A DNA stretch of 53,951 bases from a bacterium (GTDB lineage Bacteria > SZUA-79 > Acidulodesulfobacterales > Acidulodesulfobacteraceae). Positions 1 through 53,951 of this stretch are shown piece by piece. The notes beneath the pieces are model-generated. The model was given only the letters and a program-made list of their open reading frames with translations, did no database searches and was not told where the DNA came from. The stretch spans positions 1 to 53,951 of the forward strand of contig JAKAOK010000011.1 of NCBI GenBank assembly GCA_021812245.1. Direction: 5' to 3'. A program made the position numbers and the translations under genes. Positions within the stretch are counted from its first letter, which is position 1. Each line of letters starts with the position of its first letter.

Positions 1-39
1 TATCATATCGTAAAATGTAGGTAAATATAGCAACCGGGG

Positions 40-1245
40 TTATTTTTTGCTCAATGTTATAAGGATATCGAAACTCTTTCCGTGCGATTTTATAACCTTG
101 ACCCTTGCGTAACGGCTCTTTAAATAGCTTAATAAATTATTAAACCCGGCGGCGCCTCCAGCAGTTTCTCCAGAAAAATCGATAGAACCGAAAGAATAAT
201 TTATCTCCGTTAGTTTTATGTTATTGGTTTCCGGACCAGCGGCATTATAATTTTTAAACCCCGATACGTATTTTAAAAAATTAAGCACGGCTATTCCTTC
301 CTCGTTTGAATATTTTAAGGATTTAAGTTTATCGTAGTAAGATTTTATGTCGAATCCGGGTTCGTAAAAAATCTTCTGGCCGGGATAATATTTTAGCATA
401 ATTTTATTTATTTTCGATTGTATCGTTTTTATTTTTTGATAATTATAATAGTTATTCAGTGCAAAATAAAGAATGATTACAAAAAAAACGGCTATGGAGA
501 CAAACGAGACCTTTTTGAGATAATTTAAAATAATGCCGTCCCCGTTGAATCCGCCGGAACGGGACCGGATTAAGGCGCCGTAGGACAAAAATGCGGGGGG
601 TCTGCCGCCGGCTATGTTGCCGATGGTGCCGCCGGCAAGCCGCTGCCACCATTTTTTGCCTTTTGCCAATTTCGAAAGGATACGGGTTTCCAATTCACGT
701 TCCATTATTACGTGATCGAAATTACCGGCATCCGCATCCGCCTGGCTTAATTCCTCTACCCCTTCGAGTTCCCCGCCCGAATATGTAAATTTTACCCTGC
801 CAGGCTTCCATAATACGGAAACCCTACCCGTCGCTTTTTCTTCGCCGGGTAACGATTTATCTTTTTCGAATAATTTATCTTTGATATAAGAATGGATTAA
901 AAAAAATGGGGCATAAATCTTTGCCTTCCCCGCTATATTTTCCGGCAATCCCTTAAGAACGAATATTTTGTCGGAAGGCTCCTTTTTAAAGTATTCCACT
1001 AAAAGCCTGTTTTTGGAAATCCTGTTTGCTATTATATAAAGGCTATCCGGATCCAAAGGAGTCAACCCCTCTAACGCCGTCCGCGCAAGGCCGTATTCCT
1101 GCTTAGCGTTTTTCAACTCGAACGGGAATGATAAAACCTTGTATGAAATCATCTCGGTGGGAATAATAAGGATTATATCATCTCTAACGCTTGCGTTCTG
1201 GTTTCCGGACGGGCCGGATTCTTTAATGGTCATTTTCATAGTCAT
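40..1245 (-). CDS. gspL: GspL-like type II secretion inner-membrane protein
   Basis: Probable GspL, the bitopic inner-membrane protein that links the secretion ATPase to the pseudopilus assembly platform. The 401-residue chain has a cytoplasmic N-terminal region, one clear membrane helix at about residues 247-266 and a periplasmic C-terminal region of the size expected for the ferredoxin-like domain. The identification rests on this architecture and on gspK lying 32 bases upstream in the same orientation; sequence similarity to GspL is weak by eye. Three ATG codons lie within the first five residues and I kept the first. The partner genes gspC-J are not in the window and may continue beyond its left edge. 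Confidence 0.6.
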   Translation of the reverse strand: MTMKMTIKESGPSGNQNASVRDDIILIIPTEMISYKVLSFPFELKNAKQEYGLARTALEGLTPLDPDSLYIIANRISKNRLLVEYFKKEPSDKIFVLKGLPENIAGKAKIYAPFFLIHSYIKDKLFEKDKSLPGEEKATGRVSVLWKPGRVKFTYSGGELEGVEELSQADADAGNFDHVIMERELETRILSKLAKGKKWWQRLAGGTIGNIAGGRPPAFLSYGALIRSRSGGFNGDGIILNYLKKVSFVSIAVFFVIILYFALNNYYNYQKIKTIQSKINKIMLKYYPGQKIFYEPGFDIKSYYDKLKSLKYSNEEGIAVLNFLKYVSGFKNYNAAGPETNNIKLTEINYSFGSIDFSGETAGGAAGFNNLLSYLKSRYARVKVIKSHGKSFDILITLSKK

Positions 1246-1277
1246 GATATTATATAAAATTATTTGATAATTTTATA

Positions 1278-2243
1278 TCATGAATTTATCTCGTAGAGTT
1301 TTTCGGGGGTGGAGCCCCCGAAAAAGTAAAGCGCAGTTATAGCCGCGTGTGAATTTTTATATGCGCCGGAGACGGCAATCTTGTAGTAGACTGAATTAAA
1401 CTCTATCAGCGGTGCAATCGATGCCAGGGCGCCATTCTGAAAACCGGAGACGCTCAATATATCCTGCGGCGACCGGAACGGGTTATTTACGCGGTAATTA
1501 ACAAGTTCCTTTGCAGCGGAGACCGAAATCAACGGGCTCAACGAATATATAACCTCGTAGGGAGCAAAGTTTATATTAATCATTCCCGACGAATTCACGC
1601 ATAAAAAGTTTTTCAAAATATAGTAATATTTATAGGTGATGCCCGGCACTAGCATCAAATCCCTTAAAGTAAGAAACGAGGCCTTATATTTGCCGGACTG
1701 CAATTGGGGCTCTCCGGCGACAAGCTGTAAGTTCGGACTTTCGGCTACTTTTATGTATTTCGTAAATTTTGACGACAAGCCGGCATAATTTAAATTATTT
1801 TTCTGCATAAAAACTTCTATGTTGCTTATAAGGCCCTGCGGAATTCCTAGTATATAAAAAAGTCTTTCCAATTCAGGCTCTAAGGTTTTGTTTACCGTGC
1901 CGTCGGCATACACCAGCTCGTTTATATTAAACTTTGCGCCCTGCGGATAGACAAACAACCTTGCAGTGCCCCCAAGCAGGGGATAGCCGTTCTGATACGC
2001 GGAAAGCTCATTCGCCAGCAGGCTTTGCTCGGTTATATCAGAACTGTATTGCGCCAAAAGGCGTTTTGCGATATTTAATCCCGATTTTGCTATATAATAC
2101 GATTTCTGATAATTCTCGTAATATCCGGTCCTGACCACATAATCCTTTGTCCTGACTATAAAACTAAGGATTAAGGAACTCAAAAGCCCCGTTATAAGAA
2201 TGACATAAAGCAGAGCGGAGCCGGCCGGCTTTTTGTCCTGCAT
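1278..2243 (-). CDS. gspK: GspK-like minor pseudopilin, type II secretion
   Basis: Minor pseudopilin that caps the type II secretion pseudopilus. The N-terminus has a short basic leader ending KKPAG, then a hydrophobic helix at about residues 9-30, which fits prepilin-peptidase cleavage after Gly and, as in other GspK proteins, lacks the usual Glu at position 5. The region at about 225-275, with repeated short helices and the pattern NFAPYEVIYSLSPLI, matches the helical insert domain typical of GspK. The length of 321 residues is normal. It lies directly upstream of gspL and was probably cotranscribed with it. Confidence 0.75.
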   Translation of the reverse strand: MQDKKPAGSALLYVILITGLLSSLILSFIVRTKDYVVRTGYYENYQKSYYIAKSGLNIAKRLLAQYSSDITEQSLLANELSAYQNGYPLLGGTARLFVYPQGAKFNINELVYADGTVNKTLEPELERLFYILGIPQGLISNIEVFMQKNNLNYAGLSSKFTKYIKVAESPNLQLVAGEPQLQSGKYKASFLTLRDLMLVPGITYKYYYILKNFLCVNSSGMININFAPYEVIYSLSPLISVSAAKELVNYRVNNPFRSPQDILSVSGFQNGALASIAPLIEFNSVYYKIAVSGAYKNSHAAITALYFFGGSTPEKLYEINS

Positions 2244-2357
2244 TTATTTCTCCTGTCTATAAAAATTAATAAACGGATACAATATAATTTTAGATTGATA
2301 ATTTTATGATTGATATAATTAGAAAAATATTATATCATTCAATTAATTAATGCAATA

Positions 2358-2390
2358 TTTATTGAATATATTAAAAATATATTCAATAAA
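2358..2390. repeat. 15-bp perfect inverted repeat in divergent intergenic region
   Basis: TTTATTGAATATATT is followed after AAA by its exact reverse complement. It lies between the divergent gspK and GspM-like genes. It has no GC-rich stem or T-tract, so it looks more like an operator or a cruciform-forming site than a terminator. The rest of the 2244-2497 gap is strongly AT-rich with no other gene visible. Confidence 0.6.
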
Positions 2391-2497
2391 AACCTTAATA
2401 TAATCATTAAATCAGCCGGTAACACATTGGCCATTCATTATTTTATATTAACATTAATTGCTAATATTAATCCTTGAGCAAGGAACAGGGGGGGCGG

Positions 2498-2998
2498 TTG
2501 AATATACTTTCCAAAAGACTTCTTTTATATGCGGGCGTTGTGCTTTTAGCCTATGTCGTCATACTGCTTTACGTAGTTTTGCCGCTTATAAAAAAAAATA
2601 ACCTCGAAAGAAGCACCCTAAAAGCGGAAAAAGCCTCCTTTAATTATATTCTATTATATTCCGCCAAAATAAACAAGCTTAAAAAAGAAGAGGTTCTAAG
2701 CAATCTAAATAAAGTTCGCGGTAGCAGGCAGAAAAGCGGCGGTTTTTTCAAATTCCTAAACACGAGTATGGCTTATTTCGGAATAGCATCCTCCAAACCG
2801 CTGATTAAAGCGGCGAAAAGCGGCGGCAAACGTGAAATAATACTTTCGCTGAAAGGCATTTCTCTGAATAAGGCGATAGATGTAATTTACCTTATATCTA
2901 ATTCCGGGTACGATACAGCATTTAAATCCTTAAAGCTTAAAAGAAATTTTAATAACCGCGGGCTGTTAGACCTCGAGGCAGATTTTAAAACCGCTTAG
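2498..2998 (+). CDS. GspM-like bitopic membrane protein
   Basis: A 166-residue protein starting at a TTG preceded by a G-rich ribosome site; an upstream in-frame TTG at 2474 lacks one. It has one membrane helix near the N-terminus (about residues 8-30, LLLYAGVVLLAYVVILLYVV), then a charged heptad-like stretch and a C-terminal alpha/beta domain of about 90 residues. This resembles GspM/PilO-type proteins, which bind GspL. Its divergent orientation relative to gspK and gspL is unusual, because gspM normally follows gspL in the same operon. The functional call comes from architecture and context only. Confidence 0.45.
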   Translation: MNILSKRLLLYAGVVLLAYVVILLYVVLPLIKKNNLERSTLKAEKASFNYILLYSAKINKLKKEEVLSNLNKVRGSRQKSGGFFKFLNTSMAYFGIASSKPLIKAAKSGGKREIILSLKGISLNKAIDVIYLISNSGYDTAFKSLKLKRNFNNRGLLDLEADFKTA

Positions 2999-3023
2999 CA
3001 AGGGCAAAGCCGGAATGCTAATT

Positions 3024-3250
3024 TTATTACCCAAATCCCGATTTAGGATTTTATAGATATGGATTGACGCTTCGCTCTCGGCCTTCGGCCTCGTGAAGTT
3101 CCTTAGTAACTTTCCCGCTTTCACGGGAATGACACACCTAATTGGTAAATATTTAAATCACAGTTTAGTCATTACCGCGAAAGCGGGAATCCATAATTAC
3201 TTAATATTGGAATTTCTCAAATAGTTTCTAAATCGGGATTTGGATAATAA
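3024..3250. repeat. MITE-like repeat, copy 1
   Basis: About 227 bp bounded by inverted repeats. The left end CCAAATCCCGATTTAG (from 3031) is the reverse complement of the right end at 3228-3243. Pairing continues outward through TTATTA with one mismatch. The interior carries small palindromes of the form CCCGCTTTCACGGG and CGCGAAAGCGGGAATCCA. A second copy with the same ends lies at 40749-40929. There is no open reading frame inside, so it is a non-autonomous element or a structural repeat. It fills most of the 2999-3301 intergenic gap. Confidence 0.7.
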
Positions 3251-3301
3251 TTTTTTATTTAAAATTTTTTCGTTTTCGGCCGACATATCTTATATTTATT
3301 T

Positions 3302-4225
3302 TTATGCTTTTCCGGCAGTTAAATATTCTTTCAGCCATTCTTTTAAATGCGACCTTTCTAACCCGAAAAGTTCATCCGGTCCGCCCATATCTCCTTCGCA
3401 AACATTATCGTACTTAAGCATTCGTATCTGATCCGACGTTATAGGCTCATTTTTAGATAAAGATGAAGATAATTTTTCGATAAAATTTAAAGATTTTTCG
3501 GCTATAAAAGACGGCGCATGAATTTTTAGTTTTTTCGGCGGAGAAATTTCCATAATTAAATCTATCATTTCCTCGAACGTGTATGTATCCGGACCGCACA
3601 GCTGAAATACTTTATTTATCGTTTTTTCGTTATATAAAGAATTATTATATGCCTCCGCTACGGAAAAGACGTCTATCGGCGCAAATTTGGTTTCGCCTGT
3701 TCCGATTATCGGAACGAACGCTCTTGTTTTTACTAAATCGATAAGGTCGTCGAAAAACCCCGCATTATTTCCAAAAATTAAAGAGGGGCGGAAAACCGTC
3801 CATTTCAGACCGGAATTCCCGACAAGGGATTCGCCTTCGTATTTCGTCGAAAAATATTCGGAATCGCTGCCTTCAGCGGCGCCTAGCGCACTCATATGAA
3901 TAAATCTCTCTATGCCGTTTTCCTTTGCCAAACCCAATAATGCGTTTACATAATCCACATGAACCTTTTGAAATGAAAAATCGGGGAGGCTTCTTATTAT
4001 TCCTATAAGATTTATTACGGCGTCAAATTTATTTGCGGACAGAAAACCGTTAACAGCAGCTTTTTCCTCAAGCGTTCCCTCGAAAACTTCAAAGCCCAGC
4101 TCTTTTAAGCGCGGGATTTTCTTTTTATTGCGCTCCAGAAGCGTAACTGAAGCACCCGAAGATTTAATTTTTTCGGCTACGACCGAACCTACGAACCCCG
4201 TACCGCCCGTAATAAAAACTTTCAT
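3302..4225 (-). CDS. NAD-dependent epimerase/dehydratase family protein (NDUFA9-like)
   Basis: Atypical short-chain dehydrogenase/epimerase of about 307 residues. The N-terminus MKVFITGGTGFVGSVVA is a textbook dinucleotide-binding glycine motif, and a Ser-to-Tyr/Lys region (YFSTKYEGE, near residue 130-140) follows. The overall pattern matches the complex I NDUFA9-like or NAD(P)H-binding sugar-epimerase-like group; the substrate is unknown. The chosen ATG at 4225 has a GGAG site six bases upstream, whereas the ATG four codons further out has none. It is flanked by unrelated genes and appears monocistronic. Confidence 0.75.
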   Translation of the reverse strand: MKVFITGGTGFVGSVVAEKIKSSGASVTLLERNKKKIPRLKELGFEVFEGTLEEKAAVNGFLSANKFDAVINLIGIIRSLPDFSFQKVHVDYVNALLGLAKENGIERFIHMSALGAAEGSDSEYFSTKYEGESLVGNSGLKWTVFRPSLIFGNNAGFFDDLIDLVKTRAFVPIIGTGETKFAPIDVFSVAEAYNNSLYNEKTINKVFQLCGPDTYTFEEMIDLIMEISPPKKLKIHAPSFIAEKSLNFIEKLSSSLSKNEPITSDQIRMLKYDNVCEGDMGGPDELFGLERSHLKEWLKEYLTAGKA

Positions 4226-4341
4226 GGCATACTCCATATTTTATATTAAATTTTCTAAAGTTTAATTATGCAGAGGGTGGATGAAATAATTTAACGCTAA
4301 TATAATTATACCATTAATCGGGATTGACAACAGTCGGCATC

Positions 4342-5298
4342 TTATTTTATTTCTTTATAATTGAAATAGTGATTTGCTTCGATATATCTTATGGTTCCTG
4401 TTTTTGACCTCATAACCACCGAATATGTTTTTGCCCCGCCGTGAAAAAATTCGACGCCTTTGAGGTAATCGCCATTGGTTACGCCGGTTGCGACGAATAT
4501 AACGTCGCCGGCGGCAAGCTCTTGGATTCCGTAAATTTTATTTAAATCTTTTATCCCCATTTTAAGGGCACGTTCTTTTTCGTCTTCATTTCTGAAAGCA
4601 AGCCTACCCTGCATATCGCCTCCGACGCATCTTAAAGCCGCCGCGCCGAGAACTCCTTCGGGCGCGCCGCCGATGCCCATAAGAACATCGATTCCGGAAT
4701 CTTCTTTAGCGGTTGCTATAGCTCCCGCAACGTCGCCGTCCTGAATAAGGCGGATTCTTGCGCCTGCTTTTCTGACTTCTCCTATTAAGGCTTTATGCCT
4801 TTCGCGGTTAAGAATTATAACGGTAAGGTCTTCGACGTATCTGTTCAGGGCATCCGCAATTCTATGAAGATTTTCGGCCGGAGAAAGATTAATGTCGATA
4901 GCGCCTTTCGCTTTAGGTCCTACGGCTATCTTCTCCATATAGGTATCGGGGGCGTGAAGAAAGTTCCCGTGGTCGCCTATAGCCATTACGGCAATAGCAT
5001 TAGGGGCGCTAGTAGCAGCTAAAGTAGTTCCTTCTAACGGATCAACGGCTATATCGACCTTCTGCCCTTTTCCGTTACCTACTTTTTCCCCTATATAAAG
5101 CATGGGAGCTTCATCTCTTTCGCCTTCGCCGATAACGATAGTGCCGTCTATGTCGATATAATTAAGAGAGTCTCTCATAGATTCCACAGCCGCCCTGTCT
5201 GCCGCTTTTTCGTCGCCCCTGCCGATAAATCTTGCAACCGATATTGCGGCATGCTCAGTAACTCTGACGAATTCAATAGTCAACGCTTTATCGTCCAT
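4342..5298 (-). CDS. glpX: Class II fructose-1,6-bisphosphatase
   Basis: Hydrolyses fructose 1,6-bisphosphate to fructose 6-phosphate in gluconeogenesis. The 318-residue sequence has the class II signatures: GEGERDEAPMLYIGE near residue 57-71 and DIAVDPLEGTT near 83-93, which bind metal and phosphate. A strong AGGAGG site precedes the ATG. It lies just downstream of the citryl-CoA cleavage genes in the same orientation, which fits a role in building sugars from newly fixed carbon. A 12-bp inverted repeat separates it from the citryl-CoA lyase gene, so its expression may be partly separate. Confidence 0.93.
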   Translation of the reverse strand: MDDKALTIEFVRVTEHAAISVARFIGRGDEKAADRAAVESMRDSLNYIDIDGTIVIGEGERDEAPMLYIGEKVGNGKGQKVDIAVDPLEGTTLAATSAPNAIAVMAIGDHGNFLHAPDTYMEKIAVGPKAKGAIDINLSPAENLHRIADALNRYVEDLTVIILNRERHKALIGEVRKAGARIRLIQDGDVAGAIATAKEDSGIDVLMGIGGAPEGVLGAAALRCVGGDMQGRLAFRNEDEKERALKMGIKDLNKIYGIQELAAGDVIFVATGVTNGDYLKGVEFFHGGAKTYSVVMRSKTGTIRYIEANHYFNYKEIK

Positions 5299-5327
5299 AA
5301 CTGCTCCTCCCTTATTTATTATAAAGA

Positions 5328-5397
5328 CAGACTTAAGCCGTCCTCATAATCAATAATTAATTAATATTTATTTTATTATATATAAGGCTTAAGTCTG
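5328..5397. repeat. 12-bp inverted repeat between glpX and ccl
   Basis: CAGACTTAAGCC at 5328-5339 and its exact complement at 5386-5397, with a 46-bp AT-rich spacer. On the minus strand it follows the ccl stop and precedes glpX. It could be a weak terminator, an RNA processing site or a paired operator. The long loop argues against a strong terminator. Confidence 0.5.
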
Positions 5398-5407
5398 TGA
5401 CTTTCTT

Positions 5408-6202
5408 TTAAAAACTGCGCTCCGGCGCTCCGTCGTATTCGTGGAGGTTTGCGGCTAACCTTCTGAAGGGTTTTTCTCTCATCCATTCCTCGAAAACCTG
5501 ACCGACTAGTCCGGCTGAACGGGCAATAATAAAAAAGCCTTTGCCGAGCCTGTAATCGAAACCCATATCGGAAATTATTGCGGCGATACAACCGTCAACG
5601 TTAAGAGGGAGTTTCTGCTCCGGCTTTTTAAACCTGAATTCGTCCGCTATTCCAACTGCAAGCCTAACGTAATTACCCCCAAAATTTAGGTCGTTAGCGA
5701 CTTCTAAAAGCCTTTTAGTCCTCGGATCGACGGTATGAAGCTTATGGCCGTAACCCGCAAGTCTTTTTTTGTTTTTGAGCGCGTCGTCAACTATGTTTGC
5801 CGCCATTTCTTTTATGTCGGCGTCTTTAATGCCTTCTTTGCCCTTTAAATAATCCTGAAACATTTTGGCGGCTTTTTCTATGGCCCCTCCGTGGGCATCG
5901 CCGAGAGTCAGAACTCCCGCAGCTACGGCGGCATTAAGAGAATTCCCTCCCGAAAATACCGTTCTTGCGGCTACGGCGGAAGGCGTCGCTATACCTGCAT
6001 CTATGCACGAAACGAAAATTGCGTCGAGCATTTTAGCTTCATTTTGATTTGGAAGTTCGCCTTTTAAAAGCAAGAAACATACCTCGGCGTAAGATTTACT
6101 GCCGATTAAATTGTCTAGATTATATCCCCTTATAAGGATCTTTCCATCTTGATTCGACGTAATGGCGCTGCGCCATTCTTTCTGGGAAACAGTTTCAGAC
6201 AT
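5408..6202 (-). CDS. ccl: Citryl-CoA lyase (citrate synthase-like)
   Basis: Probably cleaves citryl-CoA to acetyl-CoA and oxaloacetate, the second half of two-step citrate cleavage in the reductive TCA cycle. The 264-residue protein is a short citrate-synthase-fold enzyme. It has GYGHKLHTVDPRTKRL, a catalytic-His segment, near residue 155-170 and a C-terminus ending PFRR...YDGAPERSF like that of the lyase domain of ATP-citrate lyase. Length and gene order fit the Hydrogenobacter-type Ccl rather than full citrate synthase (about 400 residues). The ATG at 6202 is used with a GAGGAG site upstream. The next genes upstream encode the synthetase subunits. Confidence 0.85.
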   Translation of the reverse strand: MSETVSQKEWRSAITSNQDGKILIRGYNLDNLIGSKSYAEVCFLLLKGELPNQNEAKMLDAIFVSCIDAGIATPSAVAARTVFSGGNSLNAAVAAGVLTLGDAHGGAIEKAAKMFQDYLKGKEGIKDADIKEMAANIVDDALKNKKRLAGYGHKLHTVDPRTKRLLEVANDLNFGGNYVRLAVGIADEFRFKKPEQKLPLNVDGCIAAIISDMGFDYRLGKGFFIIARSAGLVGQVFEEWMREKPFRRLAANLHEYDGAPERSF

Positions 6203-6297
6203 AAAAATTAACACTCCTCATTTTAATTTTTTAAATTTTTTAAATTAAATCTCCCTTAGCCTCGACAACCGCATTGAAGAAACTAAGGGAGTAAAAT

Positions 6298-7296
6298 TTA
6301 TTTAAAAGTATTATATAAGGGTTTGACGTTATCGGACGAACCATCTTCAAAATCTCTTTTAACTCCGAGCGAAATAAGCGAATTGACCAATTCGTGATAA
6401 AATTTGGCGACCTTGATTGTTCCTGTTTTTTTGCCGACTTCTTCGAGCATTTTTATCTTGTTAGTCGCTTTGCCCATCCCTCTTTCCACTATTGCTCCCG
6501 CATGACCGAACGAAACGCCTTCCGGCATCATCTCCTGAAAAACGCCTGCGACAAACACTGCCAACGGCTTAGTAAATCCGCCTTTAGCGACAAGCTCTGC
6601 AACCTGTTCTTCGTATGTGCCGCCAGGCTCTCCCATTATAACGCATGCCTGAACGTTTTTGTCTTTTTCCAGTTCGGGCAGAACATCGGCAAAGGTGGTA
6701 CAGGCTATAACATCGCCGCCGACCGCCAAAGCCATATAAATTCCGAAGCCTCTTCTTTTAAACATTTCGGAAGTAGTAACGGTGAGCCCGCCGCTTTTTG
6801 AAAGAACGACTATAGATCCGTCCTTAAATGCAATACTCGGGTCTTTACCGCCGATAGCGCCGATTCTTCCAACCGACGGAACATAGCATCCTAAAGACGT
6901 TCCGCCGACTACGGTAACGCCTTTTTCTTTCGCGAGTTCGTATATTATTATGGAATCCCTGATAGGAACATGTTCGGTAATTATATACATAAGTTTAATG
7001 CCGTTGTCTATCAGTTCATAAACCGCATCCAGAACCGAGGTGGGAGGAACGTATATAAGACCGGTATTTACGAACTCTTTTAATTCTTTGACTTTTAAGG
7101 CGTCTTTTACCGTGTCAAAAACGGGCACAGGACATTCTTCCTTAAGAACGGTTCCCCCTTTTCCCGGAGTTACTCCGCATTTTACTATGCCGGGAAATAA
7201 CTTTTCGGATTCTATAACGACCTGGGAGGCCTCTCTTCCCGTAATACCGATTACTATAACGCCGGTGCCGTCGTTTAAAAATTTAGTGCCTTTCAT
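6298..7296 (-). CDS. ccsB: Citryl-CoA synthetase small subunit (SucD/AclA-N-like)
   Basis: Member of the succinyl-CoA synthetase alpha superfamily, 332 residues. It has an N-terminal CoA-binding Rossmann domain (VIVIGITGREASQ) and the phospho-histidine segment SFGHAGAIVERG near residue 260-270. Succinyl-CoA synthetase alpha is usually about 290 residues. The longer chain and the adjacent citryl-CoA lyase and large-subunit genes point to citryl-CoA synthetase, which forms citryl-CoA from citrate, CoA and ATP. Together this gene and ccl correspond to the two halves of the AclA chain of ATP-citrate lyase, here split. The ATG at 7296 has a GGAG nine bases upstream. Confidence 0.82.
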   Translation of the reverse strand: MKGTKFLNDGTGVIVIGITGREASQVVIESEKLFPGIVKCGVTPGKGGTVLKEECPVPVFDTVKDALKVKELKEFVNTGLIYVPPTSVLDAVYELIDNGIKLMYIITEHVPIRDSIIIYELAKEKGVTVVGGTSLGCYVPSVGRIGAIGGKDPSIAFKDGSIVVLSKSGGLTVTTSEMFKRRGFGIYMALAVGGDVIACTTFADVLPELEKDKNVQACVIMGEPGGTYEEQVAELVAKGGFTKPLAVFVAGVFQEMMPEGVSFGHAGAIVERGMGKATNKIKMLEEVGKKTGTIKVAKFYHELVNSLISLGVKRDFEDGSSDNVKPLYNTFK

Positions 7297-7328
7297 ATAA
7301 ATAATCTCCAATTAATTCTTTTAACAAA

Positions 7329-8570
7329 CTATATTAAATTTTTAGATTTTAAAATCTCGTAAAGTTTTTGGGGGGCTTCGGTAAGCGGAAGTTCGGAATC
7401 GTATATAACCCCTTCTATATTATTTTTTACGAAACATTCGCTAAGCATTTTTAACCCTTTTTGATATTCTGGACCGCTTCTTCTTACGACCCATGCCAAT
7501 CCTTCGGGGAATGTTCCGTCTTTTTTCATTTCTTCTATCGCCGAAACCAGGCCTTCTCCTAGCGTCACATCTATTCTGGTGTTGCTTGCCGTTCCGCCGC
7601 ATACCAAAACAGCCTTTAACCCCGGCTTAGAGAGAATAATTTTGGAAATCTTATTCATCTTTTCCGCAGGCGGATTTCCGCCGATATCGGTAAGGTTTGC
7701 AGGCCTCATTCCAAGGGCGAAAACCGTTTCTGCCGTGATGGTCGAACCGCCTCCGCCGAACGTCATCATTCCGATATTTCCGTCTAATTCGACATATGAG
7801 CCTGCCTTACCCCTGTGGTCGTCTCTGTCTATTAAATGTGCCGCTTTCTCTCTTTCCGTAAGAGGTCTTCCCATTGCGCCTCTTGCGCTGTATATTTTTG
7901 AAGGGGCTATTCTTGCGTCGTCGTCTATCATAGTTACCGCATCTATCGCGAGAATCTTCTGCTTATCGGGATTTGCCTTGTCTCCCGCAATAATTAAAGG
8001 GTTTACTTCTAAAAGCCTTGCTTCCGAATTCCAAAACCCCTTATACATATTTGCTATAACTTCTGACAACTGCCTTAATACAGGTTTATCTTCCAGTCCG
8101 ATTTCAGTTAAATATTCTCTGACCTTATAAGGAAAAAGCCCCTCAAGCGGATTTATTTCAAAAGTAAATATTTTGGAAGGGTCCTGCGCCTCGACGTCCA
8201 TTCCGCCTTCAAGCGAAACTACGAATACCGGACGCCTCGGTTTTGAAGAATATGTAAAGCTGACGTATAATTCTTTTATTATAGAGGCTTTTTCCTGCAG
8301 GATTACGCTTACGGGTTTTTCACCGTAAACTTCGGTTCCCATTAAAGCCTGTACATGTTCGTTGGCTTCGTCTCCCGTTTTTGCAAATTTGACGGCGCCG
8401 GCCTTGCCTCTTTTCCCGACGAGAACCTGAGATTTGATAACGACGTCGCCGTACTGCTCGACAAAGTCGGCTACATTCTGTCCCGGGTGTTGAACTACTA
8501 AATATTTAGGCGTAGGCACGCCGTATTTTTTAAATATGGTATCGTATGTTTCGTATTCGTAAAGTTTCAT
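7329..8570 (-). CDS. ccsA: Citryl-CoA synthetase large subunit (ATP-grasp; SucC/AclB-like)
   Basis: ATP-grasp subunit of 413 residues. The N-terminal half carries the nucleotide-binding segment VVIKSQVLVGKRGKAGAVKF near residue 44-63, and the C-terminal half is a CoA-ligase domain with MMTFGGGGSTITAET and VCGGTASNTRID. The sequence is closer in character to AclB/CcsA than to SucC because of the long insert before the ligase domain. It pairs with the small subunit 18 bases downstream. A promoter in front of idh and a hairpin between idh and this gene suggest that expression is only partly coupled to idh. Confidence 0.82.
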   Translation of the reverse strand: MKLYEYETYDTIFKKYGVPTPKYLVVQHPGQNVADFVEQYGDVVIKSQVLVGKRGKAGAVKFAKTGDEANEHVQALMGTEVYGEKPVSVILQEKASIIKELYVSFTYSSKPRRPVFVVSLEGGMDVEAQDPSKIFTFEINPLEGLFPYKVREYLTEIGLEDKPVLRQLSEVIANMYKGFWNSEARLLEVNPLIIAGDKANPDKQKILAIDAVTMIDDDARIAPSKIYSARGAMGRPLTEREKAAHLIDRDDHRGKAGSYVELDGNIGMMTFGGGGSTITAETVFALGMRPANLTDIGGNPPAEKMNKISKIILSKPGLKAVLVCGGTASNTRIDVTLGEGLVSAIEEMKKDGTFPEGLAWVVRRSGPEYQKGLKMLSECFVKNNIEGVIYDSELPLTEAPQKLYEILKSKNLI

Positions 8571-8600
8571 GAATAATAATCCTCGTTTTAACTTAAAATA

Positions 8601-8640
8601 GGCGTTCCGGTCAGTTTGCGTTAATACCGACCGGAACGCC
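8601..8640 (-). terminator. Hairpin between idh and ccsA
   Basis: GGCGTTCCGGTC pairs perfectly with GACCGGAACGCC across a 16-base loop. On the minus strand it lies 25 bases after the idh stop and is followed by a modest U-rich run. It is likely a partial terminator or an RNA stabiliser between idh and ccsA. Confidence 0.6.
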
Positions 8641-8664
8641 GTCTTAAATTATATATAGTAGGTT

Positions 8665-9909
8665 TTACATATTTTCGGCGATTCTTTCCCCGAATTGCGA
8701 ACATTTAACTTCCGTAGCTCCTTCCATCTGTCTTGCAAGGTCATAAGTAACGTATTTCTGCCCGATAGTTTTGTTTATGCCTTTTTCGACAAGGTCTGCC
8801 GCTTCTTTCCAGCCCAAATGCACCAGCATCATAACGGCGGACAGAATTAAAGAACCGGGGTTTGCCTTATCCTGATTTGTATATTTAGGAGCGGAACCAT
8901 GGGTAGCTTCAAAAACGGCGATAGTATCCGACATATTTGCTCCGGGAGCCATACCGAGACCTCCGACCTGTGCAGCTAAGGCATCGGACATATAGTCTCC
9001 GTTAAGATTGGGCAATGCAAGAACCGAGTACTCGTCCGGCCTGAGAAGTCCCTGTTGGAACATAGAGTCGGCAATTCTGTCTTTAATAATAATTTTATCG
9101 GTATGACCGGCAACCTCGGCTTCCGTTATCAATTTGCCGCCAAATTCATCTCTTGCCACTTCATATCCCCAATCTTTGAAAGCGCCTTCCGTAAATTTCA
9201 TTATATTGCCTTTATGGACAAGGGTAACGCTCGATTTGCCGTTGTCTATAGCATACTGGATAGCCTTTTTAATAAGTCTTTTAGATGCAAAAGGCCCCAT
9301 CGGTTTTATTCCTAGTCCTGCATCCTCCCGTATTTTTTCTTTATTTTTCGAGTCAAGCGATATTAAAAAATCCCTTAGTTTTTTGGCTTCAGCGCTTCCA
9401 GACCTGTATTCTATGCCGGCATAAATATCTTCGGTATTTTCCCTGAATATTATCATATCGACTTTTTCGGGGTGTTTAACCGGCGAAGGTATTCCTTTGT
9501 AATACTTAACAGGTCTTACGCAGGCAAAAAGGTCAAGCACCTGCCTGATAGTTACGTTTAAAGACCTGAACCCGCCGCCGACGGGGGTAGTTAACGGTCC
9601 TTTAATACTGACCGAATATTCTTTAAGGGCGGTTATAGTATCTTCCGGAAGATACTGTCCTTCACCATATTTTTCTACCGCCTTTTCTCCGGCATAGACT
9701 TCAAACCAGTGGATTTTCCTTTTGCCGTCGTATGCTTTTTTAACCGCCGCATTAATAACGGTATGCATTGCCCTCGTTAAATCTGCGCCAATTCCGTCGC
9801 CTTCGATAAAAGGAATAATCGGGTCGTTCGGAACTTCAAATTTGTTAGGCCCTAAGACCTTAATTTTCGAACCTTCCTTAGGTTCGGTAAGTTTTTGATA
9901 AGATGCCAT
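8665..9909 (-). CDS. icd: Isocitrate dehydrogenase (NADP-type, prokaryotic)
   Basis: Interconverts isocitrate and 2-oxoglutarate plus CO2; in a reductive TCA cycle it would run as a carboxylase. The 414-residue protein has the substrate-binding segment [13 protein letters not shown] (Ser and Arg residues that bind isocitrate) near residue 110-122, the metal-site [14 protein letters not shown] near 155-168 and the cofactor region [10 protein letters not shown] near 334-343. Strong AGGAGG site before the ATG. The neighbouring citryl-CoA genes put it in the same carbon-fixation module. Cofactor preference was not determined from residues and is assumed from overall type. Confidence 0.92.
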
Positions 9910-9976
9910 AGATAGATTACCTCCTTATAATCTATTTAAGTTAAATTAGAATAAAGCCTAAATTAAGTAGCTATAG

Positions 9977-10005
9977 ATTATAATAAAACATTTTTTTAAA
10001 ATCAA
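9977..10005 (-). promoter_or_regulatory. Sigma-70-type promoter upstream of icd
   Basis: On the minus strand, TTGATT at 10005-10000 and TATAAT at 9982-9977 are separated by 17 bases. The 5' leader to the icd ATG would be about 60 bases. It would drive icd and perhaps the ccsA-ccsB-ccl-glpX genes behind it. Confidence 0.6.
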
Positions 10006-10022
10006 GCAAAAAATTAGTTTCG

Positions 10023-11261
10023 TTAGATAAAACCTTTGAATGAATCTAAAAAAGCTTTAAATAAGGATGAACCGGAATCAAAAAATAAACCGCTGTTTTG
10101 GGCTAACGTTTCGGAATAATGAACGGCGCCGTATTTCCCGTCCGCATTTTTGATCCGCGTTGAAAAACTGCAGAAAGGAACAGGTTCCGGCGTATGTTTT
10201 TTCAATTTAACCTGGTTGTAATGGTCTGGTAATATCATTATGGTATATTCGACGAATTTTTTAAGCCCTTCGAGCACTCCGCCGGTTATAAAATTGTCGA
10301 AATCTTCTATGGCTTTGAGTTTTTTATCTATGCTTCCTTCATGGGAGGCCTCGTCGGCAGCCTCGACGTGAATATAAACAAAATCGCCGTTATTTAATGA
10401 TTCCATTCCATATTGGACTTTGCCTTTATAATTGGTGTCTAAATATCCCGTCGCCCCCGGAACGTTTATGACTTTAAGTCCGGCATATTTTCCTATTCCT
10501 TTAACCAAATCTACAGCCGAAATAACAGAACCGCTTAGACCGTAGGCTTCTTTAATAGTCGGCATGGAAGGCTTGTATCCCTGTCCCCACAGCCATATCG
10601 AATTTGCCGGAAGTTTTCCTGCAGCGACCCTTTTTTTATTTACATCGTGATTTTCCAATATTTTTTCAGCCTTACGCATTATTTCAAGTATTTCCGGACT
10701 TGAAGCCGCTCCGTGAGGAAGATATTCGTCTATTTGCAAATCCGGTATATCGTGCGGCGCAACGGTTTGAAGTCCGTTTATATCGATGCCTTCGGCAACC
10801 AAAAGATGCCTGTAGCTCACGCCCGGGTAAAAATGAAACTTTTTGCTGCCGAGTTCTTTTTGAAATGTTTCTATTATGCTTTTTGCTTCTTCGGTAGTAA
10901 TATGTCCACCGGAATAGTCATTCATATATCTTTTTCCGTCTTTTTCCAGTATATTGACGAGATTAAGCCTGAATGCGACATCATCTTTTCCGAGTTCTAC
11001 GCCCATACTTGCCGCCTCTAAGGGCGATCTGCCGGTATAATAATTTAACGGATCGTATCCAAGTATAGACATAGAGCCTATATCGCTGCCCGGAAGACAT
11101 CCGTCGGGAATGGTCTTTATCAAACCGGTAACTCCTCTTGCCGCTACGGAATCCATATTAGGCGTTTTTGCATATTCTAAAGGCGTTTTCCCGCCAAGTT
11201 CGGACAGGGGTAAATCCGCCATACCGTCCGGGCACAAAATAACGTATTTATGTCTGCTCAT
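10023..11261 (-). CDS. Phosphoglycerate mutase-like protein, proposed homoserine kinase
   Basis: Member of the archaeal-type cofactor-independent phosphoglycerate mutase / alkaline phosphatase superfamily, 412 residues. The N-terminus VILCPDGMADLPL carries the metal-binding Asp, and PGSDIGSMSILGYDP holds the putative phospho-Ser. The C-terminal metal site includes ILPDHYNQVKLKKHTPEPVPF. It lies in a run with thrC and hom, and no ordinary homoserine kinase (thrB) is visible. A subfamily of these proteins in that same context has been proposed to be homoserine kinase. I favour that role over glycolytic mutase, with the second as the alternative. Confidence 0.75.
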   Translation of the reverse strand: MSRHKYVILCPDGMADLPLSELGGKTPLEYAKTPNMDSVAARGVTGLIKTIPDGCLPGSDIGSMSILGYDPLNYYTGRSPLEAASMGVELGKDDVAFRLNLVNILEKDGKRYMNDYSGGHITTEEAKSIIETFQKELGSKKFHFYPGVSYRHLLVAEGIDINGLQTVAPHDIPDLQIDEYLPHGAASSPEILEIMRKAEKILENHDVNKKRVAAGKLPANSIWLWGQGYKPSMPTIKEAYGLSGSVISAVDLVKGIGKYAGLKVINVPGATGYLDTNYKGKVQYGMESLNNGDFVYIHVEAADEASHEGSIDKKLKAIEDFDNFITGGVLEGLKKFVEYTIMILPDHYNQVKLKKHTPEPVPFCSFSTRIKNADGKYGAVHYSETLAQNSGLFFDSGSSLFKAFLDSFKGFI

Positions 11262-11326
11262 TTAATTAAATCAATCCTCCCCGATTCTATTTTAGTAAAT
11301 ACTAAAACCCGATATTAATTTATGAT

Positions 11327-12394
11327 TCAAGCTAATCCCATGACCTTAAGAACAGAAAGCTTGTCACATGGAACAACAACTGGTTCTTTTGAAACTTTTA
11401 TCGCGTTACCGGGGTCTTTAAGCCCATGTCCCGTAAGGGTTAATACGCAAACAGAGCCCTTTTCAAAAAATCCGCGTCCGTTTAATTTTATTAATCCGGC
11501 GAAACTTATAGCGGAAGCAGGTTCGCAGAATACGCCTTCGTTTGCGGCAAGAAGGGCATACGCCTTTAATATATCTTCATCGCTTATAGCTTCGATTAAT
11601 CCGCCTGACTCGTCTCTTGCCGCAACAGCTTTCTGCCAGCTTGCGGGATTGCCTATTCTTATCGCAGTTGCAACCGTGTGTGGTTCTTTGACTATATGAT
11701 TTAAAACTATAGGCGCGGCGCCTTCCGCCTGAAAACCGAGCATTTTTGGAAGGCTTTTGATTTTACCGGCAGCGTAATATTCTTTATAGCCTTTCCAGTA
11801 AGCCGTGATATTTCCAGCATTTCCTACCGGAAGGATATGGTAATCCGGCGCGGAGCCGAGTTCGTCGGCTATTTCGAAACTCGCCGTCTTCTGCCCTTCT
11901 AATCTGAACGGATTTACCGAATTAACTAATGTAACGTCGTATTCCTCAGCAATTTCGCGTGTAATTACAAGAGCCTCGTCAAAATTTCCCTGAATCTGCA
12001 TCACAACGGCGCCGTGCACTAAAGCCTGCGAGAGCTTGCCTGCCGCTATTTTGCCTTCAGGAATCAAAACGAAAGATTTTATTCCGGCTCTTGCCGCATA
12101 AGCCGAGGCCGAGGCCGAAGTATTTCCGGTAGAAGCACATATTACGGCTTTTGAACCGTCGGATACGGCTTTAGATACCGCCATAGTCATCCCTCTATCC
12201 TTAAAGGAACCGGTCGGATTCAAACCTTCGTATTTGAAATATATTTCTATATCCGGGTTTATAATCTTCCCTAAGTTGCGTGCTTTTATCAAAGGAGTGT
12301 TCCCCTCGAGTATAGTAATTATATGCCTGCCGTCTATCTCAGGCAAAAAATCTCGATACCTTTTAATTACGCCTTCATATTTGTTAAGTACCAA
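11327..12394 (-). CDS. thrC: Threonine synthase
   Basis: PLP enzyme that converts O-phosphohomoserine to threonine. The 355-residue chain begins at a TTG with an AAGGAGG site. The PLP lysine lies in NPTGSFKDRGMT near residue 60-71, followed by CASTGNTSASASAYAARAG, and the cofactor-phosphate glycine loop VGNAGN near 192-197. It is the short, class II-like bacterial form. It sits between the proposed homoserine kinase and homoserine dehydrogenase genes, giving the final three steps to threonine in one block. Confidence 0.93.
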   Translation of the reverse strand: MVLNKYEGVIKRYRDFLPEIDGRHIITILEGNTPLIKARNLGKIINPDIEIYFKYEGLNPTGSFKDRGMTMAVSKAVSDGSKAVICASTGNTSASASAYAARAGIKSFVLIPEGKIAAGKLSQALVHGAVVMQIQGNFDEALVITREIAEEYDVTLVNSVNPFRLEGQKTASFEIADELGSAPDYHILPVGNAGNITAYWKGYKEYYAAGKIKSLPKMLGFQAEGAAPIVLNHIVKEPHTVATAIRIGNPASWQKAVAARDESGGLIEAISDEDILKAYALLAANEGVFCEPASAISFAGLIKLNGRGFFEKGSVCVLTLTGHGLKDPGNAIKVSKEPVVVPCDKLSVLKVMGLA

Positions 12395-12441
12395 ACTGCC
12401 CTCCTTATTAAGTCTGTTCCACGTCTTATTGAATTTATCTT

Positions 12442-13743
12442 TTAACTAATAGTATCCTCTATTCTTAAAACCATAGTTTTTGCCGAAATAACTTCTAATG
12501 TATCGCATAATGCTATACTTTTAAACAGTTCTTCTTCGTTAGCCTCATGGGTCGTAATGACTATTGGAACCGAGCCTTCGACTTTTCTGCCTTTTTGAAT
12601 CATGGAACTTATGCTTATCGAATTTTCGCCCAGAATTCCCGATATTTTTGAAAGAACGCCGGGTCTGTCCATAGCGGAAAACCTCAGGTAGTATCTTGAA
12701 ATTATATCTTTTTTGGTTTTGATGTTAAGTTTATTTTTTATTTTAGAAATAATAAAATCATGATGGTCGTCCTCATTTACCAACCTTGAAATCATCTCCA
12801 TTAAATCTCCCATTACCGCGCTTGCCGTGGGATTTCCGCCTGCGCCGTAACCGGTAAGGCTTAATGGTCCTGCAAATTTAGTATTTACGAGAAACGCGTT
12901 AAATACTCCGTCTATCTTTGATAAAAGACTGTAAGACGGTATTAAAGTAGGATGAACTCTTATTTCTATTTTAGAATCTTCGTTTTTAAGTATCCCCAAC
13001 AGTTTTATAGTATATCCCAGCTCTTTCGCGAAGCTTATATCTAACTGCGTTATATCCTCTATTCCTTCTATTATTACGTCCTTCATCGACAGGCTGGTAG
13101 AAAAAGCAAGTCTTCCCAAAACGGCAAGTTTATGCGCGCTGTCGGTGCCGTTTACATCGAGCGAAGGGTCGGCTTCGGCATAGCCTTTTTCCTGCGCTTT
13201 TTTAAGAACATCCTCGAACTTTCCGCCTTCTTTGGTCATTTTCGATAATATGAAATTAGAGGTTCCGTTGATTATCGAGTAAACCGACTTGACTTTGTCG
13301 CCCGCAAGTCCGTTTTTTATAGCCCGCAATATAGGTATCCCGCCGCCTACGGCGGCTTCGAACCCTATATTGGCTTTCTTTTCGATACATTTCTTAAATA
13401 TCTCTTCGCCGTGTTCCGCAAGGAGAGCTTTGTTTGCGGTAATAATGCTTTTACCTCCGGAAATTGCCTGAAGGATAAAATCTTTTGCCGGATGAATCCC
13501 CCCTATAAGCTCTATTACGATGTCGATTTCCTTGTCCTCGAGTATATCGGCCGCATTTTTAACCGACAGCTTCTTTATGTTTTCGGGAACAGGATGGCTG
13601 TTTCCGCGGGTAAATATCTTTTTAATATTTACCGGAACGGAAAAAATGGAATCTAACCCGCTTTTTTGTTCCGAAAATATGTGATAAAAACCCGAGGCGA
13701 CCGTTCCGAAACCCAGAAGCCCTATATTAATCTCTTTTTTCAT
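12442..13743 (-). CDS. hom: Homoserine dehydrogenase with ACT domain
   Basis: Reduces aspartate semialdehyde to homoserine. The 433-residue protein has an N-terminal Rossmann domain (IGLLGFGTVASG), the catalytic domain signature with NGTSNFILSKM and AEADPSLDVNGTDSAHKL around residues 170-205, and a C-terminal ACT domain beginning near residue 350 (YYLRFSAMDRPGVLSKIS) that usually gives feedback inhibition by threonine. The ATG at 13743 has GAGG nine bases upstream; the ATG five codons earlier overlaps that site. thrC follows directly. Confidence 0.93.
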   Translation of the reverse strand: MKKEINIGLLGFGTVASGFYHIFSEQKSGLDSIFSVPVNIKKIFTRGNSHPVPENIKKLSVKNAADILEDKEIDIVIELIGGIHPAKDFILQAISGGKSIITANKALLAEHGEEIFKKCIEKKANIGFEAAVGGGIPILRAIKNGLAGDKVKSVYSIINGTSNFILSKMTKEGGKFEDVLKKAQEKGYAEADPSLDVNGTDSAHKLAVLGRLAFSTSLSMKDVIIEGIEDITQLDISFAKELGYTIKLLGILKNEDSKIEIRVHPTLIPSYSLLSKIDGVFNAFLVNTKFAGPLSLTGYGAGGNPTASAVMGDLMEMISRLVNEDDHHDFIISKIKNKLNIKTKKDIISRYYLRFSAMDRPGVLSKISGILGENSISISSMIQKGRKVEGSVPIVITTHEANEEELFKSIALCDTLEVISAKTMVLRIEDTIS

Positions 13744-13788
13744 ATATTTTAACCTCATTCTTAAGTCTAAAATACTTAAAACCTAATA

Positions 13789-13815
13789 CCCCCTTTTTTT
13801 TTAAAAAAAAGGGGG
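13789..13815. terminator. CCCCC(T)9(A)8GGGGG palindrome between aminotransferase gene and hom
   Basis: A near-perfect palindrome made of a five-base GC clamp around a run of T and A. On either strand it could form a terminator-like hairpin. It lies between the aminotransferase stop and the hom start, so it may separate their transcripts or cause partial readthrough. Confidence 0.5.
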
Positions 13816-13833
13816 CCCGTAAAGGCGGAGTGG

Positions 13834-15045
13834 TTATACAGCTTTATGAAAAAACTCTTCGTTATTGATAAAATGCTTCACTCCCTTTGAAGCCTGCCTT
13901 ATGCGCATTTCGTTTTCCACAAGCGCGAAACGGACGTATTCGTCGCCGTATTCCCCGAATCCTATACCCGGAGAAACCGCAACCCTAGCTTTATCCAATA
14001 ATAATTTTGAAAATTCAAGCGATTTAATCCCGGCATCCAAAAACTGTCTCGGTATTTTACCCCAGACAAACATGGTCGCTTTAGGTTTCTCTATATTCCA
14101 GCCGGCAAACCTGAAACTTTCTATTAATACGTCTCTTCTTTTTTTATAATGCATGACCATATCGTTTATTGCGTTATGCTGAATTTCTTCGTTTAAGGCT
14201 ATAATGGAGGCTATCTGTATAGGCTGAAACATGCCGTAATCCAGATAGCTTTTTATTCTCGAAAGAGCATTGATAAGGACCGGATTGCCTATAGCAAAAC
14301 CGACCCTGAATCCAGCCATACTGTAACTTTTTGACATAGAAAAAAATTCTATTCCGACGTCCTTCGCCCCTTTTGCCTGCAAAAAGCTGGGAGCTTTATA
14401 TCCGTCGAAAGTTAAGTCCGCATATGCGTTGTCATGAATTATATATATGCCGTTTTCTTTTGCAAAATCGACTAATTTTTCAAAAAAGTCAATCTCTACG
14501 GTAACCGTGGTAGGATTATGCGGAAAACTTAAAACTATAACCTTAGGTTTAGGCCAAGTCTGTTTAAGAGCGGTCATAAGATGCTCAAAAAAGTCCTCGT
14601 CCGGAATTAAAGGTATGCTTCTTACGTCTCCCCCAGAGATAATCACGCTGTATGCATGAATAGGATATGTAGGGTTCGGCACAAAGACGACGTCGCCTTT
14701 GTTTATAATAGCGAGCATGAGATGGCTCAAGCCTTCTTTTATGCCCATGGTAACTATGGCTTCGGAGTCGGGGTCAAGCTCGACGCCGTAATTGCGCTTA
14801 TACATATTGACTATTGCAAGCCTGAGTTTGAATATTCCGCGGGATACCGAATATCTGTGGTTTCTTGGGTTTCTCGACGCTTCGACCAGCTTTTCTATGA
14901 TATAATCCGGCGTCGGAGAATCGGGATTGCCCATTCCGAGGTCGATTATATCGTCGCCTCGTTTTCTGGCTTCCATTTTTATCTTGTTTACCTCCGCAAA
15001 AATATATGGCGGAAGCCTTTTAATGGTTTCAAAATCTTCTATCAT
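13834..15045 (-). CDS. Class I/II PLP aminotransferase (AlaC-like)
   Basis: PLP-dependent aminotransferase of fold type I, 403 residues. MGNPDSPTP near residue 40 and the PLP lysine segment [20 protein letters not shown] near residue 235-255 are typical of the AlaC (glutamate-pyruvate) / aspartate-like group. An LL-diaminopimelate aminotransferase function cannot be excluded. The ATG at 15045 has a GGAG site nine bases upstream, and an earlier in-frame TTG overlaps that site. It lies between lipA and hom on the same strand, consistent with a role in amino acid synthesis. Confidence 0.8.
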
Positions 15046-15124
15046 TATAAATTTCTCCAAACGGATAAATCGAAAATCTTTAAAAATTTATATTATATAA
15101 CATTATTTTAAAAAAATCTGCATT

Positions 15125-16027
15125 TTAAGCTGAATGTTTGAAAAATTTTTCCGCGCCGAATGAGCTTCTGACTAAAGGAGCCGAAAAAACCTGCTTGACT
15201 CCTTTTTTATTTGCATAATCTTTATATTCTATAAACTTTTTTAATGGAACATATCTTTGAACCGGAATATTTTTCAGCGACGGCCTTAAGTATTGCCCGA
15301 TGGTTATAAATTCTACTCCGCTGTTTATCAAATCGTCTATAGTTTTAAAAACCTCGCCATCGTCTTCGCCTAGTCCTACCATAATGCCGGACTTTATAAA
15401 AATATCGGGGGTCTTTTCTTTTATCGTCTTTAATAATTTTAAAGACCATTCGTATGAACTTGAAGGTCTTATTGCCGAATACAGTCTTTCTACAGTTTCT
15501 ATATTGTGTCCGAAAATATCTATACCGCTGTTAGCGACTTCCATAGCGGATTTTTCGTTTCCGTTAAAATCCGAGGTTAAAACTTCAACGGTTTGACAAT
15601 CGGTTGTTTCTCTGATTTCCCTGACGGTTTTAACTAAAATATCCGCTCCGCCGTCTTTTAAGTCGTCTCTCGTAACCATAGTTATTACGGCGTGTTTTAG
15701 TCCAAGCGATTTTACGGCATAAGCTACCTTTTGAGGCTCCGAAATATCTGCAGCTGAATATTCGGACAACGGCTCCGAACTGCCGTAATGCCGAAAATCG
15801 GCATAATCTATGTTGCAGAAAGGGCACTTTCTAGTGCATTTATCGCCGAGAAGCAAAAAAGTTGCGGTTTTATTAGAAAAGCAGAGGTTAAGATTAGGGC
15901 ATCTCGAAGATGAACAAACCGTATTAAGTTCTTTTTCCTTAATAATTCTCGAAGTCTCGAAAATATCTTTTCTGGACTTGATTTTTAAAATCTCGTTTTT
16001 TAAATATCCCGGAAGCCTTTCGTTCAT
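15125..16027 (-). CDS. lipA: Lipoyl synthase
   Basis: Radical SAM enzyme that inserts two sulfurs into octanoyl groups on lipoyl-carrier proteins. All motifs are present: the auxiliary cluster CSSSRCPNLNLC (CX4CX5C) near residue 38-49, the SAM cluster CTRKCPFC (CX3CX2C) near 63-70, and a C-terminal RSSFGAE in place of the usual RSSY. 300 residues is normal. lipB is not adjacent. Start at the ATG at 16027. Confidence 0.93.
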   Translation of the reverse strand: MNERLPGYLKNEILKIKSRKDIFETSRIIKEKELNTVCSSSRCPNLNLCFSNKTATFLLLGDKCTRKCPFCNIDYADFRHYGSSEPLSEYSAADISEPQKVAYAVKSLGLKHAVITMVTRDDLKDGGADILVKTVREIRETTDCQTVEVLTSDFNGNEKSAMEVANSGIDIFGHNIETVERLYSAIRPSSSYEWSLKLLKTIKEKTPDIFIKSGIMVGLGEDDGEVFKTIDDLINSGVEFITIGQYLRPSLKNIPVQRYVPLKKFIEYKDYANKKGVKQVFSAPLVRSSFGAEKFFKHSA

Positions 16028-16092
16028 CTATTAATTTTATAATTAATCTACTGAGAATTATTATATTATTGCTTACACCATAAAATTTCAAT

Positions 16093-16128
16093 GTCATTGC
16101 GAGCGTAGCGGACGAAGTCCAGCGCAGC
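16093..16128. repeat. Short dispersed repeat fragment (GTCATTGCGAGCG type)
   Basis: GTCATTGCGAGCGTAGCGGACG and the following bases resemble a short intergenic repeat seen in many bacterial genomes. A related copy lies at 51466. It sits in the 16028-16268 gap between the divergent lipA and tadA genes; the only other thing I see in that gap is the tadA promoter. Confidence 0.45.
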
Positions 16129-16189
16129 TAACCAGTCTTTATTGTTTATACCATAATATACATATAAATTTCAATAGACAAATTAAAAG

Positions 16190-16220
16190 TTGACAACATC
16201 TAATATTTTTATTTTATAAT
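16190..16220 (+). promoter_or_regulatory. Candidate sigma-70 promoter of tadA
   Basis: TTGACA at 16190 and TATAAT at 16215 match both consensus boxes exactly, but the spacing is 19 bases, longer than the ideal 17. The tadA ATG lies 48 bases after the -10 box. Confidence 0.45.
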
Positions 16221-16268
16221 ATTGAATTATAGTTTAATATATAAAAAATTATAAAAAAGGACTGTTAA

Positions 16269-16721
16269 ATGCAATACGACGATAATTATTTTATGAATTT
16301 AGCTTTGGAAGAGGCTAGTAAAGCGGCAAATGCGGATGAAGTGCCGGTTGGGGCGGTTATCGTGAACGGCGGGGGCGAGATAATTTCTTCCGCTTTTAAT
16401 ACGGTAGAAAAAGACGTCTCCTGCATAATGCACGCCGAAATCAAGGCAATTTTAGACGCCCAGAAACAGCTTGAAAACTGGAGACTCGATGAATGTTCCC
16501 TATACGTTACTCTCGAACCCTGCATAATGTGCTGCGGGGCAATTCTTTTATCGAGGATATCAAAGGTGGTTTATGGAACTATAGACCCCAAAGGCGGTTC
16601 GGCTTCAACTATTTTAAACGGTAAAATTGAGGTTATTTCCGGTATTATGGAAGAGGAATCGTCCTTATTGCTTAAATCGTTTTTTAAATCAAAAAGAGGA
16701 AAAGATAGATATTTAAAATAA
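16269..16721 (+). CDS. tadA: tRNA-specific adenosine deaminase
   Basis: Converts adenosine to inosine at the wobble position of tRNA-Arg(ACG). The 150-residue protein has the zinc-deaminase motifs HAEIKAI (catalytic Glu) near residue 57 and PCIMCCGA near residue 87-94. The fixed spacing and the N-terminal MNLALEEA segment are those of TadA rather than free-base deaminases. The gene stands alone on the plus strand between lipA and the converging hppA. Confidence 0.92.
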   Translation: MQYDDNYFMNLALEEASKAANADEVPVGAVIVNGGGEIISSAFNTVEKDVSCIMHAEIKAILDAQKQLENWRLDECSLYVTLEPCIMCCGAILLSRISKVVYGTIDPKGGSASTILNGKIEVISGIMEEESSLLLKSFFKSKRGKDRYLK

Positions 16722-16742
16722 ACTCCCTCCTTTCAAGGAGAC

Positions 16743-16777
16743 AAAAAGGGGTCAGATTTAAAATCTGACCCCTTTTT
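16743..16777. terminator. Bidirectional terminator between tadA and hppA
   Basis: A 17-bp perfect inverted repeat with core GTCAGATTTAAAATCTGAC and A/T tails on both sides, placed between convergent genes. It gives an intrinsic terminator on both strands. The same core recurs at 29145 and 46756. Confidence 0.8.
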
Positions 16778-16824
16778 TAAAATCAAACCTTTATTCCTTT
16801 GTTTGTTCTTTTAATCTTAATTAA

Positions 16825-18915
16825 TCAACTCCAGAGCAATAACACTATCGGAATAATTAAAATCGTGAAAATATTGACGACTTTAATCATCGGGTTAATC
16901 GCCGGACCGGCCGTGTCTTTATAAGGGTCGCCGACCGTGTCGCCTGTTACTGCCGCCTTATGGGCTTCACTGCCTTTGCGGTATGTTTGCCCTTCGTATT
17001 CAAAGCCTTTTTCGATAAGCTTCTTGGCATTATCCCATGCCGCTCCGCCGCTTGTCATAGAAATAGCGACAAAAAGTCCCGATATAATAGTTCCCAATAA
17101 AATACCGCCTAGAACCTGAGGCCCCATCGTCAAACCGAAAACTATCGGACCTGCGATCGGTATGAAGGCCGGCAATATCATTTCCCTTAATGACGACTTC
17201 GTAACTATATCTACGCATTTGCCGTATTCAGGCTTGCCCGTTCCTTCCATAATACCGGGGATTTCTTTAAACTGTCTTCTAACCTCTACGACTATGTCGC
17301 CCGCGGCTTTACCGACTGATTTCATTGCAAGGGAAGCAAAAATATAAGGAAGCATCGCTCCTAAGAATAATCCGATAAGAACATTAGGCTGGGCTATGGA
17401 AAAAGATATATCCGGAATACCTACTTTAATTAAATGGGAATATTCTCCAAAAAGAACTATGGCCGCAAGAGCCGCCGAGCCTATGGCATATCCTTTTGTC
17501 ACCGCTTTTGTAGTATTGCCGACCGCATCTAAAGCATCGGTGGTCTCCCTGACGTCCGCAGGAAGCTCGCTCATTTCGGCTATACCACCCGCATTATCTG
17601 TAATCGGACCGAAAGAATCTACGGCTATTACCATACCCGCCATAGAAAGCATACTGGAAGCCGCAACCGCCACGCCGTAAAAACCTGCGAAATGATACGA
17701 AATCAAAATGCCTAAAGCGATTGCGATAACGGGAAGAGCCGTTGACATCTGCCCTACGGCAAGTCCTGCTATAATATTTGTTCCGTGACCGGTAGTTGAT
17801 GCCCTGGCAATAGATTTTACCGGCGAAAAACTTGTCGAGGTGAAATAGTCCGTAATGACTATTATAAGTCCGGTCAAAACCAAACCTACGAGTGCGGCAT
17901 AATAATAATCCATTGCCGAATAATCGCCGACGCCGTTCATAAAACGCATCGTGAAAAAATAATATACCACGGCGGAAATTATTCCTGTCGCAAACAATCC
18001 TTTATATAATCCCTGCATAATCTTTTCTTTTGTAGGAGCGCTTACGAAAAAAACGCCTGCTATAGAAGTAAATACCGCTATGCCGCCAAGTAAAAGCGGA
18101 TAAAGTATCGCTTTCATCAATGCGGTTTCGCCGTAACCGTGGCCTTTGAAAGCGGAATACGCCAACAGTATAGAAGCTATTATCGTTACCGAAAAGGTCT
18201 CGAATACGTCTGCCGCCATACCTGCGCAATCCCCGACGTTGTCTCCAACCTGGTCGGCTATAACGGCAGGGTTTCTGGGGTCATCTTCGGGAATACCCGC
18301 TTCGACTTTTCCGACTAAGTCCGCTCCGACGTCCGCGGCTTTAGTATAGATTCCTCCGCCAAGCCTTGCAAAAACGGATATAAGACTGCACCCGAAAGCA
18401 AAACCTATCAATGAATTTATGACTCCGCCTAAACCGCCTACCGAATGACCTATAAGCATAAAGACAGATATGCCCAGAACGCCTAAGCCGAGAACCATTA
18501 AGCCTGTGACCGAACCGCCTTTAAACGCAAACTTTAATGCGGGTTTGACTCCTTTATGAGCTATCTGCGCGGTTCTGATATTTGCCCTTACGGCGTTAAA
18601 CATTCCGAGATAGCCGGCAAGAGCCGATAAAATTGCCCCGAGTAAAAAACCTGACGCCGTTAGAATTCCAAACTGCGTTATCCAGATGCCGCCGATAAGT
18701 ATTAAAGCAAAAATAATAATTCCTACGATAGCGACAGTTCTATACTGCCTGTTAAGAAAAGCCGTTGCGCCTTCCTGGATAGCTTTTGCAATCTGCTTCA
18801 TTCTCTCGGAACCTTCGTCGTGCTTAAGCGCCCATATCGTTACCGCTATACTGTAAATAACGGCGATGAGACCGGCGATGATTCCAAAAATCATAGCTTT
18901 GTCAAAGACATTCAT
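16825..18915 (-). CDS. hppA: Membrane-bound proton-pumping pyrophosphatase, K+-independent type
   Basis: Couples hydrolysis of pyrophosphate to ion pumping across the cytoplasmic membrane. The 696-residue, multi-helix protein has the substrate loop [20 protein letters not shown] and [19 protein letters not shown]. At the diagnostic K+ site it reads GNTTKA, with Lys rather than Ala, which marks the K+-independent H+-pumping group. It ends the sulfate-activation/reduction run 60 bases after qmoC. This fits recycling of the pyrophosphate made by Sat. The ATG at 18915 is preceded by a G-rich site. Confidence 0.95.
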
Positions 18916-18975
18916 GTCCAAAAACCCCCTGATTAAATTTTAATGAAATTAAATTTAACAAATATACTAAAAATA

Positions 18976-20154
18976 TCAACTAATTTCAGCGTTGTTTTTA
19001 TTAAGGCTTTTAGCTTTTTCTTTTAAATTTGCAAAATAAATTGCGACGGGTCTATATGCCAAATGCGACCATTTGGAAAAAGGAACCTCTATGACTAGCA
19101 TGGGGAATAAAATCATCAAGTGAACCAGGTATATATAAAATATAGAAGGGACCGAAATTTTATATACGATAGCCGCGCGAAGAACAATCCCGCTGACGCC
19201 GGTTAAGAATAAAAGTATTACGAACATCCAGTCCGTATGATGCGAAAATTTGCTCCTTTCTATTTTTTTGGTAAGTCTTTTAATCACAAAATAAACGGTG
19301 CCAAATATAAGTCCTATGCTGGCAAAATAATCGAATAAAATTATATGGAGATAGGGAAGACTGTTTTCTGCCTGAAACCAGTCCAAAAAGAAAACAATTC
19401 CGACAAATAATACCACATAGCTTATCATAAGAAAAAGATGCGTCAGCCAGAAATTATATTTTCCGGTAGAAAGTTTTTTAGAAGAAGATTCTTCCGAGTC
19501 GTCGCATTTTGCGTATCTGTACTGCGTAAAAAAATTAAACATTAACGACCAGCCTTCGGTAAAATAAAGTTTTAAAGGGATTTTAACGCTGTCGTCACTT
19601 AAAACGGTTTTCCTGAACATATTATATATAAACGACGTGAGCATAACGCCCAGAAATACCGTAATAGGCCAGTCAAAAAAATAATCTATTTTATCGGGAG
19701 ATACCGCCTGTTCCAGAGTAGCGCCCGCCGCAGGATGCAGTCCGAAAAGAACCGCCCATTCTATTAACACCCCAAGCGCAACTATTAATATAGCGATATA
19801 TTCCGCATACTTAGACTTATATAAAATTTTGGAAATCCCCGTCCAGTCATATGCGCTTATTAAAAAGCGGCGAAGCGACATCATTAGTTCTCCCGGTTCC
19901 GCTTTTCTGGGACAGTTTTTGGAACATTCGCCGCAATAATAACATAACCACGGATCTAAATCGCTTACCAACTGCTCTTTCATTCCCCATCCCGCCATTA
20001 TCATTTCCTTTCTGGGGAACGGCCTGTCTTCGGTAGATAACGGACACACCGACGAACAAGTTCCGCACTGGAAACATTTTTTAAAATTGCTTTCGCCCAC
20101 TTCTTTTATATATTTGACCAACTCGTTGTCGGTCTTTACTACGGTATTTTTCAA
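18976..20154 (-). CDS. qmoC: Quinone-interacting membrane oxidoreductase subunit QmoC
   Basis: Membrane subunit linking menaquinol to the cytoplasmic QmoAB and AprBA. The N-terminal domain has two Fe-S motifs, CFQCGTCSSVCP and CYYCGECSKNCP, of the HdrC type. The C-terminal half has several membrane helices with His residues of the NarI/cytochrome b type. I place the start at a TTG (20154) with AAGGGGG six bases upstream; a longer frame begins 14 codons earlier, inside the end of qmoB. The last gene of the qmoABC set. Confidence 0.9.
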   Translation of the reverse strand: MKNTVVKTDNELVKYIKEVGESNFKKCFQCGTCSSVCPLSTEDRPFPRKEMIMAGWGMKEQLVSDLDPWLCYYCGECSKNCPRKAEPGELMMSLRRFLISAYDWTGISKILYKSKYAEYIAILIVALGVLIEWAVLFGLHPAAGATLEQAVSPDKIDYFFDWPITVFLGVMLTSFIYNMFRKTVLSDDSVKIPLKLYFTEGWSLMFNFFTQYRYAKCDDSEESSSKKLSTGKYNFWLTHLFLMISYVVLFVGIVFFLDWFQAENSLPYLHIILFDYFASIGLIFGTVYFVIKRLTKKIERSKFSHHTDWMFVILLFLTGVSGIVLRAAIVYKISVPSIFYIYLVHLMILFPMLVIEVPFSKWSHLAYRPVAIYFANLKEKAKSLNKNNAEIS

Positions 20155-20167
20155 AATAACCCCCTTC

Positions 20168-22474
20168 TTAAAAACCTTTATATGGATTTGGTCCAAGCGA
20201 TTTAATTTTATTGACGAAATCTTCCACTATTTCCGGCAGTTTCATGTAGTCGGTAAATTCAAGCTGAATCTGTCTTATTCTTTCTTCCTCCAGAACAAGC
20301 CTTGTTAATGTTTCTTTAAGATTGACCATTCTATATGAGGCAAGCTCCGAACCTTTTACGAAATGGCACTGGTAGTCGTCGCCGAATTTACATCCCAGCA
20401 AGAGTATCCCGTCTATACCTTTCGAGAGTGCGTCAGTGTACCACACATTATTAATAGAACCTAGACATCTTACCGGTATCACCCTTATATTTGACGATAA
20501 ATTCATTTTATTCAGGCCTAATATGTCAAGCGCCGGGTATGCGTCGTTTTCGCATGCAAAAACGAGTATCCTATAGTTCTCATCCGTAGGGTCTTCGGGA
20601 ATATAAAGGCTTTTTATCATAGAAGCGCCGATATCGGGCGAATAGTTTTTAAAAGATATAATCCTTACCGGACATGCTCCCATGCAAACCCCGCATCTTC
20701 TGCATCTTTCCGGATTATACTTAGGCGTTCCTTTTTCGTCTTCATCTATCGCGCCGAAAGGACATTCCTCCGTGCATCTTTTGCACTGCGTACACCTCGG
20801 AAGGTCAAAAAAGGGATACGTCGTATCGTTAGAGCGCGGATGAACCGCCTTGCCCTTGGAAGTCTGCTCTACGCACTGCACCGCTTTTAAAGCGGCTCCT
20901 TTTGCGTCGTCCACCGAAAAAACGGTATCTAAGGGCATCCTCACGGAACCCGCGGGATATATTCCTGTCCTTCTCGATTCGTAAGGAAAGCATATAAAAT
21001 TAGAATCGGGAAATCCGTAAGCCAGGTCAGGCATTTCTTTTCCCTGCCTGTATGTAAGATTTAATAATCCACTTTTAGCGACTTGAGCGGTTGAAACAGG
21101 AATTGAAGGCGGACAGGACGCCCCGCTTGCCGACGGAGGATTGTCGACCGTTAAATTTACATCCTGATTGCATTCAACGTCTCCGGAATTTGGAACCATT
21201 CCCGATGCAAGCACCATCATTTCGACGTTTAAATCTATATCGCCGCCAAATAGGGTATCTTTCACCTTTAAATCGATAATATTATTTCCTTTGTCATAAG
21301 AAACGCCGGAAACAACGCCTTTGACCATAAAAATTCCTTCGTCGTCCTGCATTTTTCTGTAAAAATTTTCGTATTCGCCGGGCGTTCTTATGTCTTTATA
21401 TATTATGTAAACATTTGTATCCGGATTGTTTTTTCTTATTAATGCGGCTTCTTTAAGGGACGACATACAGCACACCGTAGAACAATACGGTAGATGATTC
21501 TCGTCTCTTGAACCGGCGCACTGAATAAATGCAATAGATTTTACGGCATCGCCGTTAGATTTTCTTTTTACGGTAAAACTTTCAGATTTGCCGTTCTCGG
21601 AAAGTTCGGAATATAATTCTTCGAGCTCGATGTTCGTTAATATATCCGAAGTTAAACCGTAACCTAAATAATCTAATTTTTTTGCTTCGTAAGGCTTCCA
21701 GCCCGTTGCTACAACAATAGAGCCTATGGTTTCGGATACGGCTGCTTCCGCATTATTACCTTCGGCAGACGGTTCTATTTCTACGTTAAATTTTCCGGGG
21801 GCACCGGATACCGACTTGATTTTTGAATTTTTATAAATTTTAATTTTTTTAGAATTTTCTACTTGATTTATAAGTTCGTCGAGTCCTTCTTTTATCCAAA
21901 TATTCTTATCGAAGGGTGGCTTGGTTTCCCATTTTTTATACTTTGAATAAGGAAACCCGCCAAGATTAGATTTTTTCTCGACCAAAACGACGTCGTAACC
22001 GGCTTTTGCCGAATTTATAGCGGCATTAAGCCCCGTAACTCCGCCCCCTACGACAAGAACGGTTTTATTTAAGTCCTGAATAAGCGGTTCGGGAAAGGCC
22101 GATTTTTTAGCTCTGACTGCGCCCATATTTATATAATCTTCCGCAAGAAGCTGTGTGTTGTTGTCGTTCGGAGGGCTTATCCAGATTACATGCTCTCTAA
22201 GATTGACTCTTTCGGTGTGAATAGTCAGCGGGTCGAAATTGAAAACGTCCTGCTTGGCGCGCATTGAACAGGCAGCTATTACTAATTTATTTATCTTTTT
22301 TTCGGAAATATCGTTTTTTATGAGATTTATGCCTTCCGGTCCGCAAAGAAATTCATGGCTCATACATACGAGAGGCTTATTGGAATCTTTTGCCGTATTG
22401 ACTAATCTTTCCACGTTCAGGCTTTTCCCGATATCGCACCCGGAACATATATAAATCCCTAAATTATTATCCAT
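20168..22474 (-). CDS. qmoB: Quinone-interacting oxidoreductase subunit QmoB (HdrA-MvhD type)
   Basis: Flavin and iron-sulfur subunit of the Qmo complex, about 768 residues. It has an FAD-binding glycine motif (VLVVGGGVTGLNAA) near residue 140-155, two ferredoxin clusters (CTQCKRCTEECP and CRRCGVCMGACP) near residues 575-610 and a C-terminal MvhD-like domain from about 640 (ILVFACENDAYPALD). This HdrA-MvhD fusion is the hallmark of QmoB. ATG at 22474 with AGGAG five bases upstream. It lies 40 bases after qmoA. Confidence 0.92.
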   Translation of the reverse strand: MDNNLGIYICSGCDIGKSLNVERLVNTAKDSNKPLVCMSHEFLCGPEGINLIKNDISEKKINKLVIAACSMRAKQDVFNFDPLTIHTERVNLREHVIWISPPNDNNTQLLAEDYINMGAVRAKKSAFPEPLIQDLNKTVLVVGGGVTGLNAAINSAKAGYDVVLVEKKSNLGGFPYSKYKKWETKPPFDKNIWIKEGLDELINQVENSKKIKIYKNSKIKSVSGAPGKFNVEIEPSAEGNNAEAAVSETIGSIVVATGWKPYEAKKLDYLGYGLTSDILTNIELEELYSELSENGKSESFTVKRKSNGDAVKSIAFIQCAGSRDENHLPYCSTVCCMSSLKEAALIRKNNPDTNVYIIYKDIRTPGEYENFYRKMQDDEGIFMVKGVVSGVSYDKGNNIIDLKVKDTLFGGDIDLNVEMMVLASGMVPNSGDVECNQDVNLTVDNPPSASGASCPPSIPVSTAQVAKSGLLNLTYRQGKEMPDLAYGFPDSNFICFPYESRRTGIYPAGSVRMPLDTVFSVDDAKGAALKAVQCVEQTSKGKAVHPRSNDTTYPFFDLPRCTQCKRCTEECPFGAIDEDEKGTPKYNPERCRRCGVCMGACPVRIISFKNYSPDIGASMIKSLYIPEDPTDENYRILVFACENDAYPALDILGLNKMNLSSNIRVIPVRCLGSINNVWYTDALSKGIDGILLLGCKFGDDYQCHFVKGSELASYRMVNLKETLTRLVLEEERIRQIQLEFTDYMKLPEIVEDFVNKIKSLGPNPYKGF

Positions 22475-22514
22475 TTTCACTCCTATTCTAAATATATCTT
22501 TTTCTTTATCTTTT

Positions 22515-23813
22515 TTATAATTTTGCGTTATGCTGAATTACGGAAAGTGCGGCGGATGTTGCCGACTGGCCGGACATATAAACGTCTAAAGGAAACTTCG
22601 CGACTCCGGCTGAGAAAATACCACCCTCATAGTTTTCATTAAATATAAAACCGTTTTCGTCTATATCTATTTTTATATCGCCGTCTATTTTGATTTCGCT
22701 TAAGTCGTCTTTAATATTTGGACGCATACCTGCCGCAAGGACTACCATTTCCGCCCTGAATTTAATCTTTTTGCCTGAAAGCATATCTTCGACATCTAAT
22801 AGAAGGTCGCCGGTAGCATGGTCTTCCGATATTTTTCCTACGATGCCTTTATTAAATTTAATATTTTTGTCGCTTTCGGCTTTATTGAGGAAATTTTCGT
22901 ATCTTCCGGGGGTTCTTAAATCTATATAAAAAATGGTCGGAGAAGATGCGGGAGTTTTTTCCCTTAAATAAAGAGCCTGTTTTAAGGATGCCATACAGCA
23001 TATCGCCGAACAATAAGGAAGATGATTTTCGTTTCTAGAACCCGCGCACTGAATAAATGCAACGTTGGTTACTTCTTTATTATCGGACGGTCTCAAAATT
23101 TTGCCGCTTGTAGGTCCGTTATCGGCGGCAAGCCTTTCCATCATTACATTGGTAATAACGTTCTTAAACTTTCCGAATCCTAAGTTTTCTAATTTTTCAA
23201 CGGCATAAGGTTTCCAGCCGGTCGCAAAAATAATATCCGCAACTTTTAATTCTATTATACTTTCTTTGGCGTTAAGATTAATTGCGCCATATTTACAGGC
23301 TGATTCGCATTTTTTACATGCCGAAAACTTGCAATAATTTTCATCTACCGTATATTTCAGCGGAAATGTAGATATGGCAGGCATATATATGGCTTTTGTC
23401 GTATCCATATCATAGTTAAAATCGTTCGGTCTGTCTTCAGGGCATACTTTGGCGCATTCCCCGCAAACAGTGCAGTTATCATTTATATATTGAGGTTTTT
23501 GACGAATTTTAACTTTGTATCCCGTTCCGTCTTTTTCTTTATTTATTTCTTCTACGACGGACGAAACTAAAAATTTTATATTATCCTCGGTAGAGGACTT
23601 TATCCTCTTAGTATTTATTTCAAATCCGCAGAACGGCGGACATAGTTTTGGAAAATACTTATACATCTGGAGAACTCTTCCGCCTATATACGATTTTTTT
23701 TCTACTATATATACTTTTTTATCGACGGCTTCGGTAATTTCAAGCGCGGCAGAAATGCCGCTATGTCCGCCGCCGATTATAAGAACGGGGTTTTCATTAT
23801 TTAACTCGCTCAA
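22515..23813 (-). CDS. qmoA: Quinone-interacting oxidoreductase subunit QmoA
   Basis: HdrA-like flavoprotein of 432 residues that takes part in electron transfer between the quinone pool and APS reductase. The N-terminus holds the dinucleotide fold (VLIIGGGHSGISAALEI), and cysteine clusters CTVCGECAKVCP near residue 117 and CKFSACKKCESACKYG near 160 follow. TTG start with GGAG eight bases upstream. First gene of qmoABC, separated from aprA by 254 bases that hold a long hairpin. Confidence 0.9.
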   Translation of the reverse strand: MSELNNENPVLIIGGGHSGISAALEITEAVDKKVYIVEKKSYIGGRVLQMYKYFPKLCPPFCGFEINTKRIKSSTEDNIKFLVSSVVEEINKEKDGTGYKVKIRQKPQYINDNCTVCGECAKVCPEDRPNDFNYDMDTTKAIYMPAISTFPLKYTVDENYCKFSACKKCESACKYGAINLNAKESIIELKVADIIFATGWKPYAVEKLENLGFGKFKNVITNVMMERLAADNGPTSGKILRPSDNKEVTNVAFIQCAGSRNENHLPYCSAICCMASLKQALYLREKTPASSPTIFYIDLRTPGRYENFLNKAESDKNIKFNKGIVGKISEDHATGDLLLDVEDMLSGKKIKFRAEMVVLAAGMRPNIKDDLSEIKIDGDIKIDIDENGFIFNENYEGGIFSAGVAKFPLDVYMSGQSATSAALSVIQHNAKL

Positions 23814-23975
23814 CTTTAAATCTCCATTGCTAAGTTTTAATTAATTTAAATTTTACCCGCATTTCAGGATTCCCGTCTATCGGACGGAACGCTTCGTTTC
23901 TTGCAGTTTGTCTATTACGCGATGCCGGCGATTTGTTTATGTTTCATGGCGTTATTGCCGGGCTTTTATGCATAT

Positions 23976-24022
23976 GCAGTATATTCCCCCTCCTCCGTAA
24001 AGAGTAGGGGGGAATATACTGC
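23976..24022. terminator. Long hairpin between aprA and qmoA
   Basis: GCAGTATATTCCCCC at 23976-23990 pairs with its complement near 24008-24022 around a short loop, with a bulge. It lies in the 23814-24067 gap between aprA and qmoA. It may attenuate transcription from sat-aprBA into qmoABC. The rest of the gap has short ATAACGCA/ACGCGATGC-like repeats and no gene. Confidence 0.6.
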
Positions 24023-24067
24023 TATAACGCAATGCTGTATAACGCATGCCGTTGCTTATTAACGGTC

Positions 24068-25993
24068 TTAATTCTTCGAAATTAATTCTATGTAAGCCTT
24101 TTTAAATAATTCCGGCTGTCCCGTCTTCATATTCATTTTTGAATTAACGAACACCTTCCAGTTGGTTTCATCTAATTTTGGATGGTCGGTTCTGTAATAG
24201 AAACCGGGATATCTTGTTTCTTCCCTGAATAAAATGTGCCTTAAGTGAAGTTCTCCGACAACTGACCTATGGTAATTCTCCCATGCTCTCATAAGCTCGT
24301 GCAGATTTGAAGCGGCAAGCTTCGGTGCATCTTCTTTAAGTTTGTTCAAGAGGTCTAATCCTCTTAAAAGGCTTGCTTCGCTTGTCCTGTAAAATGTAGA
24401 AGTACCGGCAACATATTCGTCCATAAGCTTATTTAATCTGAATAAATAAAGTCTCGGCCTGATGTAGTTCGGGTTGACATTTGGCTCCGTCGAATAATCT
24501 TTGAACTTTTCGTACGTAATCATGGGTCCGTAGATTTTTTCGGCAAGGGTTTTATTATCGGTATGAACGGTAGGCTTATAACCCGGGTCGTCCAATACAA
24601 ATCTTACGGCGGATTTTGCCGCAATTCTTCCTTCTACGTAAGAACCTGACGAAAATTTATGCCCAGAGGCTCCGACTCCGTCTCCACCGGTGAAAAGGCC
24701 GTTTACGGTCGTCATGCGGTTATAGCCCCATTGCCATTCTTTAGGCGCTATGTCTTCCGGTCCACTGACCCACATTCCGCAGGCGCCAGAATGAGAACCC
24801 AAGAAATAGGGTTCGGTCGGCATAACCTCGGAGTTTGTTTCGCTCGGGTCTATATCCATAGATGCCCAAAGTCCGGCCTGCGCAACAGTCATATCCAAGA
24901 AATCTTCCCAAGCATCGGCTTCAAGCGATTTCTTTCTCTTTTCAGGAAGAGTTTCGAAAAGCGTTTTTATAGCACCGGAAGTATTCATATAGAACGGACC
25001 GTTTCCTTCCATCCAGTCTTTTAGCATAACATGGTTCCACAAGCACGTCGCCGGAATTTTGGCCTGTCCGTAAGGCCTGATGTCGTCGAGCATAGAGCCC
25101 CATTTTTGCATATAATCCTCGCCGTGGGCGTTTAACACTCTGGATTTAAACAATGTAAACCACGCACCTACGGGACCGTAACCATCTTTAAAGCGGTTAG
25201 GAACGAACCTGTTTTCCATGGTAGTCATTTCCGCTCCGGCATGATATCCCATAGCATACGTAGAACCAGCGTTCCATATGGCATACCATGTTCTTCCCAT
25301 ACCTTCCGCCTGAGACCTCGGCCTGAAGACGTTGACCGCTCCGCCGCAAGCCATAATTACCGCTTTTGCCTTGAATATATATATCTTTGCTTCTCTTAAG
25401 CTGAAACCGATTGCTCCCGCAACTCTGTTTTCATGTTTTTCGTCCATAAGAAGCTCTGTTACAAATACTCTTTCTAAGATGTTTTCTTCGCCTAGGGCTT
25501 TTCTCGCAGCTTCGGCAACTAATACTTTATAAGATTCGCCATGAATCATTATCTGCCATCTTCCAGCTCTAAGAGGCTTTGCGCCTTGCGCGATAGTCCT
25601 TGTGTCCTCTTCGTCTTCCTTGAATATCGGAAGGCCGAATTTTTCGAAAAGCTGAACGGTGGAATCTACGTGTCTGCCTACGTCGTAAATAAGGTCTTCC
25701 CTAACTAAGCCCATAAGGTCGTTTGCTACGTGTTTAACGTAATCTTCCGGAGTGTTGACTCCAAGATAAGTGTTGATTGCCGAAAGTCCCATCGCGACGG
25801 CGCCGCTTCTTTCGATAGAGGCTTTTTCAACCATCGTTATCTTCATATCTTTAGGCGCCCATTTTTTTATTTCGAATGCGGCTCCGCATCCCACCATACC
25901 GCCGCCGACGATTAAAACATCGGTGTCAATTTCTTCTATGGTATAATTGTTTAATACATCGGTGCTTGTCATTGAACCTTTCATTTCAGCCAT
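24068..25993 (-). CDS. aprA: Adenylylsulfate reductase alpha subunit
   Basis: FAD subunit of APS reductase, which interconverts APS and sulfite plus AMP. The 641-residue protein shows the FAD motif DVLIVGGGMVGCGAAFEIKK near residue 25-44 and the segments SGSYVEGRIAAKSAV and GGDGVGASGHKFSSG near residue 440-465 typical of AprA. No truncation is seen. Follows aprB by 65 bases. In the same locus sat and qmoABC complete the sulfate-to-sulfite segment. The sequence alone does not show the direction of the reaction. Confidence 0.96.
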   Translation of the reverse strand: MAEMKGSMTSTDVLNNYTIEEIDTDVLIVGGGMVGCGAAFEIKKWAPKDMKITMVEKASIERSGAVAMGLSAINTYLGVNTPEDYVKHVANDLMGLVREDLIYDVGRHVDSTVQLFEKFGLPIFKEDEEDTRTIAQGAKPLRAGRWQIMIHGESYKVLVAEAARKALGEENILERVFVTELLMDEKHENRVAGAIGFSLREAKIYIFKAKAVIMACGGAVNVFRPRSQAEGMGRTWYAIWNAGSTYAMGYHAGAEMTTMENRFVPNRFKDGYGPVGAWFTLFKSRVLNAHGEDYMQKWGSMLDDIRPYGQAKIPATCLWNHVMLKDWMEGNGPFYMNTSGAIKTLFETLPEKRKKSLEADAWEDFLDMTVAQAGLWASMDIDPSETNSEVMPTEPYFLGSHSGACGMWVSGPEDIAPKEWQWGYNRMTTVNGLFTGGDGVGASGHKFSSGSYVEGRIAAKSAVRFVLDDPGYKPTVHTDNKTLAEKIYGPMITYEKFKDYSTEPNVNPNYIRPRLYLFRLNKLMDEYVAGTSTFYRTSEASLLRGLDLLNKLKEDAPKLAASNLHELMRAWENYHRSVVGELHLRHILFREETRYPGFYYRTDHPKLDETNWKVFVNSKMNMKTGQPELFKKAYIELISKN

Positions 25994-26058
25994 AACAATT
26001 TATCCTCGCAATTTATAATTATTTTAATTAAATTAATAGATTTTTACCGGCTTAGGCG

Positions 26059-26499
26059 TTATTTCTTGGGAGCCGTAAGTTCTATCCCGATTTCATCGCA
26101 TAAACGTTCGTCTTTTAAACTTTCCGCATTGACGTTGACGTCTGCAATTCCCACATATGGGTCCAAGCCGCCTTCGGGCGTAGTTCTGATGGGGAATTTA
26201 AACCTTTTGATCTTTCCGTTTCTGAATTTAACAGTCCACATAATGGAATCGGAACCGCGCATAGGGATAACAGAAGCGCCCATAGGAGCAAAATCCTGAT
26301 AGGCCCTTATTTCGATAGCCGATTGGGGACAAATTTTAACGCAACTGTAACATTCCCAGCACTGGTCAGGCTCCTGGTTGTAAGCCTTCATAATATCCTT
26401 GTTAAGAACCATAAGGTCGTTAGGACAGATATACTGGCATGCAGTTTTATCTCTTCCCTTGCAACCGTCACATTTTTCGGCAATTACAAAACTTGGCAT
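26059..26499 (-). CDS. aprB: Adenylylsulfate reductase beta subunit
   Basis: Iron-sulfur subunit that passes electrons to AprA. The 146-residue protein binds two [4Fe-4S] clusters through CDGCKGRDKTACQYICP near the N-terminus and CWECYSCVKICP near residue 45-56, with the longer first spacing typical of AprB. The C-terminal tail beyond about residue 75 wraps AprA in known structures. The ATG at 26499 has AGGAGG seven bases upstream; an ATG two codons earlier is too close to it. Confidence 0.95.
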   Translation of the reverse strand: MPSFVIAEKCDGCKGRDKTACQYICPNDLMVLNKDIMKAYNQEPDQCWECYSCVKICPQSAIEIRAYQDFAPMGASVIPMRGSDSIMWTVKFRNGKIKRFKFPIRTTPEGGLDPYVGIADVNVNAESLKDERLCDEIGIELTAPKK

Positions 26500-26617
26500 T
26501 TTCATACCTCCTTAATTATATTGTTATTAATAAATAAAACTATATATCTATTTTTATTATATGTATATTGTGTACATATAGATAACATTTTTGACCTAAT
26601 TTTGATGTTTAACGGCG

Positions 26618-27841
26618 TTAAATCTCTCCTTTGGCCGCTTTGTGCAGCTTGACCTCGACTTTGTCTTCTTTAGAAAGAGAAGCATAGTAGTCTTTGAGTA
26701 TGGATAATACTTCCGGTCTCGAAAAATGGTCGGGGACTTCCTGCCCCTCCGATAAAAGCTTTCTTAGCATTGTTCCGCTTAAGGTAAGCCTGTCTTCCTT
26801 GGGATGCGGACATGTTCTGGTGGATGCCATGCCGTCGCACTTATGGCAGTAAAACGTCAGGTCCATTTTTAAAGGCTTTAATTCAAGGGCGTTTTTTGGA
26901 ATTTCGTCGAATATCTTATGCGCGTCAAACGGCCCGTAAAAGTCGCCGACACCGGCATGGTCTCTTCCTACAATAAGATGAGAACAACCATAATTCTGTC
27001 TAAAAACGGCATGGAGAAGCGCCTCTCTCGGTCCGGCATATCTCATTTCCATCGGATAACCTGCCTGAACAATCGTATTTTTAACAAAATATTTATCCAT
27101 CAACGTATTAATGGCAACGGCTCTGACGCTGGCGGGAATATCGCCCGGTTTTAATTTGCCGACAAGCTGGTGAATCAGAACTCCGTCGGTAGTTTCTACC
27201 GCAACCTTTGCAAGATATTCATGCGAGCGGTGCATAGGATTTCTGGTCTGAAAAGCGGCAACCGTGTTCCATCCTTTCTCCTCAAATACTTTTCTTACTT
27301 CCGCGGGACGCATGTATATTTCTTTAAACTCTACCGGATAAGTGCTCTCGCTTAAAACCACGACCTTGCCCGCAATATTGACGGCTCCCTGTGCCATGAC
27401 CTTTTGGACGCCGGGATGTTCCATATCGGTAGTTTTAAACACTTTTTGACACTCATGCGCCTTATCTATGGAGTATTTTTCGGATACGGTAATTATTCCT
27501 ATAATTTCAGAAGTTTCAAAATCGACGAGAGCAACTTCCTCGCCTATTCTAATTTCTTCCGATAATTCTTTTGTAGCGGAAAGAGTAATCGGTATTGGCC
27601 AGAACGTTCCGTCTGCCATAGTGTAATTATCTACTACGCCCTGCCAGTCTTTTTTCCCCATAAATCCTTCCAACGGAGTAAAAGCGCCTATGCCAAGCAT
27701 TATTAAGTCTGATGTTTCTCTCGAGGTCATAGGTAATTTTTTAAGGCTTTTTGCTTTTTCCTTAGCTGCTTCGAGTTCCGAACCGGTTAACAGCAAAGGC
27801 TTTAATTTTTTTTCTTTACCGTGCGGATTTACTAATGCCAT
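26618..27841 (-). CDS. sat: Sulfate adenylyltransferase
   Basis: Activates sulfate with ATP to APS and pyrophosphate, or runs in reverse to make ATP from APS. 407 residues. [14 protein letters not shown] near residue 195-208 carries the nucleotidyltransferase HxxH motif, and [12 protein letters not shown] and a zinc-binding [15 protein letters not shown] follow. It is of the homo-oligomeric dissimilatory type. It has a separate promoter 60-85 bases upstream and leads the aprBA-qmoABC-hppA run. Confidence 0.96.
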
Positions 27842-27900
27842 ATTGTCTCCCCCAGAATGAATTATTCTTGTGATTTTTAGGATTTTAATTTAATTCTATA

Positions 27901-27929
27901 TATTTAATATTATTTGCTCAAAATGTCAA
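27901..27929 (-). promoter_or_regulatory. Candidate promoter upstream of sat
   Basis: On the minus strand a perfect TTGACA (27929-27924) is followed after 17 bases by TAAATA (27906-27901). Two GCTCAAAA octamers flank the -35 region on the plus strand, at about 27915 and 27953. The -35 box is strong and the -10 box weak, which suggests an activated promoter for sat-apr-qmo-hppA. Confidence 0.45.
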
Positions 27930-27971
27930 CAACTATTTTTTGCGCTCAAAAAATTATTTTTTACCTTGTTA

Positions 27972-28274
27972 TTAAGACCATGTCATAGGATTATGCTCTA
28001 CGACTTTTTCTACAAATCCCTTATAATCGATAATTTTTATGTTTTCCAGTAGTTCGTTTTCCTGTATTCCTCTGGCTTTTATATCTGCCAGAAGACAGTA
28101 AACGCTGTTTTTTTGCGTCAAATTTTTTAATAATTCCTCAAACTTACCGCCCTTTTTAGCGGCATATATACCGTCTTCTATCAATAGAACTACATCGTCG
28201 TTTTGATTTATATAGTTTACGGCGTCATTAAGGGCCGAAGATTCATAAGGCGACTTTTTAATTATATGCAGCAA
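27972..28274 (-). CDS. dsrH: DsrH-like sulfur relay protein (TusB homologue)
   Basis: Small subunit of the DsrEFH sulfurtransferase, 100 residues. The start MLHIIKKSPYESS, the LLIEDGIYAA segment near residue 30-39 and LLADIKARGI near 61-70 match DsrH/TusB. At about residue 18, where the Allochromatium protein has a Cys, this one has Ala. That Cys is reported to be dispensable. TTG start with a GGAGG site. It follows dsrF and precedes sat. Confidence 0.82.
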   Translation of the reverse strand: MLHIIKKSPYESSALNDAVNYINQNDDVVLLIEDGIYAAKKGGKFEELLKNLTQKNSVYCLLADIKARGIQENELLENIKIIDYKGFVEKVVEHNPMTWS

Positions 28275-28318
28275 TTTTATTCTCCTCCTTTATTAATTCG
28301 TATATTTTGACTTTTAAT

Positions 28319-28693
28319 TTAAAAAGGCAACAGCGCTTTCATTTCCTTCATTTTTTGTTTTAACAAATTTCTATCGACAATCTCGACTTCCGTCATTAAA
28401 TCATCGCCGCTCAAACCTCTTTCTTCGAGAGACTCTTTTTCGACATAAATATGCGAAATCTCGAAATCGTCTATTAAAATAGGATATGTCATCGAAAAAT
28501 TTTTCTTTCCAAGCAAAGCCGTGTCTTGCCCTTTTTTTAACGAAAAAACTCCGTCTCCTACAAAGCTGACGCTTATATCCTGCTCATATGCCCCAAACAT
28601 AATCATGGCCTCAATTGCCTCCTGCTCAAAAATCGTTCCGTACGGAGCAGTCCTGCAAACAAACATTACTTTAGTTTTTTTCTGTTCCTCCAT
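28319..28693 (-). CDS. dsrF: DsrF-like sulfur relay protein (TusC homologue)
   Basis: Middle subunit of the DsrEFH hexamer, 124 residues. The segments CRTAPYGTIFEQEA near residue 13-26, VGDGVFSLKKGQDT near 45-58 and YVEKESLEERGL near 83-94 align by eye with DsrF. It lies 44 bases after dsrE and before dsrH, in the fixed order E-F-H. ATG with GAGG upstream. Confidence 0.87.
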   Translation of the reverse strand: MEEQKKTKVMFVCRTAPYGTIFEQEAIEAMIMFGAYEQDISVSFVGDGVFSLKKGQDTALLGKKNFSMTYPILIDDFEISHIYVEKESLEERGLSGDDLMTEVEIVDRNLLKQKMKEMKALLPF

Positions 28694-28737
28694 GTTAAAT
28701 CCTCTCTAATTTTTTCAATGTTAATATATATAAATTA

Positions 28738-29088
28738 CTAAAATGTTATTAATCTATCGGACTCTATGCATAATTCCAATAATTGGCCTAATCCGGATAT
28801 TTCAGCCGCACTGGAAACGGTTTGAGCCACTAAACCTCTCCTTTTACCAGCGGCAACACAAGCAATTAACCTGATGCCTTTTTCGTTAAGTCCCAAAAGC
28901 AAGTTTCTAATATTTCGCTCATCCCTCGGGGGCTCCATAGTCCCGCAGGTATTGCAAACGCCCTCGTTGTAAAAAAAAACTCCTTTTATTTCATGGCCAA
29001 GTTCCATGGCCGCAACTATAAAATTATAGGCGCTGTCCATTGCTTGATGAGTATATTGTCCATCTTTTATAAGAACACCGAACTTCAT
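28738..29088 (-). CDS. dsrE: DsrE-like sulfurtransferase subunit (TusD homologue)
   Basis: Catalytic subunit of DsrEFH, which takes sulfur from rhodanese-like donors and passes it to DsrC-type proteins. The 116-residue protein keeps the active cysteine in RLIACVAAGKRRGL (Cys77, equivalent to the essential Cys78 of the Allochromatium protein), and the C-terminus ISGLGQLLELCIESDRL matches too. The ATG at 29088 is preceded by AAGGAGG; an earlier in-frame TTG overlaps that site. A hairpin in the 100-base gap separates it from dsrK. Confidence 0.9.
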   Translation of the reverse strand: MKFGVLIKDGQYTHQAMDSAYNFIVAAMELGHEIKGVFFYNEGVCNTCGTMEPPRDERNIRNLLLGLNEKGIRLIACVAAGKRRGLVAQTVSSAAEISGLGQLLELCIESDRLITF

Positions 29089-29144
29089 TGACCCTCCTTG
29101 CAAATTAACAAATTAACTTTAATTAATTACTTCCGTTTTACAAT

Positions 29145-29175
29145 AAAGGTATCAGATTTAAAATCTGATACCTTT
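29145..29175. terminator. Palindromic terminator-like hairpin between dsrK and dsrE
   Basis: AAAGGTATCAGATTT, one base, then its perfect complement. It shares its core with hairpins at 16743 and 46756, except that GTC...GAC is replaced by ATC...GAT, a compensating change. On the minus strand it lies after the dsrK stop and would reduce readthrough from dsrMK into dsrEFH. Confidence 0.65.
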
Positions 29176-29204
29176 ATATGATACATTTTTTGCTTATTTC
29201 TTAT

Positions 29205-30692
29205 TTACATTATTATAGCGTTGCTGACGAGTTGATGGATTCCGCCGACCATTTCCTCTTCAAAACCGTGGAGGGGAAATATTTTAGAAAACTGGGTTTT
29301 ACAGATTGCACAGATAAGGGCATAAAAATTAACTCCGTGATTATCCACAGCTTCCTTGACCGTCTGCATCCTAGGCATTGCGCCGGCCAATCTGAGATTC
29401 ATGACTTCTTCCGTCAATAGCCCGCCCCCGGCTCCGCAACAGTAAGTGCTTTCTTTCGTGGTGCCTTCCCTCAGTTCGACAAATTTATTGGCGGCGGCTT
29501 TTATCAGTTCCCTCGGTATGACTATCTGTCCGCCTTTAAAATCGCCCATTCGGGAGCCGCGCGCAACATTGCACGAGTCGTGGAACGTAACAACTTTATC
29601 GTCGTTCGCCGAAGGGTCGAGTTTTATAACGCCGTCCTTCACGAGTCCCAGAGTAAAATCGCAAATATGCATGGGCTGTCTGTATTTGGCATCTAAGAAA
29701 TCGAATGGTCCGTTCATAGTATTGGAATAAGTGTATGCCGCTCTCCATGCATGCCCGCATTCCCCGATAACGACCCTTTTAACTTTGAGCCTTCTTGCTT
29801 CGTCCCATATTCTTTTATTGATTTCCTTGGTGTTTTTATAACTTCCAAGAAACATGCCGAAATTTCCGGCTTCCGAAGCATATGACGAAACGGTATAGCT
29901 TATGCCGGACTTATAAAATACTTTTGCGTATCCTTTAAGCGATTCCATGTGAGGCATGGCAAAAAAATCTGCGGAAGGCGGAACTAATAAAACTTCCGCT
30001 CCCTCCACGTCCATGGGTATCTTAACGTCTTTTCCTGACTCCTCCTTTATTTCCTCCTCCAAATCGTCGAGCGTATTCCTTAAGGCAAGCGGAGGAATCC
30101 CTATATTGTTGCCTGTCCTGAAAACCTTATGGATGACTTCGGTCGCATATTTTTGGCCGAGGCCTATCGAATCCATTATCTGTCTGGCGGCCATAGTTAT
30201 CTCCGCCGTATCTATGCCGTAAGGACAATAAAGGGAACATCTTCTACATTCGGAACACTGATAAAAATAAGTAAACCAGTCTTTTAATACTTCTTCCGTC
30301 AATTCCTGCGAATTGGAAAGGCTTTTGAAAAATCCTGAGGGAGTAAAATAATACCTGTAAACCTTCCTCATCAATTCCTGCCTTTGAACCGGCATATTAT
30401 TAGGGTCGGCGGTTCCGAGGAAAAAATGGCATTTGTCGGTACATGCGCCGCATCTTACGCAAATATCCATATAATCCCTGACTGCTTTATTATTATCCAA
30501 TATTTCCTTGAAAACTCCGATAGCCTTTTCCTTCCAGCCGTCCTTTAGCTTGAACGGAAAACCTAGCGCTTCCATATCGACTTTTTGAGCTTCATTCATA
30601 TGTTCATATGCCGAAGCTCCGGGAACTATTTTAGGAATCGGAATTTTTCCGTCAAGAACCGGAATTTTATATTTGTCTTTTGGATTAGCCAT
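29205..30692 (-). CDS. dsrK: DsrK-type HdrD-like Fe-S protein
   Basis: Cytoplasmic catalytic subunit of the membrane DsrMK module, related to heterodisulfide reductase HdrD. 495 residues. Two ferredoxin motifs, CVRCGACTDKCHF near residue 78 and CSECRRCSLYCP near 147, are followed by the CCG-domain segments FHDSCNVARGS, YCCGAGGGL and ICAICKTQF in the C-terminal 140 residues, which form the special cubane site. It follows dsrM by 117 bases. Only dsrM and dsrK are present here; dsrJ, dsrO and dsrP are absent from the locus. Confidence 0.92.
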   Translation of the reverse strand: MANPKDKYKIPVLDGKIPIPKIVPGASAYEHMNEAQKVDMEALGFPFKLKDGWKEKAIGVFKEILDNNKAVRDYMDICVRCGACTDKCHFFLGTADPNNMPVQRQELMRKVYRYYFTPSGFFKSLSNSQELTEEVLKDWFTYFYQCSECRRCSLYCPYGIDTAEITMAARQIMDSIGLGQKYATEVIHKVFRTGNNIGIPPLALRNTLDDLEEEIKEESGKDVKIPMDVEGAEVLLVPPSADFFAMPHMESLKGYAKVFYKSGISYTVSSYASEAGNFGMFLGSYKNTKEINKRIWDEARRLKVKRVVIGECGHAWRAAYTYSNTMNGPFDFLDAKYRQPMHICDFTLGLVKDGVIKLDPSANDDKVVTFHDSCNVARGSRMGDFKGGQIVIPRELIKAAANKFVELREGTTKESTYCCGAGGGLLTEEVMNLRLAGAMPRMQTVKEAVDNHGVNFYALICAICKTQFSKIFPLHGFEEEMVGGIHQLVSNAIIM

Positions 30693-30809
30693 AAATTATT
30701 ACCCCCTGCGTTTCACCGTTAAAAATCAAAATACATAAGTAATTAACTAATTAAGTTTTTTGATTTTTAAAATTTTTTAATTTAAATTTAAATTTATTAA
30801 GTTAATAAT

Positions 30810-31571
30810 TTAAATAGATAAATCTTTTGCGTTCGGCCTGTAATATCTTTCTTCCTCCGGGTTATCGACCATATTCCTAGTAGGCGAAAAGAATATGCCG
30901 ACAAAATGCATCACCTTGCTGAACGGAATATAAAGCACAAGAAGCAATACGAGCGTGTAATGAATTAAAAAAACGGGGTTTGACGGAATATTCGTGAATT
31001 GGAAGTTCAAAAGTCCGTTCATATACGGGTCGAGTTGGTTATCCACGACTGTCAGCGCTGCCGGCGATATTACATAGTTTAGCGACAATCCCGCCAGACC
31101 AATAAGCATAATAAGAATCAATATTATGTAATCCGAAAATAAAGATATGAATTTAACGCGTTCGACGACAACCCTTCTCATTAAAAGAAGGAAAAGAGAC
31201 AGCACCATCACGACGCCGCACACTATGCCGATATCGACGAATATATCGTACCACCATGGAAGCGGATTTGCGTAAATAAAATGCCTTAAAAAATGCATGA
31301 ATATCAATAGAAAAAACGCTATATGGAAAAGATAACCGAAAAGCCACGTAGGCTTGTTTGATTTAAAAAGGCTTTTAAAAAAAACAACTTCTCCCAGAAT
31401 TCTGGCAAAAGCGCCGCCTGCGGTTAAAGGAGCGGGCGTAAGGGGAAGTTTAATAGGCTGCGGAGTAGTCGCGTATTGATATATCCTTAATGCTACCGCA
31501 ATTACAAAAATTAAACCGACCGTATAAGTGAAAAATAAAAAAATTGCCGTTGTTAAATTAAGAGGTGTCAT
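30810..31571 (-). CDS. dsrM: DsrM-type cytochrome b membrane subunit
   Basis: Diheme cytochrome b subunit related to NarI that exchanges electrons with the quinone pool and DsrK. The 253-residue protein has about five to six membrane helices and candidate heme ligands in LFHIAFFLLIFMHFLRHF (around residues 82-99) and in LIHYTLVLLLVL and SKVMHFVG (about 203-225). It is shorter than the roughly 330-residue DsrM of sulfate reducers with DsrMKJOP. It pairs with dsrK downstream and is separated from dsrC by a hairpin. Confidence 0.88.
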   Translation of the reverse strand: MTPLNLTTAIFLFFTYTVGLIFVIAVALRIYQYATTPQPIKLPLTPAPLTAGGAFARILGEVVFFKSLFKSNKPTWLFGYLFHIAFFLLIFMHFLRHFIYANPLPWWYDIFVDIGIVCGVVMVLSLFLLLMRRVVVERVKFISLFSDYIILILIMLIGLAGLSLNYVISPAALTVVDNQLDPYMNGLLNFQFTNIPSNPVFLIHYTLVLLLVLYIPFSKVMHFVGIFFSPTRNMVDNPEEERYYRPNAKDLSI

Positions 31572-31620
31572 ATTTATTTCCCCCTGAATAAAATTTTATA
31601 TCGTTTAATAAAAATTATTT

Positions 31621-31659
31621 TTGCCCATAGAGACCTATGTTATCCGTCTCTATGGGCAA
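31621..31659 (-). terminator. Hairpin between dsrC and dsrM
   Basis: TTGCCCATAGAGAC pairs perfectly over 14 bp with GTCTCTATGGGCAA around an 11-base loop, nine bases after the dsrC stop on the minus strand, followed by an AU-rich tail. This could end most dsrABDLC transcripts or protect their 3' end, allowing dsrC to be more abundant than dsrMK. Confidence 0.7.
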
Positions 31660-31667
31660 TATATTAA

Positions 31668-32009
31668 TTAGACGCAACCGGTAGGTTTTGGAAGCCCCGC
31701 TATTTTAGCGAGCTGTTTAGCTGGACCTTCGGGAAACAGTTCATAAATAAACTTATTTGCTTCCTTTTTATCTGGTAAATTTTCGATAGACATAACCTCT
31801 TTTGCAAGAGTTTTAATTGCGGGTGCAACCTGAAACTTAATAAAATAATCTCTTATCCAATCGATAAGTTTCCAGTGCTTTTCCGTAAGCACCACGTTTT
31901 CCTGCTTAGCAAGAACTTCTGCGAGACCTTTGTCCCAATCGCCCAAGTTTTGAAGGTAGCCTTCGTCGTCGGTTTCGATCTTCTTTCCGTTATAATCAAA
32001 TTCAGCCAT
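31668..32009 (-). CDS. dsrC: DsrC/TusE-family protein lacking the CysA residue
   Basis: Small sulfur-carrier protein of 113 residues. In the family, DsrC carries two C-terminal cysteines, CysA and CysB, 11 residues apart and both needed for the DsrC trisulfide made by DsrAB. Here the end reads AKQLAKIAGLPKPTGCV. CysB is present at residue 112, but the CysA position, residue 101, is Ala (GCT codon, 31707-31709). Cys112 is the only Cys in the protein. It also has the 7-8 residue insert (around residues 73-84) seen in sulfur-oxidiser DsrC and TusE but not in Desulfovibrio DsrC. It is therefore TusE-like by active site but encoded inside the dsr locus. Confidence 0.88.
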   Translation of the reverse strand: MAEFDYNGKKIETDDEGYLQNLGDWDKGLAEVLAKQENVVLTEKHWKLIDWIRDYFIKFQVAPAIKTLAKEVMSIENLPDKKEANKFIYELFPEGPAKQLAKIAGLPKPTGCV

Positions 32010-32049
32010 AAGTAAAACCTCCTCTTAATTTTTAATTATTTTTTAAAAT

Positions 32050-33762
32050 CTAAACCATGTTTATATAGCCGCACGGACAGCTTTCCGCGCACTTTTTGCA
32101 CCCGTTGCACGTTTCTAAATGAAACTCGAAATGCTGGCCTTTCGGCAGCTTTTTTACCGCACTTTGAGAGCAGTATTCGAAACAGCTTCCGCAGTCGAAA
32201 CACATGCCGCAGCTCATACATCTCTTTGTTTCCAATATTAAATCGTCTAAATTCAGGTTGTTTAATATTCCGTCGAAGTCTTTAACTCTGACGGATGCAT
32301 CTCTTGAAGTCCTCGTATGCCTTTCCGTTTCCTGAAAATAGGCGATATACATGTTTTTGCCTTCGCGGTTCACGGCATCTCCGAATTTTATAACCGGCCT
32401 TTCGTCTTTGTTTATAGTTTCCCCGCTTAATTTTTCATGTATTGCGTATGCGGCATACCTGCCCATGCCGATGGCATCGGTAACCAGCCCGAATCTCAAT
32501 ATGTCTCCACCCGCAAAAACCTTGTCTTCGTCGGCGACCTGATATTTTTCGTTCACTTTAAGAAATTCGTTGTTTTCGTTTTTGGTAAGATTTTCTAATC
32601 CTTTATAATCGGGCTTCTGCCCGAAAGAATATATAAGGGTGTCAAGTTTGAGATTAAGCTCCTGCCCGCCTTCTATTATAATGGGATGGACTCTTCCAGA
32701 GGCATCTTTTTCGGAAAGTTTCATTTTTTTCAAGCGGACTCCCGTAGCTTTTCCATTTTCGGTAATTATTTCGTCTAAAGCAAATAAAAATTCAAACTTA
32801 ATTCCTTCGGCGTTGCCTTCTTTTACCTCGGCCGAGCCTTTTTCTTCTATTTCCGAAGCATCGTTTACGGTTCCTTTATTATAGATAAACGTTACGTTGG
32901 CGCCGAGCCTTTTGGCGACCATTCCCGCATCCATAGCACTGTCGCTTCCTATGACGACGACTTCTTTTCCGGCGTCTTTAATCTCGCCTGAAGCGGCTTT
33001 CTGAAGGAATTCGATGCCCGTGTAAACATTCGGAGAATCCGCTCCCTTCATCTTCATCTTTATAGGCTCGTGAGTGCCTATCGCGATAAAAATCGCATCG
33101 TAATCGGACTTCAGCTGAGCCATCGTTATATCGGCGCCGATATTTACTCCGGTTTTTATTTCCACTCCAAGATTTTGAATGCGTTTTGCCTCGGCTGATA
33201 TTATATCCAAGGGAAGTCTGAAACGCGGTATCCCGTACCTTAGATAACCGCCGACTTCAGGAAATTTTTCATATACGGTAACGTTATACCCTCTTAAGGC
33301 AAGATGATACGCCGCGGAAAGTCCCGCCGGCCCACTGCCTATAACCGCAACTTTTTCTTTTCTCGGCGTATCGGTCAATTTTTTAAATTGCAGATTATTT
33401 TTTATTCCGTAATCGCCCACGAACATCTCTACGGCGTTGATGGCGACGGACTTGTCCTTATATTTGCGGTTACAGCCTTCTTCGCACGGATGCGGACAAA
33501 CCCTGCCGGTAGTTGACGGCAGGGGATTAGATTCCGTAAGCAGATAAAAAGCTTCGGTAAGCGAATCGTCTATCGGTCTGTCGTAAGACTCGCTTTGCGC
33601 TATGTATTGTATATAGTCTCTTACTCTGGTACCGTTCGGACAAGTATCCATGCACGGCGGCTTTTTCTCCGCGTACTTGGGCCTGAAAGGAGACTGTGAC
33701 ATCCCTCCACCCGTGTTTAACTGGGCTTTTAAGGGTTTTTTTACCTTTTTTAATTCAAGCAT
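32050..33762 (-). CDS. dsrL: DsrL-like NAD(P)H:acceptor oxidoreductase (GltD-type fused to ferredoxin)
   Basis: Iron-sulfur flavoprotein of 570 residues. It has an N-terminal Cys-rich region (PPCMDTCPNG and GRVCPHPCEEGCNR, about 36-102), FAD motif VAVIGSGPAGLSAAYHLA near 140, a second Rossmann motif VVVIGSDSAMDAG near 265 and a C-terminal ferredoxin domain (CMSCGMCFDCGSCFEYC and CNGCKKCAESCP, about 515-565). This is the DsrL architecture, which transfers electrons between NAD(P)H and DsrAB. Its length fits the shorter DsrL-2 type found with reductive DsrAB. The NADPH-type YRR after the second motif is replaced by YNK. Glutamate synthase small subunit is the alternative, but no large subunit is present. 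Confidence 0.85.
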   Translation of the reverse strand: MLELKKVKKPLKAQLNTGGGMSQSPFRPKYAEKKPPCMDTCPNGTRVRDYIQYIAQSESYDRPIDDSLTEAFYLLTESNPLPSTTGRVCPHPCEEGCNRKYKDKSVAINAVEMFVGDYGIKNNLQFKKLTDTPRKEKVAVIGSGPAGLSAAYHLALRGYNVTVYEKFPEVGGYLRYGIPRFRLPLDIISAEAKRIQNLGVEIKTGVNIGADITMAQLKSDYDAIFIAIGTHEPIKMKMKGADSPNVYTGIEFLQKAASGEIKDAGKEVVVIGSDSAMDAGMVAKRLGANVTFIYNKGTVNDASEIEEKGSAEVKEGNAEGIKFEFLFALDEIITENGKATGVRLKKMKLSEKDASGRVHPIIIEGGQELNLKLDTLIYSFGQKPDYKGLENLTKNENNEFLKVNEKYQVADEDKVFAGGDILRFGLVTDAIGMGRYAAYAIHEKLSGETINKDERPVIKFGDAVNREGKNMYIAYFQETERHTRTSRDASVRVKDFDGILNNLNLDDLILETKRCMSCGMCFDCGSCFEYCSQSAVKKLPKGQHFEFHLETCNGCKKCAESCPCGYINMV

Positions 33763-33842
33763 AAATTTTTCCTCATAATTCTATAATGTATTGTAATATC
33801 GTAAGTATCGTAATAGTGAAATCCCGCAAGGAGGCGCAGCCG

Positions 33843-34079
33843 TTAGTTTTCATCGGGAAGGGTTAAAAAACTTCCTCCCGCGTAACCGTAAACGAGCTTC
33901 CCTTCATCCATTATATCTTTAAGGACGCCTTTAATATCGTCTTTAGTCAAGCCTTCAGCAGCAAAATCCCTTTCCATTTCCTTTACTAAGTCAATGGGTT
34001 TAAATCTTTTTTTGCCGGCATATTCCTTGACAAGCCCGATAATTTTATCTTCCACTTTCTTTTTTATTTCATCGGTCAT
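33843..34079 (-). CDS. dsrD: DsrD, activator of dissimilatory sulfite reductase
   Basis: A 78-residue winged-helix protein directly after dsrB, as in sulfate and sulfite reducers. In Desulfovibrio-type organisms DsrD activates DsrAB. The sequence is rich in Lys/Glu, with the segment KKRFKPIDLVKEME and a C-terminal YGYAGGSFLTLPDEN. DsrD is normally absent from sulfur oxidisers, so it marks this dsr set as reductive or disproportionating. Confidence 0.9.
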   Translation of the reverse strand: MTDEIKKKVEDKIIGLVKEYAGKKRFKPIDLVKEMERDFAAEGLTKDDIKGVLKDIMDEGKLVYGYAGGSFLTLPDEN

Positions 34080-34107
34080 AATATTATTCCCCTTAATATA
34101 AAATAAA

Positions 34108-35196
34108 TTATAATCTTGTGTATGCCGAATAATTCATCATGGATTCTGCAAGCCTGAAGTCGTCCACATGATATTTCGTAAATTCGAATCCGGTTATTTT
34201 AAAGAATCTGGACCAGCCTATCCTGTCAACCCATTCAGAAACTCTTTCTCCAGGATGCCCGCCTTCTTTATAGGCATTAATAATCGTTTTTACCGCTTCC
34301 GTAACCTTAGTCCATCTGGGCGGTTCATTGGGAATAAACGGAATGACCAATTTTGAAAACGTCGGCTTCGTTCTTGCGTTGGAGACTTTTCCTCCAACCC
34401 ATATCGAAACGCCGTCGCTGAGAGGGTCGGCTATAGGCATCGCGGGGCATACCGTATAACAGCTTCCGCAGAAAACGCAGGTTTCCTGAACTATCCTTAC
34501 GGTCTGTTTTCCGTCCGCCGTTACGTCCGGCCTTACGGAGTTGGTGGGGCAGGATGCGATGGTACTGGGAATTTCGCAGAGGTTCAATAATCTTTCCTGA
34601 TTTATTTTTGGCGGTTTTCTATGGGTTCCGACTATAGCTATGTCCGACGACCCGACCGAACCGCACATATTAAGACAGCATGCAAACGCAATTCTTACTT
34701 TTGAAGGAAGTTTTTCTTCGACGAAATATTCATATAATTCGTCCATTACGGACTTTACCACGCCGGACGCGTCGCTGGCCGAAGTATGGCAGTGGACCCA
34801 TCCCTGCGTATGAACTATATTTGCTACGTTATTGCCGATACCGCCGACATTTAAACCCAATTTCTCAAGGTCTTTTTTAAGGGGTTCGATATTTTTTTCG
34901 TCTTCAAATAAAAATTCGGCACTGTTCCTTGTGGTAAATCTAAGATATCCGCCGCAATATTTATCGGCTATATCGCATAGATCCCTGACGAAGCTTCCGC
35001 TGACTAATCTGGGAGAGCCAACCCTTACGGTATATAATTTGTCGCCGCTCTCGGCAACATGCACCATGGTTCCCGAATCCATAATTTCATGATAAGCCCA
35101 TTTTCCATAGTTCTTTTTTACCATAGGCGGCAAATAATCATGATAGTCATGAGGTCCTACATCTGTTAATCTTTTCTTTTTAACCTCTTCCGGCAT
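34108..35196 (-). CDS. dsrB: Dissimilatory sulfite reductase beta subunit
   Basis: Beta subunit of DsrAB, which reduces sulfite with siroheme and [4Fe-4S] clusters. About 362 residues. A siroheme-cluster segment [14 protein letters not shown] is near residue 170-185 and a ferredoxin motif [12 protein letters not shown] near 238-250. ATG at 35196 with GGAGG five bases upstream; an earlier in-frame TTG overlaps that site. Follows dsrA by 105 bases and precedes dsrD. Confidence 0.95.
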
Positions 35197-35301
35197 ATAA
35201 ACCTCCAAAAATTATATATATTATAATTTTAATTAAATAAATTTAAAATAATCTACACGATAATTAATCTTATCTTCCATAATTATTCATATAGGCTGCG
35301 G

Positions 35302-36495
35302 TTACTGCGCGGCATCTTCGTCTTCAAACTTAATAAACGGGTTGGTTCTCGGAGTGTTGACCATTTCCGGAATAGGTTCGAGACCGACTCCCTCAAGGAA
35401 CGTAACAAGTCCGACTCTTGCGATAAGCTCGCCTATTCTTTCCCTGCTGACGCCGTATTCGTCCCAGAACTCCCATATGTTGCTGATAAGCCCTTTAAGC
35501 TGTTCATAATCGTTTTTGCTGTCTTCGTTTACGTCGTAAAACGGAACGAGCATCATGCCCATTCTAGGTCCGGTAACTAACGGAGCTTTAGCGCCTATTA
35601 AGATGGAAAGGCCCTTTTCGTCTCCAGACTTCAAAGCCTTAGGCATTTCGTTAATGCAATGGTGGCATTTTACACAGTTAGAATCGTCTATGACAAGCTT
35701 ATCACCTTCGAACCACATACATTTTGTAGGACATTTGTCGAGGACGTATTTCTGTACGTCGAATTTTTTAACGTAATTTTTAACTTCTTCCTGATTTATT
35801 TTTATATTGTCTTTCCATGTTCCTATGAAAGCAAGGTCTGACCTTGACGCGGACGCGACGCAGTCGTTTGAACAGCCTGAAAATTTAAGTTTAAATTTAT
35901 AGTTAAAAGACGGTCTGTGCAATTCGTCTTGATATTCTCTCGTTAAATCATAGCAAATCTTAAGCGTGTCGTAGTTTGAAAATTCGCATCTTGCAGGACC
36001 AACGCAGCAGGAAGGAGTTCTAAGGTCGGAGCCGCCGCCGCCGAGGTCGAATCCCAGCTCGGCATATGCCTGAAAAGCGTCTTCCGCTTCCGCCTGCGTA
36101 ACGCCCAATATCTGGATATCTCCGGTAGCGCCGTGCAGATTTAAAAGCCCGCCCGCGTATTTTTCCGCGATGCCGGCAATCTTCCTAAGGACGTCGGAAT
36201 TATAAAAAAAACCGGACGTCTGGTTAATTCTCATAGAATGACATTCTTTTACACCCGGATATTTTTCGGGGGAATCGGAAAATCTTCCGACCATTCCGGC
36301 TCCGTAACTTTTGACGCCGGCCATGCCGCCGTGCTTCCAGTGGGTAATTTTATCGCGGTAGGACTCTTCGACCTGCCCTAAAAGGTCTTCCGTCCTCGGA
36401 CTCTTTTCTGCCGCTCTTTCCATCTCCCTAACGAAACTAATCCACTTCCCTTTTTTTAATTCGTCAAGAAGCGGAGTTTGATGCTTTTTGCCCAT
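35302..36495 (-). CDS. dsrA: Dissimilatory sulfite reductase alpha subunit
   Basis: Alpha subunit of DsrAB, 397 residues. The siroheme/[4Fe-4S] motif is complete: CCVGPARC near residue 164-171 and GCSNDC near 210-215. The ferredoxin insert reads CVKCHHCINEMPKAL near 275-289. First gene of the dsrABDLC run, behind a tandemly duplicated promoter. Phylogenetic typing (reductive versus oxidative) needs an alignment; the adjacent dsrD argues for the reductive type. Confidence 0.96.
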   Translation of the reverse strand: MGKKHQTPLLDELKKGKWISFVREMERAAEKSPRTEDLLGQVEESYRDKITHWKHGGMAGVKSYGAGMVGRFSDSPEKYPGVKECHSMRINQTSGFFYNSDVLRKIAGIAEKYAGGLLNLHGATGDIQILGVTQAEAEDAFQAYAELGFDLGGGGSDLRTPSCCVGPARCEFSNYDTLKICYDLTREYQDELHRPSFNYKFKLKFSGCSNDCVASASRSDLAFIGTWKDNIKINQEEVKNYVKKFDVQKYVLDKCPTKCMWFEGDKLVIDDSNCVKCHHCINEMPKALKSGDEKGLSILIGAKAPLVTGPRMGMMLVPFYDVNEDSKNDYEQLKGLISNIWEFWDEYGVSRERIGELIARVGLVTFLEGVGLEPIPEMVNTPRTNPFIKFEDEDAAQ

Positions 36496-36583
36496 AATAA
36501 AAGCCTCCTTATCTAAATATAGATTTAAAATAATAAAAATACTGCATATTATAAAATAATTTAAAACATAGTTGTAATTTTTA

Positions 36584-36613
36584 TTTATAAACTTTTTATG
36601 CTACTTTTGTCAA
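36584..36613 (-). promoter_or_regulatory. dsrA promoter, proximal copy
   Basis: On the minus strand, a perfect TTGACA at 36613-36608 and TATAAA at 36589-36584 with an 18-base spacer. The transcript would start near 36577 and give a leader of about 80 bases before the dsrA ATG. Confidence 0.65.
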
Positions 36614-36644
36614 GAAAAAAATTAAAACATAGTTGTAATTTTTA

Positions 36645-36674
36645 TTTATAAACTTTTTATGCTACTTTTGTCAA
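36645..36674 (-). promoter_or_regulatory. dsrA promoter, distal copy
   Basis: Exact duplicate of the proximal promoter 61 bases further upstream: TTGACA at 36674-36669 and TATAAA at 36650-36645 with an 18-base spacer. Confidence 0.6.
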
Positions 36675-36708
36675 GAAAAAAATTAAACGTTATTTTATTT
36701 TTGTCGGC

Positions 36709-38175
36709 TTATCGTAAAACAGTTTTTTCTTTTGTTTGTTTTATAAAAGCGACCCAGTTTTTAAACCAGCCCGGAGATGAAGGAGAATACATATGCGTAT
36801 AGCCGGCCAAAACATTTTTATATGTTATGCCGTCGGAAACGCCGTCCACTCCGTAACCCTTCTTCATCTTAAATGCAAATTTATACCTATCCTGAGACAT
36901 TTCTAAAAAAGAATGATGAAATTCATGTCCTTTTATTAATTTAATCTTATTAAACCACGGTCCTTCCTTATTATTTTCGTAAATATAAGGCGACAGCTTC
37001 GTATATCCATGCCCCTTCGGTTTTTTCGTAAGCTTGACATCGGCATCTATTACGCCTACCATTTCGTTAAAATTGTTTTCGTAAGAGATGCTTTTGCAAA
37101 GATACATAAGTCCGCCGCACTCGGCATAGACCGGAAGCCCTTTTTCTATCTTTTGTCTTATTTCTTTTCTTATATTAATATTTGCTTGAAGGCCCACCGA
37201 AAATATTTCCGGGAAGCCTCCGCCTATGTATAACGCATCGACCTCAGGGAGATGCGTATCGGCGATAGGGGAAAATTTAATTATCTCGCATCTCAAATCT
37301 TCGAGAGCTTCTAAGTTTTCGTTATAATAAAAATTAAACGCATTATCGTAAGCAAGACCTATTTTAAGCGTATTGCGGATGTTTCTTTTTATACTCTTTT
37401 TTAAAGATAAAGCCGGTGAATTTTTAATATCTGGGCATAATTTATTTGCCGCTTTAGAAATTTTTATAATATTTCCCAAATCTATATATTCTGAAATTTT
37501 AGACGACATTTCCGCAACAAATTTTTCGACTTCTTCCGCGGAGAGAGTCGATAAAAGACCGAGATGCCTTTGCTTTACCGAAAACTCAGGATTATTTGGA
37601 ATATTGCCTACAACCTTTAAATCGGTATAATACTCAATAGCCCTAAGCAAATTTTTTTCATGTCTTTTGCTGTGGACTTTATTTAGAATTATTCCCTTTA
37701 TATTCACCCCTTTGTCGAATTCCTTAAATCCTAAAATCAGCGGAACGACTCCCCTGTTTAGCTCGCCCACGTCGATTAAGAGAATAACCGGAAGGTCTAA
37801 AAGTTTTGCCATTTCGGCATTGGAAGATTTTCCGTATATATCGAAGGAATCGTGCAAACCGTGATTCCCTTCCACTATACTGATTTCGGAATCTAAAGAA
37901 TGGTTTATAAAATGATTTCGTATTTTATTTCTGGACATAAAATAAAAATCAAGATTGTAAGTTCGTTTGCCTGACGCAATATTGAGCCACATAGGGTCGA
38001 TAAAATCGGGGCCTTTTTTAAACGGCTGGACCGACATCCCTTTATTCCTTAACAAACGAGACAGCGCTATCGAAATAGTGGTTTTGCCGGAATTTCTTTT
38101 AGCGGCGGATATATAAATTCCGTTAATGCGGTTACTTTTTTTGCCATAACTGCCGCCGGCTTCGATATCAAGCAT
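36709..38175 (-). CDS. cbiA: Cobyrinate a,c-diamide synthase family protein (CbiA; DsrN-like siroheme amidase)
   Basis: ATP-dependent amidotransferase of 488 residues. The N-terminal half has the dethiobiotin-synthetase-type P-loop (AKRNSGKTTISIAL near residue 28-42), and the C-terminal half is a class I glutamine amidotransferase with the catalytic Cys in PVYAECGGLMYL near residue 350 and a C-terminal His. CbiA amidates cobyrinate in cobalamin synthesis. Directly upstream of dsrA, however, the more likely role is amidation of siroheme for DsrAB (DsrN). No other cobalamin genes are in the window, which supports the latter but does not prove it. Confidence 0.8.
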   Translation of the reverse strand: MLDIEAGGSYGKKSNRINGIYISAAKRNSGKTTISIALSRLLRNKGMSVQPFKKGPDFIDPMWLNIASGKRTYNLDFYFMSRNKIRNHFINHSLDSEISIVEGNHGLHDSFDIYGKSSNAEMAKLLDLPVILLIDVGELNRGVVPLILGFKEFDKGVNIKGIILNKVHSKRHEKNLLRAIEYYTDLKVVGNIPNNPEFSVKQRHLGLLSTLSAEEVEKFVAEMSSKISEYIDLGNIIKISKAANKLCPDIKNSPALSLKKSIKRNIRNTLKIGLAYDNAFNFYYNENLEALEDLRCEIIKFSPIADTHLPEVDALYIGGGFPEIFSVGLQANINIRKEIRQKIEKGLPVYAECGGLMYLCKSISYENNFNEMVGVIDADVKLTKKPKGHGYTKLSPYIYENNKEGPWFNKIKLIKGHEFHHSFLEMSQDRYKFAFKMKKGYGVDGVSDGITYKNVLAGYTHMYSPSSPGWFKNWVAFIKQTKEKTVLR

Positions 38176-38509
38176 CCTGTTTCCTGAGTTTTTTAATTTT
38201 TGAAATTAGATTGAGCTTGTAAGAAGAAAGTTTTTTGTCTTCTATTTCCCTTTCCCTGTGTTCTACAGAGTATATTCTTTCAACCCCGAGAATAAATAAA
38301 GAAAATTCATATTCCGCAGATTTATCTTTATCGAAATAGTGCTGATGAAATGCGAATTCGTCGTCTTCTTCGATTATTTTGCTTATATAGAACGCTTCAA
38401 GTTTCGCCTGCAAAGGAAGACCGTCGAAATACTTAAGCAATTCCAGAATAAACTCTTTGCTTAACTTGGTAATTTTTGTAATATAATTTACGTCGTAGTT
38501 AAATTTCAT
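38168..38509 (-). CDS. Unknown 113-residue protein upstream of cbiA/dsrN
   Basis: I do not recognise this protein. From the ATG at 38509 it is about 113 residues, acidic in the middle (EEDDEFAF) and basic at the end, with no Cys, membrane segment or signal peptide. It appears largely helical. An in-frame TTG further upstream reaches 38527. Its stop overlaps the cbiA start by eight bases, a pattern of translational coupling, so it probably belongs to the cbiA-dsr transcription unit. A tRNA-Ser lies immediately upstream. Confidence 0.6.
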   Translation of the reverse strand: MKFNYDVNYITKITKLSKEFILELLKYFDGLPLQAKLEAFYISKIIEEDDEFAFHQHYFDKDKSAEYEFSLFILGVERIYSVEHREREIEDKKLSSYKLNLISKIKKLRKQDA

Positions 38510-38538
38510 ATTTACGTGAGCCGGCAACGAAAGAAGAT

Positions 38539-38630
38539 TGGCGGAGAGAGAGGGATTCGAACCCCCGGTAAGCTTACGCCTACAATTGATTTCGAGTCAA
38601 TCGCCTTCAACCGGACTCGGCCATCTCTCC
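38539..38630 (-). tRNA. tRNA-Ser (anticodon CGA), with encoded CCA
   Basis: A 92-base class II tRNA. The acceptor stem GGAGAGA pairs with TCTCTCC. The anticodon arm has the loop CTCGAAA (anticodon CGA, codon UCG), followed by a long variable arm and a T arm with GTTCGAATC. The discriminator G is followed by an encoded CCA at the 3' end. Confidence 0.95.
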
Positions 38631-38641
38631 GTATAAATATC

Positions 38642-39220
38642 CTACTTTTTACTTATGTTAGGCTTATTTAACTTATTGAACTCATAAGTTAAATAACCGC
38701 GCGGAATTTCTCCGGTTATATGTTTAACGACATAACCGTTTCTATCTATCAAAAACGACTGAGGAATTTCATATATATTTCCGTATGCCTTTTCTATGGA
38801 ATAATCCGCCATTCCAACCGGATAAGTTATTATTCCGCCTCTAAAAGTCCTTATAAAATGCAGGACATAATTTTTCCCCTGATTGTTAACCGAAAGGCCT
38901 ATTATTGCAAAACCGTCTTTTTTGTGCAGTTTGTAAAATTTTTCCAATCTTGGAATTTCGTCTCTACAGGGAGGGCACCACGTAGCCCAGAAATTTACTA
39001 AAACTATTTTCCCTCTATAATTTTTCAGAGATAGAATTTTTCCTTTATAGTTAATGCCGGAAACGGAAAAAAGAGGCGCTAAAACCTTACTGCCGGATTT
39101 TTTAACCGCATATCCTTTTTTCTTCAACAAATAAGGGGTTTTTATTATTAAAATAGAGATGAGAACAATAGCTAAAATAAAAATCAAGGCTTTAACGATT
39201 TGTATATTTCTTCTATTCAT
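38642..39220 (-). CDS. TlpA/ResA-like membrane-anchored thioredoxin
   Basis: Periplasm-facing thiol-disulfide oxidoreductase of 192 residues. An N-terminal anchor helix at about residues 8-28 (KALIFILAIVLISILIIK) is followed by an AhpC/TSA-thioredoxin fold with WATWCPPCRDEIPRL near residue 79-93 and the cis-Pro segment YEIPQSFLID near 152-161. Such proteins reduce cytochrome c apoproteins or other exported cysteines. No c-type cytochrome is in the window, so the partner is unknown. Ends just before the tRNA-Ser gene. Confidence 0.85.
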   Translation of the reverse strand: MNRRNIQIVKALIFILAIVLISILIIKTPYLLKKKGYAVKKSGSKVLAPLFSVSGINYKGKILSLKNYRGKIVLVNFWATWCPPCRDEIPRLEKFYKLHKKDGFAIIGLSVNNQGKNYVLHFIRTFRGGIITYPVGMADYSIEKAYGNIYEIPQSFLIDRNGYVVKHITGEIPRGYLTYEFNKLNKPNISKK

Positions 39221-39313
39221 TTTTATGTTATTTTCCTTATTTTACGTTATTTTATCGTCGTTTAACAACGTCGTTTTATTTTATCACAAAGTATGATTAT
39301 TATCAAAATAATT

Positions 39314-39341
39314 TTGATAATTTTTTTTTTTATGATATATT
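39314..39341 (+). promoter_or_regulatory. Candidate galU promoter
   Basis: TTGATA at 39314 and TATATT at 39336 with 16 bases between, in the AT-rich 39221-39387 gap between the divergent tlpA-like gene and galU. Weak support, as the region has many T-runs. Confidence 0.35.
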
Positions 39342-39387
39342 AATTTCAGTATTAATTCATTTAAAATATACGGAGGCTATCTACTTT

Positions 39388-40260
39388 ATGAAGGTTAACA
39401 AGGCAGTCTTCCCAGCCGCCGGTCTCGGAACAAGGCTTCTGCCGATTACCAAATCAATCCCTAAAGAAATGCTTGTATTGGTGGACAAGCCGCTCATACA
39501 ATACGGGGTGGAAGAATGCATGTGCGCCGATATTACGGATATAATAATTATTACGGGCAGGGGCAAAACGGCTATCGAAGATTATTTCGACAGGTCTATA
39601 GAACACGAAATTTTACTCAAAGAAAAAGGGAAACACCACCTGCTTAAATCCGTAGATGAAATATCAAGCCGTATCAGCCTTACATATACGAGGCAAAAAG
39701 AAGCGCTTGGTTTGGGCCATGCAATCTTATGCGCGCAGAACATGGTAGGCGAAGAGCCGTTCGCGGTCGTTTTAAGCGACGACATTATAGATTCGGATAC
39801 TCCGGTTATGAAACAGATGGTGGATATATATAAAAATTTCAGATATTCAGTTTTAGCCGTCCAGAGAGTAAAAGACGAAGATGTTTCAAAATACGGAATA
39901 ATAAGTGGAAAAGAGATTGAAAAAGGATTATACGCCGTCGAAGACCTCGTCGAAAAGCCGGAGCTTAAAGACGCCCCTTCTAATCTTGCCATAATAGGAA
40001 GATATATTTTAATGCCCGATATATTCAACTTCCTTAAGGATACAAAACCCGGCAAAGGAGGAGAGATTCAGCTCACCGACGCAATAAAGTCGCTTCTGCA
40101 GATTCAACCCGTTTATGCCTTAGAATTCGAAGGGAACAGATACGACGGCGGCAACAAATTAGACCTGCTTAAAGCGCAGATAATTTACGGATTAAAAAAC
40201 GATGAAATAAGAAGCGGCTTAACGGAATTTATTAAAAAATCGGAATGGTGCAGGAATTAA
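39388..40260 (+). CDS. galU: UTP-glucose-1-phosphate uridylyltransferase
   Basis: Makes UDP-glucose from UTP and glucose 1-phosphate for surface polysaccharides. 290 residues. Nucleotidyltransferase motif FPAAGLGTRLLPITKSIPKE at residues 8-27, VLSDDII near 129 and the VEKP segment near 190 are those of GalU. Start ATG with CGGAGG upstream. It is followed by hsp20 after three bases, so the two are likely cotranscribed. Confidence 0.95.
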   Translation: MKVNKAVFPAAGLGTRLLPITKSIPKEMLVLVDKPLIQYGVEECMCADITDIIIITGRGKTAIEDYFDRSIEHEILLKEKGKHHLLKSVDEISSRISLTYTRQKEALGLGHAILCAQNMVGEEPFAVVLSDDIIDSDTPVMKQMVDIYKNFRYSVLAVQRVKDEDVSKYGIISGKEIEKGLYAVEDLVEKPELKDAPSNLAIIGRYILMPDIFNFLKDTKPGKGGEIQLTDAIKSLLQIQPVYALEFEGNRYDGGNKLDLLKAQIIYGLKNDEIRSGLTEFIKKSEWCRN

Positions 40261-40263
40261 ATT

Positions 40264-40716
40264 ATGAAATTTTTTGACGATAACGAAAACTTTAGCAGAA
40301 AGATGATAAAATTTAAAAACGAAGTGGAAAGGATTTTTCACTTTCATTTCGGGTTTTTTTCTATGGAGGACCTGCCTTATGCTTTTAAGACAAATTCCTC
40401 TCCTATCGACATATACACAAATAAAAGCAGACTAACTATCGAAATTGAACTGCCGGGGATTTCCAAAGAAAACATATTAATAGCAGTCCATAATAATATC
40501 CTTGCTATAAGATGGAAATCTGAACCTAAAATAAAATCCACGGTTAATTTTTTCTGTATAGAAAGAAGATTCGGCAGGTTCGAAAGATTCGTCCTACTGC
40601 CCGTTACCCCTTCCAAGCAAAATATTAGAGCGGTTTTATCCGACGGGGTTTTAAGCATAAATTTTGAAATAGGAGATATTTTTATAAACTCCGAAACTTT
40701 GATACCTATTTCATAA
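40264..40716 (+). CDS. Hsp20/alpha-crystallin family small heat-shock protein
   Basis: ATP-independent holdase chaperone of 150 residues. The alpha-crystallin domain begins near residue 42 (PIDIYTNKSRLTIEIELPGISKENILI) and runs through FVLLPVTPSKQNIRAVLSDGVLSINF. A short N-terminal arm and a short C-terminal tail are present; no canonical IXI motif is obvious beyond TLIPIS. Starts three bases after galU and precedes lon, which fits a stress-protein grouping, though a repeat separates it from lon. Confidence 0.85.
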   Translation: MKFFDDNENFSRKMIKFKNEVERIFHFHFGFFSMEDLPYAFKTNSSPIDIYTNKSRLTIEIELPGISKENILIAVHNNILAIRWKSEPKIKSTVNFFCIERRFGRFERFVLLPVTPSKQNIRAVLSDGVLSINFEIGDIFINSETLIPIS

Positions 40717-40748
40717 ATATAGATTAAATATAGATTAAAATTTATCAA

Positions 40749-40929
40749 CCGAATCCCGATTTAGAAATTTATTTTCTGGATGAGCTTCGCTGTACTTCGT
40801 TTCCTGCCTACGCAGGAATGACAATTCCGGAATTTAAGATTTCACCCAACGGGTGTCATTCCCGCGAAAGCGGGAATCCAGTGTTATTTAGTATTAGAAC
40901 TTATAAATATTTTCTAAATCGGGATTCGG
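40749..40929. repeat. MITE-like repeat, copy 2
   Basis: A 181-bp element with perfect 19-bp terminal inverted repeats, CCGAATCCCGATTTAGAAA at 40749 and its complement ending at 40929. The interior contains GCGAAAGCGGGAATCCA like copy 1 at 3024-3250. No ORF. It fills most of the 307-base gap between hsp20 and lon; the rest holds the AT-rich leader of lon. Confidence 0.8.
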
Positions 40930-41023
40930 GTCAAGCAATTATATAGCTATAATTCTATAATTATAGTATAATATTTATATACATACAATACACACACATT
41001 ACAGCATAACAGGGGAATAAAAT

Positions 41024-43516
41024 ATGAATAAAATCGATGCTAATATGAACGGCAACAATCTTAACGAAATTGTTATAGGAAAAGGAGAAAACATCGAACA
41101 GCAAGATTTGCCGGAAGAGATTCAGCTGCCCGAAGTAATACCGCTTTTGCCCATTAGGGACCTTGTTCTTTTTCCTTTTATGATCATTCCGCTTTTCGTA
41201 GGAAGAGAGGCTTCTATTAAAGCGGTAGATGAAGCCCTGTCTAAAGACAGGTTAATCCTTTTATCCGCCCAAAAAGACATAATAGTCGAAGAACCTTCTC
41301 AAAACGATATATACGACGTCGGCGTCGTAGCAATGATTATGAAAATGCTGAAACTTCCGGACGGAAGAGTTAAGATATTAGTGCAGGGTTTATTAAAAGC
41401 CAAGATAGAAACATTTGTTCAAATAAAACCGTTCTATCTTGTAAAAGTGTCCAAAATCAAAGATGAAAGCGTTGCGGAAATTACTCCGGCGGTTGACGCT
41501 CTTATGAGAAACGTAAAAGAACAGCTTGAAAAATATGTGTCTCTCGGCAGGCTTCCGTCTCAGGACATATTAATCATACTAGAAAATATCAACAATCCTG
41601 GGAGGCTTGCGGATATAGTAGCATCCAACTTAGGCTTAAAAATAGACGAATCCCAGAAAATACTCGAAGAAACCGACCAGGCGGAAAGGCTTAAAAAAGT
41701 CAACGATATACTTGCAAGAGAAATAGAAATCCTTTCTATGCAGGCTAAAATTCAATCCCAGGCAAAAGAAGAAATGACGAAAACCCAGAGGGATTATTTT
41801 CTGAGGGAACAACTTAGGCAGATTAAGCAGGAACTCGGCGAAACGGATGAAAAATCTCAGGAAATAGCCGAATTAAGGGAAAAAATAATCGCGGCGAAAA
41901 TGCCTCCCGAAGTTATGAAAGAAGCCGAAAAACAGTTATCCAGGTTGGAATCTATGCATCAGGATGCCGCGGAAGCATCTACGATAAGGACTTATTTAGA
42001 ATGGCTTTCCGATATACCGTGGTCAAAAAAGACTAAAGACAATCTTGATATAGAAACTGCCAAAAAGATTCTGGACGAAGACCACTACGACCTTGAAAAA
42101 ATCAAAGAGAGAATACTTGAATACTTAAGCGTCCGAAAACTAAACAAAAAAATGAAAGGGCCCATACTATGCTTCATCGGACCCCCCGGCGTCGGAAAAA
42201 CTTCCCTCGGCAAATCTATCGCAAAAGCCATGAATAGAAAATTCATCAGGGTTTCTCTAGGCGGCGTGCATGACGAAGCCGAAATAAGGGGACATAGAAG
42301 AACATACGTCGGAGCGCTTCCGGGAAGAGTTATTCAAGGAATAAAACAGGCTGGAACCAATAATCCGGTTTTTATGATAGACGAAATCGATAAAGTAGGA
42401 ACCGATTTTAGAGGCGACCCCTCTTCCGCTCTTTTAGAAGTTCTGGATCCAGAACAGAATTTTTCTTTTTCAGACCATTACTTAAATGTTCCCTTTGATT
42501 TGTCGAACGTAATGTTCGTTGCAACCGCCAACGTTGCCGATACTATACCTTCTCCTTTAAGGGACAGGATGGAAATTATAAATTTATCGGGATATACTCT
42601 AGAGGAAAAAGAAAAAATAACCGAAAAATATCTTATACCGAGACAGATTAAGGAAAACGGATTAAAAAAAGATTATATCGAATTTAAGCCGAGCGCCGTA
42701 AAAACCATTATTGCGGGTTATACCCGTGAAGCCGGTTTAAGAAATTTGGAAAGGGAAATAGGAACGGTATGCAGGAAAATCGCAAGACTCATAGCTGAAA
42801 ATAAAATTAAGAAATATATTATAACCGATAAAAATATACATAAATACCTTGGAACGATAAAAATTCTTCCGGGGGAAGAGAGACAGAAAGACGAAATAGG
42901 CGTATCCACCGGTCTTGCATGGACGCCGGTCGGCGGAGAAGTTTTATACATAGAAACTATCCTCGTTAAAGGCAAGGGGGGGGTATCGCTTACGGGCCAG
43001 CTCGGCGACGTTATGAAAGAATCCGCCCATGCCGCAGTCAGCTATGCACGGTCGAAAGCCGACGAACTCGGCATTAAAGCCGATACGTTTGAGAAAAACG
43101 ATATTCATATTCATATACCGGAGGGAGCCATACCCAAAGACGGACCTTCTGCGGGAATAACTATGGCTACTTCGCTGATTTCGGCGTTGCTGAAAAAGCC
43201 GGTCAGAAAAGACATCGCTATGACCGGCGAAATAACCCTGAGGGGCAACGTTCTGCCTATCGGCGGGCTGAAAGAAAAATCCTTAGCCGCTTTAAGAGCC
43301 GGTATAAAAACTATTCTGATACCGGAAAGGAACAAAAAAGATATGGAGGATATTTCCCCGTTAGTTAAGAAAAACCTCAAATTTATACCGGTTAGGCATA
43401 TGGACGAGGTCATAAAATATGCGATAATCGACATATCCGATATAGATGCCGGCAGGTCTAATAAAGTTAAACCAATTAATAAAAATAAGGGTGCTCAAAA
43501 AAGAAAAGTTAAATGA
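41024..43516 (+). CDS. lon: ATP-dependent protease La (Lon)
   Basis: Cytoplasmic AAA+ serine protease, 830 residues. An N-terminal substrate-binding domain starts near residue 38 ([19 protein letters not shown]) and a long coiled-coil region follows to about 340. The Walker A is GPPGVGKTS near 389-397 and Walker B FMIDEID near 451. The C-terminal catalytic Ser lies in [10 protein letters not shown] near 710 and Lys about 43 residues later. Length is normal. Its 3' end overlaps the thiL start. Confidence 0.96.
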
Positions 43517-44525
43517 AACGGGTTTAATAAAAGAGATAGAAAGATTAAGCCTCGAAACCCAAAAGTTTAATAAATCATTAATTATTGAATCAATCGGCGA
43601 CGACTGCGCTATTATTGAAGATAAAAATCGGATGCTCGTGAGTTCCGACAGCATAACCGAAAATATCCACTTTAATTTTGATTTATACGATTTTTATGAA
43701 ATAGGAGAAAAATCTTTACTCGTAAATTTAAGCGATATTGCCGCTATGGGCGGAATTCCGAGATTATTAGTTTTGTCTCTTTTTATACCCGCATATGTAA
43801 ACGAAGACAATATCAGGCAAACATTACGGGGAATCATAGATACCGCAAAAAAATACAGGGTTTCGCTTATAGGCGGAAATATATCCAAATCCTCCGAATT
43901 TTCTATATCTGCAACCATAATAGGCGACTATAGAAACGAAAACGTCGTTAAGAGATTCAATTCTAAAACGGGCGAACAAGTATATATTTCCGGAGAACTC
44001 GGAAATTCATGGATGGCGTTTTACCTTAACGGCAATAAAAATTATATATTAAAAAACTACCCAAACCTAAAATCCGAGGATAAAAAACTTATAGAAAATT
44101 TCTTATATAAATATAAACTTCCGCAACCGAGGATAAATTTAGGTAGGAAATTAGCGGAAAAAAAACTTGCTAATTCCTTAACGGACATAAGCGACGGACT
44201 TGTTAAAGATATTTTTAACGTAATAGGCAATGGATGCGGATGTGAAATATATATAGACGATATTCCGGTAAATGAAGAATTGAAATATATCTGCATGATT
44301 TTAAATATCAGAGATTATATCGACAAAGCGGTTTCATTCGGGGAAGACTACGAGCTTCTATGGACGGCGGAAGAATATAAAGAAAAAGAACTGTTGAAAT
44401 TGTCAAAAACCGCCGGAATTAAAATAAAAAAAATCGGACACATAACCGATAAGCCTGCATGCGTGAATTTTTTAAAGGGCGGCGCCGTTTACTTTCCTAA
44501 AGACTTTACTTTTAAACATTTATAA
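43491..44525 (+). CDS. thiL: Thiamine-monophosphate kinase
   Basis: Phosphorylates thiamine monophosphate to the diphosphate cofactor. About 344 residues. [11 protein letters not shown] near residue 32-42, [12 protein letters not shown] near 50 and [15 protein letters not shown] near 76 are the metal and ATP-binding motifs; [13 protein letters not shown] and [10 protein letters not shown] follow. I use the GTG at 43491 because the conserved domain starts soon after it; an ATG at 43446 gives a longer frame inside lon without a ribosome site. Either choice overlaps the end of lon. Confidence 0.9.
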
Positions 44526-44530
44526 ACTCT

Positions 44531-45499
44531 ATGTATATCCTTATTTCATTTTTGTTGTTTATTTTATTCCTTATAATTTCATCGGTTTTTTCCATTTCGG
44601 AATCTTCGGTATTTTCCCTTACTCAGGCAGATATAGATGAATTAAATATGAGGAAAAAAAATAAGGTGATTTTTCTGATACGAAACTCGTCTGTATTCCT
44701 TGTAATAATTTTGATAGGAAATATGGCGGCGAATGTTATAACGGCAAGCATCGGGTCTATAATTTTAAACCAATATTTTAAACATATACCGGTTATTTAT
44801 TCTATTATATCCATTTCGCTTATCCTTATAATTCTTGCGGAAATAGTTCCTAAGATAATCGCCCTTAAAAAACCCATTGAATTATCTTTATTGGTTTCCC
44901 ATATGTTTTTCCATGCCGTCTATTTTGCAGGATTGTTAATAGAAAAAACAGGCTTTGCCGGAAGGCGGCTTCAACTAAAAAAGGAAGAGTCGATATCCAA
45001 TGAAGAATTAAGAACGATTATTGAAATAGGCAAAAATGAAGGGGAGATAAAAGAAAAAGAATACGAATTTATAAAAAATTTTTTAAAACTTTCATATTTA
45101 AAAGCCTCTAATATTATGACTAAAAAAGATAACGTGTTCGAATTGGACGTTAACACTCCGGTTTCCTCCGCCGTAGAACTTATAGAAACCAATCATTTCT
45201 CGCGGATTCCGATATATTTCAGGGAAAAAGACAATATAATAGGGATAATCCTTGCTAAGAATATCCTGCCCAAGGTTTATAATAAAAGCGAAGAAAAAAG
45301 AACTCTTAATTCTTTCCTGATAAAACCTTATTTTATTCCCGGTTCTAAAAATGCGCTCGAACTCTTCAGGGAACTTCAAAAGAAAAAAATACATATTGCC
45401 GTCGTAGTCAACGAATATGGAAAAATGGCGGGTATTATAACTATGGAGGACCTGCTGGAAGAAATTTTCGGAGAAATAGAGGATGAATATGACGTCTAA
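44531..45499 (+). CDS. CNNM/CorC-type membrane protein with CBS domains, short form
   Basis: DUF21 (CNNM transmembrane) protein of 322 residues. The membrane region with several helices lies in the first 130 residues, and a CBS pair runs from about 195 to the end (NIMTKKDNVFELDVNTPVSSA ... GIITMEDLLEEIFGEIEDEYDV). The C-terminal CorC_HlyC domain present in most of the family is missing. Such proteins transport or sense Mg/Co ions; the 'hemolysin' label is historical. Its stop overlaps the next homologue, so the two probably act together. Confidence 0.82.
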   Translation: MYILISFLLFILFLIISSVFSISESSVFSLTQADIDELNMRKKNKVIFLIRNSSVFLVIILIGNMAANVITASIGSIILNQYFKHIPVIYSIISISLILIILAEIVPKIIALKKPIELSLLVSHMFFHAVYFAGLLIEKTGFAGRRLQLKKEESISNEELRTIIEIGKNEGEIKEKEYEFIKNFLKLSYLKASNIMTKKDNVFELDVNTPVSSAVELIETNHFSRIPIYFREKDNIIGIILAKNILPKVYNKSEEKRTLNSFLIKPYFIPGSKNALELFRELQKKKIHIAVVVNEYGKMAGIITMEDLLEEIFGEIEDEYDV

Positions 45500-46733
45500 T
45501 AATATATATATTTATATCGTTATAATAATTGCGGCTATATTTTTTGAAGGATTTTTTGCCGGTTCCGAAATAGGGATCATCAGCTACGATAAAATTAAAA
45601 TTAAGCATAAAGAGGCTAAGGGAAGCAGGCTTGCAAAATTTTTACTTTTAATGACAAGAAAACCGGAAAACACCTTTTCCACTTCATTAATTGGAAATAA
45701 TATTGCATACACCTCTGCAACGATTCTTGCTACCGCCCTTATATACGAATATGCAAAATCTTATACTCCGTTTGCGGTAGCGGTTATTCTTACGCCGGTT
45801 ATGGTTATTTTCGGAGAAATTATTCCAAAGATGCTCTTCAGGCGTCACGCAAACAGCCTTATGCTAAAGAGCATCCCGCTTATAACCGTTTTTACCGTCA
45901 TATTCTTTCCCGTAAATATAATTTTTATAGCCCTTTCTAAACTATTAAATTTAATTTTTAAAAGCAAGTCTAAAAATGTTTTTTTAACGAAAGATGAACT
46001 TATTAAAGTTCTTACGATTAGCGGAAATATTGAAGAATTTAAAGAATACGATAAAAAAATAATAAAAAGGATATTTGAATTCGGAAATAAAACTTCAAAA
46101 GATATTATGATTCCCCTTATAAACGTGATAGCATTAAACGAAAACGACGGCGTAAACAAAGCAAGGCAGATTTTCTGGAATACTAATTATTCAAGAATAC
46201 CTGTTTATAAAGACCGCATAGACAATATATCAAGCTTAGTTTTTGCTTTCGACATATATAATCCCGAAAATGCAGATAGAGTTGTGGGGGAAATTGCAAA
46301 ACCGGTATTATTTATACCAGAGACCTTAAAAATATCCAACATAATGCTCAAAATGCAAAAAAGCCGCCAGCAGATGGTCGTGGTCGTGGATGAATACGGC
46401 GGAGCATCCGGGATAATAACATTCGAAGATATTCTCGAAGAAATAGTGGGCGAAATCAGGGACGAAACCGACGAAGAAGAAGCTATGTATAAAAAAATAG
46501 GCAAAAATACTTATTTAATAAACACAAGGCTGACTTTAGACGAGCTATCCGAACTCTTTAACGTAGGCGTAATAAATAGTCCGGAAGCGGACTATGAAAC
46601 CGTATCAGGATTAATAATGGACAGGCTTGGACGCATACCCGTTCCCGGCGAAAAATTTACGATAGATAATATAAATTTTACCGTGTCCAAATCGACAAGC
46701 AAATCAATAAAAGAAGTGGTTATAAACTTTTAA
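45489..46733 (+). CDS. CNNM/CorC-type membrane protein with CBS and CorC_HlyC domains
   Basis: Full-length relative of the preceding gene, about 414 residues. A DUF21 membrane domain covers about residues 1-180, a CBS pair about 205-325 (ending GIITFEDILEEIVGEI) and a C-terminal transporter-associated domain from about 335 (TYLINTRLTLDELSELFNV). The ATG at 45489 has AGAGG six bases upstream within the end of the previous gene; another ATG two codons earlier is too close to it. Likely a metal-ion transporter or regulator. Confidence 0.85.
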   Translation: MTSNNIYIYIVIIIAAIFFEGFFAGSEIGIISYDKIKIKHKEAKGSRLAKFLLLMTRKPENTFSTSLIGNNIAYTSATILATALIYEYAKSYTPFAVAVILTPVMVIFGEIIPKMLFRRHANSLMLKSIPLITVFTVIFFPVNIIFIALSKLLNLIFKSKSKNVFLTKDELIKVLTISGNIEEFKEYDKKIIKRIFEFGNKTSKDIMIPLINVIALNENDGVNKARQIFWNTNYSRIPVYKDRIDNISSLVFAFDIYNPENADRVVGEIAKPVLFIPETLKISNIMLKMQKSRQQMVVVVDEYGGASGIITFEDILEEIVGEIRDETDEEEAMYKKIGKNTYLINTRLTLDELSELFNVGVINSPEADYETVSGLIMDRLGRIPVPGEKFTIDNINFTVSKSTSKSIKEVVINF

Positions 46734-46755
46734 AGAATAGGAAAGGGGGGGGATA

Positions 46756-46790
46756 TAAAATGGGTCAGATTTAAAATCTGACCCATTTTA
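46756..46790. terminator. Bidirectional terminator between the CorC-type gene and trxA
   Basis: A 17-bp perfect inverted repeat with the same GTCAGATTTAAAATCTGAC core as the hairpin at 16743, between convergent genes, with T-rich tails. Acts as an intrinsic terminator on both strands. Confidence 0.78.
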
Positions 46791-46826
46791 TTTTTATTTA
46801 ACCCCTTTTATTCGTATAATTTGCCG

Positions 46827-47162
46827 TTAATTACCAACGACTTTGTCAATCATCTGTTTGAAAGAACCTTTTGGAGCCGCTCCTACTATCTGGTCGGCGA
46901 CTTGCCCTTTATTGAAGAGAATTACGGTGGGTATTCCCCTTATTCCGTACTTGCCCGGAATAACCTGATTTTCGTCAACATTGACTTTGCCGACTTTAAT
47001 TTTTCCGTCGTAATCCGATGCAATTTCATCGACTACCGGAGCAACCGCCCTGCATGGAGCGCACCATACAGCCCAAAAATCGACAAGCACAGGCTTATCG
47101 GATTTTAAAACCTCGGCATCGAAATTTGAATCCGTAAACGCTAAAACTTTTTCTGAAGCCAT
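46827..47162 (-). CDS. trxA: Thioredoxin
   Basis: Cytoplasmic thioredoxin of 111 residues. The redox site reads WCAPC in [18 protein letters not shown] near residue 29-46, where WCGPC is most common, and the cis-Pro loop [10 protein letters not shown] lies near 73-82. It is preceded by AGGAGG. It lies downstream of the Mrp-type ATPase on the same strand. Confidence 0.93.
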
Positions 47163-47232
47163 TTGGTAAATCCTCCTTAATGAATTTAATATTTTTTTTA
47201 TGTTTACATCTTTTAAATATCGTTTTATGGTT

Positions 47233-48177
47233 TTATACCCCGACCTTCTGCTCAGACCTTAAAATTAAAGAATCCGATATTTTATTAAATACCGATTTTA
47301 CCTCGGGATGTATGTCTTTGGTCATTATAGGCTCACCTTTGTCCGACAGTTCGCAAATATCTTCGACTATAGGTATTTCCCCGAGGAAATTTACGCCCAA
47401 TTTTTCGGCAGCCGCCTTTGCCCCGCCATGTTTAAATATATCCGAACGCTTGTTGCAATGCGGGCAAATGAAATAGCTCATATTTTCGACTATTCCGAAA
47501 ACCGGCACATTCACCTTATCGAACATGGCAAGAGCTTTCTTTGCATCTATAAGCGAAATATCCTGCGGGGTCGAAACGACTACGGCGAAATTTATCGGAA
47601 CGGTCTGTACCAGCGTAAGCTGAATATCGCCGGTTCCCGGAGGAAGATCGACCACGAGAAAATCTATTTCTCCCCACTCCACATCTTTTAAGAACTGGGT
47701 TATAACCTGCATTACCACCGGGCCTCTCCATATAGCAGGAGCATCTTCCGGAATTAAAAATCCTAATGACATAAGTTTGATTCCGAATTTCTCAAGGGGG
47801 ACAATTTTATTATTAGATGTAAGGTCGGGTCTTTTGTTTATTCCCATCATAGTAGGAACGCTCGGACCGTAAAGGTCGGCATCTAAAAGTCCTACCTTTT
47901 TCCCCTGGTTTGCAAGCGTAATCGCTAAATTAACGCTGAACGTCGATTTTCCGACCCCGCCTTTGCCGCTTGCAACGGCTATAATGTTTTTCACGCCGCT
48001 TATAGGCGTTTGTTCGTCAAACGGGTTCTTACTTCCGTGCCCGTGCCCTTCGCCGCCTCCGCATCCGCAGGAAGAACCTTCGCCTTCATCTCCGCTCCCG
48101 CATCCGCAGGAGTCCGCGCCTTCTTCATAATAATCTTTATTCCCGTTCATTTCATTTTCGTTGTTTTCCTTATTCAT
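47233..48177 (-). CDS. Mrp/NBP35-type Fe-S cluster carrier ATPase
   Basis: Scaffold or carrier that transfers [4Fe-4S] clusters to apoproteins; 314 residues. A Gly/Cys-rich N-terminal tail ([21 protein letters not shown], about residues 23-42) is followed by the deviant Walker [12 protein letters not shown] near 70-80 and the CPHCNK bridging motif near 235. It would help load the many Fe-S enzymes of the sulfur locus. It starts with an AGAGGGG site and has thioredoxin downstream. Confidence 0.9.
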
Positions 48178-48251
48178 AAAACCCCTCTTTTAATTTTAAT
48201 TTTAATTTAATAAAAGTTTTTGTATATGGATATATACATATTTATATATTA

Positions 48252-49568
48252 TCATAAATTTTGAGATGTTTCAACCTTAAAAGCATCCATAAATGCGCTG
48301 ACTGAAAACTCGGCTTTGCCCGGCCCTGCCGCACCGTAGCCTTCCGGAACCGGAAGATTATATTTATAATGAATCTCATGCCATTTAAGGAGTAGTTTAA
48401 CATAATATTCCAGCGGAGCGGATGAATTGCCTAATTTTCCGAGTTTGCTGGTTTTTTCCGGACACCACGTAGTATATCTCGGGATAACGCCTTTAGACAT
48501 AAAAAATTCAAGCCCTTCGGCGGTTGAATTTACCGCATCGTCTATACTTTCAAACCCGAACGGCTTAGAAAGCTCTACGCCGGCGACAAAGTTTGGAATA
48601 ACTTTATATTCGCCGAAGACTTCAACTGCGTCCACGATTCTTTTAACCCATTCGTCCCTTCCGATAAATTTAGATTTGCCGGGGCAAATTTTTTCAAAAA
48701 GATTCTTATCCCATACCTCAAAATTAGTATGGTAAATATAAGCGCCGGCGGATTTAAGCCTCATTAAGTTTTTTTGCGTATGCGCCTGTACCACGACTTT
48801 GCTGAGCCATCTTCCTTTAAACTTTTCTTCTATAGCTTCAAGAAACCTGACGTAAAAATCTATTTCCGTACCGCCTTTAAACCCGACCTCGTCTATAATG
48901 CTTCCGCCCGTTAAAGTATATGCTCCCGCGGAAGAATCTTCGGAAGATTCTATTATTGAAAGCGCTCCTATAACTTCCTCGACCGATTTGACCGCGGAAT
49001 AATTTTTATTTGCTTTTTTTTGATTTAAGTAATTTGAGTTCATATCGCAGAATGCGCATTCCGTATGATTTTCAAAATACTGGCACATTCTGAATACGGC
49101 AAGATATATAAGATAGCCCCATTCTATAGTAGGAGCGACGTCCCTGACCGATTTTCCGGATTCAGTTTTTTTTAGCATATAAGACTTTTCCGGAGAAAAA
49201 GAAACATCTCCGATATAACTGCCTTCAAGATAAAGTTTATAATCGCCTGATTCCGGTCCGTATTTAATAATATAAGGGGAAGTTTTATTAATTCTTACCG
49301 AAATAATGGTTCGTTTCAGATTGTAAGGCCCATTTTTAACCGCTATTTCTTCGGGATATTTTTTATTAATTACGTCGCCGTCGTTATCGACGTTGAATGA
49401 AAAAATGAAATACGATTTGCTCGAAAAATTTTCTTCATGCGAAACCTCGTCGAAAGCGATTCCCTGCCTCAAAATATCTTCTTTTATTATTGCTTCCGGG
49501 CTCAGCGAAGGGCCGAATTTTTCTATAAAATAATCCATATCCGCCATGTGGTCTTTGCTTTCATTCAT
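48252..49568 (-). CDS. Radical SAM protein with atypical CX8CX2C cluster motif
   Basis: I recognise the superfamily but not the function. 438 residues. The SAM cluster candidates are Cys162, Cys171 and Cys174 (CQYFENHTECAFC), i.e. CX8CX2C instead of CX3CX2C. They are followed by the glycine-rich AYTLTGGSI near residue 214-222 and VVQAHTQKNL, as expected for a TIM-barrel. The first 150 residues form an additional beta-rich domain of unknown role. No SPASM-type Cys-rich tail is visible. It lies beside mrp and trxA on the same strand, with a separate start and no clear ribosome site. Confidence 0.75.
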   Translation of the reverse strand: MNESKDHMADMDYFIEKFGPSLSPEAIIKEDILRQGIAFDEVSHEENFSSKSYFIFSFNVDNDGDVINKKYPEEIAVKNGPYNLKRTIISVRINKTSPYIIKYGPESGDYKLYLEGSYIGDVSFSPEKSYMLKKTESGKSVRDVAPTIEWGYLIYLAVFRMCQYFENHTECAFCDMNSNYLNQKKANKNYSAVKSVEEVIGALSIIESSEDSSAGAYTLTGGSIIDEVGFKGGTEIDFYVRFLEAIEEKFKGRWLSKVVVQAHTQKNLMRLKSAGAYIYHTNFEVWDKNLFEKICPGKSKFIGRDEWVKRIVDAVEVFGEYKVIPNFVAGVELSKPFGFESIDDAVNSTAEGLEFFMSKGVIPRYTTWCPEKTSKLGKLGNSSAPLEYYVKLLLKWHEIHYKYNLPVPEGYGAAGPGKAEFSVSAFMDAFKVETSQNL

Positions 49569-49738
49569 TTGTCTATTTTATTATATCTTAAAAAAAAATT
49601 CAATTTTTTCTTTACATTAATAAAAGAAAATATTACAATAATAAAAAATATATGAAGTTCTAAATTACACAAAATAGATTTATTTATTTTTTATTTTTAT
49701 AACATTAATGTAATTAATAACTAAATAGAGGTTAAAAA

Positions 49739-50800
49739 ATGAAAACTCTGCAGGCAAGACTTTATATTCTTTTCTCTCTTTTTTTCTTAAGCAGGGAAAA
49801 ATTAATAAAAGACACTATAACAAATATACCGAGCGGTTACAAAAATATCGCATACTTAACCGATATAGAATTTACTGTTTTCGCATACTTTGCTTATAAA
49901 TATATCCATTCGTCCGCTAAAGAAAAAAAAGAATTCGAAAAAAACGGGGTAACGGTTTCCTATAAAGAATTAAACCGGTTATATGTTTCTACGCCTCATC
50001 TCGCCACTGTTCTTAAAAAGCTTCAGGATGAAAAGCTCATTAAAAAATCTACATTAAGCGAAGATAAAAGAAAAACCAATTATATTCTTCCTTACGCCGA
50101 GCTTAAAAAGTTTAACGAAATAAATATAACAGCATTACAGTTTTGCAATTTCACCGATTCCGATATTCCGGTTATCGACAGCTTGATACGCGGCGTTATC
50201 GACTTATTAAAAAGCAATAAAATAATAACGGAAACTCAGGAAAAAAATCTTGCGGAGTTTTTGCTTAAATCGGATAATTACAATAAATTCTATTACATTG
50301 CGCTTGCATTATGGACAAGCAGATATCTTATCACAAACTTTCAGATAAAATTAATGGGGCCGTCCGAATTTATGGTATATGCAATGATAATAACATATTA
50401 TATAAACAACGAAAAAAAGCCTATAACCACCAAAAAGGTCAAGGAAGAAACAGGTCTTGCCCCGTCCATTATCAGCCAGAGCTTTAAAAAATTTATTGAC
50501 GAGGATATAATAACTAGAAAAGAAATAAATAAATTTAAAGTATATTTTTATATAAACAGAAGAAGCCTTGAAAAGAGGCTTGCTATCGACACTGTTCTAA
50601 TCGATGAAATCACAAAAAATTTTAAAAAAAGCGAAGATAATAAATTCGAAAAGTTCGTGGCCAAGTTAAGCAATGCGGTAACAAATAAACTAAACCGACT
50701 GGGAACAAACAAAATATGTCCGAATAAAAAATGCGGAATGGAAATCCCCTTAATGCCGGGGCTTAAATTTTGTCCATATTGCGGGGAAAAAGTTGCTTAA
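49739..50800 (+). CDS. Predicted regulator with two MarR-like winged helices and a C-terminal zinc ribbon
   Basis: I do not recognise a characterised homologue. 353 residues. The first region (about 40-115) has a MarR-like winged helix with YKELNRLYVSTPHLATVLKKL and a wing with LSEDKRKTNY. The second (about 205-285) has TKKVKEETGLAPSIISQSFKKF. The C-terminus holds a zinc ribbon CPNKKC...CPYC (Cys327, 332, 345, 348). It has AGAGG before the ATG. plsY starts at its stop codon, so the two are cotranscribed. DNA binding is inferred from fold patterns only. Confidence 0.6.
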   Translation: MKTLQARLYILFSLFFLSREKLIKDTITNIPSGYKNIAYLTDIEFTVFAYFAYKYIHSSAKEKKEFEKNGVTVSYKELNRLYVSTPHLATVLKKLQDEKLIKKSTLSEDKRKTNYILPYAELKKFNEINITALQFCNFTDSDIPVIDSLIRGVIDLLKSNKIITETQEKNLAEFLLKSDNYNKFYYIALALWTSRYLITNFQIKLMGPSEFMVYAMIITYYINNEKKPITTKKVKEETGLAPSIISQSFKKFIDEDIITRKEINKFKVYFYINRRSLEKRLAIDTVLIDEITKNFKKSEDNKFEKFVAKLSNAVTNKLNRLGTNKICPNKKCGMEIPLMPGLKFCPYCGEKVA

Positions 50801-51421
50801 ATGTATGACATACTTTTTGTATTCGGAGCGTACTTAATAGGCAGCTTCCCAACTTCCGCAATAATTGCAAAATTAAAGGGGGTCCCGGACCTAACGAAAG
50901 AGGGGAGCGGCAACCTTGGAGCTACCAACGTTTCAAGAGTAATAGGAAAGAAATTCGGGTTAATTACTTTAATAATAGACGCCGGAAAAGGATTTTTACC
51001 GGTATTTTTAGCAATTAAGTTATTCGGACGGCACGGATACTCTATGCAGTCCATATCCGCGGCGGATTTAATCTTTCTGTCTTTAATAATAATAGCGCCG
51101 GTTGCGGGACACTGTTTTTCCGTATTTATAAAATTTAAAGGGGGTAAGGGGGTCGCTACCGGACTTGGAGTTTTCTTGGCCGTTTCCCCGGAAGCCGTTT
51201 TAATTGCTTTTTTAATATTTCTGGCAATATTATTTTCTTCTAAATACGTTTCACTCGCTTCTATCGTAAGCGCATTTTTTATGCCGTTTTTAGTATTTTA
51301 TACGCTAAAAAATATTTATATATTTGCCGCTTCGATGCTCATAGCGGCATTGATAATATATAAACATTCCCAGAATATAAAAAGGCTCATAAACGGCACC
51401 GAAAACCGAATAAAAAAATAA
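50801..51421 (+). CDS. plsY: Acyl-phosphate glycerol-3-phosphate acyltransferase
   Basis: Membrane enzyme that transfers an acyl group from acyl phosphate to glycerol 3-phosphate in phospholipid synthesis. 206 residues with five or more membrane helices. The family motifs are present: GSGNLGATNVSR near residue 35-46 and FKGGKGVATGLG near 109-120. The ATG begins right at the stop of the preceding regulator-like gene. Confidence 0.93.
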   Translation: MYDILFVFGAYLIGSFPTSAIIAKLKGVPDLTKEGSGNLGATNVSRVIGKKFGLITLIIDAGKGFLPVFLAIKLFGRHGYSMQSISAADLIFLSLIIIAPVAGHCFSVFIKFKGGKGVATGLGVFLAVSPEAVLIAFLIFLAILFSSKYVSLASIVSAFFMPFLVFYTLKNIYIFAASMLIAALIIYKHSQNIKRLINGTENRIKK

Positions 51422-51465
51422 CCTGATTACTTTACTAATATAAACAACATGGAACCTTAATAACT

Positions 51466-51493
51466 GTCATTGCGAGCGTTAGCGAAGCAATCT
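51466..51493. repeat. Short dispersed repeat (GTCATTGCGAGCG type), flanked by direct repeats
   Basis: GTCATTGCGAGCGTTAGCGAAG and following bases match the start of the fragment at 16093. It is flanked by an imperfect 30-base direct repeat: 51423-51454 resembles 51492-51521, the latter being the 3' end of the lipoprotein gene. Confidence 0.5.
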
Positions 51494-51495
51494 GA

Positions 51496-52197
51496 TTATT
51501 TTACTAATATTAGCATGGAACTCAATGCGGTAATTACGTTGTTCACCTTGACTATAGCTTCGTAGATATAAACTTTAGGCGTCTTTTTAGGCAGTTTTAC
51601 CGAAAGTGCCGTCTTATAGAAACCTTCCTCTTCGATATTAGTAGTAGATGTATGAGTATAAAAAATCTTACCGTCTAATCCTTCGAGTATTCTTGTTTCC
51701 TGAATAGAAGAATTTTTAATATTTACGGAGGAACCCAAGGCATCATATTTCATATTTAAGCTTATCTGACCGCCCGATTTAACCGATTTTGGAACGGTGT
51801 AAATTTTTAAATTAGATATCAATACGCCCTTTACTTTATTAAAATTAATTTTAAAACTGCTTTGTGGGTCGTATATAAATTTATTGCTTGCCAGTTTATA
51901 CGGAATATTAAGCATAGATACGCCCCTGATTCCACCTTCACGGGTAACCACATACTTTCCGGTAATATAACCGACCCCGTAACCTATGGACAAGCCTGCC
52001 GCCGTTCCTATTATCGCGCCTATCGGTCCTCCGGTCAGCGCTCCCACTACAAAACCCGTTCCTGCTCCAAACAGAGCCCCCGTCGTCCCGCTTGCCGCCG
52101 TTGCCCTCGAAGTGGCGCATCCGCTAAGCGACGATGACGCTATAAATATAGAGAGCAGAAGAACTAACGGTATCGTGAATTTTTTCTTGATTTTCAT
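51496..52197 (-). CDS. Glycine-zipper lipoprotein
   Basis: Exported lipoprotein of 233 residues. A basic start and hydrophobic signal (about residues 7-25) end with the lipobox LSGC at Cys27. A glycine zipper follows (about 38-85, GALFGAGTGFVVGALTGGPIG), then a beta-rich domain to the end. Such glycine zippers occur in outer-membrane proteins of the SlyB/YMGG type. The precise role is unknown. AAGGAG precedes the ATG. Confidence 0.75.
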   Translation of the reverse strand: MKIKKKFTIPLVLLLSIFIASSSLSGCATSRATAASGTTGALFGAGTGFVVGALTGGPIGAIIGTAAGLSIGYGVGYITGKYVVTREGGIRGVSMLNIPYKLASNKFIYDPQSSFKINFNKVKGVLISNLKIYTVPKSVKSGGQISLNMKYDALGSSVNIKNSSIQETRILEGLDGKIFYTHTSTTNIEEEGFYKTALSVKLPKKTPKVYIYEAIVKVNNVITALSSMLILVK

Positions 52198-52223
52198 AAA
52201 ACAAAATCTCCTTTTTTATTTTT

Positions 52224-52615
52224 TTATTTAATTTTGTTTTCTTCATAGCTCACAAAAGACATAAATTTAAAAAGCTCGCTTTCTATTTTAAATATGTTTT
52301 CAAATATTATATCGGTAATTATATTCTTATCTTGATTGTTTGTGTAGAGGGGCATGCCTCCATTGTATTCATTCCGCGAAAATCTGTTTATCCATACGAT
52401 ATCTCCGTTGATTCTTAAAAGAATGTATTGCAGTTTAACTGGATAAATCCCGATTTTCCGGCTAACCCCAACATACTCCTTTCGGAAGAAAATATAAAGC
52501 CTATTCCGTCTTTGGAAATATCGTTTATTTCTATAGAAAATACGTGATTGTCTATCATCATCTGCGTTTCTATATATTCCGTTTCCAACCTAACACTAAA
52601 ATCAGCAATTAATCC
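52224..52615 (-). pseudogene. Frameshifted PilZ-domain protein
   Basis: Two adjacent frames read as one PilZ-like domain. The first (about 52615-52460) gives SIEINDISKDGIGFIFSSE, the conserved PilZ core, then hits a stop. The second frame, from about 52470 down to the stop at 52224, continues with PVKLQYILLRINGDIVWINRF. One missing A in the GGAAAATC run near 52460 would join them. The original start is unclear. PilZ domains bind cyclic-di-GMP. This may be a real pseudogene or a sequencing error. It accounts for most of the 52198-52637 gap. Confidence 0.6.
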
Positions 52616-52637
52616 CTTTATATTTTTTATATTTTAA

Positions 52638-53213
52638 TTATACCGCTTTTGACGCCGGTTTGCCAAAAAATCTTTCCTTTTCGCTGTAAATGCAGCCGCA
52701 GTAATTCTGGCGGTATAAATCATACTCGTAAGACAGTTTTATCCCTTCTTTATAACCTTGCCTGAAGTCTTCGTAATAAAAATTTACGCCGTATTTTTTT
52801 TGCAGGTTGAAACCCGTTTCTTTAATATAATCATGATTTTGGCGTTTGCTGTATAAAAGCGTCGTTGAAAAATGTGTAAATTTTGAAGACTTAGCGAGGG
52901 CGGCGGTTTTCTCGAGTCTGTTCCCAAGGCAGTAATAACAGCGGTTTTCTTCCCTGAAAACGATGTTTCTGATAAATTCTTCCATATCGTAATTTTTTTC
53001 GTAAATTACCTTAAGACCTACGGCTTCGCTGAATTTCTTTAAAGATTCCTCCCGCCTGAGATATTCGCTGTAGGGATGAATGTTAGGATTATAGAAGTAA
53101 CCGATAACTTTATCGAATTTGTTACCCGGAGGAGTGGCGACGGCAACAGTATAAGGATACATTAAACAAGGTGAACAGCATATATGGAGCAAAAGTTTTT
53201 TTTCGGATTCCAT
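52638..53213 (-). CDS. queH: Epoxyqueuosine reductase QueH
   Basis: Catalyses the last step of queuosine synthesis in tRNA, replacing QueG. 191 residues. The Cys pairs are in place: HICCSPC near residue 10-16, RCYYCLGNRL near 96-105 and YCGCIYSE near 175-182. Segments GYFYNPNIHPYSEYLRR and LLYSKRQNHDYI are typical. Adjacent to, but not overlapping, the coiled-coil gene upstream. Confidence 0.88.
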   Translation of the reverse strand: MESEKKLLLHICCSPCLMYPYTVAVATPPGNKFDKVIGYFYNPNIHPYSEYLRREESLKKFSEAVGLKVIYEKNYDMEEFIRNIVFREENRCYYCLGNRLEKTAALAKSSKFTHFSTTLLYSKRQNHDYIKETGFNLQKKYGVNFYYEDFRQGYKEGIKLSYEYDLYRQNYCGCIYSEKERFFGKPASKAV

Positions 53214-53220
53214 TTTTCCA

Positions 53221-53526
53221 TTATTCGTTTGCCGCTTTACCTTTAATATGTTCTATAGGTCTTAAACCCATACCGGTATGCACTTGAATATCGTACAGCC
53301 GGTCTATTCTGTCGGATAATCTGTCTATTCTGTCCGATAGTTCTTTATGTGTGGATTTAATTTCGTCGGATAGTTCTTTATGTGTGGATTTAATTTCGTC
53401 GGATAGTTCTTTATGTGTGGATTTAATTTCGTCGGATAATCTGTCTATTTTTTTATCCGTATGAACATAAAATCCTATGAGCAGTCCCACTAAACCGATT
53501 AAAATTCCTAAATTTATATAATGCAT
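53221..53526 (-). CDS. Small membrane-anchored coiled-coil protein with 11-residue repeats
   Basis: A 101-residue protein with an N-terminal membrane helix (about 5-22, LGILIGLVGLLIGFYVH) and then an alpha-helical coiled coil built of 11-residue units, LSDEIKSTHKE three times (residues about 31-64), followed by LSDRIDR twice. The DNA of the three units is nearly identical (33-bp repeats at about 53334-53432), suggesting recent expansion. No function can be assigned. It lies seven bases before queH. Confidence 0.7.
   Translation of the reverse strand: MHYINLGILIGLVGLLIGFYVHTDKKIDRLSDEIKSTHKELSDEIKSTHKELSDEIKSTHKELSDRIDRLSDRIDRLYDIQVHTGMGLRPIEHIKGKAANE
53334..53432. repeat. Three in-frame 33-bp tandem repeats inside the coiled-coil gene
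   Basis: Units of TCGGATAGTTCTTTATGTGT plus 13 bases, repeated three times with almost no change. They encode the LSDEIKSTHKE repeat. They can change copy number by slippage. Confidence 0.85.
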
Positions 53527-53620
53527 AAAACCCCGAAGAATTAGTTATTATTTTTAATTGTATTTATATATTATACATTAAAAATAATAAAAAATGAAAT
53601 AAATCTGACACCTTTTTTAT

Positions 53621-53951
53621 CTAACGTCCCAAAAAATGTAATGCCACTAAAGCGGCAAGAACCGCCATTATTAAACTAAATCCCAACGTAAGCCTTTTAT
53701 CCATAGCGTCTATCTTGGCATCTAAACTCTTTATTTCTGTCTCAAACCTTTCGTCATGGGCTTTAAATCTGGAATCCATTTTATCGGATAGGTTGTTTAT
53801 TTCCGATTCCAATTTATTGGATAGGTTATTTATTTCCGATTCCAATTTATTGGATAAGGTATCTATCTGGATTTGAAGGTTGTTAAACTTTTCGGTAAAG
53901 AGTTTTTCCTGACCGTCGAACCTGCTGTCGAAGTATTTTTCGGGTGATACC
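53621..53951 (-). CDS. Coiled-coil protein with C-terminal membrane helix, 5' end outside the window
   Basis: The frame stays open to the window edge, so the N-terminus is missing. The visible 110 residues start with a helical region (EKLFTEKFNNLQIQIDTLS), then 11-residue units NKLESEINNLS repeated about three times, then KAHDERFETEIKSLDAKIDAMDKR and a C-terminal membrane helix (LGFSLIMAVLAALVALHFLG). This reverses the topology of the neighbouring coiled-coil protein, which has its helix at the N-terminus. The function is unknown. Confidence 0.65.
   Translation of the reverse strand, partial: VSPEKYFDSRFDGQEKLFTEKFNNLQIQIDTLSNKLESEINNLSNKLESEINNLSDKMDSRFKAHDERFETEIKSLDAKIDAMDKRLTLGFSLIMAVLAALVALHFLGR

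Follow-up and report, generated by a model that had tools for sequence, protein, structure and literature searches.

The DsrC protein encoded in the dissimilatory sulfite reductase operon of the window (the whole stretch of 53,951 nucleotides that was analyzed) lacks the upstream cysteine of its C-terminal arm and, judged by sequence comparison across the family, this single-cysteine form is a genuine, fixed variant and not a product of chance or a quirk of one strain. The reading favored here, to which a probability of about 0.5 is assigned, is that the variant works without the upstream arm cysteine, with Cys112 serving as a persulfide carrier and with no arm trisulfide being formed. The plus strand is interrupted by a stop within 31668..32009, and the minus-strand frame is open and starts with ATG. 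On this frame, the product of which ends in ...GPAKQLAKIAGLPKPTGCV, it was confirmed that the penultimate Cys112 is kept, that Ala101 lies upstream, and that there is no other cysteine, as an earlier sequence-only reading of this DNA had stated without naming the strand. Its statement that the alanine codon, GCT, lies two changes from any cysteine codon is correct for TGT, but TGC is three changes away. It had also named the missing residue CysA. The upstream arm cysteine is indeed absent, but Venceslau 2014 and Santos 2015 are said to use CysA for the penultimate cysteine and CysB for the upstream one, so that the two labels were probably swapped, which leaves the substance of the claim unaffected.

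The protein carries the hallmarks of the DsrC family with one exception. Profile scores were far above cut-off for both the Pfam DsrC family (PF04358, 131 bits) and TIGR03342 (135 bits), the penultimate cysteine sits on a flexible C-terminal arm, and dsrAB and dsrMK are neighbors of the gene; the second conserved cysteine, expected eleven positions upstream of the penultimate one, is replaced by Ala101. An AlphaFold2 model built from 34 sequences had a mean pLDDT of 92, with a mean of 44 over the last three residues. All 8 PDB matches of this model with E < 0.001 are DsrC-family structures, the top match being A. vinosum DsrC (1yx3; TM 0.83, 50% identity in the structural alignment). At 113 residues, compared with 105 in the reductive-type row of the alignment, the protein does contain the insert that had been ascribed to the oxidizer DsrC/TusE type. 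The DsrC of Archaeoglobus, a reducer, is likewise long (115 residues), and length by itself is therefore no marker of oxidizers.

The surrounding genes are arranged in the order dsrN-A-B-D-L-C-M-K-E-F-H-sat-aprB-aprA-qmoA-B-C-hppA (Table 1), in a genome of 1.78 Mb that is 87% complete. The same order was found across the family as far as the contigs compared extend, with the exception of G021 (L119), in which neither sat nor apr follows dsrH within the stretch compared. By sequence identity, the DsrA of the window is nearer to the reductive type than to DsrA of oxidizers. The dsrD frame (33843..34079) gave no Pfam or NCBIfam match. No dsrJOP genes were seen by eye in the window operon, and when 11 family genomes were searched for the NrfD family (DsrP), 6 had no match and the remaining five had one or two, on other contigs; Neukirchen et al. 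(PMC10504309) report dsrMK only for the order Acidulodesulfobacterales. The YNK motif of DsrL, reported for the Acidulodesulfobacterales (PMC7596348), was present in 18 of 24 family sequences, and the other 6 have YRR, like other DsrL-2 proteins. Two divergent types of the dsrABDL block (window 32050-36495; L112-L138) occur in the family, with DsrL at ~85% and ~50% identity to that of the window. Both types are paired with dsrC and dsrMK genes of varying closeness, both with Ala101, and one genome (G007) has one locus of each. Elsewhere in the window, a small ORF (53221-53526) encodes a repeated DEIKSTHKELS unit that possibly forms a coiled coil.

Table 1. Genes of the dsr-sat-apr-qmo region of the window and key codons of dsrC
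Feature	Position	Strand	Basis and remarks
dsrN, siroheme amidation, cobyrinate diamide synthase family	36709..38175	minus	PF07685, PF01656
dsrA	35302..36495	minus	TIGR02064 497 bits, over cut-off; Ala110 in place of an almost universal Trp/Phe
dsrB	34108..35208	minus	TIGR02066 491 bits, over cut-off
dsrD	33843..34079	minus	Named by position and by eye; conserved place in operon
dsrL-2, NAD(P)H:acceptor oxidoreductase	32050..33762	minus	YNK at 294-296
dsrC, single-cysteine DsrC	31668..32009	minus	113 aa; PF04358 and TIGR03342 over cut-off; AlphaFold2 model
dsrC codon 100, CTC, Leu	31710..31712	minus	Ala in outside rows; Leu also in Desulfurella
dsrC codon 101, GCT, Ala	31707..31709	minus	Cys in two-cysteine DsrC, 11 residues before the penultimate Cys
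dsrC codon 112, TGC, Cys	31674..31676	minus	Penultimate and sole Cys of window DsrC
dsrM, short cytochrome b subunit	30810..31571	minus	NF038037 105 bits, under cut-off of 300; PF02665 37 bits, over cut-off
dsrK	29205..30692	minus	NF045796 533 bits, over cut-off; CCG-type cysteines C312, C374, C418-C419, C461, C464
dsrE	28738..29103	minus	TIGR03012 over cut-off; Cys82 aligned with sulfur-transfer Cys
dsrF	28319..28693	minus	TIGR03010 over cut-off; family-specific Cys13
dsrH	27972..28274	minus	TIGR03011 over cut-off; Ala18, Cys in most other DsrH rows
sat, ATP sulfurylase	26618..27841	minus	Named by inspection; syntenic in family
aprB (26059-26505), aprA (24068-25993)	24068..26505	minus	Named by inspection
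qmoA, qmoB, qmoC	18976..23813	minus	Named by inspection
hppA, membrane pyrophosphatase	16825..18921	minus	Named by inspection

The family set (taken to be Ca. Acidulodesulfobacterales/SZUA-79, an assignment with which the YNK motif of the window DsrL agrees) consisted of 30 genomes (G000-G029), and its named loci include the isolate SZUA-79 (L033) and Ca. Acididesulfobacter diazotrophicus AP1 (L037). A DsrC match was found in 23 genomes, ten of them 95-100% complete. The 23 genomes yielded 25 readable C-termini, every one of which has Leu100-Ala101, with exactly one cysteine in each protein; two readable copies, both of the alanine type, were found in each of G001 and G007, and a second copy in G011, partial at a contig end and without its C-terminus, was left out of the 25. 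Conservation of Ala101 among relatives, and a close relative with cysteine at that position that would make the change one of a single strain, had been named as points to check. The former was borne out, the latter was sought in the family with no such relative found, and a strain-level change is thus rejected. The suggestion that another DsrC might be encoded elsewhere is not supported, as the 87%-complete genome of the window has one DsrC homologue and no two-cysteine DsrC was found in any of the 23 dsrC-bearing genomes. Codon usage was compared in 24 of the 25 genes, because the readable copy of G011 is missing its first residues. Ala101 is encoded by GCC in 10, GCT in 8, and GCA in 6, and codon 112 is TGC in 21 and TGT in 3. 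The median dN/dS of family dsrC was 0.048 (141 usable of 276 pairs), and 17 of the 21 arm residues (93-113) are invariant, with synonymous codon change at all 17. On these sequence statistics the gene is under strong purifying selection, and the invariant arm taken together with synonymous change and the low ratio speaks for selection holding Ala101.

Among the best 80 of 472 confirmed relatives, drawn from contigs of one genome per species, all 73 non-family loci have cysteine at the upstream place and the 7 family loci, on contigs already within the 25, have alanine. Residue 100 is leucine in all 27 sequences of the clade that unites the family with Desulfurella (25 family, 2 Desulfurella) and alanine in 74 of 74 outside rows. 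In a sample of 386 genomes, DsrC was found in 67 and dsrA in 49, with 23 of each coming from the family; weak DsrC matches (L186 and L192) were excluded from the counts, low-scoring partial DsrC-like matches in G035, G052, G068, G199, G232, and G322 were left out, and several dsrA matches in the searches carry an internal stop. Of 26 non-family genomes with dsrA, 25 had a DsrC match, and in 24 of these at least one copy has the upstream cysteine, the sole exception being the Desulfurella-like G262; no DsrC was found in the 26th (G283, 83% complete; L191 gave none). Among 19 non-family genomes with DsrC and no dsrA, 17 could be read, and 9 of these have the upstream cysteine (G052, G053, G146, G152, G199, G247, G315, G325, and G337, dsrA-negative at E 1e-50). 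The upstream cysteine is thus not a clean marker of DsrAB in the 386-genome sample: Ala101 together with DsrAB, as in the window, breaks the rule that the cysteine goes with DsrAB in one direction, and the nine dsrA-negative genomes bend it in the other.

The origin of the variant was examined in a tree of 105 of 111 DsrC-family rows (110 columns, midpoint root), from which the trait columns 100-101 had been removed and the distant rows L173, L185, and L187-L190 left out, and into which 25 of the 73 non-family named loci were hand-picked; 20 of its 96 inner branches are unresolved. The 25 rows of the family and the 3 operonic Desulfurella rows form one clade (100/99), which falls in a 69-row half together with DsrC of sulfur oxidizers and Nitrospirota. 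E. coli TusE lies in the same half, elsewhere, among proteobacterial rows. Desulfurella is nested inside the family rows (99/94), a placement that suggests transfer between the Acidulodesulfobacterales and Desulfurella lineages. Neukirchen et al. (PMC10504309) likewise place the two lineages close together in their DsrC and DsrK trees and describe both as having dsrMK only; the word "cysteine" does not occur in the main text of that paper. A separate branch of DsrC-like proteins with alanine at the upstream place (L142, L172, L184, L170, L177, L183, L168, L171, L175, L166, and L163) includes the second copy of Desulfurella, along with rows of both dsrA-bearing and dsrA-lacking genomes. The literature searched, as far as its accessible parts go, makes no mention of the missing DsrC cysteine in either lineage, and a proteome paper on D. 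amilsii may have it. The abstract of that work, Florentino et al. 2019, with a DsrC specialist among the authors, reportedly refers to a modified sulfite reduction mechanism.

The Desulfurella-like family is represented by three genomes, G262, G386 (taken to be D. amilsii TR1), and G387, each with two DsrC copies, none of which has the upstream arm cysteine; two copies have been reported for D. amilsii (DESAMIL20_1431 and 2056; PMC5317093). The cassette dsrA-B-D-L-C-M-K is the same in D. amilsii and G387 as in the window, and the operonic DsrC, which ends in GPARQLVRYAGLSKPTGCV, shares with that of the window Leu100 and the lack of cysteine at position 101. It differs in having Val101 and, in 3 of 3 genomes, an extra Cys76 in the insert region outside the arm; because of this residue it is not strictly a one-cysteine protein, and a displaced resolving cysteine is possible there. 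Desulfurella differs from the window also in a second, unlinked DsrC-like copy, which ends in GPAKKAAKIAGIKKPVGCV and has alanine at the place of the upstream cysteine, and in that no dsrEFH of the window type adjoins the dsr cassette. In D. amilsii, two small genes after dsrK (L199, 4276-5094) are DsrE-like by eye and may replace dsrEFH as sulfurtransferases. G262 (L141, G262:C1:1352000-1367000) has split dsrL, dsrK, and dsrN genes and a dsrA match from which the first 36 residues are missing, and its dsrC frame is open. D. acetivorans has been reported to be without DsrMK and DsrC (PMC5317093), and the split dsr genes of G262 possibly explain the reported absence of DsrMK. D. amilsii respires thiosulfate and sulfur, and APS reductase was not detected according to the same report (PMC5317093).

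For each partner protein the comparison covered 19 to 24 family sequences, namely those of sufficient length among 28 loci. The CCG-type cysteines of DsrK are kept, with C312, C374, C418-C419, and C461 present in 23 of 23 sequences and C464 in 22 of 23 (one gap). Cys82 of DsrE is present in all 21 family and all 47 outside sequences, and Cys13 of DsrF has been gained in 20 of 21. At the position of Cys20 of DsrH, the active-site cysteine that is essential in A. vinosum, matched by alignment position, the 19 family sequences have alanine (12), serine (3), cysteine (3), or another residue (1), compared with cysteine in 38 of 47 outside the family, a loss that weakens a simple oxidative relay of the A. 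vinosum kind. A new cysteine was counted as clade-wide if at least 90% of the clade sequences and no more than 10% of the outside ones had it, and by this criterion none was found in DsrB, DsrD (only 5 outside rows), DsrM, or DsrK. DsrA Cys181 passes it but is threonine in both Desulfurella rows. Cys564 of DsrL, beside Fe-S ligands, is the only new cysteine in all 26 clade sequences (1 of 39 outside). DsrA Cys163 and Cys259, examined as family-specific residues, were dropped, as they occur in 8 and 7 of 48 outside sequences, as were two candidate clade traits in DsrM: Arg92, which depends on a one-residue gap and whose RH pair can be realigned, and Lys181, which adjoins a five-residue insertion in the alignment.

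DsrA residue 110 is alanine, serine, glycine, or cysteine in 26 of 26 clade sequences, compared with Trp (46) or Phe (2) in 48 outside sequences. A second, partly overlapping set of 26 gave Trp 22, Phe 3, and Ser 1, the serine being that of a second DsrA copy in G120, outside the clade, so that a small residue at this position is not diagnostic. Residue 110 aligns with a tryptophan in chain A of PDB 3mm5, which we take to be the tryptophan that plugs the second (structural) siroheme, and the small residues possibly lie at the entrance of that siroheme. A literature search on this tryptophan found nothing. As the traits of DsrC, DsrA, and the partner proteins travel in one cassette, they are not independent evidence. 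TusA-family genes gave 5-9 matches per genome in all 17 family genomes tested, and none was found in G386 and G387.

Three explanations are of very low probability. Decay or a sequencing or assembly artefact can be set aside almost entirely: the Desulfurella-type locus of G262 is broken in dsrL, dsrK, and dsrN, but in the window all dsr, sat, apr, and qmo frames are open, the 25 family sequences from 23 genomes agree, and codon 101 varies synonymously in a gene with the low dN/dS given above. A resolving cysteine moved to another place in DsrC, for which Cys76 of the three Desulfurella proteins might speak, is very doubtful in view of the exactly one cysteine in the window protein and in each of the 25 readable family proteins. 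It is also highly improbable that the window protein serves tRNA 2-thiolation as a TusE and is encoded in a dsr operon only by accident. A single penultimate cysteine with alanine upstream has been reported for most members of the protein family in organisms that lack DsrAB (PMC3397948), both TusA-family genes and DsrEFH occur here, and with E. coli TusE the protein shares a single, penultimate arm cysteine and, presumably, sulfur supply from a partner of the TusBCD/DsrEFH type. The earlier description of the protein as TusE-like at its active site nevertheless applies to residue 101 only. The tail is PTGC where E. coli TusE has PVKC, the TusE equivalog model NF008562 was not reached (110 bits, cut-off of 191), the protein groups with Desulfurella and with no characterized TusE in the 105-row tree, and the gene stands in a sulfate-respiration operon. 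Moreover, the presence of dsrA and dsrC agrees in 28 of the 30 family genomes (both present in 22, both absent in 6), and the two exceptions are at contig ends, with G005 ending inside dsrB and G009, which has dsrB and dsrC, ending before dsrA. Of 20 family genomes searched for MnmA, 19 gave a match (18 of them above cut-off), and all six dsr-less genomes have an MnmA match (just under cut-off in G027) and no DsrC/TusE match. This distribution argues against an obligate role in tRNA 2-thiolation and would be compatible with a side role; dsrC follows dsrA, not mnmA, which makes a tRNA-thiolating TusE unlikely.

The remaining explanations concern how sulfur and electrons pass through DsrC. Since one arm cysteine is missing, an arm trisulfide within one DsrC molecule cannot form. 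The sequence-only reading had proposed that DsrAB is coupled to DsrMK differently and that the protein is a persulfide carrier for DsrEFH; the findings fit this, and we infer much the same. In the favored reading, with Cys112 as persulfide carrier, this residue would still reach the siroheme of DsrAB and Cys82 of DsrE on its arm. In the reductive direction, DsrL-2 and DsrAB would pass the sulfur of sulfite to Cys112 as a persulfide, and DsrMK would reduce this persulfide itself, rather than an intramolecular trisulfide, with release of sulfide. In the oxidative direction, DsrEFH would load Cys112, and DsrAB-DsrL would oxidize the sulfur of the persulfide to sulfite. The substrate for energy coupling at DsrMK would then have one cysteine. 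In A. vinosum, DsrC needs no more than its penultimate cysteine to bind sulfur and to receive it from DsrEFH, and both functions persist in a Cys100Ser variant (PMC3397948). The DsrL-2 of D. amilsii, made in E. coli, is strictly NADP(H)-dependent (PMC7596348); the biochemistry found for the clade concerns this one protein. An intermolecular trisulfide, in which a second DsrC, a partner protein, or a small thiol supplies the thiol and DsrMK reduces DsrC-S-S-S-X, would suit equally well a DsrK that keeps its disulfide/trisulfide-type active site, but is on balance unlikely. The kept CCG-type cysteines and the clade-wide Cys564 of DsrL point toward it. Clusters of the Hdr type act on disulfides between two molecules, and the Hdr of methanogens cleaves such a disulfide, which provides a general precedent. 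Against it stand the lack of a clade-wide new cysteine in DsrB, DsrD, DsrM, or DsrK, the threonine of Desulfurella in place of DsrA Cys181, and the position of DsrL Cys564 next to Fe-S ligands. Improbable, too, is that DsrAB-DsrL performs the whole six-electron reduction and releases sulfide, DsrC being only a DsrEFH-linked carrier for oxidation or trafficking. Such a division of labor would be in keeping with the loss of the aromatic residue of DsrA in all 26 clade sequences, with a D. amilsii DsrL-2 that works with NADP(H) (PMC7596348), and with the absence of cysJI or sir genes as given by Tan et al. (PMC6776010). However, the Desulfurella cassette has no adjoining dsrEFH of the window type, so that a role as DsrEFH partner alone does not account for the Desulfurella dsrC; the arm varies very little and keeps its PTGC tail; and serine at DsrA 110 occurs outside the clade in G120.

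Among known systems, A. vinosum DsrC resembles the window protein in fold, similar length, penultimate cysteine, and PTGC tail, and dsr loci of sulfur oxidizers often hold dsrEFH, dsrL, dsrM, and dsrK, as does the window. Unlike the A. vinosum type, the window protein has Leu100-Ala101 and is encoded beside a reductive-type dsrAB and dsrD, and dsrJOP were not seen in its operon. Phages, too, have single-cysteine DsrC/TusE-like proteins, 112 in all, in which only the penultimate cysteine is retained (PMC8190135); these are encoded by auxiliary genes outside any dsrAB operon, and their authors regard them mostly as TusE (PMC8190135).

By the accepted view, sulfite reduction is linked to energy conservation through the DsrC trisulfide. 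In an order that has sat-apr-qmo-dsr, the members that carry dsr have, like the cultured Desulfurella, an operonic DsrC without the second arm cysteine, and in consequence the trisulfide would be not obligatory, or intermolecular (in Desulfurella, by way of another cysteine), or else DsrC would be unused in the reductive direction. The textbook DsrC mechanism thus probably works differently in these acid-loving bacteria and in Desulfurella. More specifically, and with the odds slightly against it, dissimilatory sulfite reduction, and possibly sulfur oxidation, may proceed in the two lineages by way of a DsrC with one arm cysteine and no arm trisulfide, within a rewired DsrABDLCMK cassette. The question is directly testable, as D. 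amilsii is cultured and its DsrL has been made in E. coli (PMC7596348). The second arm cysteine has served as the criterion that sets a fully functional DsrC apart from TusE (PMC6018796, PMC3397948, PMC8190135). If the cassette is rewired as proposed, it would have lost the arm cysteine of DsrC and the aromatic residue of DsrA and apparently kept only DsrMK of the membrane complex, and the cysteine rule for telling a "true" DsrC from TusE would fail for sulfate-respiration operons.
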